Source: a virus
Strand: one strand, 5' to 3'
Virus record (IMG/VR): IMGVR_UViG_3300001460_000019
Span: 1-46,874 of that record
Length of the DNA stretch: 46,874 bases
The translations under genes were made by a program, and so were the position numbers. Below the pieces are notes generated by a model. That model made no database searches and was not told the DNA's origin. It saw only the letters and a program-made list of their open reading frames with translations. Shown piece after piece: positions 1 to 46,874 of this stretch (the first letter of the stretch is position 1; the number at the start of each line of letters is the position of its first letter).

Positions 1-16
1 AATGGGAGGCTAATAG

Positions 17-2002
17 ATGGCCTACAAAACTAACTTTATTGACGTAAACAAACCAGCAAAAGTTTTAAGTCTTAACATAACAAACATTGCCAATGATACA
101 CAGTGGCCACACAATGATGGACAAGGTGATAAATGGTATTCAGGCGGTAGTAACCCAAAATATTATAGATGGACAGTAACAGCAACAGTTACAGCACAAG
201 ACCACGGATCTCACTTAACAAGAAAAGATTTTCAATACAATGGTTTAGATGTCCAAGTAGGTGATTGGATATCTGGTGCAACAACTGGTGTGTGCTGTAG
301 AATTGTTTCTATAACATCCAAAACAACAACTTCTGTAGTTTGTGTAGTAGAAGATTGGTTGAGATACAATACGTTTAGATCGCCATCAGGTTCTGGTGTA
401 TTTGCAGTAGGGTCAGCAGTGTGTTTTCAATTAAATGAAAACGGACACCCAATGATAGATCCAGTACCGGCTTCAATTACATCACAAACATTTTATCAAA
501 ACATTAACTCAAGATTTCAATATTTAAACCCACAGATGCACTATGTATTAGATCAAGCATCACATGGTTTTAGTTCAGGCGATGTTATATCAATCACAGG
601 TTCAGGATTTGCTAAGACAACGTCATCAACAGCGGCAAAAACAATTGGCACAGTAACCAACCCAGGACCAGGTCCAAATCAATTTATGTTAAGACCAAAC
701 ACAAGAATTATTGATTTCAATCCTGCAATACCTGGATCAGTTGGAGATTTTCTTTACACAGATAATTCAACAGCAGGTGGTTTAACAACTACTTCAACAT
801 CAGGCAAAATACAGTTTTTAAAGATAGCAGATTCTATTGCATCATCAGTAACAGGTACAGTGGTAGATCCAACAGTAACAGCGAATGACGTACTAGAAAT
901 TAATGAAACAGCAGTCACACTAACAAGCACAACACTGACACAGACAATAGCAGACATCAATGGCAGTACATCAACGCATGGGGTAACAGCATCAAGTTCA
1001 CCTTCTCCGTCAACGGCAACTACATCAACAGAAAGTCTAGCATACGGACTAGTTGGTATATATCCAGGTGGTGTTATTACAATTAACGGAACGTCAGTAA
1101 CATTCTCAACTACAACAGCAGGTCAAGCCGCTTATGGTATTGCAGTTGGTATTGGTGCAGACATTGTAGCAGACGTTAATGCGGCAAGTCCTACAAATAT
1201 TACAGCATCATTAAACGGATCAAACGTTGTATTAACAAACTCAACAGGTGGTACAATTACTATTGTAAACGTAACTGTTGACGGTAACGGTTCAAATGTT
1301 GCTGGACCAAGTTCAGGATCAGGTTGGGCATTATCAACTAGTGCATCATCAGGTAACTATATAAAATTAACAAGAGCAGATGGTGGAGAAATATTATTAG
1401 ATGAAACAACTGGTACACCATTAGCATCATTAGGTGTATACTCTGTACACAATGGAAGACATCCATTAGCAGTAACAGTAGAACAAGGTATTGTTGCAGG
1501 TGGCGGTGGCGGTGGTACTACTGTGGTTGCAGACATCACGGCAAGAAATGCTCTATCAGCCACAACTGGTGATACTGTTTATGTTATTAACTCAGGCAAC
1601 GGTGAGTATGCATTCTTTGTTTACAATGGTAGTGCATGGAACTTATTAGCAGACGAAGATTCTGCAAACACAGATGCAAATACACTATCAGCAACAATTA
1701 CACAAGGTGGCGGTTCAGGTACAACCGCAGTTGGCACAGTTTCCGATGGTTCAAGAATTACACTTGTATCTATAGAAGTTACAGTAGCATTTGATGATGC
1801 TAATGCAACACTAACTGTAGGTGATACAGGTGATGCCGATAGACTTGTAACTAATGACGAAATAGATTTAACGTCAACAGGTACCTATGCTATACAGCCA
1901 GCATACCAATATACTACCGGTTCTGACGCTACTATTAATGCTTACTTGAACATTGCCTCTGCTACAACAGGAACGGCTAAAGTTTTAGTAAGTTACATGT
2001 AG
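17..2002 (+). CDS. Virion structural protein, probably tail fibre or fibre-associated
   Basis: This 661-residue protein is very rich in Thr, Ser, Gly, Ala and Val and almost free of charged clusters, as is usual for beta-rich phage fibre or baseplate decoration proteins. Residues 1 to about 160 form a more complex N-terminal domain with Trp, Tyr and Cys. Residues 190 to 480 are repetitive, with beta-strand-like TxTxTxT runs. A six-glycine hinge lies near residue 496, and a compact C-terminal region begins with a TGDTVYVINSGNGEYAFFVY segment, a type of motif I associate with marine phage structural proteins. A GGGAGG ribosome site lies just before the ATG. No peptidase or glycosidase motif is visible. 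The structural role is inferred from composition and context, and the exact part of the virion is unknown. Confidence 0.6.
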   Translation: MAYKTNFIDVNKPAKVLSLNITNIANDTQWPHNDGQGDKWYSGGSNPKYYRWTVTATVTAQDHGSHLTRKDFQYNGLDVQVGDWISGATTGVCCRIVSITSKTTTSVVCVVEDWLRYNTFRSPSGSGVFAVGSAVCFQLNENGHPMIDPVPASITSQTFYQNINSRFQYLNPQMHYVLDQASHGFSSGDVISITGSGFAKTTSSTAAKTIGTVTNPGPGPNQFMLRPNTRIIDFNPAIPGSVGDFLYTDNSTAGGLTTTSTSGKIQFLKIADSIASSVTGTVVDPTVTANDVLEINETAVTLTSTTLTQTIADINGSTSTHGVTASSSPSPSTATTSTESLAYGLVGIYPGGVITINGTSVTFSTTTAGQAAYGIAVGIGADIVADVNAASPTNITASLNGSNVVLTNSTGGTITIVNVTVDGNGSNVAGPSSGSGWALSTSASSGNYIKLTRADGGEILLDETTGTPLASLGVYSVHNGRHPLAVTVEQGIVAGGGGGGTTVVADITARNALSATTGDTVYVINSGNGEYAFFVYNGSAWNLLADEDSANTDANTLSATITQGGGSGTTAVGTVSDGSRITLVSIEVTVAFDDANATLTVGDTGDADRLVTNDEIDLTSTGTYAIQPAYQYTTGSDATINAYLNIASATTGTAKVLVSYM

Positions 2003-2018
2003 ATTTTACTTAAACTGA

Positions 2019-2027
2019 GATAAATAT
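2019..2027 (+). promoter_or_regulatory. T4-like late promoter motif (GATAAATAT)
   Basis: GATAAATAT differs from the T4 late -10 octamer TATAAATA only at the first base. It lies 20 nt before the ATG at 2048, with a GGAG-like ribosome site in between. The same nonamer recurs before many genes in this window. Confidence 0.55.
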
Positions 2028-2047
2028 ATGTATATAACGGAGCAATT

Positions 2048-2353
2048 ATGAGTAGACCAAAACCAGATATATTGTTAGAATTCACTAACCCTAAAAACTA
2101 TAAGAGCGAACAAGTTCTTAAAGCAGAAGCCATCTATGCAGTTTTCTACAAAGATGCTCCAGTGAACCTTAGGTCTTTGAATACGTTAGTAAACTATCCA
2201 GGACCAAAATACAAAAAAGTATCATTTTCAAATTCGGGACACGCAATTAATTTAGCAGAAAAATTAAATGCACTTTTCAAAACCAATGACTTTTCAGTGC
2301 ATGTTTTAACAGCTGGAAAGAAATTGGATGTCAAGCCGTATCAATCACAATAA
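2048..2353 (+). CDS. Small conserved phage protein, function unknown
   Basis: This 101-residue soluble protein starts at an ATG preceded by CGGAG and by a late-promoter motif, so late expression is likely. It has no signal peptide, membrane segment or recognisable catalytic motif. It is basic and looks like a compact alpha/beta domain. It follows the structural gene and overlaps the next gene by 26 nt in another frame, which suggests joint expression. A small virion or assembly role is possible from position alone. Confidence 0.65.
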   Translation: MSRPKPDILLEFTNPKNYKSEQVLKAEAIYAVFYKDAPVNLRSLNTLVNYPGPKYKKVSFSNSGHAINLAEKLNALFKTNDFSVHVLTAGKKLDVKPYQSQ

Positions 2354-2708
2354 ACGCATTGTTGTCGATTATGTCAAATCTAAAGGCATAACAGAAGCAC
2401 AGATACTTAACATGTTTGTAAGTAGGTTAAGTGATTATTCTCTACGGTTAACTAAAATTGGTGTACAGATAGTAGAACAATACTTTCCTTCATACATAAT
2501 AAAAACAAAACAGCCATTTAGTGTAAAAGCAATCCATATCCATAATCTTGAGAAGGAGATGCTTCTTCCTTATTATATAGATAATAAGAAAATTGTTGTA
2601 TTCAATGAAAAAGATGCAGTAGACCTCAAGTTAATTGATGGAGATGTTGAACTTTGGTCAAGAAATTGTACTGTAAACAACCAAGATTATTCACCAGATT
2701 TTGAATAA
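2328..2708 (+). CDS. Hypothetical phage protein
   Basis: This 126-residue protein starts inside the end of the preceding gene (26-nt overlap), which suggests translational coupling. It has a basic N-terminus (SRINHNKR) and then a mixed alpha/beta sequence ending in an acidic tail. There are no membrane segments or metal-binding motifs. A strong hairpin at 2735-2764 follows and probably ends the transcript. I do not recognise the family. Confidence 0.6.
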   Translation: MSSRINHNKRIVVDYVKSKGITEAQILNMFVSRLSDYSLRLTKIGVQIVEQYFPSYIIKTKQPFSVKAIHIHNLEKEMLLPYYIDNKKIVVFNEKDAVDLKLIDGDVELWSRNCTVNNQDYSPDFE

Positions 2709-2734
2709 ATTTTAACTTTTTTTTTAAACCGTTG

Positions 2735-2764
2735 ATATTATTGGATTTTTTTATCCAATAATAT
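2735..2764 (+). terminator. Hairpin, likely terminator after structural genes
   Basis: A perfect 12-bp stem (ATATTATTGGAT and its complement) closes a six-T loop, and T-rich DNA follows. It separates the structural genes from the promoter at 2777. A related but degenerate element sits before the promoter at 7020. Confidence 0.6.
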
Positions 2765-2776
2765 GCATTTTTCTGG

Positions 2777-2804
2777 TTGACAGATACCTATACGATGCTA
2801 TTAT
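2777..2804 (+). promoter_or_regulatory. Strong sigma70-type promoter of the moxR gene
   Basis: TTGACA (2777-2782) is followed after 16 bp by TATTAT (2799-2804), preceded by an extended -10 TG at 2796-2797. The spacer begins GAT and contains CTATA. The same spacer text is found in the promoters at 7020 and 33129, so the three were probably copied or selected as one class. The transcript leader carries an AGAGAGA ribosome site before the ATG at 2839. Confidence 0.8.
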
Positions 2805-2838
2805 ATACTTAATAAACATTTAAACAGAGAGAGAAAAA

Positions 2839-3930
2839 ATGGTAAAAACAACAACTACAGACACTAGAACAGTAAGACCCGGTGACGTAATGACAGAGGT
2901 TCTTGCTTGTATTAAAAAACAAAGACCAGTTATGCTATGGGGTCCTCCAGGCATTGGTAAATCAGAAATTATTGATCAAATTGGTAAGAACACTAATAGA
3001 AGTGTAATCGATCTTAGATTGCTTCTTCTAGAACCAACTGACTTACGTGGTATTCCATATTTTAATTCTAAAGAAAATAAAATGGATTGGGCACCACCAG
3101 TTGATCTTCCAAGTGATCCAAAAGCAACAGACATCTTGTTCTTAGATGAAATTAATGCGGCACCACAAAGTGTACAGGCGGCGGCGTATCAGTTAATTCT
3201 TAATAGAAGAATTGGTACTTATAAATTGCCGGAAGGAGTATCAATTGTGGCGGCTGGTAACAGAGAAAGTGATAGAGGTGTTACTTATAGAATGCCTAGT
3301 CCACTTGCTAATAGAATGTTGCATATTGAAATGGCAGTTAACTTCGAAGACTGGCAAGATTGGGCAACCAAACATGACATCCATGCAGATGTAGTTGGTT
3401 ACTTAACATTTGCTAAAAATGATTTGTATGACTTTGATCCAAGAAGTTCATCAAGAGCATTTGCTACACCAAGAAGTTGGTCATTTGTAAGTGATATGCT
3501 TGAAGATAATGACTTACAAGGTTCACAACTTACAGATATTATTGCTGGTGCAGTAGGAGAAGGTCTTGCAGTTAAATTTAATGCTCACAGAGAAGTGGCA
3601 GGTAAGTTACCTAATCCAACTGATATTTTAAATGGTAAAGTTAAAAGTCTTGATACAAAAGAAGTAAGTGCAATGTATTCATTAATTACTTCATTGTGTT
3701 ATGAATTAAAAGACGAATGTGAAAAGGCACAAAAAAATAAAAAAATGTCGCCTTGGCACAAAATGGCAGATTGTTTCTTACAATATATGATGGACAATTT
3801 TGAAACTGAAATGGTAGTACTTGGTGCCAGAATTGCACTTAAGAATCACCAACTACCGTTTTCCCCTAAAGAGCTAAAGAGCTTTAAGGAGTTTTATAAG
3901 AGATACGGCAAACTAATCGTAGACGTTTAG
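2839..3930 (+). CDS. MoxR-like AAA+ ATPase
   Basis: This is a 363-residue cytoplasmic ATPase. Walker A is GPPGIGKS (residues 35-42). Walker B is ILFLDEIN (D103, E104). A sensor-1-like AAGNRESDRG and the SPLANRM segment with a likely arginine finger follow. The C-terminal lid has no obvious extra domain. MoxR ATPases remodel or activate partner proteins and normally work with a VWA-domain partner. Here the obvious partner is the VWA protein at 7075, which has the same promoter type. The role in infection is unknown. Chaperoning of a host or virion complex is possible. Confidence 0.9.
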   Translation: MVKTTTTDTRTVRPGDVMTEVLACIKKQRPVMLWGPPGIGKSEIIDQIGKNTNRSVIDLRLLLLEPTDLRGIPYFNSKENKMDWAPPVDLPSDPKATDILFLDEINAAPQSVQAAAYQLILNRRIGTYKLPEGVSIVAAGNRESDRGVTYRMPSPLANRMLHIEMAVNFEDWQDWATKHDIHADVVGYLTFAKNDLYDFDPRSSSRAFATPRSWSFVSDMLEDNDLQGSQLTDIIAGAVGEGLAVKFNAHREVAGKLPNPTDILNGKVKSLDTKEVSAMYSLITSLCYELKDECEKAQKNKKMSPWHKMADCFLQYMMDNFETEMVVLGARIALKNHQLPFSPKELKSFKEFYKRYGKLIVDV

Positions 3931-3940
3931 AACGCCGTTA

Positions 3941-3989
3941 GGGGAACTAGATCTGCCTCTCTCTGCTCTTAAAAGTAGATCGGTTCCCC
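3941..3989 (+). other. Large hairpin between moxR and the next gene
   Basis: GGGGAAC plus GATCT pairs with AGATC plus GTTCCCC, giving a stem of about 12 bp with a small bulge and a pyrimidine-rich loop of about 22 nt. No T tract follows, so it is not a classic intrinsic terminator. It could be an mRNA stabiliser, a processing site or a small structured RNA. It is G+C-rich for this genome. Confidence 0.5.
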
Positions 3990-4011
3990 GTACTAACTGA
4001 TAAGTACTATT

Positions 4012-4494
4012 ATGCAAAACAAAATTTTTATATTTAAATTAACAAGTTTAAAAAACCCAGAAGTAAAATGGGAAAGTGTTGAACATTTTTTATATACTCA
4101 AGAAGATAGACAAATTACTAAAAGTGAAAAAGAAATTTTAGCTAAAACTGACTATTATAAAAAATATATAGATAGCAATGCATTTATTTTTAATATAATG
4201 CATAACAATGAATTATATAAGATACAATGTTATACACAAGAATTACACGACATTGGTTTAAAATCATATTTTTTAGAACATGAAAAAAAAGGTATATGGA
4301 AATATACTGAATTGTTCAGTACAGAAATAGATCCTGTTGTTGCTACGGCATTAAGAAAAGCAGAAAAGTATTATAGAATTACTGTTAGTAAGTTAATGAA
4401 GAATAAATCAAAACAAACAGGAGTATCAGGTTCATCATTCGCTAATAACCTAAGGAAAGAAGAAAGTAAGGTAAAAAATGATCATAACAACTAA
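4012..4494 (+). CDS. Hypothetical protein
   Basis: This 160-residue soluble protein is rich in Lys, Tyr, Ile and Glu, with a basic, low-complexity C-terminal tail from about residue 125. It follows the hairpin at 3941-3989 and overlaps the next small gene by 17 nt. I see no signal peptide, membrane segment or catalytic motif and do not recognise the family. Confidence 0.6.
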   Translation: MQNKIFIFKLTSLKNPEVKWESVEHFLYTQEDRQITKSEKEILAKTDYYKKYIDSNAFIFNIMHNNELYKIQCYTQELHDIGLKSYFLEHEKKGIWKYTELFSTEIDPVVATALRKAEKYYRITVSKLMKNKSKQTGVSGSSFANNLRKEESKVKNDHNN

Positions 4495-4663
4495 ACAAGA
4501 TTTAGAAAAAATGTACAATAGACTGTTAAGTAATTGCGATAAGGCAATTGAAAATTCAGCTAAAGGTTCATGGGCATTTAATTTTTGGACATCTAAAAAA
4601 GAACAGTTATTTGAAAACATGAGTCATTTAGGAATACTAAAGAATAGTAGGACTATACATTAA
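4478..4663 (+). CDS. Small hypothetical protein
   Basis: This 61-residue predicted helical protein overlaps the upstream gene by 17 nt. The ATG is preceded by GTAAGGT. It is rich in Lys, Asn and Ser, has one central aromatic patch (WAFNFW), and shows no membrane segment. Tight spacing to the next gene (1 nt) supports it being real. Confidence 0.5.
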   Translation: MIITTKQDLEKMYNRLLSNCDKAIENSAKGSWAFNFWTSKKEQLFENMSHLGILKNSRTIH

Positions 4664-4664
4664 G

Positions 4665-4910
4665 ATGGCAGTAACACCAGCATATAAAAACGATATAGGC
4701 GTTAAGACAATAAAGATTGGAGTCAAAGGGTTTGTATGCATTGGAGCAACACCACCAGATGATCATCCTCACGTATATTTGACTATGGGAAATTTAGATT
4801 ATAAGGTTTGTTTATATTGTAACACAAGGTATGAATATGATTCTACATTGTCTCCGGAATATACACAACCACCAGAGTGCTTTCATGATACAACGGATAA
4901 ACACATATAA
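4665..4910 (+). CDS. zf-CHCC-type small zinc-finger protein
   Basis: This 81-residue protein has C25, H34 in a HPHVYL context, then C49 and C52 in VCLYCNTRY. That spacing resembles the zf-CHCC domain of mitochondrial complex I subunit NDUFS6 and small bacterial homologues, where the residues bind Zn. The stop codon overlaps the start of the radical SAM gene by one base, so the two are probably translated together. It might help assemble or present a substrate to that enzyme, but this is inference. Confidence 0.65.
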   Translation: MAVTPAYKNDIGVKTIKIGVKGFVCIGATPPDDHPHVYLTMGNLDYKVCLYCNTRYEYDSTLSPEYTQPPECFHDTTDKHI

Positions 4911-5908
4911 TGATAGAAGCTGATATTAAAAAATATGAATTAGAAATTAGTGCTAATTGTAATGCACAATGCCCGTTATGTGCTAGAACAGAAATGGGAA
5001 TGTCATTAAGAGGAAATTCAGAAATATCATTAAAAAATATCATGCATCTTTTTCAAACAGAAAAGTCAGTTAAAAATAAAGAATTTAAATTATGTGGAGT
5101 ATTAGGAGATCCAATTGTTCACCCACAATGTTTAGAAATATCGCAATGGTTGGGTGAAAAAGGTGGTAATGTTATTATTAGTACCAATGGAGGATATAAC
5201 AATCCTGAATGGTGGAGTAAACTTGCTAAAGTTAAAAATTTAAAAGTTGATTTTAGTGTTGATGGATTTGAAGACACAAATCATATATACCGAGTAAATG
5301 TTAAATGGGATATCCTTGTAAGAAATATGAAAGCATTTTCACAAGCTGGAGGAAATGGAGCATGGGTGTTTATTCCGTTTGCTCATAACGAACATGAATA
5401 TGAAAAAGCAAAACAGTTAGCAAACGAATTTGGTTTTAGATTTATTAAAAGAACAAGTGGACGTAATGTTCTAGCAAAAAAAGTTCATAAAACTAAAAAA
5501 ATGACTAAGGAAATACAATTAACTACATCAACAAAATTACCACATAACGATTTATCAAAATTACAAAAAGTAATAAAAGAAAAAAGTGTAAAAACAATAA
5601 ATGATATTGTAAAAACAATTACATGCCAGCATTATGATGAACCAGAAGTTTATATAGGTGCAGATATGACTATGTGGCCTTGTTGTTATTTGTATGATCA
5701 ATCTAAAAAATCATATAAAGATGTAGTAATGTCAAATGATAAAGACTTTAATAATCTTACAAAAAATACAATTAGTGAAATATTACAGAATAATTTTTAT
5801 ACATCTTTAAGAGAAAGATGGTATGCATCACATGATAATCATCTACCAAGATGTATTAAAAGCTGTGCATTAAAAGGAGTATACAAAAATAAGAAAGAAT
5901 ATGCTTGA
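4910..5908 (+). CDS. Radical SAM/SPASM protein
   Basis: This 332-residue protein carries the radical SAM CxxxCxxC motif as C17, C21 and C24 (CNAQCPLC), which should bind a 4Fe-4S cluster and SAM. Further Cys residues in the C-terminal third (TCQHYDE, WPCCYLY, PRCIKSCA) look like a SPASM-type auxiliary cluster region. A GDPIVHP segment follows the first half of the barrel. The proteins at 34780 and 44126 share the same register (Cys at 17, 21, 24) and the DTNHIYRVN-type segment, so the three are paralogues. The substrate is unknown. It overlaps both neighbours (1 nt and 8 nt). Confidence 0.85.
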   Translation: MIEADIKKYELEISANCNAQCPLCARTEMGMSLRGNSEISLKNIMHLFQTEKSVKNKEFKLCGVLGDPIVHPQCLEISQWLGEKGGNVIISTNGGYNNPEWWSKLAKVKNLKVDFSVDGFEDTNHIYRVNVKWDILVRNMKAFSQAGGNGAWVFIPFAHNEHEYEKAKQLANEFGFRFIKRTSGRNVLAKKVHKTKKMTKEIQLTTSTKLPHNDLSKLQKVIKEKSVKTINDIVKTITCQHYDEPEVYIGADMTMWPCCYLYDQSKKSYKDVVMSNDKDFNNLTKNTISEILQNNFYTSLRERWYASHDNHLPRCIKSCALKGVYKNKKEYA

Positions 5909-6281
5909 AATAAAAAAAGAAGATATAAAAGAATACAAAGTTAATAAAAAAAGTCGTAAGAAACGTCCTTTAAAATCAAATGAATTTCTAAAAGAACTAG
6001 CACAACAAGTATATCGTGGAGAAGTGTTTACTAGTTTTCAAATACAAAATCCTCAAGACATAGCTTCAGTGTTCATGCCACTAATGTTGATGTCACCAGA
6101 TATGGGTCAAGGTATGCATCAGGATAGACCATGCATGTTTTATTCTTACATGAAAGATCAGTTTCCAACTGGTATAAATGGATATCCGTGCTTTGGATCT
6201 GTAGCATATCTAAACAGCAAAGAAGCAGAAATATTTGACGACTACTACAAAAAGATAGAGAAAGCAATCAATGAAGTCTAG
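5901..6281 (+). CDS. Hypothetical protein downstream of radical SAM gene
   Basis: This 126-residue protein starts within the last codons of the radical SAM gene. The first 25 residues are strongly basic (VNKKSRKKRP). The middle has a Met-rich stretch (VFMPLMLMSPDMGQGMHQ), followed by Gly/Pro/Tyr-rich sequence. There is no membrane segment. It could be a substrate or partner of the adjacent enzyme because of the coupled translation, but nothing in the sequence proves it. Confidence 0.6.
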   Translation: MLEIKKEDIKEYKVNKKSRKKRPLKSNEFLKELAQQVYRGEVFTSFQIQNPQDIASVFMPLMLMSPDMGQGMHQDRPCMFYSYMKDQFPTGINGYPCFGSVAYLNSKEAEIFDDYYKKIEKAINEV

Positions 6282-6501
6282 AAAACTAACACAAAAAGAA
6301 TTCATGAATTACAAAGGTGAATATCATGTTATTGATCTTCCTTTATTAGATAATAATATACAGGAAGAACTTAAAAAAACTGTTAGGCGACATGCTACAG
6401 GTTGGTATTACATAGCAGGTGGCAGTTATTTTGCATTTAAAAAGGCCAAGGACAAAGATATTGTTAAAGGTTTTTTAGCATGGGAGAAAATAGCATCATG
6501 A
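6271..6501 (+). CDS. Small hypothetical protein
   Basis: This 76-residue soluble protein overlaps the previous gene by 11 nt and ends in an ATGA overlap with the next. It contains paired aromatic/Gly motifs (GWYYIAGGSYFAF). I do not recognise the family. Confidence 0.55.
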   Translation: MKSRKLTQKEFMNYKGEYHVIDLPLLDNNIQEELKKTVRRHATGWYYIAGGSYFAFKKAKDKDIVKGFLAWEKIAS

Positions 6502-6680
6502 GTGATGTGTATTACAAGGTAATCGTGACAAGAGGAGAATTGTCTTCTACCCATTATTGGTGGGAAAGAACGTATGCCAATTTAATGGAATCGGTTGACA
6601 TATTATACAAATGTGCTAAAATGGATGCAGTAGTATTAGAAATGATAACAAAGAAAGAATATGACAATAGAACCAATTAA
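6498..6680 (+). CDS. Small hypothetical protein (start at ATGA overlap)
   Basis: I place the start at 6498, where the ATG overlaps the upstream TGA stop. A longer reading from 6480 would overlap the previous gene by 22 nt. The product is 60 residues, begins MSDVYYKVIVTRGE, and is predicted to be a small alpha/beta protein. No motif is recognised. Confidence 0.55.
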   Translation: MSDVYYKVIVTRGELSSTHYWWERTYANLMESVDILYKCAKMDAVVLEMITKKEYDNRTN

Positions 6681-6978
6681 AGAAAAACTTGACGATAAGA
6701 TCAAACTATTAAACTCATCTAGGGTGTTTAAAAAAGTTACTCCCAAAGGCGACTTGTCTTGGTATGTCAAATGGGTATCAGTTGTTCTTATCTTAATTGC
6801 TACAGTGGCAAGAAGTGTTGGAACGATTCCACATATTGATATGTGGTTTGGATTATTTGGAACACTAGGCTGGGCATGGGTTGGATATCTTTGGCATGAT
6901 AGAGCATTATTAGTTTTAAATGTTATTTTAGTGACATTATTAGTACTAGGTCTAGCAAATTATTATTTTAGTTCGTAA
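6661..6978 (+). CDS. Small inner-membrane protein
   Basis: This 105-residue protein has a soluble charged N-terminus of about 35 residues, then three hydrophobic segments near residues 36-52, 60-78 and 82-100. It overlaps the previous gene by 20 nt and is the last gene before the second copy of the promoter block at 7020. The function is unknown. Confidence 0.6.
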   Translation: MTIEPIKEKLDDKIKLLNSSRVFKKVTPKGDLSWYVKWVSVVLILIATVARSVGTIPHIDMWFGLFGTLGWAWVGYLWHDRALLVLNVILVTLLVLGLANYYFSS

Positions 6979-7019
6979 TAAACCATTGATTTTATTAGGT
7001 TTTTTTATGTAGATAATGG

Positions 7020-7047
7020 TTGACAGATCTCTATATCGTGCTATTAT
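7020..7047 (+). promoter_or_regulatory. Strong sigma70-type promoter of the VWA gene
   Basis: TTGACA (7020-7025), 16-bp spacer, TG at 7039-7040 and TATTAT at 7042-7047. It matches the moxR promoter almost base for base, including GAT after the -35 and CTATA in the spacer. The DNA upstream (about 6979-7016) also resembles the DNA before the moxR promoter, and both leaders carry AGAGAGA. Confidence 0.8.
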
Positions 7048-7074
7048 ATATACATAATAAGGAGAGAGAAACAA

Positions 7075-8298
7075 ATGGCAACAAAAACTGCAATAAAGAA
7101 AAAGATTAATATTCAAGAAGATCACGAAATACGTGAAAGAATAGTTCAAAGTAGAGTACGTCTTTTATTAAAACATCCGTTCTTTGGTAATCTTGCAACA
7201 AGATTAAAACTTAAAAATGCTGATGATTGGTGTCCTACTGCGGCCACTGATGGAATGCATTTATTTTACAATAGAGAATTTATTTCGCCATTAAGTTCAG
7301 AAGAACTTGATTTCCTTATTGGGCATGAAGTAATGCATTGTGTATATGATCATATGGAACGTAGAGAAGGTAGACAACCTCAAATTTGGAATATGGCAAC
7401 AGACTATGTAATTAATGGTCAGTTAGTTCGTGAAGGGTTAGGCAAAATGCCTAAAGAAGGATTACATGATTCAAAGTATTACGATAAAAACTCAGATGAA
7501 ATATACACTGAACTAAAAAAGAATCAAGTTGAAATCAAAGTTACTCTTGATATGCACCTAGATGGCGAAGGTGATAAAGGTCAAGGACAAGGTAAAGATG
7601 GTGATGGCAAAGATGGCAAAGGCAAGATGCCTGCTATGTCTAAAGCAGATAAAGACAAGTTAAAAGATGAAATTAAAAATGCAGTATTACAGGCGGCACA
7701 GGCGGCTGGAGCAGGTAATGTACCTAAAGGTGTTGAACGTTTAATTAAAAATATGACTGAGCCTAAAATGGATTGGCGTTCTTTATTAGATCAACATATA
7801 ACATCAGTTGTAAAATCAGACTATTCATTTATGAGACCTTCACGTAAGGGTTGGACAGTAAATGCTATACTTCCTGGCTTACAACCAGAGCCAGCAGTTG
7901 ACGTATGTGTTGCTATTGATACATCAGGGTCAATTAGTGAAAAACAATTAAATATTTTCTTAGGTGAAGTAAAAGGTATTATGGATTCATTCCAAGATTA
8001 CAAAGTTCATGTATGGAGTTTTGATACAGAAGTTCATAATCCAGAAGTGTTTACACCAGATAGAGATATTACAGATTACAAGCCAGGTGGCTTTGGTGGT
8101 ACAGAATTTGAAGCTAATTGGTCTTGGATGAAAGAAGAAGGGGTACAACCTAAAAAGCTAATTGTATTCACAGATGGTTATCCTTGGGGATCTTGGGGTG
8201 ATGAAAATTATTGTGATACACTTTGGGTGATACATTCAAATCATGATAAAGACCTTGAAGCACCATTTGGAATAACAACACATTACGAAAATATATAA
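7075..8298 (+). CDS. VWA-domain protein with N-terminal metallopeptidase-like domain (DUF2201-like)
   Basis: This is a 407-residue cytoplasmic protein. The N-terminal domain contains HEVMH (H84-H88), the zinc-binding HExxH of metallopeptidases, within the GHEVMHCVYDH context typical of the putative metallopeptidase domain that precedes some VWA domains. A Gly/Asp/Lys-rich linker spans about 163-190. The C-terminal VWA-like domain has the MIDAS motif DTSGS (D282, S284, S286) and a later FTDG. MoxR-VWA pairs act as ATP-driven chaperone or insertion machines. The partner here is the ATPase at 2839. Whether it cleaves anything is unknown. Confidence 0.85.
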   Translation: MATKTAIKKKINIQEDHEIRERIVQSRVRLLLKHPFFGNLATRLKLKNADDWCPTAATDGMHLFYNREFISPLSSEELDFLIGHEVMHCVYDHMERREGRQPQIWNMATDYVINGQLVREGLGKMPKEGLHDSKYYDKNSDEIYTELKKNQVEIKVTLDMHLDGEGDKGQGQGKDGDGKDGKGKMPAMSKADKDKLKDEIKNAVLQAAQAAGAGNVPKGVERLIKNMTEPKMDWRSLLDQHITSVVKSDYSFMRPSRKGWTVNAILPGLQPEPAVDVCVAIDTSGSISEKQLNIFLGEVKGIMDSFQDYKVHVWSFDTEVHNPEVFTPDRDITDYKPGGFGGTEFEANWSWMKEEGVQPKKLIVFTDGYPWGSWGDENYCDTLWVIHSNHDKDLEAPFGITTHYENI

Positions 8299-8426
8299 TG
8301 TTTTGGTTTTTATTTTTCCTTGCAATCTTCCTTTGGGCTTTTGGAATTAAAGGTACAGTTAAAATTGCTTTGATTACAGGGATATGTTGGTTTGGACTTT
8401 TATCTCTATTAGTTATTTTTAGTTAA
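8298..8426 (+). CDS. Two-segment membrane microprotein
   Basis: This 42-residue hydrophobic protein begins MFWFLFFLAIFLWAFG and has a second segment near residues 24-41. The ATG shares a base with the stop of the VWA gene, which supports coupled translation. Its end overlaps the minus-strand DUF6356 gene by 18 nt. Confidence 0.5.
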   Translation: MFWFLFFLAIFLWAFGIKGTVKIALITGICWFGLLSLLVIFS

Positions 8427-8621
8427 CCTATCATCTAGGTGTTCATTAATTTTCTTAACCATTTTACTACTTGAATTAGTAAAAATAAAAGGAACAAAAG
8501 CATGTACAAGAGTCATAAACGACAACCATAAAAATTTTATACTATAAGACAAAGAATGACCCATATGGGTAATGTAGCTTTCATCGACACTATGTGGATG
8601 GTCGGTAAACGGATTCTTCAT
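8409..8621 (-). CDS. DUF6356 family small membrane protein
   Basis: This 70-residue protein has the family signature HPHSVDESYITHMGHS, a hydrophobic segment with LVHAFVPFIF, and a charged C-terminus. DUF6356 proteins of unknown function are common in alphaproteobacteria, so this gene hints at the host group. It lies 2 nt downstream of the secreted-protein gene on the same strand and is probably co-transcribed with it. Confidence 0.7.
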   Translation of the reverse strand: MKNPFTDHPHSVDESYITHMGHSLSYSIKFLWLSFMTLVHAFVPFIFTNSSSKMVKKINEHLDDRLTKNN

Positions 8622-8623
8622 GT

Positions 8624-9124
8624 TTACCTCTCGTAATTATAAGCAGACTTATATGCTCTACATTTAACAGATTCATTTAGCATATTTTTAATAGTCAATG
8701 TTACTTTATCTGGATCGTTAATTGATCCTGCAACTGTAAATATAATTGATTGCGTTGTTTGTGATTGATTTCTTGCTTTTTGATTTTGTAAACCTTGTAA
8801 TGGCATACCAAATTCTTCATGCAATTTTTGTATTGTTACAATAAGTTTGTTGCCAAATGTTTCTTCTTGTATAACAATATTATTAATTAAAGATCTTTGT
8901 TGATTTTTCCAATCTTCAGGAAAATTTAAATTTGAACCAACACCATAATTTATAGCAATAAACATAGCAAGGTTTTGATGTATTGATTGACATACTGAAT
9001 ACATTCTAAAGTCTCCAGCTAATGATTGATAATCTTTGTTATCTGCAAGATCTGGTTGCTCTGCTTTAGCAGATACACTTAAAAATGTAAATAACGCAAT
9101 GATTAAGAATAATAAACGTGCCAT
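8624..9124 (-). CDS. Secreted or periplasmic protein, unknown function
   Basis: I choose the ATG at 9124, giving 166 residues. A reading from 9154 adds ten residues that spoil the signal peptide. The N-terminus MARLLFLIIALFTFLSVSAKA is a clear signal peptide with cleavage after AKA. The mature part is mostly helical, with single Cys residues (YSVCQS and VKCRAY) that could form a disulphide in the periplasm. It could act on the envelope or in superinfection exclusion, but this is speculation. Confidence 0.65.
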   Translation of the reverse strand: MARLLFLIIALFTFLSVSAKAEQPDLADNKDYQSLAGDFRMYSVCQSIHQNLAMFIAINYGVGSNLNFPEDWKNQQRSLINNIVIQEETFGNKLIVTIQKLHEEFGMPLQGLQNQKARNQSQTTQSIIFTVAGSINDPDKVTLTIKNMLNESVKCRAYKSAYNYER

Positions 9125-9142
9125 ATAAGTATTTAACCCCGG

Positions 9143-9172
9143 TTGACAAACCATAACATGATACTTTATATT
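9143..9172 (+). promoter_or_regulatory. Possible promoter of the HNH gene
   Basis: TTGACA at 9143-9148, with weak -10 candidates (TTTATA or TATATT) 16-18 bp downstream, 40 to 60 nt before the ATG at 9209. The -35 is convincing and the -10 is weak. Confidence 0.4.
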
Positions 9173-9208
9173 AATAAGAATTAAAACTAAATATAAACAA
9201 ATATAACA

Positions 9209-9754
9209 ATGAGTGATACATTAATCTTAAATGCAGACGGATCTCCGTTAAGTTTATTGCCCATTAGTGCAGTAAATTGGCATCTCTCAATCAAATTCAT
9301 ATGGCTAGATAAATTTAAAGTTTTAGAACATTATGATGATTGGATAATTCACAGCCCTTCAACTGAAATGCACGTACCAAGTGTATTAATAGCAAAAGAA
9401 TATTTAAATTTAGCTAGGCATCCTAGATTTTCAAGAAACAATGTTTATCTAAGAGATTTGTTTACTTGCCAATATTGCGGATGTGAGTATGACGATAAAA
9501 ACTGGAAAGACCTTACATTAGATCATGTTGTACCAAGATCAGCAGGTGGACATTCGCATTGGGAAAACATAGTAACATCATGTATGACTTGTAATGTTGA
9601 AAAAGGCAGTCAAAATATTAGGCCAAAACAAATGCCTTATAGGCCAGATTATTGGGAACTAGCAGGAAAAAGATCGCAGTTTCCTTTGATAATTCCTCAT
9701 CATAGTTGGAAATCCTATTTAAAATGGGATGATAATTTAATTAAAGTCGCCTAA
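9209..9754 (+). CDS. HNH endonuclease
   Basis: This 181-residue protein contains a typical HNH nuclease core. CQYCG (C87, C90) and CMTCN (C125, C128) form the structural zinc site, LTLDHVVPRSAGG gives the catalytic D105-H106, and WEN (N120) and N129 complete the fold. The N-terminal 80 residues form an additional domain often seen in stand-alone phage HNH proteins. Such enzymes nick or cut DNA, either as free-standing homing endonucleases or in genome processing. No intron is visible beside it. It stands alone with its own likely promoter. Confidence 0.85.
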   Translation: MSDTLILNADGSPLSLLPISAVNWHLSIKFIWLDKFKVLEHYDDWIIHSPSTEMHVPSVLIAKEYLNLARHPRFSRNNVYLRDLFTCQYCGCEYDDKNWKDLTLDHVVPRSAGGHSHWENIVTSCMTCNVEKGSQNIRPKQMPYRPDYWELAGKRSQFPLIIPHHSWKSYLKWDDNLIKVA

Positions 9755-9762
9755 AAAAAAGG

Positions 9763-9792
9763 TTGACGATAAATATTAAAGTATACTATAAT
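9763..9792 (+). promoter_or_regulatory. Promoter before the 9821 gene
   Basis: TTGACG (9763-9768), an 18-bp gap, then TATAAT (9787-9792). A late motif overlaps the spacer (see 9768). An AAGGAG ribosome site precedes the ATG. Confidence 0.6.
9768..9776 (+). promoter_or_regulatory. T4-like late promoter motif inside the sigma70 spacer
   Basis: GATAAATAT lies between the -35 and -10 of the promoter at 9763. The gene could therefore be read by both early-type and late-type polymerase. Confidence 0.45.
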
Positions 9793-9820
9793 AAACAAAC
9801 TTAATATTAAGGAGAAGAAA

Positions 9821-10147
9821 ATGGCTGAAGAACAAGCACAAAAAGAATCTACTCAAGAAGCAGTACAACAAGCACCAGCGGCAGAGGCACCACAATTGTC
9901 AATTGCTGACTTACAGGCTTTGTTGAATGTTATTGACGTAGCAAGTTCAAGAGGTGCGTTCAGAGCCAATGAACTTACCAACGTTGGTGGTATAGCTGAT
10001 AAACTTACAAAGTTTTTACAGCATGTCGCAGATCAGCAGAAAGCTCAAGCAGATGCTAAAAGCAAAACTGAAGCTGAAGGCGGAGCAATTGACGAAGGTA
10101 AAATTGGCGATGCACAACCTAATCAGGAACAACCTGAACAAAAATAA
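9821..10147 (+). CDS. Conserved T4-like phage protein, function unknown
   Basis: This 108-residue protein has low-complexity Gln/Ala/Glu-rich ends. Its central predicted helical domain (residues 28-68) includes LQALLNVIDVASSRGAFRAN, a pattern I associate with conserved hypothetical proteins of marine T4-like phages. It has a strong AAGGAG ribosome site, 23 nt before the next gene. It is probably expressed in quantity. The function is unknown. Confidence 0.65.
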   Translation: MAEEQAQKESTQEAVQQAPAAEAPQLSIADLQALLNVIDVASSRGAFRANELTNVGGIADKLTKFLQHVADQQKAQADAKSKTEAEGGAIDEGKIGDAQPNQEQPEQK

Positions 10148-10170
10148 TAATTGCAATTAGGAGAAAAATA

Positions 10171-10797
10171 ATGATAAAACATACAGGTAGAGTGGACTCA
10201 ACCAACAGACGTGTTGTAGTTGTATTTCCATCGATACCAGAAGATCAAGACAACTGTCTTGTGGTTGACATCAATGCATTAGAACAAAGATATCACGATG
10301 GTTTAATGCAGGCGGTTGAATCACCAGAAGCTCAAGCATCTAATAAATTATACGAAGTGCTAGGCAGAAAGTTGTTTTGGGATGGTAAAAACATACTAAC
10401 AACTTTGCATGAAAAAGGTTTCTTAAGAAGAATTCCAGTAGACACAGTAACATTGTTACCGACAACTACAGATACACTTCCTTTGAAAGAGTTTAATGCA
10501 TACCAAAAAATGGTTTCTGAAACAAAAACAGATCCAGCAATTCCGCAAACACCAGATTCATCAACTAAAGCAGGCGAAATGGCAAAGCCACTAGATGAAA
10601 CTAACGAAGATGGTATTGCAAGAAATTTATTAATTCAAGCAGAATTAATGGAAGCTGACGCAATGAGAAAACGTGAAGAAGCTGAATCAGTTTCACCTGG
10701 TATACAGAGAAAATTAGGCAAAGAGCCTATTTTTGCTGAACCAAAAAGACCAAGAGGTAGACCTAAAAAAGAAGCTACCGCAGAAACGACTTCATAA
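10171..10797 (+). CDS. Phage protein with C-terminal AT-hook
   Basis: This 208-residue protein has an N-terminal folded domain (about residues 1-115), a Glu/Thr/Pro-rich linker, and a C-terminus reading KRPRGRPKKE. That is an AT-hook (core RGRP), which binds the minor groove of A+T-rich DNA and so suits this genome. It is the second gene after the 9763 promoter and is followed by a strong terminator. It may bind phage DNA or host chromosome. The N-terminal domain is unrecognised. Confidence 0.7.
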   Translation: MIKHTGRVDSTNRRVVVVFPSIPEDQDNCLVVDINALEQRYHDGLMQAVESPEAQASNKLYEVLGRKLFWDGKNILTTLHEKGFLRRIPVDTVTLLPTTTDTLPLKEFNAYQKMVSETKTDPAIPQTPDSSTKAGEMAKPLDETNEDGIARNLLIQAELMEADAMRKREEAESVSPGIQRKLGKEPIFAEPKRPRGRPKKEATAETTS

Positions 10798-10804
10798 GTT
10801 TACT

Positions 10805-10844
10805 AAAACCTGTCTATGATAAATACTAGTACATAGGCAGGTTT
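10805..10844 (+). terminator. Intrinsic terminator with a late promoter in its loop
   Basis: A 14-bp stem (AAAACCTGTCTATG with its complement, one G-T wobble) encloses a 13-nt loop and runs into six T residues. It ends the 9821-10797 transcript. Confidence 0.8.
10818..10826 (+). promoter_or_regulatory. T4-like late promoter motif in terminator loop
   Basis: GATAAATAC occupies the last base of the stem and the loop of the terminator at 10805-10844. The next gene begins at 10848, so late transcription started here would skip the terminator. Confidence 0.55.
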
Positions 10845-10847
10845 TTT

Positions 10848-11186
10848 ATGACACAAGACTCAAACAGAAAATTTATACCTTCTCGAAATGATAGAGATCA
10901 CAAAGAATTTGATCGTATCATGCATGAGATACATCCAAAAAAAATTCCAGCAAATTTTGTTGATAAAATTAAACTATTTCATAGAGATGGTTCAACAAGC
11001 CTAATGACTAGTGATGATATCTATAATACTATTCCTGTACATGGCCAAGTTGATTGGGACAAAGTTGCAGAAAGCTATCACGACATAGTAAATATGGAAA
11101 TTTATATAGATATGGAATCACTAGAAAATGCTGTTCATCAAAACGTGCATAGAATGTTTAATTCCGCTTTTAGAAAAAAAAATTAG
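10848..11186 (+). CDS. Hypothetical phage protein
   Basis: This 112-residue soluble protein is rich in Asp, His and Lys, with an N-terminal basic/acidic segment (NRKFIPSRNDRDHKEFDR). The ATG lies directly after the T tract of the terminator, so it depends on readthrough or on the late motif in the loop. No catalytic motif is recognised. Confidence 0.6.
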   Translation: MTQDSNRKFIPSRNDRDHKEFDRIMHEIHPKKIPANFVDKIKLFHRDGSTSLMTSDDIYNTIPVHGQVDWDKVAESYHDIVNMEIYIDMESLENAVHQNVHRMFNSAFRKKN

Positions 11187-11200
11187 TTAGATTTAGCATA

Positions 11201-11229
11201 TTGACAGATATTGGAAAGTATGTTATAAA
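11201..11229 (+). promoter_or_regulatory. Promoter of the membrane protein/TonB receptor pair
   Basis: TTGACAGAT (11201-11209) matches the -35 block of the three strong promoters in this window. A TATAAA -10 (11224-11229) follows at 17 bp. The leader of about 45 nt is too short for a cobalamin riboswitch. A weak GAGG lies in the leader before the ATG at 11280. Confidence 0.65.
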
Positions 11230-11279
11230 TAGTATTACAATTTACCGTATTTAACAATAGAGGTTGGGGTAATACTATT

Positions 11280-11813
11280 ATGAAGATTATACTGTCATTT
11301 TTATATATTTCTGGCATTCTCGCCATAGGTAGACTCATACCACATCCACCAAACTTTACACCAATATTGGCCGCGGCTATATTTGCACCATACATCGTTA
11401 ACGATCGTTGGATAGCAATAGCAGTACCATTAATGGCAATGTTTATTGGAGATGTGTTTATAGGGTTTCATCCTTATATGCTTTGGGTTTATGGATCAAT
11501 AGCAATGTCCACAGTTATTAGCAGATGGGCTATGCAGTTTGGCAAATACATACCATTAGCAATAATGACAATAGGATCATCAGTGTTATTTTTTGTAGTA
11601 ACAAATTTTGCAGTATGGATTATGTGGGACTACTATCCTAACACATTAGAAGGATTAATAATGTGTTACACAATGGCAATACCATTTTTCCAAAATACAC
11701 TGTTAGGCACAGTTGTTTATACTGCCTTAATGGTGTCACTGACTATAGCATTATCTCGACCTTTACACAACATCTACTTAATGGTAGTTAACAGGAAAGG
11801 TCTCTATGAATAG
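11280..11813 (+). CDS. DUF6580-like polytopic membrane protein, possible ECF S-component-like
   Basis: This 177-residue protein has five to six hydrophobic segments. The N-terminal motif GRLIPHPPNFTPILAAAIFA resembles the DUF6580 family, small membrane proteins with a substrate-binding-subunit look reminiscent of ECF transporter S components. The next gene, a BtuB-like outer-membrane receptor, overlaps it by 8 nt, so a joint import system (outer-membrane receptor plus inner-membrane component) is plausible. No ATPase or ECF T-component gene is in the window, so host parts would be needed. Family assignment is from memory of the motif. Confidence 0.65.
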   Translation: MKIILSFLYISGILAIGRLIPHPPNFTPILAAAIFAPYIVNDRWIAIAVPLMAMFIGDVFIGFHPYMLWVYGSIAMSTVISRWAMQFGKYIPLAIMTIGSSVLFFVVTNFAVWIMWDYYPNTLEGLIMCYTMAIPFFQNTLLGTVVYTALMVSLTIALSRPLHNIYLMVVNRKGLYE

Positions 11814-13668
11814 TGAAGGCAAAAGAAACATCGGAAGAGGAATAATAGTATTAGCAATATTATTTGTAGCATTTTTAATTAAACCTGCAAAAGCAGGAGA
11901 GAATGAATGTTATTGGGAAGAAATGATGGATGAAACAATTGTATGTGATTCATTGGTAATAAACATACCAATATTTCATACAATGACAGCATCTCAAAAA
12001 GCAGATAGAATATACACAGATTCGTTTATTTGGTTAGACGATGAAAAGAAAGAAGGGTCTAGCATATTATCAGAAGCATTAGAAGACGCACCAAGTTTTA
12101 ATGCAGTTAGATCAGGACCAGCAGGACAACAGACATCGTTATTTACAAGAGGAACAAATTCAAATCACACACTTGTAACAATTAACGGGTCAGCAATTAC
12201 AGACTACTCAACAACAAATGGTGCTACAGATTTAAACAACATTAACATACATTTTGCAGATGGTTTACATTTATACACAGGACCAATGAGTACTAACTAC
12301 GGACCAAATGCAGTTGGTGGTGTTGTTGATATACAAACATCTGATTACAAACAAAATGAATTTTCCATATCGCAAGGGTCACATGACACAAACACTATGG
12401 CTTATACATATGGTAAAGATTTTTTTACCTTTGGAATATATACAGAACAGTCAGACGGGATATCAGTTTATCCACAGGGTACAGAACCAGATGGATATGA
12501 TGTATTAGGATTTAATGTTGGGCATGTTATAACTCTTGATGATACAAAGATTAAATTTACAGGAGTAACAAATACAACCAACGCAGATATTGATGCCTCA
12601 GGTGCAGATGATTTGGATTATACAAATGAAACAAAGTTTTACTTTGGACAAATGCAGACGTCAACTGATGTAAAGTATGGAAAGATAAAAACAGTTTTTG
12701 ATCATACTATATGGGATAGACAATACGTAAATGGAACAGAAATAGACAATTATGATTCTGTTGCAACACATGGATCTTTAGATTGGGTAACAAGTTCAGA
12801 CCAAGTATCAACTAAAACAGGTGTAGATGTAACTGGATTTGATGTAGACTTTAATAATACAGGTAGCTATAATTCTACAGTTGATAAGTCAGCATCAGTA
12901 ACAGGGATATATCATAACTTTGATTATTCATTTACAAACAATCTAATTGTATCAGGTGGTTTAAGACATGACGAGCATTCTATTGCAAATGGTCAATCAA
13001 CATATTCAATTGGAGCGGCATATAATGGTTTTCGTATAAGCCAATCAACAGGATATAAAGCACCAACACTGTATGAACTATATGGTGCAGATAACTATGG
13101 TTACACAGGTAACGTAAATCTTAAAGCAGAACAATCTGTTAGTAATGAAATAGGATATAATCGTAAAGATAAATCTTATAATTTTGATATTGCTTTTTAT
13201 TCAACAGATATCAAAGACATGATAACATACTCTAATTCAACATATAATAATGATAGTAATGGAACATCTAATATGAAGGGTGCAGACATTGACTTTACTT
13301 ACTATGTTGGTAATTTTAGCTTTGTGAACAATGTAGCACTAACATCAGCACAAGATTCATCAGGTACTTGGTTAAAACGTAGACCTCATACTACTTGGAA
13401 ATCTGGTGTAACTTATGCTAAAGATAACTATTATATATCACCTAGCATATTATATTATGGTGATCATAGAGATACTGACTCAGTTAACTGGTCAACTATT
13501 ACTGTTAAAGAAAGAACAACAGCAGATCTTACAGCAGGTTATTATCTAACACAAGATTCTGAAATAGTTTTAAACGTAAAAAACTTAACAGATGATCAGT
13601 ATGAAAGACCAGATGGTTATAATCAAGGCGGAAGAAATATAACAGTTGGATGGAAATTAAAGTTTTAA
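11806..13668 (+). CDS. TonB-dependent outer-membrane receptor, BtuB-like
   Basis: This 620-residue protein has a signal peptide (residues 1-30, ending KPAKA). A plug domain (about 85-180) contains TSLFTRGTNSNHTLVTING and GPMSTNYGPNAVGGVVDI. A 22-strand-like barrel follows, with the receptor signatures STGYKAPTLYELYG and LNVKNLTDDQYERP, and it ends WKLKF with the C-terminal Phe needed for outer-membrane insertion. Among known receptors the plug and the C-terminal signatures look most like BtuB (vitamin B12), although substrate cannot be fixed by eye. The length matches BtuB (about 600). The usual role is TonB-driven uptake of B12, haem or siderophores. In a phage it may feed the infected cell, alter surface receptors, or block superinfection. 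Confidence 0.85.
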   Translation: MNSEGKRNIGRGIIVLAILFVAFLIKPAKAGENECYWEEMMDETIVCDSLVINIPIFHTMTASQKADRIYTDSFIWLDDEKKEGSSILSEALEDAPSFNAVRSGPAGQQTSLFTRGTNSNHTLVTINGSAITDYSTTNGATDLNNINIHFADGLHLYTGPMSTNYGPNAVGGVVDIQTSDYKQNEFSISQGSHDTNTMAYTYGKDFFTFGIYTEQSDGISVYPQGTEPDGYDVLGFNVGHVITLDDTKIKFTGVTNTTNADIDASGADDLDYTNETKFYFGQMQTSTDVKYGKIKTVFDHTIWDRQYVNGTEIDNYDSVATHGSLDWVTSSDQVSTKTGVDVTGFDVDFNNTGSYNSTVDKSASVTGIYHNFDYSFTNNLIVSGGLRHDEHSIANGQSTYSIGAAYNGFRISQSTGYKAPTLYELYGADNYGYTGNVNLKAEQSVSNEIGYNRKDKSYNFDIAFYSTDIKDMITYSNSTYNNDSNGTSNMKGADIDFTYYVGNFSFVNNVALTSAQDSSGTWLKRRPHTTWKSGVTYAKDNYYISPSILYYGDHRDTDSVNWSTITVKERTTADLTAGYYLTQDSEIVLNVKNLTDDQYERPDGYNQGGRNITVGWKLKF

Positions 13669-13686
13669 TATAGACTTGTAAATTAG

Positions 13687-13695
13687 GATAAATAT
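13687..13695 (+). promoter_or_regulatory. T4-like late promoter motif before desaturase
   Basis: GATAAATAT lies 29 nt before the ATG at 13725, followed by an AAAGGA ribosome site. It would start the 13725-19137 operon late in infection. Confidence 0.55.
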
Positions 13696-13724
13696 TGTTA
13701 TAATTGTGTTAATAAAGGAAAACC

Positions 13725-14477
13725 ATGAAAAAGCAAGAAACAACTAAAGATCAGTATTTTTTATTTGTTGCTCAGATGATCGCACATCTAAGCATTATAC
13801 CTATGATTGTGTATGGTGCTTGGTATCATTGGGTGATAGCATTTTTTGTATATTTTATTACTGGATGTTTTGGAATGACAATGACATATCATAGATTGTT
13901 AAGTCATGCAAGTTGGAAGGCGCCTAAATGGTTTTACTACTTTGGATCACTAGCAGGTACATACGGGTTAACCGGATCAACTATAGGATGGGTAGCTATT
14001 CATAGAGAACACCATGTGCATACTGATAGCGAAGATGATCCACACTCACCATCGTACAAAGGCTTTTTTAAAGTTCAATGGTTAAGCATGTTTGATAAGC
14101 CAAAACCGAGGTACGTTGTTAAACTTATTAGAAATAAATTTCATTTGTTCACTCATAGATATTATATTTTAATACATTTAGCAATTGCCGGAACATGGTA
14201 TATGATTGATCCAATGTTACTAGTATCAGCTTATCTATTTCCAGCAATGATACTTTGGAATGCAGGATCATTTATTAACACTCTTTCTCATATGATTGGA
14301 TATAGAAACCATGAAACTCCTGATAACTCAACTAATGTTCCAATGTTAGGAATATTAATGTGGGGTGAAGGCTGGCATAATAATCATCATGCAAATCCTA
14401 ACAATTCAAATTTTCAACATAAATGGTGGGAGTTTGATATGGGTGGTTGGTTCATAAAACAATTAGAGGTAAAATAA
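13725..14477 (+). CDS. Membrane fatty acid desaturase (acyl-CoA delta-9 type)
   Basis: This 250-residue integral membrane protein has the three His boxes that bind the di-iron centre: HRLLSH (H56-H61), HREHH (H93-H97) and HNNHH (H218-H222). It has four hydrophobic stretches. The family inserts a cis double bond in acyl-CoA or lipid-linked acyl chains using O2 and electrons from ferredoxin or similar. A second desaturase lies at 30625. A ferredoxin-NADP reductase at 29218 and a flavodoxin at 37483 could provide electrons. Acyl-chain desaturation of host membrane lipid, or of a pathway intermediate, is possible. Confidence 0.9.
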   Translation: MKKQETTKDQYFLFVAQMIAHLSIIPMIVYGAWYHWVIAFFVYFITGCFGMTMTYHRLLSHASWKAPKWFYYFGSLAGTYGLTGSTIGWVAIHREHHVHTDSEDDPHSPSYKGFFKVQWLSMFDKPKPRYVVKLIRNKFHLFTHRYYILIHLAIAGTWYMIDPMLLVSAYLFPAMILWNAGSFINTLSHMIGYRNHETPDNSTNVPMLGILMWGEGWHNNHHANPNNSNFQHKWWEFDMGGWFIKQLEVK

Positions 14478-14478
14478 A

Positions 14479-15141
14479 GTGGGAAAAAGGAAGACTCAAT
14501 CTTCTAAAAATTTAAAAATAGCAGTAACAGGTCATACATCCGGAATTGGTAAATCCATATACAATATGGGAATTTTACAAGGCCATGATGTTGTTGGCTT
14601 TAGTCGTGCCACAGGTTTTAATTTAAAAAACATCGGAAAACAATATACTACTGATCAAGAATCTGATAAACACCAAGACTTTGAATACACAGAAGATACA
14701 AAAAGATTTTTGAGAGAAATCAAAGACTATGATATATTCATCAACAATGCTCACTTACAATGGAGCCAGTTAGATTTACTCTATGCTGTTTATGAAATGT
14801 GGCAAAAACAAAATAAACTGATTATTTGCATAGGGTCAACAGCAAAAGATCATAATGAGCCAGCTGAAATAGTCAAACCTTATTATCATCAAAAAATTGC
14901 ATTAGAAACAGTTGTTGATAACTTTGGTGTTTATGGAAAAGGAAAATGTAAAGTTTCTATCATAAGACCAGGTTGGGTAGACACAGGACTATTTGAAAAA
15001 TCTCCTGAATATAAAAAAACAATTCCTATGGGAGTAAAACTAGTACCATCAGATAAGATAGCTGAATCAGTATACTATATGGTCAACCAACCAAAGAATG
15101 TGCATATCAAAAATATATCTATTGAATCATGGTACATATAA
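14479..15141 (+). CDS. Short-chain dehydrogenase/reductase-like protein
   Basis: This 220-residue Rossmann-fold protein has TGHTSGIG (residues 17-24) as the cofactor-binding loop, INNAH near residue 89, and a Y135xxxK139 catalytic pair. The start is GTG, 1 nt after the desaturase stop, with an AGAGGT ribosome site inside the desaturase gene. It is a paralogue of the SDR at 26007, sharing TGHT, NNAH and VDT elements. NAD(P)-dependent reduction or oxidation of an unknown substrate is expected. Confidence 0.8.
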   Translation: MGKRKTQSSKNLKIAVTGHTSGIGKSIYNMGILQGHDVVGFSRATGFNLKNIGKQYTTDQESDKHQDFEYTEDTKRFLREIKDYDIFINNAHLQWSQLDLLYAVYEMWQKQNKLIICIGSTAKDHNEPAEIVKPYYHQKIALETVVDNFGVYGKGKCKVSIIRPGWVDTGLFEKSPEYKKTIPMGVKLVPSDKIAESVYYMVNQPKNVHIKNISIESWYI

Positions 15142-15142
15142 T

Positions 15143-15745
15143 ATGGAAAAAATATTAAAATATACTTCAGCATATAAACCAATAGTTGAAGACTTTCTCA
15201 TACAAGCAGTAATAGAAGGAAGTTCCGGAACTTATAAAAAAGAAAAATTTAACATAGATGAATTAGATGATAAAAGCAGTTTGTGGTTAGCATTAGTTGA
15301 TAACGAAGTTGCTAGTATAAGTTATGCTGAAAGAAGTTTTATCACAGGCACTCCAGAGTCTATTAGGAAATGCAGATATCATATTCTTAAAAAACACAGG
15401 CATGGACGTTATGGATTTAAAATGATGAAGCATCAAATTGCTTGGGCAAAAGACAATGGGTTTAAACATTATTACTGGACACATGATGTTAAAGATGTAG
15501 CAATTAATAAATTATTTCAGCATAAGAAAAAATACGTAGGTGGCGATAACAGTTGGTTTGAAGATGAAGATTATAAAAAGCTAACACTTGAAAAAGATCT
15601 AGTGTTTCACGATAAGCCAAAATCAAATATGATACAGTTTATCTATAGCTATTACATTGATCCAAATTATAAATGGAAACCAACCAACGCAGTAATATTG
15701 CATCAACATAATGGAACTATAAAAGATGTTTCAGAGGTATTATGA
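15143..15745 (+). CDS. GNAT-like N-acetyltransferase
   Basis: I choose the ATG at 15143 (200 residues), just after the SDR stop. An earlier start at 15098 would overlap the SDR by 44 nt. The pattern SLWLALVDNEVASISYAE, then a KHRHGRYGFKMMKHQIAW helix like the acetyl-CoA loop, then GFKHYYWTHDV and AINKLFQHKK, fits a GNAT fold. The pyrophosphate-binding loop is RHGRYG instead of the usual Q/RxxGxG/A, so acyl-CoA use is likely but not certain. It overlaps the next gene by 4 nt. Confidence 0.6.
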   Translation: MEKILKYTSAYKPIVEDFLIQAVIEGSSGTYKKEKFNIDELDDKSSLWLALVDNEVASISYAERSFITGTPESIRKCRYHILKKHRHGRYGFKMMKHQIAWAKDNGFKHYYWTHDVKDVAINKLFQHKKKYVGGDNSWFEDEDYKKLTLEKDLVFHDKPKSNMIQFIYSYYIDPNYKWKPTNAVILHQHNGTIKDVSEVL

Positions 15746-17523
15746 AAACAGTACAATTAGGCACAGTATCGGTTATACATGAAACATGGTTGCCATATGC
15801 CGCGGCATGCCTTATTAGTTACTGTAATAAGATTCCAGAAATAAAATCAAATTATAAATTCAATGATCCAATATACAAATATAAACCTGTAGAAGAATAT
15901 ACAGAAGAGTTTAAAAATATTGATGTATTTGGGTTAACTTGTTACGTATGGAACCAAGCATATAATGATCAATTGATGAGTCATTACAAAGATGTAAACC
16001 CAAATGGTATTACAATGTATGGTGGACCTAATGTACCTGAAGATCCTAAACTTGCAGAAAAGTTTGCAAAAGATCATCCTTATATAGATATATTTTGGGT
16101 AGGTCCTGGTGAAAAGTTAATTAGTAAGTTTTTACAAAATATTGATACTCCAATGAGTACACATGACGGTAGTTTTGGGTTAGGATGGAATAACGTAGAG
16201 GTAGGAAAAAAATTATATCAAATTGAAACTCATGAAATGCCTACACCATATTTAGATGGAGTATTTGATTCTATACTTGCTGAAGAAAAAAGAGTTAAAG
16301 CATCATTTGAAACTAATCGTGGTTGTCCTTTTAAATGTGCATTCTGCGATTGGGGTGGACAAGCAAGATCAAAAGTTACAAAGTTTGATATGGATCCTGT
16401 AAATGAACAATTAGACTTTATATACAAACACACCAACATAGCAGAAGTAGAGATACTTGATGCTAACTTTGGTATGTTACCTAGAGATTTAGATGTCGTT
16501 AAAAAAATGAAAGCAAATAAAGAAGCAACAGGCAATAATCCTAAAATATCTTATAGTGGACTTGCAAAGAATGGTAGTAAATGGTTACCAGAGATTATCG
16601 ATATAATACATAACAATTTAGATGCTGATCAACGTAATTTGAAAGTAAGTTTCCAAACACATGCAAAAGAAACATTAAAAGTTATTAACAGAGCAAATAT
16701 TAACAATGATAAACTATTACCTTTAATTGATAGTTTTAAGTCTAAAGGATTACCAGTAACATCAGAAATGATTATTGCTTTACCTGGCGAAACAGCAGAC
16801 AGTTGGTTATACTCATTGAATAAAGATTATGAGCTTGGTATTGATTTTATGCGATCATACTTTTTAAACCTAGTACCTAATACAGAATTATATACAGATA
16901 AGTTTCAAAAAGAACACAAGGTAGAATCTAAGATACTTGCATTTCCTTATTCGTTTTCAGGACTAGGATATAAGCAATTGCATAATCATCCAGAGTACAG
17001 AGATGAACGTAGCACATATGAATTTGAAGAGATAGAAATTATGCATAAATGTTTTTCATATGATGAAGATGAAATTGTTCGTATGTTTGACTATTGGTGG
17101 TTCTACCATAACTTTCATAACTCAAGAGCATTAAATCATACTATGAAAGATTTATTTGATACTGGGCATGATATAGAGTTCCAAGTTAAATGGTTTTATA
17201 AGCATTTAGATAAAATGCCTTTAATGATTAAACTAGTAGAAAAGAACAGACAAATAATTAGAAATATATTTAAAGATGAGCCAAGAACAGAAGTAAAAGA
17301 TTTAGCAACATATTTGTATTTTTCAAGATGTTTACGTGCAGATGAAATATATCAGTTTTGGCATAACCAAGATCAGTTTGTAGAAGATTTGTCAAAAGTA
17401 TTTCCAGAGAAGTTGGTTAAATATGATATATCAGAATGGAAAAAAGAATTTGATATGAGTATGTATGGTACAGACGCTCGTATTAAACCAACTGAGATTG
17501 TTGCTATAGGGAGCGAAAGATAA
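15742..17523 (+). CDS. B12-binding-domain radical SAM protein
   Basis: This 593-residue protein has an N-terminal Rossmann-like cobalamin-binding domain (about residues 1-150; VFGLTCYVWNQAYNDQLMSH, TMYGGPNVP and VGPGEKLI) followed by a radical SAM core with C195, C199 and C202 (CPFKCAFC). An MIIALPGETADSW segment is typical of the B12-rSAM class. The DxHxxG base-off motif is not seen, so cobalamin would bind without His ligation, or the domain may be vestigial. Members of this class often methylate unactivated carbon or phosphorus in natural products. Start and stop overlap both neighbours. A BtuB-like receptor is encoded just upstream. Confidence 0.85.
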   Translation: MKTVQLGTVSVIHETWLPYAAACLISYCNKIPEIKSNYKFNDPIYKYKPVEEYTEEFKNIDVFGLTCYVWNQAYNDQLMSHYKDVNPNGITMYGGPNVPEDPKLAEKFAKDHPYIDIFWVGPGEKLISKFLQNIDTPMSTHDGSFGLGWNNVEVGKKLYQIETHEMPTPYLDGVFDSILAEEKRVKASFETNRGCPFKCAFCDWGGQARSKVTKFDMDPVNEQLDFIYKHTNIAEVEILDANFGMLPRDLDVVKKMKANKEATGNNPKISYSGLAKNGSKWLPEIIDIIHNNLDADQRNLKVSFQTHAKETLKVINRANINNDKLLPLIDSFKSKGLPVTSEMIIALPGETADSWLYSLNKDYELGIDFMRSYFLNLVPNTELYTDKFQKEHKVESKILAFPYSFSGLGYKQLHNHPEYRDERSTYEFEEIEIMHKCFSYDEDEIVRMFDYWWFYHNFHNSRALNHTMKDLFDTGHDIEFQVKWFYKHLDKMPLMIKLVEKNRQIIRNIFKDEPRTEVKDLATYLYFSRCLRADEIYQFWHNQDQFVEDLSKVFPEKLVKYDISEWKKEFDMSMYGTDARIKPTEIVAIGSER

Positions 17524-18290
17524 TGTGGAAAGAATTAGTAAAGAATGAGTTATGGGAATATGATAACTTTCTTGATGACAGTACAATTAGTCAAATAAAA
17601 CAAAATATGTTAACAGCAGGTAAAACTGAACTAGAACCTGGCGAAGCAATATTGCCAAACTTTAGAAATTCAGGAGTTAATGCAACAACATATAATTACA
17701 CAGTGCATAGAACTGATATACATAAAGATAGAGTATTGATTGATTTATATATGGGTAAAGTGAATGAGCTAATGCAACCACTTACAGAAGCAACAGTACC
17801 TATGGATAACTTAGAAGGCTTACAGTTATTCACAAAGAGTTTTTCAAAACGTGGTTGGTATGATCTACATACTGAGCCAATTGACAAATACGGTCCATAT
17901 GCTTTTATGCATTTTCTTTCTTCTGAAGAAGGTGGTGAGTTAGTATTTCCTAGTCGCAATGGAGTAGAAAAACATTTACAGCAGTTTCCTAAACAAGAAG
18001 CTAGATGGCAAGAAAATATACAGTTAGTAGAATCAAAAGGATTTCCAATGCGTTATTTAGATGATGTAGTTGTAAAGCCAACGTATAATAAGTGTGTAGT
18101 ATTTGCAATAGGGTCAGCTCATTATGTAAATCCTTTGCAAGGCGAAGTAACTAAAGAATCAAGACAAGTAGTCACTGGATGGCCTTATGCTACAAAAGAT
18201 CTCATTAATGGTTTAGATCAACATTGTAATTTTAATTATTACTTTGACTCTAAACGTCATGAACAACCAAAGCCAGAGGACTGTCATTAA
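17523..18290 (+). CDS. 2OG-Fe(II) oxygenase-like protein (P4H-type) with HxE
   Basis: This 255-residue protein has the double-stranded beta-helix order H116-T-E118 (LHTEP), a GGELVFP strand, H200 (SAHYVNP) and R214 (RQVVTGW). The proximal ligand is Glu where the family usually has Asp. It starts at the stop codon of the B12-rSAM gene (1-nt overlap) and its stop overlaps the next gene by one base. The next gene is a paralogue. Peptidyl or small-molecule hydroxylation is the family activity. The substrate is unknown. Confidence 0.75.
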   Translation: MWKELVKNELWEYDNFLDDSTISQIKQNMLTAGKTELEPGEAILPNFRNSGVNATTYNYTVHRTDIHKDRVLIDLYMGKVNELMQPLTEATVPMDNLEGLQLFTKSFSKRGWYDLHTEPIDKYGPYAFMHFLSSEEGGELVFPSRNGVEKHLQQFPKQEARWQENIQLVESKGFPMRYLDDVVVKPTYNKCVVFAIGSAHYVNPLQGEVTKESRQVVTGWPYATKDLINGLDQHCNFNYYFDSKRHEQPKPEDCH

Positions 18291-18979
18291 TGTGGAATGA
18301 ATTAGTTTATGATGAAGTATGGCACACAGAACATTTTATCGATGATGCTCTTGTAGACAAAGCATTAAGTCATATCCGTGAATCAGAAACTAAAGAACTA
18401 GATGGTAATGAACAACCACATATTATTAGTAAGTCATACTACAATTATAATCATGTAAAATATAATGTACATCAAGATAATGATATAGTATTAGCAGTAA
18501 TTAATAAACTAAATGAAATATTAGCAGATGTATATAAACCAATACTAATAGAAGATATAAATGAAAAAAATGTTTTACAATTTACTACTAAAACATTTAA
18601 TCCAAAAAGTATATATAATGTCCACACTGAACGTAAAGATATATATGGTGAATTTGTTTTTATACATTATCTAACAAATGAAGAAGGCGGCGAATTAGTA
18701 TTGCCAAACGAATATATGTTAGCAGATCATTTTAACTTTCATCCTGAAGAAAAAGAAAACTGGGAAGAATTTAAAACAAAATTATTTAAAGAATCAAAAC
18801 AAGACCCTTATCTAGTAGGTCCATTAGCAATTAAACCAAAAAGAAACTCTTGTGTGCTAATGCGAGTAGGATCAGCTCATTATGTAAATCCTGTTACAAA
18901 TGCTAAACCAAATTGTCGTGTTGTTATTACAGGCTGGCCATTTGCTAATATGGATTGGAAAGCAAAATTTAATCAATAA
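18290..18979 (+). CDS. 2OG-Fe(II) oxygenase-like protein, tandem paralogue with HxE
   Basis: This 229-residue protein is a paralogue of the preceding gene: MWNELV versus MWKELV at the start, and H112-T-E114 (VHTER), EEGGELVLP, SAHYVNP (H197) and R210 (CRVVITGW). It has the same Glu substitution in the metal triad, so the change is conserved in the pair and is not a sequencing error. It is probably the result of a tandem duplication, with about one third identity outside the motifs by eye. Confidence 0.75.
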   Translation: MWNELVYDEVWHTEHFIDDALVDKALSHIRESETKELDGNEQPHIISKSYYNYNHVKYNVHQDNDIVLAVINKLNEILADVYKPILIEDINEKNVLQFTTKTFNPKSIYNVHTERKDIYGEFVFIHYLTNEEGGELVLPNEYMLADHFNFHPEEKENWEEFKTKLFKESKQDPYLVGPLAIKPKRNSCVLMRVGSAHYVNPVTNAKPNCRVVITGWPFANMDWKAKFNQ

Positions 18980-19137
18980 TGATAAATATTGCTTTGATGC
19001 AGGATAGTCAAAAAAAGAAACAGAAACGTAAAACAACAGTTAAAAAACGTAAATATGTACGTTCAGAATATAACCACTATCAGCCAAATAATCCTTTAAC
19101 AAAGTATTTTGCAAAATTAATTGAAAAACAAGATTAA
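18979..19137 (+). CDS. Small very basic protein
   Basis: This 52-residue protein has a central basic block (QKKKQKRKTT, VKKRKYVR) and a C-terminus with YNHYQPNNPLTKYF. The ATG at 18979 overlaps the preceding stop. A second ATG in frame at 18997 lies 8 nt after a late-promoter motif and could be the start on late mRNA. It may bind nucleic acid. No family is recognised. Confidence 0.5.
   Translation: MINIALMQDSQKKKQKRKTTVKKRKYVRSEYNHYQPNNPLTKYFAKLIEKQD
18981..18989 (+). promoter_or_regulatory. Late promoter motif at a gene start
   Basis: GATAAATAT lies within the first codons of the 18979 reading frame, 7 nt before the internal ATG at 18997. It could make an almost leaderless late mRNA for the shorter form, or could be chance coding sequence. 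Confidence 0.35.
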
Positions 19138-19244
19138 AATATAAAGTAGTAAATTAAAAATAGTATTACTAAAATAGCAGGAACCTGCTGTATTAATAGC
19201 CACTCAATAAGTTTTTTAAGTTTATAACTTAATGGATCGTTCAT
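19134..19244 (-). CDS. Single-span membrane microprotein
   Basis: This 36-residue protein begins MNDPLSYKLKKLIEWL and then has a hydrophobic segment VPAILVILFLIYYFIF to its end. The ATG overlaps the stop of the SET gene upstream (TAATG), which is the normal coupling pattern here. The last 4 nt overlap the end of the plus-strand 52-codon gene. Confidence 0.5.
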   Translation of the reverse strand: MNDPLSYKLKKLIEWLLIQQVPAILVILFLIYYFIF

Positions 19245-19570
19245 TAGAATAAAAATTTTCTATCACCAGCAAATTCTTTATAGTCCATAGTTAATTCTTC
19301 ACCCTTTTTTATATTTTTAGCAGAAACAAAACTAGTACCACCTAAGTATGCTAAATTTGAATCTTCGCTGTGATTAATAAATGTATCTTCACAATCCATG
19401 TTGTGAGTTAAACTAACAGGAAATTTTTGAGGTGCTTGTTCTTTTGGAACAATAGAGCCTTTAAGCTCAACTACCTGTCGACCAATTGGAATGTTTTCTA
19501 ATGCAAACCTTCCTTGTCCGTGTATATTTGATTCTTTTACTTCTGTTTTAAACAGCCAATGGTTGGGCAT
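19244..19570 (-). CDS. SET-domain protein, small
   Basis: I choose the ATG at 19570 (108 residues), because a longer reading from 19645 lies entirely inside the upstream gene. The SET core is visible: GQGRFALENIPIGRQVVELKG, DTFINHSEDSNL (the NHS motif of the SAM/pseudoknot region) and KKGEELTMDYKEF. SET enzymes methylate Lys in proteins. Viral and bacterial forms of this small size exist. It overlaps the oxygenase gene by 23 nt. A second SET gene is at 45812. Confidence 0.75.
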   Translation of the reverse strand: MPNHWLFKTEVKESNIHGQGRFALENIPIGRQVVELKGSIVPKEQAPQKFPVSLTHNMDCEDTFINHSEDSNLAYLGGTSFVSAKNIKKGEELTMDYKEFAGDRKFLF

Positions 19571-20363
19571 CTGCCTGGGCCTTATGTTCTTTATATGCTT
19601 TTTGTATTTGCAAGTTGCCCATGTTGTTATTTTCATTCCAATCATTCTCTGGTATTTCTTGTAAGTCTGATTGATCTTTTAAACTAAACATTAAGCTAAT
19701 TCTTGGTGTATTTCCAGAATTTACTACAGTATGAGTAAATCCTATATTTAAGAAATATGCTGAACCATCTGCTTTTAAATGATATGCTTCTTCTTTACTT
19801 TTTCTCCAAAAGTAATTTGTTGCTTCTTCTTCTGCAAAGATAGGAATAATAACTCTTACAGCATAAGTCGGATCGTAATCAATATGTGGCGTAAGAGTCT
19901 TGCCGGGATCTAACCTTACAAGTCTTACTCTTATTGCATCTGAATTAAAAGAGTTTACTACTTCTTCAAAGTATGTACCTTTATACTTTTCAGTAGGAGT
20001 ATTATAGTTATGCTCGTTTAATGCTGGATCTAAGTTTTCTCCACGTCTTGCTTTTAACCTATATTTTGCAATTTTACTAATTGCTTCATCACCAGTTCCC
20101 GCAGTCTTACCCATTACTTCACAAGACTCAACAGTAGGTGCTTCTCCTTGCGGATCAAATTCTGTAAGATTAATTTGTTTAAAATGTTTATACACACTCA
20201 TAACTAATTCGTGATTGTTTGAACATAATGCTTTATTAGTGTCCATCACATTACCATAGTCATTAGCTAAAACAAGTGCTTCTTTCTTTAATCGTTCGAT
20301 GTCAAACTTATGGTTCTCAAATTTCCACATTGTTGGTAATTGATATTTTTTACGTACTAACAT
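19548..20363 (-). CDS. 2OG-Fe(II) oxygenase, aspartyl/asparaginyl hydroxylase-like
   Basis: This 271-residue protein has the AspH-type triad H160-I-D162 (LTPHIDYDP), H211 (FTHTVVNSG) and R221 (RISLMF). The N-terminal 120 residues form an extra helical region. The ribosome site GGAGAAA lies before the ATG, and a late-promoter motif lies 36 nt upstream on the minus strand. With the SET gene and a membrane microprotein it forms a small inverted operon between two plus-strand operons. Confidence 0.8.
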   Translation of the reverse strand: MLVRKKYQLPTMWKFENHKFDIERLKKEALVLANDYGNVMDTNKALCSNNHELVMSVYKHFKQINLTEFDPQGEAPTVESCEVMGKTAGTGDEAISKIAKYRLKARRGENLDPALNEHNYNTPTEKYKGTYFEEVVNSFNSDAIRVRLVRLDPGKTLTPHIDYDPTYAVRVIIPIFAEEEATNYFWRKSKEEAYHLKADGSAYFLNIGFTHTVVNSGNTPRISLMFSLKDQSDLQEIPENDWNENNNMGNLQIQKAYKEHKAQADAQPLAV

Positions 20364-20398
20364 TTTAATTATTTCTCCTAATAAGCAATATTATACAT

Positions 20399-20407
20399 AT
20401 ATTTATC
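20399..20407 (-). promoter_or_regulatory. T4-like late promoter motif, minus strand
   Basis: Minus-strand GATAAATAT lies 35 nt upstream of the oxygenase ATG at 20363. It should drive the inverted 19134-20363 operon. Confidence 0.55.
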
Positions 20408-20448
20408 ATAGAATGCAAGTGGTAAATATATAAAGTACACACTTTATA

Positions 20449-20477
20449 TTGATTTAATTAAGATTTTACTGTATACT
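20449..20477 (+). promoter_or_regulatory. Promoter of the large biosynthetic operon
   Basis: TTGATT (20449-20454), 17-bp spacer, TATACT (20472-20477). Transcription should start near 20484, only about 3 nt before the ATG at 20487. No Shine-Dalgarno sequence is present, so the mRNA would be leaderless. The next 13 genes follow without gaps. Confidence 0.55.
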
Positions 20478-20486
20478 TATAAAAAA

Positions 20487-21734
20487 ATGATTGATCTAAA
20501 AAACAATAAAACTTACTGTCCATACCTTTTTCGGGGTGCTGTCATGCAGGTTCCTGATAGCTCTATTGTTCCATGCTGTCGATATAAAGATGATTCATTA
20601 GAATATTCAAAGTCTTTTGATAATGGATACAATAAGATATGGGATACGTTAAGAAAAAAATCATTAGAAGGTAAACAAATTAAAGGATGTTGGAGATGTT
20701 ATCAAGATGAACAAGCTGGTATAAAATCAATGCGTGAAAGTGCTATTGATACAAATGGTGAAATAAGTTATGATTATAAACAAAACCCTAAATATGATGA
20801 AACACAGTTAGAGTTTCTTGAAATACAAACAGGTAGGTATTGTAATTTAAAATGTAGATCATGTGGACCAAAACTATCAACAACATGGGATGAAGATTTA
20901 GATAAAGATAGTGAACTAATAAAAAACTTTTTTGGAAATGAACACCACGAATATATTAATATAAAACAACTTCCAAAAACAAATCAATCGTTATCGACAA
21001 TATCATTTGATACAGTAAAACATTTAAAAAATGTAAAAGCAACAGGCGGTGAACCTTTTTTAAATGATCAATTTCAAACTTTTCTAGCTAATTTAGTTAA
21101 GTGGGATATAGCAAAAAATATACATTTAGAAGTTTTTACAAATTGTTCTTTCTTTCCAAAAGATCAATATAGAAAACTAATACCAAATTTTAAAAGTGCT
21201 AAAATAGATCTAAGTTTAGATGCAATTGAAAAACGAGCAGAGTTTTTAAGAAAAGGTTCGCAATGGGATAAGGTTACAGAATCAGCTACAAAGTGGGTAG
21301 ATGTAAGTCAACAGCATACAAACGTTTCAGTTGTAATTGGACATACCTTAACAATATATAATGTTTTGTATCTAAAAGAGTTTATTAATTGGATAGCTAA
21401 TTATTTTCCAAAAAGTATTATAACAAAAAACTTTTTAGATTTACATTTAGCACAAACACCACAGTATCTGTCATTATCAAATTTAAGTATATCTAATCAA
21501 TCTAAAATTAAAAATTTAGTATTACAACATAAAGATCAGTTATTGTTAACATATCAAAGTAATAAGGAATTAATATCTATTATAGAAAAAAGTTATGATA
21601 AAATATTAAAAGGATTAAATTATGCTTCTAGTGATCTGTCGACAGAGTTCTTTGAGAAAGCAAATCTAATTGATAGTGTTCGTAATGAGAATTGGCGTAC
21701 TACTTTTTTAGAACTATCAGAGGCATTGACATGA
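20487..21734 (+). CDS. Twitch-domain radical SAM protein
   Basis: This 415-residue protein has an unusual order. An N-terminal Cys-rich twitch/SPASM-like region (C11, C30, C31, C68, C71) comes before the radical SAM core with C119, C123 and C126 (CNLKCRSC), and a TGGEP segment marks the SAM-binding strand. Proteins of this N-to-core order are found in marine phages and bacteria, with unknown substrates. It heads the plus-strand run to 32714. Paralogues are at 21731, 35850 and 39833. Confidence 0.85.
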   Translation: MIDLKNNKTYCPYLFRGAVMQVPDSSIVPCCRYKDDSLEYSKSFDNGYNKIWDTLRKKSLEGKQIKGCWRCYQDEQAGIKSMRESAIDTNGEISYDYKQNPKYDETQLEFLEIQTGRYCNLKCRSCGPKLSTTWDEDLDKDSELIKNFFGNEHHEYINIKQLPKTNQSLSTISFDTVKHLKNVKATGGEPFLNDQFQTFLANLVKWDIAKNIHLEVFTNCSFFPKDQYRKLIPNFKSAKIDLSLDAIEKRAEFLRKGSQWDKVTESATKWVDVSQQHTNVSVVIGHTLTIYNVLYLKEFINWIANYFPKSIITKNFLDLHLAQTPQYLSLSNLSISNQSKIKNLVLQHKDQLLLTYQSNKELISIIEKSYDKILKGLNYASSDLSTEFFEKANLIDSVRNENWRTTFLELSEALT

Positions 21735-22960
21735 GCAAACAATCAAATACATTTTGTATAATGCCATTTATACACATGAACCTAAAGCCAAAAGGCTTTG
21801 TAAGTGCTTGTTGGCGTAATCATGATTCGCTAGGACATTATGGAGATAAAACTTTAAAAGAAATATGGAACAATGACAACTATAAAAAAATACGTGATAA
21901 TTTAATGAATGGAGTACAGCATGACGGCTGTAAAAGTTGTTGGGATATGGAAAAAGCAAATGTCATATCAACTAGGCAACAATGTAATCAAGACTATGAA
22001 AAGCATATTCCTCAAGTATTAAAAGAAGTAAATGACGGTGAATTACCTATGAACGTTAAAACAATTGAATTACGTTTTGGTAATGTGTGTGATCTAAGAT
22101 GTAGACATTGTTCTTCGATATACAGTTCAACTTGGGCAGTAGCAGTTAACAAGCATGATGAGGTTAAACGTTTGTTTGACAAATATCAACTAACTGAAAC
22201 CAGCACATGGAGAGGCATAGCAAAATTACCTATAGAAACATTTAATCAAGTAGTAAATGACATAGGACCAAGAGTAGAAGAAATAATTATAGCAGGTGGC
22301 GAGCCTTTGATACAGCCACAGCATTATGATGCATTAGAAAAACTTTTACCCTATGCTCATAACATTACACTAGAATATAATACAAATTTAAACAATATAG
22401 TATTAAAGGATAAGCATATTAGTGACCTTTGGAGTAAATTTAAAAAGATAAACTGTCGTGTAAGTTTAGATGGTGATAAAAAAATACACAGCTATTTAAG
22501 AACAGGAAGTAATTTACAAGCAGTTGAAGATAATATAAAAACATTAAAATCTAAATTATCACAAGAAGTTTTTAATTTAACAACAACATGTACAGTTTCG
22601 TTGTACAATATTTCTAGATTTGATGATATTATTGATTATTATACATCTTTGGATTGTTCCTTTCATTGTAGTTTGGTACAATACCCAGAAGCTCTAAATA
22701 TTCAATATATACCAAAGAAAATGAAAGACATTATAACAAAAAGAGTTTATAATAAAATAGAAAGTTTAGAAAATATTAAGGAGAACCGTTTGGCCAAAAT
22801 AATTAAATGGTCAAACTATGTATTAGATTATATGAATAATACTGATATAAACAATGATACATTGCCAAAATCAACAAGGGAATATATTGAAACCATGGAT
22901 AGATTAAACAAAACTAATTTTCTAGAAGTGTATCCAGAATTTAAGGACTATTGGCAATGA
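21731..22960 (+). CDS. Twitch-domain radical SAM protein
   Basis: The start is the ATG at 21731, overlapping the preceding TGA (409 residues). A longer reading from 21692 lies inside the previous gene. N-terminal Cys residues C9, C27, C67 and C70 form the auxiliary cluster region. The radical SAM core has C120, C124 and C127 (CDLRCRHC) and AGGEPLIQPQHYD. SCW and CWRN echo the upstream paralogue. It overlaps the next gene as ATGA. Confidence 0.85.
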   Translation: MSKQSNTFCIMPFIHMNLKPKGFVSACWRNHDSLGHYGDKTLKEIWNNDNYKKIRDNLMNGVQHDGCKSCWDMEKANVISTRQQCNQDYEKHIPQVLKEVNDGELPMNVKTIELRFGNVCDLRCRHCSSIYSSTWAVAVNKHDEVKRLFDKYQLTETSTWRGIAKLPIETFNQVVNDIGPRVEEIIIAGGEPLIQPQHYDALEKLLPYAHNITLEYNTNLNNIVLKDKHISDLWSKFKKINCRVSLDGDKKIHSYLRTGSNLQAVEDNIKTLKSKLSQEVFNLTTTCTVSLYNISRFDDIIDYYTSLDCSFHCSLVQYPEALNIQYIPKKMKDIITKRVYNKIESLENIKENRLAKIIKWSNYVLDYMNNTDINNDTLPKSTREYIETMDRLNKTNFLEVYPEFKDYWQ

Positions 22961-24117
22961 GTGATTTAAAATGGAGTGAATATGATTTTACACAAATTCC
23001 GTACAACAATCTCGTACGTGTTGGACAACGTACTATGCTTTACAGGGATCTTTTTACAGTCAGTTGGCTTCTTGGTAGGTTTTGTAATTACAGGTGTAGC
23101 TACTGTTGGCCGTATGCTAGAAGTGACAGAAAAGATCATAGGCCTACTGAGCTTTGTCTTGCTACCATTGACGAGATTAAAAGACAAGCAAGAGATAGAG
23201 GATTTAATAGTTTCCACTTCAGTCTTTCTGGAGGCGAGCCTACGTTTCATCCTGGTTACCTTGATATTCTTCAGCATCTTGCTGATGATACAAAAAACAC
23301 TAATTATACTTCTGTCCATATGACAAGTAATTGCAGTAGAAACATGAAATGGTTTGAACAATATGTTAAAGCAGTCGCACCGTTCCATAGAGCCAGTATC
23401 ACGGCTTCATACCACAGGGAACACGTTAACTCAAAAGAAAAAAGAGCAGATTTTGCCGATAAGTTATGCTTCGCACAAGAACACGATGTCCAAGTTACAA
23501 TTAACCAAGTTATGGTTCCAGAATGGTTTAATGAACTATACGAGGAATCATTATATTTCCACAATAGAGGTATTAACGTTACGCTCAAAGCTCAAAGCGA
23601 TCCAACAGCATCAGAAGTTGTCCATGGCTACACGAAAGAAATGCTTGACAAGTTACATAACGGAATGCCACAACGTGGATTTACTGAAGAAAAAAATCAA
23701 CATGTAAAAAGACCAAAGCCAACGTTTAAAATAGATGATGATCGTACTATGCAAAAACAAACATACTCGGAAGGAGTACCACAACACTTTCAAGTTGAAT
23801 TTAGAGACAAAGAAAACAATCCTTACTTTATGGATCAAGCAGAAAGATTTAACGCATTTAATTTTAATAAATTTGAAGGATGGGAATGCTCGTCAGGGTA
23901 TAGATCAATTATTATTAGAGAACCAGATGGTAGTATAAAAAGAAGTTACAGTTGTCACGATAAGCCTCTTGGAAATATTGAAACAGGATTTAAACTATTT
24001 GATAAGCCACAGACTTGTATTTCACAAAGCTGTGTATCAAGTGCTGATTCAAAAATACCAAAGAGAGCCAAAGGAACTAAATTACCATTATGGCCAGGAG
24101 ATAAAACATACGAATGA
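22957..24117 (+). CDS. Radical SAM protein of a different subfamily, with atypical codon use
   Basis: The start is the ATG at 22957, in ATGA overlap with the previous stop (386 residues). The radical SAM motif is C43, C47 and C50 (CNYRCSYC), followed by SLSGGEPTFHP. C-terminal Cys residues (WECSSGY, YSCHD, TCISQSC) may hold another cluster. It lacks the N-terminal twitch region of its neighbours. The first 130 codons use CTT/CTC for Leu and more C in third positions than neighbours, which are almost all TTA. This suggests later acquisition. Confidence 0.8.
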   Translation: MSDLKWSEYDFTQIPYNNLVRVGQRTMLYRDLFTVSWLLGRFCNYRCSYCWPYARSDRKDHRPTELCLATIDEIKRQARDRGFNSFHFSLSGGEPTFHPGYLDILQHLADDTKNTNYTSVHMTSNCSRNMKWFEQYVKAVAPFHRASITASYHREHVNSKEKRADFADKLCFAQEHDVQVTINQVMVPEWFNELYEESLYFHNRGINVTLKAQSDPTASEVVHGYTKEMLDKLHNGMPQRGFTEEKNQHVKRPKPTFKIDDDRTMQKQTYSEGVPQHFQVEFRDKENNPYFMDQAERFNAFNFNKFEGWECSSGYRSIIIREPDGSIKRSYSCHDKPLGNIETGFKLFDKPQTCISQSCVSSADSKIPKRAKGTKLPLWPGDKTYE

Positions 24118-24776
24118 GTAAAAACAGTTTATACAGAGATCTAATAACATTTGGAGCACAGTATCCTTTAAAACTTCGTATGAAGGATTCTTCTGCATTT
24201 ATTGATTGGACTGAAAAACAGTTTGATTATGTACAGTATAATCCAAGAAAAAGTTATCCTAGAGAAGGTTTAAGTATTACAAGTTTAGATGGCGGACTAT
24301 CTGGTAGACCAGATTTAGATAGTGTATATGAATATAATAAAGAAAATGGAACAGAGTGGACCGAAAGAGACTTTAAAACACCAACGCCGGTATTTGATTG
24401 GCAGTCATTACAAGAATGTTTAGAACCATTTAAAGGACATATATTTAGAACACATATTTTAAAATTAAACACAGGTGGATTTTTTCCTCCACATAGAGAT
24501 CATCCAGATGAATATGATTTTCATCAATCAAATAAATTAATTTTTGATACATTTAGATTAATAATGCCGTTAAAGAATTGTGACACTCCTGGTATGACAT
24601 TTATATTAGAAGATAAAGTTTTACAATGGCAACAAGGAATCTTATATTTTGTTGATACTGCTAAAATGCATTATCTTTTTAATACAACACCTGATCCTGC
24701 GTATTGGTTAGTTGTTAATGTTGATGTAAATGAAGAAACACTTGCAGGTGTGTGTAAAAATATGAAGCAAAGGTAG
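24114..24776 (+). CDS. 2OG-Fe(II) oxygenase-like protein (AspH-type), Arg replaced
   Basis: This 220-residue protein has H127-R-D129 (FPPHRDHP) and H186 (AKMHYLFNT) in the right order and spacing for the double-stranded beta-helix fold. The usual 2OG-binding Arg (RxS) about ten residues after the distal His is absent, and the sequence reads AYWLVVNVD. It could bind the co-substrate by another residue, or be non-hydroxylating. It overlaps the previous gene by 4 nt. Confidence 0.65.
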   Translation: MSKNSLYRDLITFGAQYPLKLRMKDSSAFIDWTEKQFDYVQYNPRKSYPREGLSITSLDGGLSGRPDLDSVYEYNKENGTEWTERDFKTPTPVFDWQSLQECLEPFKGHIFRTHILKLNTGGFFPPHRDHPDEYDFHQSNKLIFDTFRLIMPLKNCDTPGMTFILEDKVLQWQQGILYFVDTAKMHYLFNTTPDPAYWLVVNVDVNEETLAGVCKNMKQR

Positions 24777-24778
24777 AT

Positions 24779-25645
24779 ATGAAAATAACAAACGAAACAT
24801 TTGGTAAAAGTAAAGCAATACATTCACCAACCGATATGGCTATTAAAACTATGCTATCTAGTACATATGGTTCTTATATTGAAAGTACAAACGAGAATGA
24901 TAAAACACCATCTGTAAAAAGACGTGTACGTTGGGAAAACTGTCAAAATCAAATTAGAAATTATTTAAATCCGCTTATTGACTTATCGGAACTAAGATGG
25001 GGGTATCCTACAAATGGTATACATGAAAGTATTGATTGGATGTGTAATAAAGTTACGCAGTATCAAGTATTTGAAGGAGAATATAGATACCCAACATTTA
25101 TAAAAAAACCAGTACATGTTGCTAAATCTGTTAATGACTTATTATCTAGTGTACCTTTGTATATGAGTAATCCATTTAGTGCAACAGGAAACTTTGATAA
25201 AAGATATGATGAAGTTGGTGAAAGACAACAATGCCCAATATATTTAGATTTAGCATTTGCTGGAACCACAGGACCACATAAAATAAAATTATATGAAAAT
25301 GTTAAAGAAGTATTTTGGAGTTGTTCAAAACCATATGGGCTTGGATTATTAAGAGCAGGTGTACGTTTTGTTAGAGAACCAGAATTAGTACAACAAGAAT
25401 TGCAAGGAGTTGGATATTTTAACCATGCAATAATTGATGTATTTAGAGCGGTAATAATAAGTAGTAGTGTGTTTGCAAAAAAAGAAGAATATAACAAAAT
25501 GCAACAAACATTATGTAAACAATTTAACTTACAACCAAGTGATTCATATCTGTTAGGAACTACAACAGATGCTGAATGGGATAGATTTAAAAGAGAAAAT
25601 GGTATAAACCGAGTGTGCTTAACACCAGCATATGAAAGGATTTAA
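24779..25645 (+). CDS. PLP-dependent aminotransferase-like protein (fold type I), short
   Basis: Motifs fall in the order of a class I/II aminotransferase. GYPTNGIHESIDW near residue 75 is the PLP-phosphate region. SNPFSATGN (131-138) stands for the NPxNPTG loop. YLDLAF gives D157 for the PLP nitrogen. FWSCSKPYGLGLLRAG puts K184 in the position of the Schiff-base lysine, followed by the GLR-G element. The protein has 288 residues, about 100 shorter than typical members, so the C-terminal small domain is reduced. It probably transfers an amino group to an oxidised intermediate made by its neighbours. The call rests on motif order alone. Confidence 0.6.
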   Translation: MKITNETFGKSKAIHSPTDMAIKTMLSSTYGSYIESTNENDKTPSVKRRVRWENCQNQIRNYLNPLIDLSELRWGYPTNGIHESIDWMCNKVTQYQVFEGEYRYPTFIKKPVHVAKSVNDLLSSVPLYMSNPFSATGNFDKRYDEVGERQQCPIYLDLAFAGTTGPHKIKLYENVKEVFWSCSKPYGLGLLRAGVRFVREPELVQQELQGVGYFNHAIIDVFRAVIISSSVFAKKEEYNKMQQTLCKQFNLQPSDSYLLGTTTDAEWDRFKRENGINRVCLTPAYERI

Positions 25646-25647
25646 TT

Positions 25648-26010
25648 GTGTACAATAGTAAAAAACCAACAGCACAAATGCTAGGAAGATTTCAACCATG
25701 GCATGATGGGCATACAGCTTTATTTAAAAAAGCAATGAATGAAACTGGGCAAGTGGTAATAATGATACGTGATATGGAAGTTAATAACAGTAATCCATAT
25801 GCAGGAGGTCAGGTTGGTTTAAAAATACAAGAGCATTTATCAAAAGAAGGATACGTATTTAAACACGATTATGATATTATTAGTGTTCCGAATATTGTAG
25901 ATATTAGTTATGGAAGAGATGTAGGATATACGTTTACTAAACATGACCTTGGTGAAGAAATTCATAAAATTAGTGCTACACAAATAAGAAAAGGATATTT
26001 AAAAGAATGA
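25648..26010 (+). CDS. Cytidylyltransferase-like nucleotidyltransferase
   Basis: This 120-residue protein starts at a GTG, 2 nt after the previous stop. It has GRFQPWHDGHTALF (residues 13-26) with the HxGH active site (H19, H22), and a C-terminal KISATQIRKG, the ISxTxxR motif of the nucleotidyltransferase superfamily (NMNAT, cytidylyltransferases). It should activate a phosphorylated substrate with NTP, releasing pyrophosphate. The substrate, such as a sugar-, alcohol- or nicotinamide-phosphate, cannot be told. Confidence 0.8.
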   Translation: MYNSKKPTAQMLGRFQPWHDGHTALFKKAMNETGQVVIMIRDMEVNNSNPYAGGQVGLKIQEHLSKEGYVFKHDYDIISVPNIVDISYGRDVGYTFTKHDLGEEIHKISATQIRKGYLKE

Positions 26011-26525
26011 AAGTAGCAATTACTGGACACACAAAAAGAATTGGTAAGGCAATCTATGATGCATTTCCAAATAGTATTGGATTAAGTAAATCACAAGGAT
26101 TTGATATTACTGATAAAAATTCAAGAACTAAAATAGTTCATGCTATTAATGATTGTGATGTGTTTATTAATAATGCACATGAAGGATTTGGACAAGTAGA
26201 ATTGTTAAATGATGTTTTTACAGCATGGAAAGATTATAGCAAATTAATAATTAACATTGGTGTTGATACAGTTCCTTATAGTAACTGGCAAGTAGTGCAC
26301 CAGCAATATCCTGTAGAGAAAGTTGCATTACATTCGCAAGTTGAATTGTTACACAATCAACAACGTAAATGTAAAATTACAACACTAGGACTAGGGTATG
26401 TTGATACAGAATTTAACAAAGACTATGATGGAGCAAAGCTGTCATATAAAGATATAGTTGAAACAATAAAATGGATTATTGATCAATCATATGAAGTAAA
26501 ACAATTAATGGTGAGTGCAAAATGA
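26007..26525 (+). CDS. Short-chain dehydrogenase/reductase-like protein, compact
   Basis: This 172-residue protein has TGHTKRIGKA (residues 6-15), FINNAH (53-58) and a Y101PVEK105 catalytic pair. It is a shortened paralogue of the SDR at 14479. It overlaps the previous gene by 4 nt and the next by 4 nt. NAD(P)H-dependent reduction of an unknown carbonyl is expected. Confidence 0.8.
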   Translation: MKVAITGHTKRIGKAIYDAFPNSIGLSKSQGFDITDKNSRTKIVHAINDCDVFINNAHEGFGQVELLNDVFTAWKDYSKLIINIGVDTVPYSNWQVVHQQYPVEKVALHSQVELLHNQQRKCKITTLGLGYVDTEFNKDYDGAKLSYKDIVETIKWIIDQSYEVKQLMVSAK

Positions 26526-28006
26526 TAACTTGGGGTATATGTGGTTTAGGTCATGATGGATCTTTATCTGTAATAAAAGACAATCAAATAGTATTTGCTG
26601 GTCATACAGAAAGATACACAAGAATAAAAAATGATCCTTACTTGTGCGATGAAATAATAAATGAAGCATTAGAACATGGTGATCCAGATAAGGTTATATG
26701 GCATGAAAGACCTTGGCTAAAAAAACGTAGACAAATGGTTTCTGGGCAATGGAATGAATTATTTCAAACGTCTAACTTACCATCACAATATATGAAACAG
26801 TTCCAACATATGGTACCACATAAGTTAGAATATGTAGAACATCATAAAGCACACGCGGCCGCAGGAGCATATACATCACCTTACAATAGTGCCTGTGTTA
26901 TTGTTGCTGATGCTATTGGAGAGTTTGATACTATGTCAATATGGGAATATACAGCACCAAACGGATTAAAAAGATTAAAGACATACCAATATCCACACTC
27001 GTTGGGGTTATTGTATTCAGCATTCACACAAAGAGTTGGATTAAAAGCAAACGAAGAAGAATACATTTTAATGGGCATGGCGGCCTATGGAGAACCAAAG
27101 TATGCAAAAGATATTGAAAAGCATTTCTTTGATAAAAAAGATCCTTTGAAACTAACAATGAATGTTCATGCAGGTATTGAGGAATGGATGGCACACATGC
27201 CGTTGATTGATCATCAGTTTTCATATGACGTTGCGGCATCAATTCAACAAGTTATTGAAAAGAAAATTCTTACACTATTTGAAATAGCACGTTCATATAG
27301 TTCACAAAAAAACATTGTATGGATGGGAGGAGTTGCACTTAATTGTGTAGCTAATTCATTAATGTATAATAAAAATCCAAATATATGGATTATGCCTAAC
27401 CCAGGCGACGCAGGTAATTCATTAGGAGCCGCGGCAATAGGTTATGGCGATAAGTTAGATTGGCAAGGACCTTTCTTAGGTACAAATATTGAAGGTGATT
27501 ATCCTGTAGATTCTGCCTGTGATGCATTATTAAATGGAAATATTATTGGTGTAGCAAGTGGCAAAGCAGAGTTTGGACCAAGAGCATTAGGTAATAGAAG
27601 TCTACTTGCTGATCCTCGAGGCACTGAAATAAAAGATAGAGTAAATGACATTAAAAAAAGACAAAAGTTTAGACCATTTGCTCCTGCTATTCTTGAAGAA
27701 CATGTTCATCAATATTTTACAATGCCAGGAGGTATTACAGAATCACCATATATGCAGGCAGTTGCTATATGTAGAAAGCCACAAGAGTTTCCAGCAATAA
27801 TACATGCTGATGGTACTTCTCGTGTACAAACAGTAACACAAAAAGAAGCACCAGGATTTTATAATTTAATTAAAAAGTTCTATGATCAAACAGGATGTCC
27901 AATATTATTAAACACTAGCCTAAATATTAAAGGTGAACCGTTAGTAAACACAAGACAACATGCAGACGCATTTGAACAACAACATAAAGTGAGGGTATAT
28001 TCATGA
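26522..28006 (+). CDS. NodU/TobZ/CmcH-type O-carbamoyltransferase
   Basis: This 494-residue protein contains both domains of the family. The N-terminal Kae1-like part has GHDGSLSVI, VEHHKAHAAAGAY (H107, H108, H111) and GGVALNCVANS. The C-terminal YrdC-like part has FGPRALGNRSLLADPR and KKRQKFRPFAPAI. It transfers carbamoyl from carbamoyl phosphate (through a carbamoyl adenylate) to a hydroxyl of a sugar or antibiotic. Length is normal to slightly short. It is the most natural-product-like gene in the operon. Confidence 0.9.
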   Translation: MITWGICGLGHDGSLSVIKDNQIVFAGHTERYTRIKNDPYLCDEIINEALEHGDPDKVIWHERPWLKKRRQMVSGQWNELFQTSNLPSQYMKQFQHMVPHKLEYVEHHKAHAAAGAYTSPYNSACVIVADAIGEFDTMSIWEYTAPNGLKRLKTYQYPHSLGLLYSAFTQRVGLKANEEEYILMGMAAYGEPKYAKDIEKHFFDKKDPLKLTMNVHAGIEEWMAHMPLIDHQFSYDVAASIQQVIEKKILTLFEIARSYSSQKNIVWMGGVALNCVANSLMYNKNPNIWIMPNPGDAGNSLGAAAIGYGDKLDWQGPFLGTNIEGDYPVDSACDALLNGNIIGVASGKAEFGPRALGNRSLLADPRGTEIKDRVNDIKKRQKFRPFAPAILEEHVHQYFTMPGGITESPYMQAVAICRKPQEFPAIIHADGTSRVQTVTQKEAPGFYNLIKKFYDQTGCPILLNTSLNIKGEPLVNTRQHADAFEQQHKVRVYS

Positions 28007-29217
28007 AACCAAAAAATACAAAAGTCGCAATGATAGGTTGCGGTAAACTAGGACAAGACTGTGCAGAAGTTATGGCACAACAATATATGGTTGAAGGCTA
28101 CGATGTAGAACCAAGAACACCAGAAAATTTTGCAATGAAGACATCAATTTCTGAAACAGTAAAAGACAAAGATATTGTTTTTATTGCGGCGCCAACACCA
28201 CATGATCCACGTTATGATGGGTCAACACCAACAGCACACTTAGAGCCAAAAGATTTTGATTATACAATTGTAAAAAATATTTTAAAAGAAGTTAATAAGG
28301 TTGTTAACAAAAAACAATTAGTAGTTCTTATATCAACAGTACTACCAGGTACAACAAGACGTGAGCTTGAACCTTTAATTACAAATGCACGTTTTGTTTA
28401 TAACCCGTACCTAATTGCAATGGGGTCAGTAAAATGGGATATGGTAAATCCAGAAATGATTATGATTGGTACTGAAGATGGATCAAAAACTGGTGATGCA
28501 AAAGAGCTTATAGATTTTTATAAACCAATGATGCAGAATAGTCCTAGATATGTAGTTGGTACTTGGGATGAATGTGAATCAATTAAAATTTTTTACAACA
28601 CCTTTATTTCAGCAAAGATTGGTTTAGTAAATATGATTCAAGACGTAGCAGAAAAACAGGGTAATATTAATGTTGATGTAGTAACATCTGCACTTGCATA
28701 TTCTGATATGCGTATTATGGGTCCAAAATATATGACAGCAGGTATGGGCGATGGCGGTGCTTGTCACCCACGTGATAACATTGCATTACGTTGGATGGCA
28801 GACCATCTAGGCTTAGGTTACGATTTGTTTGATGCTATTATGGGTGCTAGAGAAATACAAGCAGAAAATCTTGCTAAAAAATTAATGTCGTATAACTTAC
28901 CAATTGTGATTGTAGGTAAAGCATATAAGCCTCACGTGCCTTACACTAATGGATCATATAGTTTGCTTATTGGACATTACATTGAAAAAGCAGGTAGAAC
29001 ATTATATTATAAAGATGAGCATACAGGTGATCAGCCACCAAAAGATTTAGGTAACGCAGTTTATCTACTTGCACATAATCCAAACGTAACATACGGTACA
29101 GATGACACTTCTAAATATGATTTTCCAAAAGGATCAATTATTGTTGACCCGTGGAGACAATGTCCACAGTTAGAAGGTTGCACAGTAATTGAGTATGGTA
29201 ACACAAGGAACGTATAA
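28003..29217 (+). CDS. UDP-glucose/GDP-mannose dehydrogenase-like protein
   Basis: This 404-residue protein has an N-terminal NAD-binding GxGxxG (IGCGKLG, residues 11-17). It has STVLPGTTRREL, which is the family STVPVGTT element, and a catalytic Cys at C254 (GDGGACHPRDN, versus GGSCFPKD). A C-terminal domain carries GKAYKPHVPYTNGS, matching the family GlyKxFKPxTDD pattern only loosely. Oxidation of a nucleotide sugar or sugar-like alcohol to an acid is likely, although the changed Cys loop hints at a different substrate. It overlaps the carbamoyltransferase by 4 nt. Confidence 0.8.
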   Translation: MKPKNTKVAMIGCGKLGQDCAEVMAQQYMVEGYDVEPRTPENFAMKTSISETVKDKDIVFIAAPTPHDPRYDGSTPTAHLEPKDFDYTIVKNILKEVNKVVNKKQLVVLISTVLPGTTRRELEPLITNARFVYNPYLIAMGSVKWDMVNPEMIMIGTEDGSKTGDAKELIDFYKPMMQNSPRYVVGTWDECESIKIFYNTFISAKIGLVNMIQDVAEKQGNINVDVVTSALAYSDMRIMGPKYMTAGMGDGGACHPRDNIALRWMADHLGLGYDLFDAIMGAREIQAENLAKKLMSYNLPIVIVGKAYKPHVPYTNGSYSLLIGHYIEKAGRTLYYKDEHTGDQPPKDLGNAVYLLAHNPNVTYGTDDTSKYDFPKGSIIVDPWRQCPQLEGCTVIEYGNTRNV

Positions 29218-29979
29218 ATGGCAGTTAATAAAGAAACAGTAACTTGGGTTAAACACTGGAACGATAAAACGTTTTCATTTAAAACTACAAGAAACTATCC
29301 AAACAAATTTAATAACGGTGAGTTTGCAATGATAGGTATGGAGCATGAAGGTAAAAAATTAATGAGAGCATACTCAATTGCATCAGCCAATCATGAAGAT
29401 TATTTAGAATTCCTATCTATTAAAATAAATGATGGACCATTAACATCAAAACTACAACATATTAAAGAAGGTGATGAGATACTAATTAATCCTAGATCAA
29501 CAGGTACACTTGTAATTGATTACCTATTACCTGGTCGTAATTTATACTTGATTGCAACAGGTACAGGTCTTGCACCATTTCTAGGAATAATAAAAGATCC
29601 TGCGACATATGAACGTTTTGAAAAAGTTATCTTAACTCATACAGTACAGTATGAAAACGAGTTAGCATATCATGAGCCTCTTAATTGGTTTAATGAAGAA
29701 TGGAAAGAATTAACACTAGGAAACTTTAAGTATTTCAATACACTAACGCAACAAGACTGGCCACGCAAAGGTAGAATTACTGAATGGATAAAGAATAATA
29801 AATTGTTTTCTGAGACTGCTGGACAAAGTTTAGATACAAAAGAAGATAGATTTATGATATGTGGATCGCAAGGTCTTAACAAAGATTTAATTGAACATTT
29901 TGAGTCTTTAGGTATGCAGGAAGGTAACACATCCATTCCAGGACAATTTGTAGTAGAGAAGGCATTTGTGCAAAGATGA
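29218..29979 (+). CDS. fpr: Ferredoxin/flavodoxin-NADP+ reductase
   Basis: This 253-residue protein has the FAD-binding RAYSIAS (R50-Y52-S53), ATGTGLAPFLGI (NADP pyrophosphate region), FMICGSQ, and ends VEKAFVQR as in bacterial Fpr. It passes electrons between NADPH and ferredoxin or flavodoxin. Within this operon it can supply the radical SAM enzymes, the desaturase at 30625 and perhaps the flavodoxin at 37483. It starts at the stop of the previous gene. Confidence 0.9.
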   Translation: MAVNKETVTWVKHWNDKTFSFKTTRNYPNKFNNGEFAMIGMEHEGKKLMRAYSIASANHEDYLEFLSIKINDGPLTSKLQHIKEGDEILINPRSTGTLVIDYLLPGRNLYLIATGTGLAPFLGIIKDPATYERFEKVILTHTVQYENELAYHEPLNWFNEEWKELTLGNFKYFNTLTQQDWPRKGRITEWIKNNKLFSETAGQSLDTKEDRFMICGSQGLNKDLIEHFESLGMQEGNTSIPGQFVVEKAFVQR

Positions 29980-30641
29980 TAGTATTCACTCCTTTAGATA
30001 TACCACCAATTCCAAACAAACAATCGATACTAGATAATTTCATCGGTGGAGAAAAGTTTGCATGGTGGAAAGAAGAAACACTATTAGGGGTAAAAGATCT
30101 TTCCAAACCATTTGGTGAAATGCAGGAATGGAATGCTTCTGCTAAACAAAAGTATCCAGAATTACTAAATTGGATAGATACATACTTTCCATTTGAATAT
30201 AAATTTTACGTAAGAATAGCACGGTCAACAGGGAATGTTGCTCCACATGTGGACGGTAATTATGTTAAAGCACCACACCCACATCATATGACAATTACTC
30301 AAGAAATGTTTGATCATCAACGAGCAAATGAACCTATAGGATATAGATTTGTAGTAAGCGGATCACGTGATAGCTTGTATATGTGCAAAGAATATGATTA
30401 TAGTCAAGATATGAGTAATCAGCTTAAACATTTTTGTACAATACCAGAAGAAACAGATGCGTTTTTAATTAATAATTGTACACAGCCACACGGTGTTGAT
30501 GTACAAGAAGGTATCGATGACGATCGTATAGTTGGGTTTGTACTAGGAAAAGTGATTAAATCAGAACATCAAAACCTAATAAAGCAAAGTGCGAATAAAT
30601 ACAATACACAGGTTATAAAAAAGAATGAGCTACGAGTATAA
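29976..30641 (+). CDS. AspH-like 2OG-Fe(II) oxygenase
   Basis: This 221-residue protein has RIARSTGNVAPHVDGNY with H91 and D93, NNCTQPHGVD with H172, and a possible R184 in DDDRIVGF. It has an extra HPHH run near residue 101. The proteins at 31367 and 38363 look related. It overlaps the reductase by 4 nt and the next desaturase by 17 nt. Confidence 0.65.
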   Translation: MIVFTPLDIPPIPNKQSILDNFIGGEKFAWWKEETLLGVKDLSKPFGEMQEWNASAKQKYPELLNWIDTYFPFEYKFYVRIARSTGNVAPHVDGNYVKAPHPHHMTITQEMFDHQRANEPIGYRFVVSGSRDSLYMCKEYDYSQDMSNQLKHFCTIPEETDAFLINNCTQPHGVDVQEGIDDDRIVGFVLGKVIKSEHQNLIKQSANKYNTQVIKKNELRV

Positions 30642-31383
30642 ATTAAAACTAATTTTATTAACTAACCACTTACTGCTTATAGTAGGGTTATTATACGCAG
30701 ATCTAAGCTGGCTATGGCTATCTCTTATTGGCTGGATTATGTTTGGTAAAGTCGGTGGAGAAATAGCTTTACATAGATACCTATCACATAAAAGTTTTGA
30801 AACATCTTATTGGAAATCAAGAATGTTAATCATATTAAGTATGTTTAACTGTTTTGGATCACCAATTGCTTGGTGTGGTGTACACAGAAAGCATCATGCA
30901 GTTCCTGAAACTAAAGAAGATCCACATGGTGGTCAACCAGCATGGAGAATATGGACAACTTTTTGGGAACCATTTACAATTGAAACAAAATTTGTAAAAG
31001 ATTTAATTAAAGATAAATGGATTAAATTTATACATCAACATTACTTAAAGTTATTACTATGTTCTTATGGAGCCATTGCTTTAGTTGATTGGCGTATTGC
31101 AGTATTTTTAATATCAATTCCAGCAGTGATAACTTTTCATAGTGCTGGTGCTGTTAATGTATTGTGTCATAAATGGGGTTATAGATTATTTAATACACCT
31201 GATGGTAGTACAAATAATACATGGGTAAATCTAATAACACTTGGTAGTGGACTACACAATACACATCATCAAAAACCACAGAGTTGGACGAATAAAGAAA
31301 AATGGTGGGAAATAGATTTTCCAGGATGGGTTATAAAAACTTTTTTATTAGATAAGAGGTATAAGGATGAAGAAGGACTATAA
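30625..31383 (+). CDS. Membrane fatty acid desaturase, second copy
   Basis: This 252-residue protein has the three His boxes HRYLSH (H50-H55), HRKHH (H87-H91) and HNTHH (H211-H215), with hydrophobic segments between them. It resembles the 13725 desaturase in layout, but the loops differ (GGEIALH versus GMTMTYH), so the two are distinct subfamilies. The ferredoxin reductase two genes upstream is a likely electron source. It overlaps both neighbours by 17 nt. Confidence 0.9.
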   Translation: MSYEYKLKLILLTNHLLLIVGLLYADLSWLWLSLIGWIMFGKVGGEIALHRYLSHKSFETSYWKSRMLIILSMFNCFGSPIAWCGVHRKHHAVPETKEDPHGGQPAWRIWTTFWEPFTIETKFVKDLIKDKWIKFIHQHYLKLLLCSYGAIALVDWRIAVFLISIPAVITFHSAGAVNVLCHKWGYRLFNTPDGSTNNTWVNLITLGSGLHNTHHQKPQSWTNKEKWWEIDFPGWVIKTFLLDKRYKDEEGL

Positions 31384-32137
31384 AGACTTTCGTAACGTAT
31401 GTTACTTACCAATCGACTTGCCTTACCAAAAAATTAATTTAGACGAGTTAGAAGTATTCCATGATAGAAACTACATGTGGCCACCGGATGTTGTTACGGA
31501 ATCTTATTCAGCTAACAACTTAGAAAATGCTCCATATGTAGAAACTGCACCACACGAATTATGGCGTATTGTTTGTTTACTTGGACAGCTCGATGAAGAA
31601 GACTTTGGCAAAGCAGATAAAGTTAGAGAAAGTTGGTTGAATCGTTTAACTAGAAAAAGAAAAGTAAATATTAATCCTGCGTTACCAAAAGAACTATACG
31701 GAATAATTAAACTAATAGAACAATTACCAATACAATGCAATCATGCAGAACTAATTAGACAACGCAGAGATGTTCCATTGCATATGGATGTGCCAGGTTT
31801 ATCATCTTCTGATCATAGTACTTTAAGACCTTTAGAGCCTTCAGGATACAGATTGTTAATTAATGATGTACGTGAACCTAGTTTATTTTGGACAGAACGT
31901 TTAGAGCAACAAGATAAAAAAGATTATAGATTTATGGAACTACCAATGGACACAAATACATTTGTATTAAATGAATTAGATAGACCACATGGTGCTAAAA
32001 AAATTGAACAACAAAAGTTTGTTATTACTACTACAGGATCTATTGATCCTAATAAACATTTAGATACGTTAGTTCGTAGTTGGAACAAATATAAAGACTA
32101 TGCAATAGAGTTTGGAGATAAACATGAATCACTTTGA
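31367..32137 (+). CDS. AspH-like 2OG-Fe(II) oxygenase family protein
   Basis: This 256-residue protein has DVPLHMDVPG with H139 and D141, and ELDRPHGAKK with H208. The expected Arg is replaced by Lys (K217, KFVITTTGS). The N-terminal 120 residues are an extra helical region. It is related to 29976 in the second half. A changed co-substrate site is possible. Confidence 0.6.
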   Translation: MKKDYKDFRNVCYLPIDLPYQKINLDELEVFHDRNYMWPPDVVTESYSANNLENAPYVETAPHELWRIVCLLGQLDEEDFGKADKVRESWLNRLTRKRKVNINPALPKELYGIIKLIEQLPIQCNHAELIRQRRDVPLHMDVPGLSSSDHSTLRPLEPSGYRLLINDVREPSLFWTERLEQQDKKDYRFMELPMDTNTFVLNELDRPHGAKKIEQQKFVITTTGSIDPNKHLDTLVRSWNKYKDYAIEFGDKHESL

Positions 32138-32714
32138 GTACTTTGAACTACCACAATTAAAAATAGATAATAAATCAAACATTGATGCTATTGACCAATT
32201 AAAAGATAAGTTTCAAAAAGTTGATGTAGCCTATGCAGGACACCAAGTAACTTATGAAGAAGGTATTAAAGAAGATAAAAACGATCATGAATGGGTATAC
32301 TATCAAGATGTTGACCATGGAGCAGATTTTAATGGTAGTCCATTAATTGAAAAGATAGTAGAAGACACTTGTAAAGTTTTAAATATGCCTACAAGTCTTA
32401 TTGTTAGAAAACAATACACAAAGATGTCTCCTGGTTGGTTTTTAAATATTCATCGAGATGTACAACGAATGGTAGCTTTACTTGTAGAATTTAAACCTGC
32501 AGGTGGTTCTATTAGTTGGTATAATAATAAAAGAGAACATACAAAAACACTGTATTACAACCACCCGGTAGTAGTAAACACAGGACAATTACACAGTGCT
32601 AAAGGCGGCGACACAATGACACGTTATGGGTTTCAACTTGACTTTGATTATGGTATGACTATAAATGATGTGTATGAGTATTATAAAAGCTCACCATTGT
32701 TTGTCCAACAGTGA
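32124..32714 (+). CDS. 2OG-Fe(II) oxygenase-like protein
   Basis: I choose the ATG at 32124, with GGAG 7 nt before it. A TTG at 32112 is possible but has no ribosome site. The product is 196 residues, with H110-R-D112 (FLNIHRDVQRM), H157 (TGQLHSAKGG) and R167 (TRYGFQLDF). It overlaps the previous gene by 14 nt and is the last gene of the long run that begins at 20487. A short palindrome follows at 32718-32735. Confidence 0.7.
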   Translation: MNHFEYFELPQLKIDNKSNIDAIDQLKDKFQKVDVAYAGHQVTYEEGIKEDKNDHEWVYYQDVDHGADFNGSPLIEKIVEDTCKVLNMPTSLIVRKQYTKMSPGWFLNIHRDVQRMVALLVEFKPAGGSISWYNNKREHTKTLYYNHPVVVNTGQLHSAKGGDTMTRYGFQLDFDYGMTINDVYEYYKSSPLFVQQ

Positions 32715-32717
32715 GCC

Positions 32718-32735
32718 TTAATAATTAATTATTAA
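32718..32735. terminator. A+T palindrome between convergent genes
   Basis: TTAATAATTAATTATTAA is a perfect 18-bp palindrome between the end of the plus operon (32714) and the end of a minus gene (32732). It may act as a weak bidirectional terminator. There is no G+C stem. Confidence 0.35.
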
Positions 32736-33004
32736 TCGAATGATAAATGGTCAGTAGTTTCTACCATTGGTAATGCGTTGCCTTCGCCGTCAGTTTGGTC
32801 AATGTTTAGTGCGTCGTATGCCGCTCTATCACAATTCCATTCTTCACTGATAACAAGATCATCACCAACCATCTCATATTTGAAATTGACTCTGCCGTTA
32901 ACTGATGCCCAAGTAATATAGTCTGTGAAATCGTTATTTTCTAAACGACCTCTCATAGTATCTACTGCATCTGCAGAACCGTTTGTTTTCCAAGATATTA
33001 ACAT
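32732..33004 (-). CDS. Small hypothetical phage protein
   Basis: This 90-residue acidic soluble protein ends in ETTDHLSFD. The ATG is preceded on the minus strand by a GGAGAG ribosome site and a late motif at 33047-33055. It shows an alternating beta-rich pattern (VNGRVNFKYEMVGDDLVISEEW is split by charged turns). The function is unknown. Late expression suggests a structural or assembly helper. Confidence 0.6.
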   Translation of the reverse strand: MLISWKTNGSADAVDTMRGRLENNDFTDYITWASVNGRVNFKYEMVGDDLVISEEWNCDRAAYDALNIDQTDGEGNALPMVETTDHLSFD

Positions 33005-33046
33005 AATGAGCTCTCCTATGTGTATTTGTTTTTAGTATATACAATG

Positions 33047-33055
33047 TTATTTATC
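33047..33055 (-). promoter_or_regulatory. T4-like late promoter motif, minus strand
   Basis: Minus-strand GATAAATAA lies about 42 nt before the ATG at 33004. It differs from the T4 octamer at the first base. Confidence 0.5.
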
Positions 33056-33128
33056 TATTATAGTGTATTTTATTGAAAAATATAGGATTTTATTTACAGA
33101 AAAACAAGATAGATAGGTATCTTTTCAC

Positions 33129-33156
33129 TTGACAGATATCTATATTGTGCTATACT
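33129..33156 (+). promoter_or_regulatory. Strong sigma70-type promoter, third copy of the class
   Basis: TTGACA (33129-33134), 16-bp spacer starting GATATC and containing CTATA, TG at 33148-33149, TATACT (33151-33156). It shares the TTGACAGAT and TGCTAT blocks with the promoters at 2777 and 7020. It drives the 33192 gene, with CGAGGT as ribosome site. Confidence 0.8.
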
Positions 33157-33191
33157 ATAGAAATATATAACTAATAAACGAGGTAAAATAA

Positions 33192-33467
33192 ATGAGTGAC
33201 GTTAAACAACATAGTGATTTACTAAAAAGCACTGAAGTTCAGATTGGTAAACACAAGTTTAAGGTAGAATTAGTACAAGATCCTACTACTAAACAAGCAA
33301 GTTATATCCTAGAAGGTAATAGACAGTCAAGATACGGATTGATTAGAAATACGCATCAACCTGAATTACTTTTTGCTTATAATCTTAAAGGTTATGATAA
33401 ACAGGCCAAAATCGCTGGATATACTTGGTTTACAGATAAAAACGGCAAACTTGAACCTGTAGGTTAA
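33192..33467 (+). CDS. Small hypothetical protein behind a strong promoter
   Basis: This 91-residue soluble protein has a basic beta-rich region (QIGKHKFKVELVQD, GYTWFTDKNGKLEPVG). By its promoter class it should be expressed with the moxR and VWA genes, probably early. It is a candidate host-takeover protein by expression only. No family is recognised. Confidence 0.65.
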   Translation: MSDVKQHSDLLKSTEVQIGKHKFKVELVQDPTTKQASYILEGNRQSRYGLIRNTHQPELLFAYNLKGYDKQAKIAGYTWFTDKNGKLEPVG

Positions 33468-33469
33468 CA

Positions 33470-33604
33470 TTGATTGATGCAATAAACACTTGGTGGGGAG
33501 AATGCATACTGCAATGCGGAATGGATCTAACTACTTTAGAAATTTATTTAATAATGGCATTTTCATTACCTATAATTGTATGGTTAATGGAAAGAAAAAA
33601 ATAA
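33470..33604 (+). CDS. Single-span membrane microprotein (TTG start)
   Basis: This 44-residue reading begins at a TTG 2 nt after the previous stop, with AGG six bases before. It has two Cys residues and Trp in the N-terminal half (NTWWGECILQC) and one membrane segment (LIMAFSLPIIVWL), and ends ERKK. The start is uncertain. ATG codons inside at 33521 and 33554 are alternatives. Confidence 0.4.
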   Translation: MIDAINTWWGECILQCGMDLTTLEIYLIMAFSLPIIVWLMERKK

Positions 33605-33614
33605 AATAAAATAA

Positions 33615-33914
33615 ATGATAAAAATGAAAATAAAAATAAAACAACTATTTGATAAACAAGCAAAAGGGTCATTAACTAGAACAATAATATTCACTATTGG
33701 CCATTTTATAATTGCGGCCACAATATTAAAACTATTAGATCCAGGCATAGAGCTTTGGGTAGCAATCACAGATGCAATAGTTGAACCTTTGGTTAATTCA
33801 GTTTGGTACTATCTATTAGACAGATGGTGGGTATCTCGTATTATAACTAAAAAGAAAAAAGTTAAAAAAAAAGTTAAAAGAGAAAGGTATGGCAAATGGC
33901 GAGGAAACGTATAA
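33615..33914 (+). CDS. DUF2061-like membrane protein
   Basis: This 99-residue protein has a basic N-terminus and two membrane segments (IIFTIGHFIIAATILKLL and a weaker AITDAIVEPLVNSVWYYLL). It has the Y-x-L-x-D-R-W-W ending typical of DUF2061 (YYLLDRWW versus Y-E-R-xW) and a Lys-rich tail. The function of the family is unknown. It overlaps the next gene by 19 nt. Confidence 0.6.
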   Translation: MIKMKIKIKQLFDKQAKGSLTRTIIFTIGHFIIAATILKLLDPGIELWVAITDAIVEPLVNSVWYYLLDRWWVSRIITKKKKVKKKVKRERYGKWRGNV

Positions 33915-34183
33915 CTAAAAAAGACGATCATATTAAATTAGATCCAGCATACGTTAAACATTCTGTTGCATCAAAACTTGACATGAAAGTTTGGTGGTTG
34001 GAAGAACTTGAAGGAGAAATACTTGAGTTTGCCAAATATGTCAAAAACCATTATGGTATCAAATACAATGATACTGCCAAAGCACATCTAAAAAGGATTG
34101 GCAAAACATCTCAAACATTGAGAATGACATCTGCTATGGCTTTGGGTGTTCTTGAAGATCTTCACAAGTATGAAGATAAGTAA
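33896..34183 (+). CDS. Small hypothetical protein
   Basis: This 95-residue helical soluble protein has a basic N-terminus (MARKRITKKDDH) and a Trp pair (KVWWLEELEGE). It overlaps the previous gene by 19 nt, and the next small gene starts inside its last codons. No motif is recognised. Confidence 0.55.
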   Translation: MARKRITKKDDHIKLDPAYVKHSVASKLDMKVWWLEELEGEILEFAKYVKNHYGIKYNDTAKAHLKRIGKTSQTLRMTSAMALGVLEDLHKYEDK

Positions 34184-34289
34184 TTTCATTAAAGAAGCAT
34201 TAAAAGATCTCTTATCTGATGCTTGGATTTATGTAGTTACTATAAGTATTATTATAATAACCTTATTAATATTTAATATTGGAATTTAG
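34170..34289 (+). CDS. Single-span membrane microprotein
   Basis: This 39-residue protein begins MKISNFIKEALKDLLSDAW and then has one hydrophobic span (VVTISIIIITLLIFNI). Its ATG lies 14 nt inside the previous gene, and the next ATG is directly after its TAG. This order (a chain of small membrane genes) supports expression. Confidence 0.45.
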   Translation: MKISNFIKEALKDLLSDAWIYVVTISIIIITLLIFNIGI

Positions 34290-34532
34290 ATGAATTATGA
34301 ATTTAACGACTATAGAAATAAAGATCCATATGATCCTCCAAAGTGGAGTCGATGGCAACCAGATAATCCTTTAAAATATCTATTAACAATTGTATTCTTT
34401 CTAATAGGCCTTCCATTTTTATTTGGATATCTGCTAACACCTTTAGGTACTGTGATGCAACTATTGTTTATTGATTGGTGGTTATACTTAAAAGAACAAG
34501 CAGGAAAGATCAATAAAGACGATTATAGGTAG
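34290..34532 (+). CDS. Small membrane protein
   Basis: This 80-residue protein has a hydrophilic N-terminal third rich in Asp, Pro and Trp, then two hydrophobic segments (LTIVFFLIGLPFLFGYLL and LGTVMQLLFIDWWLYL) and a charged tail. The ATG follows the preceding stop directly. The function is unknown. Confidence 0.55.
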   Translation: MNYEFNDYRNKDPYDPPKWSRWQPDNPLKYLLTIVFFLIGLPFLFGYLLTPLGTVMQLLFIDWWLYLKEQAGKINKDDYR

Positions 34533-34548
34533 TAAATACAGATATCTA

Positions 34549-34557
34549 TATAAATAC
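34549..34557 (+). promoter_or_regulatory. Exact T4 late promoter octamer
   Basis: TATAAATAC contains the complete T4 late consensus TATAAATA. It lies 20 nt before the ATG at 34578. This is the best single support for T4-type late transcription in the window. Confidence 0.65.
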
Positions 34558-34577
34558 AAAGTAAGATTGAGCAGTCT

Positions 34578-34778
34578 ATGAAAAAAAAGCAAACATACAT
34601 TATAGGTGATATTACACCTACTAAAAAAATAACCAAACCAAAGCAGAAGAAAAAACCTGTTAGAAACGTTCAGCCACAAGCATTTAAAACTAAAGAAGCA
34701 CCAATGATTAATAACGCCTTTGCTGAGGCATTTGCTAAAGCTGGATTAACATCAGATACTTTTAAAAAAAAATCTTAA
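34578..34778 (+). CDS. Small Lys-rich protein, late
   Basis: This 66-residue protein has a basic N-terminal half (TKKITKPKQKKKPVR) and a C-terminal Ala/Phe-rich helix (INNAFAEAFAKAGLTSDTF). It is expressed from a perfect late promoter, so it may be virion-associated or bind DNA. It converges on the radical SAM gene 34780 with one base between. Confidence 0.55.
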   Translation: MKKKQTYIIGDITPTKKITKPKQKKKPVRNVQPQAFKTKEAPMINNAFAEAFAKAGLTSDTFKKKS

Positions 34779-34779
34779 G

Positions 34780-35829
34780 TTATTTTTGATATTCTACTTT
34801 TGCTCTAGAGCCGTGCCCGCCACATTCTATCACACATCTTTTAATATATAAATTATGATCAGTATCCCACGAGTCTTCTAATACAGAATCATAGTATTCG
34901 TGACCTAGTATATTATCAATTGAGTTATGTCTTAGATCATTCCAGTTTTTTCCATATTGTTCTTCAATTTCAAACAACTTATCTCTGCCTTGTTTTTGTA
35001 CACTCGGTCTTATAGAATCATGATACATATCACCAATCCAACAACAAGGCCATAATTTCATGTCATGTGATATGTAAGCTCTTTGCTCATGTATTAATCT
35101 GCAACTGATATCTTTAAATTTTGTATTCTTTACTGTTTCTGATTCTATTTTCTTAGTTACATTAAATTTAACTTGAGCTTGTGAATGTTGAATTTCTTTT
35201 TTATTAGTTGTAATAGTTGTTTTATTAGTTTTCCATGGAGCCTTAATTTGATTTCTTGAAGATCTCCTTACTCTAAAATTAAATCCTAGCTCTTTTGCTA
35301 GTTGTCTTGCATTATCTATATCACTAGTATTATGATCAAACTCAATATAAGACCATGTCGCTCTGCCTTGCCCTTTTGAATATGCTGTAATATTTTTTAT
35401 AAGTTTATCCCAAATAACATTAACACGATACATATGATTTGTATCCTTGTAGCCATCTATATTAAAACCAACAACAAGTTTGTGATTGTATTTAAAACTT
35501 AACTGAGATAAATCATGCCAAAACTTTTCTGTTTGCATACCACCATTTGTATCTAACCAAACTTTAGAAGGATTATTTTCTAAAATATATTTGCAAATTA
35601 AAATTATATCTTTAGCCATTCCTGGATCACCATATACTCCAGAAAAACCAAATGCTCTATCTTTAATTGTGTTTGGTGGAAATATATGTTTAAATTGTGA
35701 CAACGAAATTTCTAACATCTTTAAGTCAGGGTGTGTATCTCCATTATGAGTACGTGAACATCCAGGACATCTAGCATTACACTTAGATGTTATTTCTATT
35801 TCATACTGTTTTATTTTTTCTAAATCCAT
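34780..35829 (-). CDS. Radical SAM/SPASM protein
   Basis: This 349-residue protein is a paralogue of the proteins at 4910 and 44126, with C17, C21 and C24 (CNARCPGC), a GVYGDPG segment, DGYKDTNHMYRVN, and C-terminal Cys (ISCRLIHE, WPCCWIG, KRCVIECG) for an auxiliary cluster. It is transcribed from a sigma70-type promoter that lies within the end of the adjacent gene and whose start would be about 2 nt before the ATG. The substrate is unknown. Confidence 0.85.
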   Translation of the reverse strand: MDLEKIKQYEIEITSKCNARCPGCSRTHNGDTHPDLKMLEISLSQFKHIFPPNTIKDRAFGFSGVYGDPGMAKDIILICKYILENNPSKVWLDTNGGMQTEKFWHDLSQLSFKYNHKLVVGFNIDGYKDTNHMYRVNVIWDKLIKNITAYSKGQGRATWSYIEFDHNTSDIDNARQLAKELGFNFRVRRSSRNQIKAPWKTNKTTITTNKKEIQHSQAQVKFNVTKKIESETVKNTKFKDISCRLIHEQRAYISHDMKLWPCCWIGDMYHDSIRPSVQKQGRDKLFEIEEQYGKNWNDLRHNSIDNILGHEYYDSVLEDSWDTDHNLYIKRCVIECGGHGSRAKVEYQK

Positions 35830-35837
35830 ATACTAAT

Positions 35838-35866
35838 ATTATAATCCTATTATAGATACTTGTCAA
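35838..35866 (-). promoter_or_regulatory. Promoter of the 34780 radical SAM gene, minus strand
   Basis: Minus-strand TTGACA (35861-35866), 17-bp spacer, TATAAT (35838-35843). This is a perfect pair of hexamers. The expected start near 35831 leaves almost no leader before the ATG at 35829. The promoter overlaps the end of the 35850 gene. Confidence 0.65.
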
Positions 35867-37010
35867 TATCGTATTTCCAGTACTTGTCAAGCCTTTTAGA
35901 TTTAATGTTATAATCAAATGCAGTTTTTGAAGAAACATTTTCTAACCAATATAGAATATGATCTCTTAAGTACGGTCTTTTTATATTTTGTAAATATTTT
36001 TTTATTTGGGTTTTTCTTTCTAAGTTATCATGCCAATCACAAATAGATAACTCTCCAGGGTGTTCAATACAATGAGCCTCAAATAATGAATGATCTTTAT
36101 CATGCATATCTTTATCCCAAAATGTATCTGCCCATTGTTCTAATTCGTGTAGATGAAAAACATTTATTTTTGTTATAACTGAACTAACACGTATTTTAAT
36201 GTTCTTCCATTCTCTTGCCCATAATCGATATTGTTTACATACTTTTTCAACATCTTGCCATGTGTATGGACCTGGACGTTGTTTCCAATTAATATCGCCA
36301 TACCCGTCAATACTTAAATTTATTTGTATAGACTTACATTTTTTCCAAACAGCCTGAACTTTTTTGTTTGGTAACATAGTTGCATTTGTATGATATATTA
36401 ATGATAGGTTAGGAATATCAACATCTTCTTGTGTAATCTTTTCTATAAATTGATCATGCTTTGGTTCCATTAATGGTTCTCCACCTACAAATTTTAAATA
36501 AGATAGTTTAGAAAAGTCAATATCATATAAATCCAATTGTGGAGTTTTTAAAACTTTTTTATGTGGCTCTACAATTTTACTATATGTACTACTAACACTA
36601 GAGCTACACATTCTACAACTTAAATTACATAAAATACTAAAAACACTATCTAGATAACGCATTTCAAAAAAATCTTTATCAAATAGGTTTCTTTGTTGTG
36701 ATTCTTTAATCCACTCTTTATCACGTTCAAGAGTCCACAGTCTAAAACTTTGACTTTTAGCACGTTCGTTATCAAAGCATTTTCTACATCCAGAAGTAGG
36801 TTTTTGTTCTAGCATGTTATTACGTACTTCTTGAAATCGAGGATGCTGTACTGCTTTTTCTAATCCACCATCTTCCAATTTTGGCCAACCTTTTCGATCA
36901 TTAAAATCCCAATTACAACAAGGTGTAACTACACCAAATTCGTTGATTTGTGCACCACTAAAAGGTAGGGTGCAGAAATACGTAGAGTTTGGAACATTTG
37001 CTTTTTTCAT
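35850..37010 (-). CDS. Twitch-domain radical SAM protein
   Basis: This 386-residue protein has N-terminal auxiliary Cys at C13, C31, C32, C75 and C78, followed by the radical SAM motif C128, C132 and C135 (CNLSCRMC) and a VGGEPLMEP segment. It is closest in layout to the proteins at 20487, 21731 and 39833. A late motif at 37051 lies upstream with a moderately long leader. It may share a substrate class with the other twitch enzymes. Confidence 0.85.
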   Translation of the reverse strand: MKKANVPNSTYFCTLPFSGAQINEFGVVTPCCNWDFNDRKGWPKLEDGGLEKAVQHPRFQEVRNNMLEQKPTSGCRKCFDNERAKSQSFRLWTLERDKEWIKESQQRNLFDKDFFEMRYLDSVFSILCNLSCRMCSSSVSSTYSKIVEPHKKVLKTPQLDLYDIDFSKLSYLKFVGGEPLMEPKHDQFIEKITQEDVDIPNLSLIYHTNATMLPNKKVQAVWKKCKSIQINLSIDGYGDINWKQRPGPYTWQDVEKVCKQYRLWAREWKNIKIRVSSVITKINVFHLHELEQWADTFWDKDMHDKDHSLFEAHCIEHPGELSICDWHDNLERKTQIKKYLQNIKRPYLRDHILYWLENVSSKTAFDYNIKSKRLDKYWKYDIDKYL

Positions 37011-37020
37011 ATAATTTCTC

Positions 37021-37049
37021 TTGACTATTGTATCATATTACAATATTAT
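37021..37049 (+). promoter_or_regulatory. Promoter of the 37074 small gene
   Basis: TTGACT (37021-37026), 17-bp spacer, TATTAT (37044-37049). It is divergent from the radical SAM gene and followed by AAAGGT before the ATG at 37074. Confidence 0.55.
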
Positions 37050-37050
37050 A

Positions 37051-37059
37051 GTATTTATT
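37051..37059 (-). promoter_or_regulatory. T4-like late promoter motif, minus strand
   Basis: Minus-strand AATAAATAC lies 40 nt before the ATG at 37010. It is interleaved with the plus-strand promoter at 37021. Confidence 0.5.
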
Positions 37060-37073
37060 GAAAGGTAATAATT

Positions 37074-37244
37074 ATGAAAGATCCAAAAGTTATTGAATTG
37101 GTAAAGAATTTTAAAGAAAACATAACTAAACTAAATTCTATATATCAAAAACTGGATACTCAAAATGTTTGGGTTGACCTGCAAAAAAAAGAAAAAGGCA
37201 GAGGCTGGGAAATAAGACATTTAGAGCAGAAAGTAAAGTACTAA
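37074..37244 (+). CDS. Small hypothetical protein
   Basis: This 56-residue Lys-rich helical protein begins MKDPKVIELVKNFKENITKL. It has a good promoter (37021) and ribosome site (AAAGG), and its stop is shared with the next late motif. No family is recognised. Confidence 0.55.
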   Translation: MKDPKVIELVKNFKENITKLNSIYQKLDTQNVWVDLQKKEKGRGWEIRHLEQKVKY

Positions 37245-37251
37245 TAAATAA
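37243..37251 (+). promoter_or_regulatory. T4-like late promoter motif before 37271
   Basis: AATAAATAA overlaps the stop of the previous gene and is followed by ATTGTAA and a strong AAGGAGG ribosome site. The sequence before lysozyme (41027) shares TAAATAAATTGTA. Confidence 0.5.
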
Positions 37252-37270
37252 ATTGTAACCAAGGAGGGTT

Positions 37271-37477
37271 ATGGCAAAAATGAGAACATACACGTTCTTT
37301 GAAGGCAATGAAGAGCCAAAAACTATAGAAGCATTAAGCTATAGACGAGCAGTAAAATCGTTTCAAGGCGGAAGTAAAAGTAAAATTGTCCGTGTGGAAT
37401 GGACAGCTAAAAAAGGTGGAGAATACGAAAAAGATCAATCTTTACCATTAGGCAGAAGTAAAAAACTAGGAAGATAA
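37271..37477 (+). CDS. Small basic phage protein
   Basis: This 68-residue protein has a beta-rich N-terminal half (RTYTFFEGNEEPKTIEALSY) and a basic C-terminus (GRSKKLGR). It has a perfect AAGGAGG ribosome site and a late promoter, so strong expression is expected. It sits before the flavodoxin gene. The function is unknown. Confidence 0.6.
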   Translation: MAKMRTYTFFEGNEEPKTIEALSYRRAVKSFQGGSKSKIVRVEWTAKKGGEYEKDQSLPLGRSKKLGR

Positions 37478-37482
37478 AATAA

Positions 37483-37926
37483 ATGACACAAGTAAACATA
37501 TTATGGGCATCGATGTTTGGCACAGCAGAAGATGTAGCCACCGATGTATTTGATAGTATATCAAAAGAATCAAGTGCCGACATTAAAATAAATGAAATGA
37601 ACGATATTGATATTGAATCGTTTAAAGATATGAAGAATGTAATGTTTATATCAAGCACTACAGGACAAGGTGACGTTCCTACAAACGGAGATGATTTTTT
37701 TAATAAACTATCAGAAGCTGAAGTAGATCTTAGTAATATGAACTATGCTATTTGTGGTTTAGGAGATAGCTCACACACTTATTTTTGTGGTGGCCCTAAG
37801 AAAATTGACAAACGTATGGTAGAACTTGGAGCAAATAAAGTAGCTGACAGTCATGAATGCGACGGTGACGATGACGGAGCACGTGAGTATTCAATAGCTA
37901 CAATACAAACACTAATAGGAAAATAA
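37483..37926 (+). CDS. Flavodoxin
   Basis: This 147-residue FMN-binding protein has SMFGTAEDVA (residues 10-19, the phosphate loop), SSTTGQGDVPTNGDDF (58-72) and GLGDSSHTYFCGG (92-104), which are the three FMN-contact loops and look most like MioC or the flavodoxin domain of CPR-type reductases. It shuttles electrons, which radical SAM enzymes require to reduce the 4Fe-4S cluster. With the reductase at 29218 it gives an NADPH-to-radical-SAM path encoded by the phage. It sits 5 nt after the preceding small gene. Confidence 0.85.
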   Translation: MTQVNILWASMFGTAEDVATDVFDSISKESSADIKINEMNDIDIESFKDMKNVMFISSTTGQGDVPTNGDDFFNKLSEAEVDLSNMNYAICGLGDSSHTYFCGGPKKIDKRMVELGANKVADSHECDGDDDGAREYSIATIQTLIGK

Positions 37927-37927
37927 A

Positions 37928-38200
37928 ATGGCATTAACAATTAATCAAGAAGAAAAGGCAAAACTTATTAGATTGTTTGACGAAGGCACACAGGTATTGC
38001 AAGAGTCAGATGATTTGAGAGCAGGTCTAAGAGATACAGTAAAACATATTGCAGAAGAGCTTGACGTTAAACCTACTGTATTAAACAAAGCAATTAAGAT
38101 TGCATATAAAAATAGTTTATCAGAAGAGAGAGATGCATTTGATGATATTGAGATGATACTTGATACAATCAAACGTGGTGGAGCTCATAAGGAAGAATAA
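37928..38200 (+). CDS. dsbA: DsbA-like late transcription DNA-binding protein
   Basis: This 90-residue helical protein has a basic and acidic pattern (LRDTVKHIAEELDVKPTVLN) and a C-terminal IEMILDTIKRG that aligns by eye with T4 DsbA, a double-stranded DNA-binding protein that aids late promoter function. It supports the late-motif reading of this genome. It overlaps the next gene by 1 nt. It is not the thiol oxidoreductase also called DsbA. Confidence 0.7.
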   Translation: MALTINQEEKAKLIRLFDEGTQVLQESDDLRAGLRDTVKHIAEELDVKPTVLNKAIKIAYKNSLSEERDAFDDIEMILDTIKRGGAHKEE

Positions 38201-38361
38201 TGTCTTGGGGATCCTGGTTTACCATCCCACCACCATTGAGTGATAGTAAGAAAAAGCAATGGGAAGATATACCTAATAAAGTTTTTTGGGCTAAGATAAC
38301 ATTTTTACTTTTTATAAACGCAATGATAGGATTATTAATTTATCTAATAATAAATATGTAG
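38200..38361 (+). CDS. Single-span membrane protein, small
   Basis: This 53-residue protein begins MSWGSWFTIPPPLSDSKKKQ and ends with a membrane span (ITFLLFINAMIGLLIYLII). The ATG shares a base with the stop of the DsbA-like gene. The function is unknown. Confidence 0.5.
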   Translation: MSWGSWFTIPPPLSDSKKKQWEDIPNKVFWAKITFLLFINAMIGLLIYLIINM

Positions 38362-38362
38362 T

Positions 38363-38953
38363 ATGCATACAAACTTTTATAAAGACCCAGATATTAGTTT
38401 TGATATAACAAAGTTACAATCAGCACTAACAGAAGTAGATAAACGAGTTGCTAGGCAATCACCATTAGGTGAAAGAGATATAAATGCAATTTGTCTTACA
38501 CAAATACCAGGAGATCCAAATTCTATTACAGGTGGAAACGTTAGAGGATTATTTTGGACTAGACCAGATCATACAGGTGTTGAAGTAACAAGAGAAGCAA
38601 TAATTGATGAAACACAATATTCTGAATTTGTAAATTTATTTGAAGATACATATTTTAAAGAAGTTTATACTACATTAACAAACAAATACAAACTAGGCAG
38701 AATTAGACTTTTATGGAAGTTGCCAAGAACAACATTAAGCTGGCATAGAGATCCAGAACCAAGATTACATATTCCAATTGTTACCAACCCCGGAGCTCGA
38801 ATGTGCATTGATACAGAAGTCAGACACATGCCTGCAGATGGATCAGTCTGGATTACAGACAACACACGATATCATAATGCATTTAATGGTGGCGAAGAGG
38901 ACAGAGTCCATCTAGTGGCCACAGTATTAGATACTTCACCAATTACACCATAA
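38363..38953 (+). CDS. 2OG-Fe(II) oxygenase, aspartyl/asparaginyl hydroxylase-like
   Basis: This 196-residue protein has LSWHRDPEPRLHIPI with H128 and D130, YHNAFNGGEEDRVHLV with H171 and R181, which is the full triad and 2OG-binding Arg. It is the most conventional member of the nine in the window. It starts 1 nt after the preceding stop. Confidence 0.8.
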   Translation: MHTNFYKDPDISFDITKLQSALTEVDKRVARQSPLGERDINAICLTQIPGDPNSITGGNVRGLFWTRPDHTGVEVTREAIIDETQYSEFVNLFEDTYFKEVYTTLTNKYKLGRIRLLWKLPRTTLSWHRDPEPRLHIPIVTNPGARMCIDTEVRHMPADGSVWITDNTRYHNAFNGGEEDRVHLVATVLDTSPITP

Positions 38954-38957
38954 ATAC
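38949..38957 (+). promoter_or_regulatory. T4-like late promoter motif
   Basis: CATAAATAC overlaps the end of the oxygenase gene and lies 52 nt before the GNAT ATG at 39010. It may drive the tRNA region late. Confidence 0.45.
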
Positions 38958-38976
38958 AACAATCGTAAACATGTAC

Positions 38977-39004
38977 TTGACAAAAACTTAAAAGAAAGTA
39001 TTAT
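38977..39004 (+). promoter_or_regulatory. Promoter of the GNAT gene and possibly the tRNAs
   Basis: TTGACA (38977-38982), 16-bp spacer, TATTAT (38999-39004). The -10 ends 5 nt before the ATG at 39010, so the transcript would begin at or within the start codon. Confidence 0.55.
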
Positions 39005-39009
39005 ACAGT

Positions 39010-39516
39010 ATGGACGTTTTAAATAAAATTTTAGATAAATTTGAATGGTTAAAAAAAGTTAAGTTAGTAGAACTTAACGAAGTTGACACATCTGAAGATC
39101 CAGTAAGACCAGAACTGGACAATTGGTTTAGACAACAATATGGTAGAAAAATATATGGCCTTCAAGACAATGATGAAATAGTTGCTGTGATGTGTTTTGC
39201 ATTCACCAATGAAGTACCAGCGTCAGTACAAGAATTAGATACCATGAGTAAAGTTGCACACATGGAAGCCATACACAGAGCAGGAGTACAAGGACGTATT
39301 GCTATTGCATATACTGTTTGGAGTCGTAAACGTGGAGGCGGACAAAAGATAGTAGATGAAGTATATAAAATGATTAAGAAATCAAATCATTTAACTAGAT
39401 TAATTACCTTGTCACCAATGACAGAAATGGCAAGAAAATTTCATACAAAGAACGGTGCTAAAGAGTTACGAGTAAATAAGAATACCGTTAACTTTGAATA
39501 TGATATGGGCGATTAG
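39010..39516 (+). CDS. GNAT-like acetyltransferase
   Basis: This 168-residue protein has a GNAT-like arrangement: beta strands with NDEIVAVMCFAFTNE, RIAIAYTVWSRKRGGGQKIVDE (the RxxGxG/A-like acyl-CoA loop) and an LSPMTEMARKFHTKNGAKEL tail. Unusually, its last three codons and stop (39507-39516) are the first 10 nt of the tRNA-Ile gene. No ribosome site is present and the promoter is adjacent, suggesting a leaderless mRNA. The acceptor substrate is unknown. Confidence 0.65.
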   Translation: MDVLNKILDKFEWLKKVKLVELNEVDTSEDPVRPELDNWFRQQYGRKIYGLQDNDEIVAVMCFAFTNEVPASVQELDTMSKVAHMEAIHRAGVQGRIAIAYTVWSRKRGGGQKIVDEVYKMIKKSNHLTRLITLSPMTEMARKFHTKNGAKELRVNKNTVNFEYDMGD

Positions 39517-39583
39517 CTCAGTTGGTTAGAGCACTGTGTTGATAACGCAGGGGTCGGAAGTTCGAGTCTTCCATCGCCTACCA
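39507..39583 (+). tRNA. tRNA-Ile (anticodon GAT)
   Basis: The acceptor GGGCGAT pairs with ATCGCCT (one G-T), with CTGTG/CGCAG anticodon stem, anticodon loop TTGATAA, GGAAG/CTTCC T stem and encoded CCA. The first 10 nt overlap the end of the GNAT gene. Confidence 0.9.
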
Positions 39584-39586
39584 CAT

Positions 39587-39663
39587 GGCAGTGTAGCTCA
39601 GTTGGTTAGAGCATCCGACTCATATTCGGAAGGTCGGTAGTTCGAATCTACCCACTGCTACCA
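39587..39663 (+). tRNA. tRNA with CAT anticodon (Met, or Ile2 if lysidine-modified)
   Basis: The acceptor GGCAGTG pairs with CACTGCT. The anticodon stem is TCCGA/TCGGA, the loop is CTCATAT with anticodon CAT, the T stem is GGTAG/CTACC, and CCA is encoded. If the C is converted to lysidine by host TilS it reads ATA, which the genome uses heavily. Confidence 0.9.
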
Positions 39664-39664
39664 T

Positions 39665-39739
39665 TGGGGTATAGCCAAGCGGTAAGGCATCGGTTTTTGG
39701 TACCGACATTCGGTGGTTCGAATCCATCTACCCCAGCCA
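39665..39739 (+). tRNA. tRNA-Gln (anticodon TTG)
   Basis: The acceptor TGGGGTA pairs with TACCCCA. The anticodon stem is TCGGT/ACCGA, the loop is TTTTGGT with TTG, the T stem is GGTGG/CCATC, and CCA is encoded. It reads CAA, the main Gln codon here. Confidence 0.9.
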
Positions 39740-39742
39740 AGA

Positions 39743-39819
39743 CTGCCCGTAGCTCAGTTGGATAGAGCGTCAGTTTGCGGAACTGAAGGTCGCAAGTTCG
39801 AATCTTGCCGGGCAGGCCA
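39743..39819 (+). tRNA. tRNA-Arg (anticodon GCG)
   Basis: The acceptor CTGCCCG pairs with CGGGCAG. The anticodon stem is TCAGT/ACTGA, the loop is TTGCGGA with GCG, the T stem is GCAAG/CTTGC, and CCA is encoded. GCG is an uncommon bacterial Arg anticodon (usually ACG, edited to ICG). It reads CGC and CGT. Confidence 0.85.
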
Positions 39820-39827
39820 ATAAATAC
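39819..39827 (+). promoter_or_regulatory. T4-like late promoter motif just after the tRNA block
   Basis: AATAAATAC begins at the last A of the tRNA-Arg CCA and ends 5 nt before the ATG at 39833. Transcription would begin at the start codon. Confidence 0.55.
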
Positions 39828-39832
39828 ATTAT

Positions 39833-41029
39833 ATGAGCAGAAAGATATTAGACACATGGTGCCCATTACCTTGGATTGGATTAAGCACAAACCCAGACGG
39901 AACAGTTATGCCATGTTGTTTACATTGGACAGCAAATAATTTTTGGGGTAACATTAAGACGCAAAGCTACGAAGAAATTATAAATTCTCCTAAAGCTAAA
40001 ACTATGCGTAAAGAAATGATGAATAATCTTGAACCAAAAGGTTGCGAAAGGTGTTATAGAAAAGAAGAAGTCTTAGGAGAAAGTTTTAGAACAATATTAG
40101 AAAAATACCATCCATGGACAAAAGAAGTAAAAAATACAATAAAAGATATTACTAAAGAAGATGGAACTTTAACAGAAGTATCTGCAAAGTATTGGGATGT
40201 ACGTTTTAGTAATATATGTAATATGGCTTGTATTATGTGCGGTCCAGAATTTAGTAGTAAATGGCAGGCAGAATTGAAATCAGACAAAGGCAAAATATTA
40301 AACAATTTTGATGATAAAAATAAAACATATGAGTTTATAGATAACCATGCTAAAAATGTAGAGTCAATTTATTTTGCAGGTGGTGAACCGTTAGTAATGG
40401 ACGAACACTACTATATACTAGAAAAGTTAATAGACATTAAAAGAACAGATGTTAATTTACATTACAATAGTAATATCCTAAAGCTAACACACAAGAATAA
40501 AGATACAACAGAGTTGTGGAAACATTTTAAAAGAGTTAGTATAGCACCAAGTATAGATGCTATGGGACCACAAGCAGAATATATTAGATATGGTACGATA
40601 TGGAACCAACTAGAACAAAACCTATTACAATTAAGAGACAATCCTAATATATGGGTAGAACCGCAGATAACAATTGGAACTTATAATGCTATTCATTTTA
40701 CAAAACTAATAAAGTTTTTCTTAGATAGTAATTTAGATACTTACGATTTTAATATGGTTGAAGGTAATGAGTATAACATGGAACACATGCCACAAGAACT
40801 AAAGCAAGAAGCAAAGGATAATCTTTACCAGTTTGCTAACTCACTGCCATTAAAACAAAAAGAAGTATTTTTAGATAAGTCTCAACAAATATTAAAAAGA
40901 TTAGATACAAAAACAGATCAATCAGCTACTCAAGGATTTGTTAAAAAAATAAAAAATATTGATAAAACAAGAAACTTAGATTTTTCAAAACATTTTCCAG
41001 AGATAAGCAAACACTATAACTTTAACTAA
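39833..41029 (+). CDS. Twitch-domain radical SAM protein
   Basis: This 398-residue protein has N-terminal auxiliary Cys at C10, C28, C29, C71 and C74 and the core motif C129, C133 and C136 (CNMACIMC), with AGGEPLVMD. No ribosome site is visible before the ATG, and a late motif ends 5 nt upstream, so a leaderless late mRNA is likely. It is the last member of the twitch group (20487, 21731, 35850). Confidence 0.85.
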   Translation: MSRKILDTWCPLPWIGLSTNPDGTVMPCCLHWTANNFWGNIKTQSYEEIINSPKAKTMRKEMMNNLEPKGCERCYRKEEVLGESFRTILEKYHPWTKEVKNTIKDITKEDGTLTEVSAKYWDVRFSNICNMACIMCGPEFSSKWQAELKSDKGKILNNFDDKNKTYEFIDNHAKNVESIYFAGGEPLVMDEHYYILEKLIDIKRTDVNLHYNSNILKLTHKNKDTTELWKHFKRVSIAPSIDAMGPQAEYIRYGTIWNQLEQNLLQLRDNPNIWVEPQITIGTYNAIHFTKLIKFFLDSNLDTYDFNMVEGNEYNMEHMPQELKQEAKDNLYQFANSLPLKQKEVFLDKSQQILKRLDTKTDQSATQGFVKKIKNIDKTRNLDFSKHFPEISKHYNFN

Positions 41030-41035
41030 ATAAAT
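41027..41035 (+). promoter_or_regulatory. Late-promoter-like variant before lysozyme
   Basis: TAAATAAAT, followed by TGTA, lies 24 nt before the lysozyme ATG at 41059 with AAAGGA as ribosome site. It is a looser match than the others but repeats the block found at 37243. Confidence 0.4.
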
Positions 41036-41058
41036 TGTACGTGTAAAAGGATAAAACA

Positions 41059-41502
41059 ATGAACGTAGATAAATTAAGAGAACAACTTAAAATAGATGAA
41101 GGAGTCAAATACGAAGTGTATAACGATCACTTAGGTTATCCTACATTTGGTATTGGACATTTAATTACAGAAGCAGACGAAGAATATGGAAAACCCGTAG
41201 GCACTCTTGTAAACGAACAAAGAGTAAATGCAGTTTTTGATAGTGACGTTGCAATTTATATAAGTGAAGCAAAAAAAGTATTTCCTAATCTAACAGAATT
41301 ACCTAGCGAAGCACAAGAAGTTATTGTAAATATGACATTCAATATGGGTGCTCCAAGATTGGCCAAATTTAAAAAGTTTATTGCTGGAGTGAATAACAGC
41401 GACTGGAACACAGCGGCCGTTGAAATGATGGACTCACGTTGGGCAAAACAAGTAGGAAATAGGGCTGAAAGGCTTAGAGATAGAATACAAGCATTGGCTT
41501 AA
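41059..41502 (+). CDS. T4-type lysozyme (GH24 endolysin)
   Basis: This 147-residue protein aligns by eye with T4 lysozyme. The catalytic triad is E14, D23 and T29 (KIDEGVKYEVYNDHLGYPTF), followed by GIGH and SRWAKQVGNRAERL in the C-terminal lobe. It cleaves the MurNAc-GlcNAc bond in peptidoglycan to lyse the host. No signal peptide is present, so a holin elsewhere would be needed. The ribosome site AAAGGA and a late motif precede it. Confidence 0.92.
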   Translation: MNVDKLREQLKIDEGVKYEVYNDHLGYPTFGIGHLITEADEEYGKPVGTLVNEQRVNAVFDSDVAIYISEAKKVFPNLTELPSEAQEVIVNMTFNMGAPRLAKFKKFIAGVNNSDWNTAAVEMMDSRWAKQVGNRAERLRDRIQALA

Positions 41503-41530
41503 ATCTTCTTTTAAATAGGGTTTTAACAGT

Positions 41531-41571
41531 ACAAGCGTCAAACACTAGTTCACACACTGTATGACGCTTGT
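41531..41571. terminator. Hairpin between convergent genes
   Basis: ACAAGCGTCA (41531-41540) and its complement (41562-41571) form a 10-bp stem with a 21-nt loop. AGACGCTTT (41572-41580) repeats the same block once more. It lies between the ends of lysozyme (41502) and the minus kinase gene (41602) and probably ends one or both transcripts. No T run is present. Confidence 0.5.
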
Positions 41572-41601
41572 AGACGCTTTAAAACAGGACTAAGACACCT
41601 T

Positions 41602-42285
41602 TTAATCACTAGTGTAGTGCCCAAATAATGCTATTTCTTTTGACAGTTGTTCTACTATTATATCTTCTAAATGTGATACATAGTTAGGATCCTCTAAACC
41701 TTTAACAGCAAAATTTTTAATAAAAGTCCTAAAATGATCTCTAACAATACAATTCCATATATTTCTTGGAATCCAGTTAACTGGCTCTAGATCTATTAGA
41801 TACAGTTTTTTATCTATTTCGTTGTATAAAAAATTACCATTGGTCCAATCACAAAATGTAAATATAAATCCATTCCCCCATGGGTCATCTTTAATCTTAT
41901 ATTCATCATACTTGTTGTAGCATCTAACACCAGTGTTATGTATTTCATGTACCTGTTGTTTAAACCAAGACATTAGCACAGGCAAATCAATAGAAGTTTT
42001 ATTTTTATCTTTGCATCTTAATAACATAGTTTCGCCTGGCAGTTTATTCATTTTAAATATAACTAGTTCATCACTTTCATAAGTATCAAGTAGTTTTAAG
42101 TCACCTTGATAATTTTGTAAGAATTTTTTAAACTGCTCAACTACTGTTTCTTTGCGAAAAACTTTATATATAAAATTAGAATCTGAGTACACGGCACGAC
42201 TACTTGCATAATCATTTTTATACATTGCCTTAACTTTAGTGTTGAATATTTCTTCAACTATGCTTTTCCCGTAATCTTTATTCAT
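41602..42285 (-). CDS. Kinase-fold protein (APH/RIO-like), second of pair
   Basis: This 227-residue protein has YKVF with K41 (beta-3 Lys), PGETMLL, FCDWTNGNFLY with D146 and N151 (the catalytic-loop D-x4-N) and YLIDLEPVNW with D165 (metal-binding Asp, in place of DFG). The HxD His is replaced by Cys. It is a paralogue of the gene upstream and overlaps it by 4 nt. Possible substrates are sugars (as in Kdo kinase), small molecules or proteins. Confidence 0.7.
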   Translation of the reverse strand: MNKDYGKSIVEEIFNTKVKAMYKNDYASSRAVYSDSNFIYKVFRKETVVEQFKKFLQNYQGDLKLLDTYESDELVIFKMNKLPGETMLLRCKDKNKTSIDLPVLMSWFKQQVHEIHNTGVRCYNKYDEYKIKDDPWGNGFIFTFCDWTNGNFLYNEIDKKLYLIDLEPVNWIPRNIWNCIVRDHFRTFIKNFAVKGLEDPNYVSHLEDIIVEQLSKEIALFGHYTSD

Positions 42286-43055
42286 CTGCTTTTCCTTGAT
42301 CTATATTGTTCTCCAAGACTTTCTTTAATTAAGTTAATGGTATTATATTCTATATTTAATAAATGTTGCTTTGTTATTTGTCTTTTTGGTATTTTCCAAT
42401 TTAATCTAGCAATATCTCTCCATTGGGATCTTATAGTGCATTTCCATAAATCATTTGGGATCCAATTCACTGGTTGCAGATCTACAAGATATAATTTGTT
42501 TGTTGTTTGGTCATATAAAATATTATCAGGATTCCAATCTGAAAATATAAAGTAATAACCATTATTAAATATATGTCTTTCTATTTGAAACTCTTTATAT
42601 TTTTTTACACAATCTATACCTGCTAAATGTATCTGTTTGCATTGCTCAGCAAACCATTCTCCAGCTTGATGTATGGTTAAGTCAATATCACCTTTTAAAT
42701 TAGTTAATGTTTCACCAGGCAACTTAACTAGTTGTAAAATAGAACATTGGGTATCGATATAGTAATTTTTTAATTGCATGTCACCTTTATAGTTTTTAAA
42801 AAACTTTATATACATATCAATTGTATGTTTCTGATTTTTCAAAGTTATACCATTTATTTTTATATCATGATAGAATACTTTATAGATAAAGTCTTTGTCT
42901 TGAAAAACAAGCACAGGGTTTTTGTAATCTTTATCTATCCATTCTGCAGAAGTTTTAAAAATTTTGTCAATAAGATTTTTTGCAGGATCAGATGCTTTTA
43001 TAATCTCTATCTTGTTTTGTTTAACAAGTGTATGAAAACTTTTTGAATTTGCCAT
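42282..43055 (-). CDS. Kinase-fold protein (APH/RIO-like), first of pair
   Basis: This 257-residue protein has FIYKVFY with K59, PGETLTNL, FSDWNPDNILY with D173 and N178, and YLVDLQPVNW with D192. The HxD His is replaced by Ser. It shares an organisation with the 41602 protein, including PVNWIP after the metal-binding Asp, so the pair arose by duplication. A late motif on the minus strand ends 5 nt before the ATG, with no ribosome site. Confidence 0.7.
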   Translation of the reverse strand: MANSKSFHTLVKQNKIEIIKASDPAKNLIDKIFKTSAEWIDKDYKNPVLVFQDKDFIYKVFYHDIKINGITLKNQKHTIDMYIKFFKNYKGDMQLKNYYIDTQCSILQLVKLPGETLTNLKGDIDLTIHQAGEWFAEQCKQIHLAGIDCVKKYKEFQIERHIFNNGYYFIFSDWNPDNILYDQTTNKLYLVDLQPVNWIPNDLWKCTIRSQWRDIARLNWKIPKRQITKQHLLNIEYNTINLIKESLGEQYRSRKSR

Positions 43056-43060
43056 TTGTA

Positions 43061-43069
43061 GTATTTATT
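43061..43069 (-). promoter_or_regulatory. T4-like late promoter motif, minus strand
   Basis: Minus-strand AATAAATAC ends 5 nt before the ATG at 43055, the same spacing as at 39819. A leaderless kinase-pair mRNA is implied. Confidence 0.55.
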
Positions 43070-43082
43070 TGGCCAAAAGTGG

Positions 43083-43111
43083 TTGACAAGATCAAATACC
43101 TATGTAATAAT
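43083..43111 (+). promoter_or_regulatory. Promoter of the 43146 gene
   Basis: TTGACA (43083-43088), 17-bp spacer, AATAAT (43106-43111) with TG just upstream at 43103. It is followed by AAGAGGTTGTC before the ATG at 43146. It could also transcribe the downstream tRNA-Leu. Confidence 0.55.
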
Positions 43112-43145
43112 GCATACAGTTAGAGAGCAATAGTAAGAGGTTGTC

Positions 43146-43430
43146 ATGCACTCATACAAAGAATACTATACCTATCTTGGGTACACCTATGTACTTGAAT
43201 ATGATGAAGATGAAGATACACGCAAAAATATGCATGTAGTCCTTGATGCAAACAAGAATGAAATAAATTGGAAAGAAGTTCCTGATTGGGGATCGTATAC
43301 AGTTCCTTCATATGAACAATTTAAACAATTTGTAATTGACCACATAGTTACACATCAACCAAATATTACTTCCGAGCTTAACGATTTCTATATGCAAATA
43401 GAAAAAGATCGCGGAAACGTTAGATCATAA
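43146..43430 (+). CDS. Hypothetical protein
   Basis: This 94-residue protein is rich in Tyr, Asp and Glu (KEYYTYLGYTYVLEYDEDED), with an AAGAGG ribosome site. Its stop is 7 nt before the tRNA-Leu. No family is recognised. Confidence 0.55.
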   Translation: MHSYKEYYTYLGYTYVLEYDEDEDTRKNMHVVLDANKNEINWKEVPDWGSYTVPSYEQFKQFVIDHIVTHQPNITSELNDFYMQIEKDRGNVRS

Positions 43431-43437
43431 TTTAAAA

Positions 43438-43524
43438 GCGAGTGTGGCGGAATAGGTAGACGCAACGGACTTAAAATCCGTTATCAATCATGATGTGTGG
43501 GTTCAAGTCCCTCCACTCGCACCA
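43438..43524 (+). tRNA. tRNA-Leu (anticodon TAA)
   Basis: This is a long-variable-arm type tRNA. The acceptor GCGAGTG pairs with CACTCGC. The anticodon stem is ACGGA/TCCGT, the loop is CTTAAAA with TAA, and CCA is encoded. It reads TTA, by far the dominant Leu codon in the window. Confidence 0.9.
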
Positions 43525-43543
43525 AACATAAGGATTAACTAAA

Positions 43544-43699
43544 TTGACTAGATCACAAATAACATTAGAAGATAAAATTTTAATTGAAAAATGGTTAAAA
43601 AATAATAAACCAACAACTTGTCCACCTATGCGAAGGTCAGATCCAGAAACTATTAATAAAAAATACGGATGGGGCAGTAAAAAGAAAAAGAAAAAGTAA
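43544..43699 (+). CDS. Small Lys-tailed protein (TTG start)
   Basis: This 51-residue product is read from a TTG at 43544, with AAGGA about 10 nt before. It includes LIEKWLKNNKPTTCPPMRRS and ends in six Lys. The frame has no ATG near the beginning. It lies between two tRNA genes with 19 nt and 8 nt gaps. It could bind nucleic acid. Start and reality are uncertain. Confidence 0.45.
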   Translation: MTRSQITLEDKILIEKWLKNNKPTTCPPMRRSDPETINKKYGWGSKKKKKK

Positions 43700-43707
43700 G
43701 TTATTGT

Positions 43708-43784
43708 CTGCCCGTAGCTCAACAGGACAGAGCAACGGTCTTCTAAACCGTAGGTTGCAGGTTCGAATCCTGCCGGGCAGGCCA
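43708..43784 (+). tRNA. tRNA-Arg (anticodon TCT)
   Basis: The acceptor CTGCCCG pairs with CGGGCAG, the same arm as the GCG tRNA. The anticodon stem is ACGGT/ACCGT, the loop is CTTCTAA with TCT, the T stem is GCAGG/CCTGC, and CCA is encoded. It reads AGA, the main Arg codon here. Confidence 0.9.
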
Positions 43785-43815
43785 ATCAATTGTGGATAAC
43801 AACTAATTTTTTGTA

Positions 43816-43843
43816 TTGCAAAATTATTTTTATATGTTATAAT
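43816..43843 (+). promoter_or_regulatory. Promoter of two microprotein genes
   Basis: TTGCAA (43816-43821), 16-bp spacer, TG at 43835-43836, and a perfect TATAAT (43838-43843). Confidence 0.6.
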
Positions 43844-43863
43844 AAAATCATAAGCAGTTAAAA

Positions 43864-43977
43864 ATGCCAAAATTTATAAACAAAATTACAACTTTCATTA
43901 CAAAATTATACATAAAAATATTTGGTGAGCCACACACTGTTAAATACCTGTCAGGCAAAGGTAAAGTTAAAAAATGA
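43864..43977 (+). CDS. Small basic protein, 37 residues
   Basis: The amphipathic N-terminus MPKFINKITTFITKLYIKIF is followed by a basic tail. A good extended -10 promoter lies upstream. The stop overlaps the next ATG. It resembles a membrane-active peptide by composition. Confidence 0.45.
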   Translation: MPKFINKITTFITKLYIKIFGEPHTVKYLSGKGKVKK

Positions 43978-44066
43978 TGAATAAAGTATATACTGTAGCA
44001 GGAATAGTTGCAGTTGCTACAGTTGTTATTACAATGCTATCTATGTTACTTTTATTTTTCTTATAA
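43974..44066 (+). CDS. Single-span membrane peptide, 30 residues
   Basis: This product has the sequence form MMNKVYTVAGIVAV followed by a hydrophobic tail to LFFL. It overlaps the previous gene by 4 nt (ATGA). The second ATG at 43977 is equally possible. It could be a holin-like or other membrane peptide, but it is much shorter than typical holins. Confidence 0.45.
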   Translation: MMNKVYTVAGIVAVATVVITMLSMLLLFFL

Positions 44067-44078
44067 ATCATAAAAAAA

Positions 44079-44100
44079 GGTAGGGTAATATTACCCTACC
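44079..44100. terminator. Perfect palindrome, left hairpin of the 44126 gene
   Basis: GGTAGGGTAA followed by TA and its reverse complement makes a 22-bp perfect palindrome. On the minus strand it runs into seven T residues, so it is a good intrinsic terminator in that direction. The same GGTAGGGTA stem recurs at 45333-45360 on the other side of the gene. Confidence 0.7.
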
Positions 44101-44109
44101 ATTCATAAT

Positions 44110-44118
44110 AATAAATAC
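44110..44118 (+). promoter_or_regulatory. T4-like late promoter motif
   Basis: AATAAATAC ends 7 nt before the ATG at 44126, with no ribosome site. The motif and the start codon are arranged as at 39819 and 43061. Confidence 0.55.
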
Positions 44119-44125
44119 ATGTATT

Positions 44126-45334
44126 ATGAAATTCCCTGAGTCTAATACTTTAGAGCTAGAGTTAACTAGTAAATGCACAATTAAATGTCCTAACTGTCCC
44201 CGTACCTTTCAAGCAGACAAAAGACATTTATGGGATAACGGACATATAGATGCTGATAAATTAATAGACTTTTTAAAACTACTACCAGTAACCAAAATAC
44301 TATTAACTGGAGCCTACGGTGACGGATTGTATCATCCCCACCTTGTAAAGACCTTAAAAGCAATCAAAGAAGCCAATATTAACTTTATGATGGACACCAA
44401 CGGTAGTTATAGAAAAGCAAAAGACTGGGAACAAATTGCTGACCTAATGACAAATTCAGATCTAATAACATTTAGTTTAGATGGAACACCAGAAAACTTT
44501 ACACAATATAGAGTCAATGCTGATTGGCCAAGTATTAAAGTTGGGACAGAAATACTAGCAAAACAGAATAGACGTATAAAATGGAAATACATTGTTTTTA
44601 AATATAACAATTCTTACAACGATATGAAGACTGCATTTGATATAGCTAACGAAATTGGGTTTACATATTTTGAATTGATTGATACTCATAGAGCACCAGT
44701 TGGACAATTAGTAAATAAAAAAGAATTTAATCAAAGTCTAGATCAATTAGAATTGTATGTAAATGATTTAAAAAGTGGCCCTGATAGTTGGAAAACAAAA
44801 GTAACAGATTTAACAATTAATATCACTCCAAGAACAGCAGTATTGGCAAAACGTAAAAAAGAAGAACCAAAGCCAAAATATATATGGAATAGAGAAGCAG
44901 GTGCAGAGCTAACTAAAATAAAACAGTCTAATGCAATAGACATAGTTAAGCTACCAGAAGGTAGTAAAGCAAAAAGATCATACGGAACATTGCCATTAGC
45001 TAAAGATGAAGTAGACATTGTACAAACAGAAAATGTGTATCCACAATGTATGAACGTAAAAAATTATGCTAATTTTATATCTAGTGAAGGATTATTTTTG
45101 CCATGTTGTTTCATGAGAGTTGACCAACAATGGACTTTTGATCAAGCAGGAATTACAAAGCAGGATGCCGAGTCAATGAGCATTTACAAAAATACATATA
45201 AAGAAATAATAAACGGTCCTGCATTTAAAAAAATAATGGATAATTTTGAAAATATGGAAATGTGTAAAAGAATATGCAGTAAGAAAACTGTTACACGGGT
45301 TGAAAAAGATATTTCAAATAAAGCAAATAATTAA
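44126..45334 (+). CDS. Radical SAM/SPASM protein
   Basis: This 402-residue protein has C17, C21 and C24 (CTIKCPNC), the same register as the proteins at 4910 and 34780, GAYGDGLYHPH, and a C-terminal Cys set (YPQCMNVK, LPCCFMR, MCKRICSK) for an auxiliary cluster. It has a longer insertion before the Cys-rich tail (about residues 215-305) than the other two. It is bracketed by near-identical hairpins and has its own late promoter, like a self-contained gene cassette. Confidence 0.85.
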   Translation: MKFPESNTLELELTSKCTIKCPNCPRTFQADKRHLWDNGHIDADKLIDFLKLLPVTKILLTGAYGDGLYHPHLVKTLKAIKEANINFMMDTNGSYRKAKDWEQIADLMTNSDLITFSLDGTPENFTQYRVNADWPSIKVGTEILAKQNRRIKWKYIVFKYNNSYNDMKTAFDIANEIGFTYFELIDTHRAPVGQLVNKKEFNQSLDQLELYVNDLKSGPDSWKTKVTDLTINITPRTAVLAKRKKEEPKPKYIWNREAGAELTKIKQSNAIDIVKLPEGSKAKRSYGTLPLAKDEVDIVQTENVYPQCMNVKNYANFISSEGLFLPCCFMRVDQQWTFDQAGITKQDAESMSIYKNTYKEIINGPAFKKIMDNFENMEMCKRICSKKTVTRVEKDISNKANN

Positions 45335-45360
45335 GGTAGGGTAAATTAATACCCTACCTT
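45333..45360. terminator. Hairpin, right side of the 44126 gene
   Basis: AAGGTAGGGTA and its complement form an 11-bp stem with loop AATTAA, followed by TTTAT. It begins within the stop codon of the radical SAM gene and separates it from the convergent acidic protein gene. The stem shares GGTAGGGTA with the hairpin at 44079. Confidence 0.7.
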
Positions 45361-45370
45361 TATACATAAA

Positions 45371-45661
45371 TTAGTTATAAGTTTTGTCGTCTTCGTCGTA
45401 CTCAAAGTCATCTTCGTCTTGGTCTTCGTCTTCGTCTTCGTCTTCGTCTTCTTCGAAGTCGTTGTCGTCATCTTCGTTATCACAGCCACAAGGTTCTTCG
45501 TAGCATTCTTCACACTCGTCTAACTCTTCTTCGCTGTAATCTGAATCGTAATCTTGGTCTTCGAACTCGTGATTCATTTCTAAAAGATCAACTAGTCTTT
45601 CGATCTTTTGTTCTAGTTCGTCTATTCTGTCGTTTAATTGCTCAATGATGTTTCTATCCAT
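45371..45661 (-). CDS. Acidic coiled-coil protein with Asp/Glu repeat tail
   Basis: I choose the ATG at 45661, with GGGAG eight bases before (96 residues). An ATG at 45676 lacks a site. Residues 1-32 form a coiled coil (IIEQLNDRIDELEQKIERLV). Then the protein is almost all Asp and Glu, with four Cys at CEECYEEPCGC and a tail of DED repeats coded by a CTTCGT hexanucleotide array (about 45409-45453). It may mimic DNA or bind metals, but both are inference. Confidence 0.65.
   Translation of the reverse strand: MDRNIIEQLNDRIDELEQKIERLVDLLEMNHEFEDQDYDSDYSEEELDECEECYEEPCGCDNEDDDNDFEEDEDEDEDEDQDEDDFEYDEDDKTYN
45409..45453. repeat. CTTCGT hexanucleotide tandem repeat
   Basis: About seven copies of CTTCGT, with one CTTGGT variant near the left end, encode the DEDE tail of the minus-strand acidic protein. 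Copy number may vary by slippage in steps of two residues without breaking the frame. Confidence 0.75.
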
Positions 45662-45769
45662 GTCTACTACTCCCATATAGATTTAGTAAAGTCAATAGTA
45701 TTTAGGCTTGTAGGATTCTATATAAACATGCAACATATGGTGTTAACTAATCTGTTTACAAATCTTTTC

Positions 45770-45798
45770 TTGCATTAACAGATAAGTTATTATATAAT
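45770..45798 (+). promoter_or_regulatory. Promoter of the second SET gene
   Basis: TTGCAT (45770-45775), 17-bp spacer, TATAAT (45793-45798). The transcript start near 45805 leaves about 7 nt of leader before the ATG at 45812. Confidence 0.55.
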
Positions 45799-45811
45799 AA
45801 GTATTAATATT

Positions 45812-46123
45812 ATGTATAGACCATTACCAGAAGGATTAACTATCAAAGAGTCAAAGGTGCAAGGCCTTGGCTTGTTTGCTACACAAGATTTTGATGCATG
45901 GACAATACTAGGTATTGTACACGTATTAGATAAAAACTTCCCACACGGTAGCATTAGAACTGCCTTGGGTGCATTCTATAATCACTCAGATGAACCCAAC
46001 TGTAAAAATGTAAATGGATTTTGGCATCAACTTCCTGTAAAGTATCTACAAACGATAAAGCCAATTAAAGCAGGCGAAGAGCTTACAGCAAAGTATACTT
46101 TGTACAACGACTTTAATTATTGA
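45812..46123 (+). CDS. SET-domain protein, small
   Basis: This 103-residue protein has SKVQGLGLFATQDFDAW (the first SET strand pair), LGAFYNHSDEPNCK (the NHS motif and substrate Tyr area) and IKAGEELTAKYTLY. This is the complete short SET core, similar to 19244 but not closely related outside the motifs. Protein-Lys methylation is the expected activity. It has no ribosome site. The end overlaps a convergent gene by 7 nt. Confidence 0.75.
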   Translation: MYRPLPEGLTIKESKVQGLGLFATQDFDAWTILGIVHVLDKNFPHGSIRTALGAFYNHSDEPNCKNVNGFWHQLPVKYLQTIKPIKAGEELTAKYTLYNDFNY

Positions 46124-46695
46124 TTATCTTTGAATAACTGATCAGTTTCGTACATTTTTCTTATTTCACTAAAACTAGCAACTTCATCAAATATACTTGC
46201 TTGCCAGAACAATCTTGGTTCAGTAGATGTATTTACACCATGTAGTGTTTTTGAATTAAAAATATAAGTTTTGTAATCATATTTTAAGTAGTCGATGATT
46301 TCAGTACCGTCATCATTCCAAAATTGTAAACCGTGATCATTATCTAACAGTAACGGCACTGTAATAACAGCTGATCTTAATTCATCTATATGTTTAAAAA
46401 CTTCTCCTTGACAATGTAAGAAGTCAAAAGGTTCAGTTGTTTGTGGGTTACCTGGAATACTTTTACATATATTTTTCATATGACGTATTTGCTCATCGTT
46501 GAATATGTTTGTTAGTGTAGATTTTCCACTTGGGTAATAGTTAAAAGTTTGTGATGTAGTACCATCAGCATTTTCATACCAATCTCCACCCTTATTAAAC
46601 TTCTGATATATTTCAAAACGTTTAACAAGTGTTTTTCGTTTGCTCTCTGTTATATCTAATTCTGGTACGTGAAAATAATGTGTTCCCTGTTTCAT
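46117..46695 (-). CDS. AspH-like 2OG-Fe(II) oxygenase-like protein
   Basis: This 192-residue protein has VFKHIDELRSA with H102 and D104, KTLHGVN with H152, and R161 (EPRLFWQASIF), matching the triad and Arg of the family. A GAGGGA ribosome site and a late motif at 46726 (minus strand) precede it. It has no neighbour visible on that side of the window. Confidence 0.7.
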   Translation of the reverse strand: MKQGTHYFHVPELDITESKRKTLVKRFEIYQKFNKGGDWYENADGTTSQTFNYYPSGKSTLTNIFNDEQIRHMKNICKSIPGNPQTTEPFDFLHCQGEVFKHIDELRSAVITVPLLLDNDHGLQFWNDDGTEIIDYLKYDYKTYIFNSKTLHGVNTSTEPRLFWQASIFDEVASFSEIRKMYETDQLFKDNQ

Positions 46696-46725
46696 ATCAA
46701 ATCCCTCTACTTCTAATACTACATA

Positions 46726-46734
46726 ATATTTATC
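46726..46734 (-). promoter_or_regulatory. T4-like late promoter motif, minus strand
   Basis: Minus-strand GATAAATAT lies 30 nt before the ATG at 46695. Confidence 0.55.
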
Positions 46735-46821
46735 GGGTGGTCAGACCGGCGAATATTGTATTATAATTGTATGTGCGGTTAAATTTTTAGGAAGTCCTGT
46801 TTTAATGTAAAACTCAACATC

Positions 46822-46838
46822 AAATCACTTCGTGATTT
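46822..46838. other. Small hairpin near the right end
   Basis: AAATCAC, a TTC loop, and GTGATTT form a 7-bp hairpin. The stretch 46740-46874 holds no other supported gene or promoter, although the window ends here. Confidence 0.35.
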
Positions 46839-46874
46839 TCATATTCGTTTTCCCATTACACTATGCCACCGTTC

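Follow-up and report, generated by a model that had tools for sequence, protein, structure and literature searches.

The window analysed, 46,874 nt long (positions 1 to 46,874 of the 75-kb IMG/VR record IMGVR_UViG_3300001460_000019), belongs to an uncultured, T4-like, aquatic phage and contains a 14-gene operon of radical and oxygen-using, sugar-oxidising and carbamoyl-adding enzymes. The operon may well be a nucleotide-sugar/glycan tailoring island that makes a carbamoylated, oxidised and probably aminated sugar, destined for a glycan of the envelope or the virion, a reading held with middling confidence in which substrate, step order, acceptor and role are those we infer. An ORF check of the window places the 14 ORFs head to tail on the + strand (20487–32714), with gene 2 starting at ATG 21731 and not at 21692. 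The 13 junctions comprise seven 4-nt overlaps, three overlaps of 14–17 nt and three gaps of 0–2 nt. Each of the four independent close relatives keeps most of the genes side by side and in the same order, and chance packing is untenable because of this synteny. The preliminary description had proposed one coupled unit, and had named a lack of co-occurrence in related phages as what would argue against it; the unit is borne out, and most of the genes do co-occur. The promoter and the genes, named below by their first coordinate, are:

20422..20428, + strand: degenerate T4-type late promoter (GTAAATA versus ATAAATA), 58 nt 5' of gene 1
20487..21734, + strand: N-terminal-twitch radical SAM (rSAM) enzyme (NF033640, 243 bits versus cut-off 170)
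21731..22960, + strand: N-terminal-twitch rSAM enzyme (NF033640, 322 bits versus cut-off 170)
22957..24117, + strand: third, signature rSAM enzyme with a C-terminal Cys group (Radical_SAM, 48 bits)
24114..24776, + strand: 2OG/Fe(II) oxygenase-like, Asp/Arg hydroxylase-like (PF05118, 18.8 bits, below cut-off)
24779..25645, + strand: fold-type-I PLP aminotransferase-like (no direct HMM hit; family profile to HisC structures, 2.9e-5)
25648..26010, + strand: NMNAT/cytidylyltransferase-like nucleotidyltransferase, accessory (CTP_transf_like PF01467, 25 bits, weak)
26007..26525, + strand: short SDR-like oxidoreductase (weak SDR hits)
26522..28006, + strand: O-carbamoyltransferase, NodU/TobZ/GdmN family (PF02543 and PF16861, Carbam_trans N and C, 129 and 188 bits)
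28003..29217, + strand: UDP-glucose/GDP-mannose dehydrogenase-like, UGDH (PF03721 and PF00984, N and central domains, 60 bits each)
29218..29979, + strand: ferredoxin/flavodoxin-NADP reductase-like, Fpr-like (PRK10926, 124 bits, under equivalog cut-off)
29976..30641, + strand: 2OG/Fe(II) oxygenase-like (no HMM hit; invariant HxD...H...R in alignment A5)
30625..31383, + strand: fatty-acid desaturase family, accessory (FA_desaturase PF00487, 53 bits)
31367..32137, + strand: 2OG oxygenase-like, accessory (distant homologue of 29976, 7e-9 to 29976 paralogues)
32124..32714, + strand: 2OG oxygenase-like, accessory (HxD...H...R by eye only)

An exact ATAAATA occupies the homologous place of the promoter in 4/4 relatives. 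In the window, 17 of the 18 matches to the late-promoter motif (PMC2984593) lie at most 60 nt 5' of a start (P ~6e-23). The T4 superfamily is marked by a gp23-type capsid and NATAAATA late promoters; two relatives, of 328 kb and 172 kb, carry Gp23, which is itself absent from the 75-kb record of this phage. A sigma-70 scan gave no excess over shuffles, and Rfam returned tRNAs only, with no cobalamin riboswitch. An internal ATAAATA at 30595–30601 is promoter-like for 30625, yet coincides with a run of N-K-Y codons that members of the 29976 family often retain.

The enzyme classes first assigned stand for the two twitch and the third rSAM enzymes, the aminotransferase, the carbamoyltransferase, the UGDH-like protein, Fpr, the desaturase and the four 2OG-like proteins, and are weak for the nucleotidyltransferase and the SDR. 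In 28003 (1e-20 to UGDH), GGACHPRD aligns to GGSCFPKD, so that the NAD-binding and central domains are accompanied by the catalytic Cys of GGxCxPxD. It scores below the TIGR03026 subfamily cut-off (134 versus 190 bits), and Pfam gave no hit for the C-terminal UDP-binding domain. In the 24779 family Asp157 is invariant and Lys184 near-invariant, and nine homologues of 29976 share invariant His91-x-Asp93, His172 and Arg184, the 2OG-Fe(II) signature.

The carbamoyltransferase 26522 has both Pfam domains of its family, keeps the metal-site HxxxH and is nearest to GdmN (7e-54), NovN and TobZ, which act in the tailoring of antibiotics. Carbamoyltransferases also modify DNA in some phages (PMC8670742), and the folds nearest to 22957 include the nucleotide-acting viperin and MoaA. 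Hypermodification of DNA or nucleotides, as in the 5-carbamoyloxymethylcytosine phages, is nevertheless very improbable here: a homologue of the thymidylate-synthase/dCMP-hydroxymethylase partner of that system occurs in 0/7 records (this one and six related, including those of 328 kb and 172 kb; all may be fragments), which argues against DNA carbamoylation, and PMC8670742 reports genes such as those for glycosyltransferases as neighbours of the carbamoyltransferases on unmodified contigs.

CxxxCxxC is invariant in 20487 and 21731, with an N-terminal Cys that is invariant or, in the family alignment of 21731, near-invariant. The AF2 model of 21731 (pLDDT 91.5) was compared by Foldseek; its nearest structures are peptide maturases (thioether-forming, SkfB, SuiB) and viperin, with the sugar-acting DesII at rank 23 and TM-scores low throughout (TMq at most 0.40). 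The model of 22957 (pLDDT 77) reaches TMq below 0.45 to viperin, MoaA and anSME. Neither search named a substrate. A role of 22957 as a prokaryotic viperin (pVip) in defence was rejected, its match to NF038283 (40 bits versus cut-off 180) reflecting generic rSAM-core similarity. The maturase-like folds invite the proposal that the twitch enzymes crosslink or epimerise residues of a virion or host protein, each paralogue with a different target, and that the 2OG enzymes hydroxylate it. Several oxygenases indeed resemble Asp/Arg hydroxylases, and a single conserved 22957 lies next to many divergent twitch paralogues. Protein or peptide modification is still unlikely, as it leaves the UGDH, carbamoyltransferase, nucleotidyltransferase, epimerase and DegT neighbours without a place, no operon rSAM scores above any cut-off of the RiPP-maturase (SPASM) equivalogs, and a non-systematic inspection brought up no small, conserved ORF of precursor type.

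The record holds 13 rSAM enzymes in 75 kb, of which the operon forms one island. Further genes of the window that bear on the argument are:

4910..5908, + strand: triad-type (third-type) rSAM enzyme of the same family as 34780
11280..13668, + strand: DUF6580 membrane protein (PF20221, 151 bits) and BtuB-like TonB-dependent receptor (PF00593/PF07715)
15742..17523, + strand: cobalamin-binding, KedN5-like rSAM enzyme (NF033712, 155 bits, under cut-off 700)
34780..37010, - strand: pair of a triad-type rSAM (34780) and an N-terminal-twitch rSAM (35850)
39833..41029, + strand: N-terminal-twitch rSAM enzyme (NF033640, 354 bits)

The six best solved relatives of the receptor are all BtuB (1.6e-21), and the 11280..13668 pair is probably devoted to cobalamin uptake. 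These B12 uptake genes, the KedN5-like rSAM, two desaturases and the SDR would suit a natural-product-like small molecule or lipid of the kind the preliminary description suggested, such as a hydroxylated, desaturated and C-methylated membrane lipid. Such a product is quite doubtful, given that the desaturases are accessory and that the operon showed no recognisable gene for an acyltransferase, a PKS/NRPS or an acyl carrier.

Viral homologues of 22957 (63–95% identity in 80 kept loci, from aquatic phage contigs) recur beside twitch rSAM arrays, one conserved copy flanking many divergent paralogues; 50,697 phage records gave no match. Among 59 such loci the SDR cluster is found in 37, the aminotransferase cluster in 21, the 24114 cluster in 12, the carbamoyltransferase cluster in nine and the UGDH cluster in five. 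UGDH and carbamoyltransferase are missing from most 22957 loci, and the rSAM core and these two enzymes need not share a substrate. Among 65 UGDH-anchored viral loci, the neighbours are N-terminal-twitch rSAMs (42), carbamoyltransferase (19), NAD-epimerase (18), DegT aminotransferase (14), B12-rSAM (14) and NeuB-like proteins (6). Twitch enzymes number 0.129 per kb at these loci and 0.163 at 22957 loci versus 0.011 at PhoH control loci, a density about 12-fold higher at UGDH-anchored than at control loci; loci bearing them number 38/62 versus 3/15 (Fisher p 0.008). At family level, the aminotransferase, rSAM, carbamoyltransferase and UGDH recur in unrelated phages. An amidinotransferase assignment for L140:15189 was a guess that lacked Pfam support and was dropped.

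Such data bear on a mosaic, in which the rSAM core, the UGDH–carbamoyltransferase pair and the desaturase/oxygenase tail would be separate, co-transcribed modules with different products. The modules do occur apart in other phages, and 4/14 genes (25648, 30625, 31367 and 32124) are accessory and come and go: 25648 is absent at the corresponding position in relatives, and 32124 has an orthologue in L030 and L108 only, while 20487 is present in relatives at 41–82%. The order kept in all four relatives and the co-localisation of twitch rSAMs with UGDH, far above control, make a mosaic improbable. The self-contained 14-gene pathway envisaged at the outset does not hold, given the accessory genes, the usual separation of the rSAM core from UGDH and carbamoyltransferase, and the occurrence of the latter pair away from annotated rSAMs in phages Bellamy and HTVC008M. 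As to product class, the locus neighbours point to nucleotide-sugar/glycan chemistry more than to antibiotic or DNA modification.

In the glycan-tailoring route, 28003 would oxidise C6 of an activated sugar, amino and keto groups would be introduced or exchanged for one another by 24779 and 26007, and 20487, 21731 and 22957 would perform C–H chemistry (dehydrogenation, epimerisation or deoxygenation) on a carbon skeleton. Hydroxylation would fall to the 2OG oxygenases and O-carbamoylation to 26522, with the Fpr-like 29218 as electron donor for the FeS enzymes. Once complete, the sugar would enter the host envelope or a virion glycan late in infection, where the altered glycan could change recognition or block superinfection. 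This reading draws on the UGDH-locus neighbours, the twitch rSAM density, the likeness to GdmN, NovN and TobZ, the late-promoter motif and the phage parallels described below. Against it stand the maturase-like twitch folds, the often protein-acting Asp/Arg-hydroxylase-like folds, the many 22957 loci that have neither UGDH nor carbamoyltransferase, and the lack of a confirmed glycosyltransferase within the operon. The nearest candidate, 53386–54765, resembles fucosyltransferases with its relatives by eye only (TEKI(F/Y)KP); Pfam and PDB gave no support, and glycosyltransferase identity is not claimed because an 18-sequence profile matched no fucosyltransferase-like structure. A protein of this type is fused to UGDH in L150:9998-12328. 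In T4-like host recognition clusters a variable cassette adjoins tail-fibre genes; content varies among relatives, an rSAM array adjoins probable fibre genes in L089–L095, and the fibre-like ORFs of this record (54.9–59.8 kb) do not adjoin the operon.

Cellular homologues of 22957 (55–64% identity) lie on Bdellovibrionota chromosomes (MAGs), and the 22957-type rSAM is a marker of the island across phages and Bdellovibrionota. It forms a constant triad with twitch and 4910-type rSAMs in 13/13 Bdellovibrionota loci, and seven genomes carry 8–20 twitch paralogues each. These loci share the three rSAM types with the phage operon; unlike it, they are chromosomal and show no UGDH or carbamoyltransferase match within ±10 kb. 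The core is common in uncultured T4-like phages, its arrays are tied statistically to nucleotide-sugar genes, and it is a widespread, apparently undescribed set common to phages and predatory bacteria. We tentatively propose that the triad is a biosynthetic system whose product, an envelope glycan or a related polymer, would be chemically without precedent; phages might diversify this system with carbamoyl, oxygenase and UGDH modules and bring their own B12 importer for its radical enzymes. The core points to new radical sugar enzymes, and its function can be put to the test in culture, with Mosig on HTCC1062, with Campylobacter phages or, should a cultured strain prove to have the triad, with Bdellovibrionota.

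Modules rich in rSAM genes have been reported in phages since 2010 with no function assigned, as in the interchangeable modules of Campylobacter phages CP220 and CPt10 (PMC2853527). Like the present phage, these are T4-like, with 11–12 rSAMs per genome and contiguous overlapping genes (PMC2853527). The CP220 module includes an amidinotransferase and two proteins of nucleotide-diphospho-sugar-transferase fold; in the stretch read, unlike in the operon, no UGDH, carbamoyltransferase or 2OG gene is annotated. The twitch query 39833 has no match in CP220/CPt10, and 4910 a weak one (26% over 55%). Host-recognition clusters of pelagimyophages carry rSAM cassettes and LPS genes (PMC7029224). Mosig EXVC030M resembles the operon at 54.7–70.7 kb, a stretch beside tail fibres with a carbamoyltransferase, MoaA-like rSAMs, aminotransferases (one 30% to 24779), Asp/Arg hydroxylases, a desaturase, TauD and nitroreductases; this phage differs in gene order, in having no match to 22957 or 39833 and, in the stretch read, no annotated UGDH. 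Pelagibacter phage HTVC008M carries carbamoyltransferase–NadE–UGDH (UGDH orthologue, 50%), and Synechococcus phage Bellamy a UGDH orthologue (gp227, 71.5% to 28003) with a nucleotidyltransferase, two NAD-epimerases, glycosyltransferases and a carbamoyltransferase. Their cassettes have NadE-like and methyltransferase genes in place of annotated rSAM, 2OG and aminotransferase genes. The rSAM-rich phage modules are thus already known, and what is new is the conserved core, apparently undescribed, that phages share with Bdellovibrionota.

The ORF listing and translation bear out the preliminary description of a fourteen-gene run: genes 20487 to 32714 of the 75,415-nt virus record, whose first 46.9 kb form the window, lie head to tail. 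Once gene 2 is started at its ATG (21731), neighbouring genes overlap by 4 nt at seven of the 13 junctions and by 17, 17 and 14 nt at another three; at the remaining three they are 0–2 nt apart. The operon is bordered upstream by a divergent gene (20363, minus strand) and downstream by a convergent one (32732–33004). Nearly all the enzyme names proposed earlier were backed by HMM searches, and proteins without a match were identified by alignment. The family profile of the aminotransferase-like 24779 retrieves histidinol-phosphate aminotransferase structures (2.9e-5), and its alignment shows an invariant Asp157 and a near-invariant Lys184. In 29976, His91-x-Asp93, His172 and Arg184 are kept in nine homologues with identity down to 18%; these residues correspond to the facial triad and arginine of 2OG-Fe(II) oxygenases. 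Protein 31367 is a distant homologue of 29976, and 32124 is a putative oxygenase by motif only.

Four independent relatives (L009/L032; L010-L011/L029, with L010 and L011 seemingly near-identical; L012/L030; L031) keep the order of the N-terminal-twitch (N_Twi) radical SAM enzymes (rSAMs) 20487 and 21731, the signature rSAM 22957, 24779, the short SDR 26007, the carbamoyltransferase 26522, the UGDH 28003, the Fpr-like 29218 and 29976; the short L010 contig starts downstream of gene 1. Genes 25648, 30625, 31367 and 32124 are variable, L031 has a different oxygenase in place of 24114, and insertions include an additional N_Twi rSAM, a PP-loop protein and additional 29976 paralogues. The phage group is assigned to the T4 superfamily because gp23 capsid was found in two relatives. 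A 328-kb relative encodes 15 N_Twi rSAMs.

The late-type motif ATAAATA is depleted across the window (18 matches versus 40 expected); after 17 of the 18, a same-strand ORF starts no more than 60 nt further downstream (P about 6e-23 against a background of 4.2%). Written RATAAATAY, the T4-type motif is almost confined to the 60 nt or less upstream of such starts; the reported late promoter of the T4-like cyanophage S-PM2 is NATAAATA (PMC2984593). An exact ATAAATA precedes the first operon gene by ~60–65 nt in all four relatives examined, and the window counterpart, GTAAATA (20422–20428), is one base off; thus, a single late-type promoter probably drives the operon, with a degenerate copy in the window. 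Inside the operon, a match at 30595 allows more than one reading.

The record encodes 13 rSAMs (4910, 15742, 20487, 21731, 22957, 34780, 35850, 39833, 44126, 60382, 61583, 62854 and 65833, the last counted from motif and homology). About ten 2OG-oxygenase-like genes accompany them in this 75-kb phage fragment. Among the 80 viral loci kept, 22957 is 63–95% identical, whereas adjacent rSAMs mostly share 20–40% identity. N_Twi-cluster rSAMs occur in 57 of 59 dereplicated 22957 loci (254 copies).

Other protein clusters in the 59 dereplicated 22957 loci (number of loci)
Short SDR: 37
QueC-like PP-loop protein: 29
2OG/Asp-Arg-hydroxylase, three clusters: 28, 12 and 11
24779-type aminotransferase: 21
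Desaturase: 16
B12-rSAM: 14

A 22957 query found no match among 50,697 phage records, and matches to the N_Twi query 39833 were confined to Vibrio phages K566/K567 and a single marine single-cell virus. The 457-kb IMG/VR contig L097 has few phage genes around its 22957 homologue and may be a cellular contig catalogued as viral.

In a genome scan, Bdellovibrionota MAGs yielded 22957 homologues (55–64%); the contigs reach 937 kb and place the gene beside housekeeping genes such as seryl-tRNA synthetase (L192). Further matches (L190, L191, L201, L206, L213) are probably misbinned phage contigs. The 22957-type, N_Twi and 4910/34780-type rSAMs occur together in all 13 cellular loci examined; this three-rSAM group is conserved in Bdellovibrionota chromosomes (L192–L211). 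Seven such genomes carry 8–20 N_Twi genes each, and none of 14 control genomes has any. Only 8 of 60 relatives of genome G001 have the 22957 gene. In a 73-taxon tree, the viral sequences make up one side of a branch with weak support (84/54), beside Bacteriovoracaceae-type sequences; one old transfer, in either direction, is possible.

The UGDH 28003 and gp227 of Synechococcus phage Bellamy share 71.5% identity; gp227 neighbours nucleotidyltransferase, epimerase, glycosyltransferase and carbamoyltransferase genes; HTVC008M has a carbamoyltransferase-NadE-UGDH set. With UGDH as sole anchor, 42 of 65 dereplicated loci contain N_Twi rSAMs; also present are carbamoyltransferase (19 loci), NAD-epimerase (18 loci; 203 bits), DegT aminotransferase (14 loci) and NeuB-like protein (6 loci). 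N_Twi density per kb is 0.129 around UGDH, 0.163 around 22957 and 0.011 in PhoH-anchored controls; the 12-fold ratio of UGDH loci to controls is approximate because the controls are 15 loci only, partly from different phages. L150 (9998–12328) encodes a fusion of UGDH with a 53386-like protein of unassigned fold.

What the analysis shows is genes, residues, gene order, conservation and association. On the parsimonious reading, about as likely as not, the product would be a carbamoylated, oxidised, probably aminated sugar that rSAM and 2OG enzymes elaborate and that ends up on an envelope or virion glycan; the substrate, the sequence of steps and the biological role are inferred. Protein modification in place of sugar tailoring is the main rival, since the folds closest to N_Twi are those of peptide maturases.

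Genes 11280–13668 specify a DUF6580 protein and a TonB-dependent receptor; the six best matches of the receptor among solved structures are all BtuB. These genes have their own late-type promoter (11225), and ~2 kb further downstream, in the same run of co-directional genes, lies a cobalamin-binding rSAM (15742–17523). The phage plausibly brings in cobalamin for its radical enzyme, and DUF6580 is a lead as candidate B12 component.

Other genes of the record
19244–19645 (minus) and 45812–46123 (plus): small SET-domain-like proteins by eye, unusual for a phage
41602–43055 (minus): two small kinase-like proteins in tandem, APH/LPS-kinase-like by eye
47238–48017 (minus; L007:364–1143): sulfotransferase-like P-loop motif EPRSGSNS by eye, no Pfam match
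39507–39819 and 43438–43784: six tRNA genes (Ile, Met, Gln, Arg, Leu, Arg)

The defined 22957/N_Twi/4910 core, its occurrence in Bdellovibrionota and link to UGDH loci, and the carbamoyl/UGDH/2OG version with a phage BtuB appear undescribed in the open papers searched. Known systems comprise the interchangeable rSAM-rich modules of Campylobacter phages CP220/CPt10 (PMC2853527), a 183-kb T4-like marine genome with 12 rSAMs (PMC5332604) and the rSAM-rich modules of pelagimyophage host-recognition clusters (PMC7029224).
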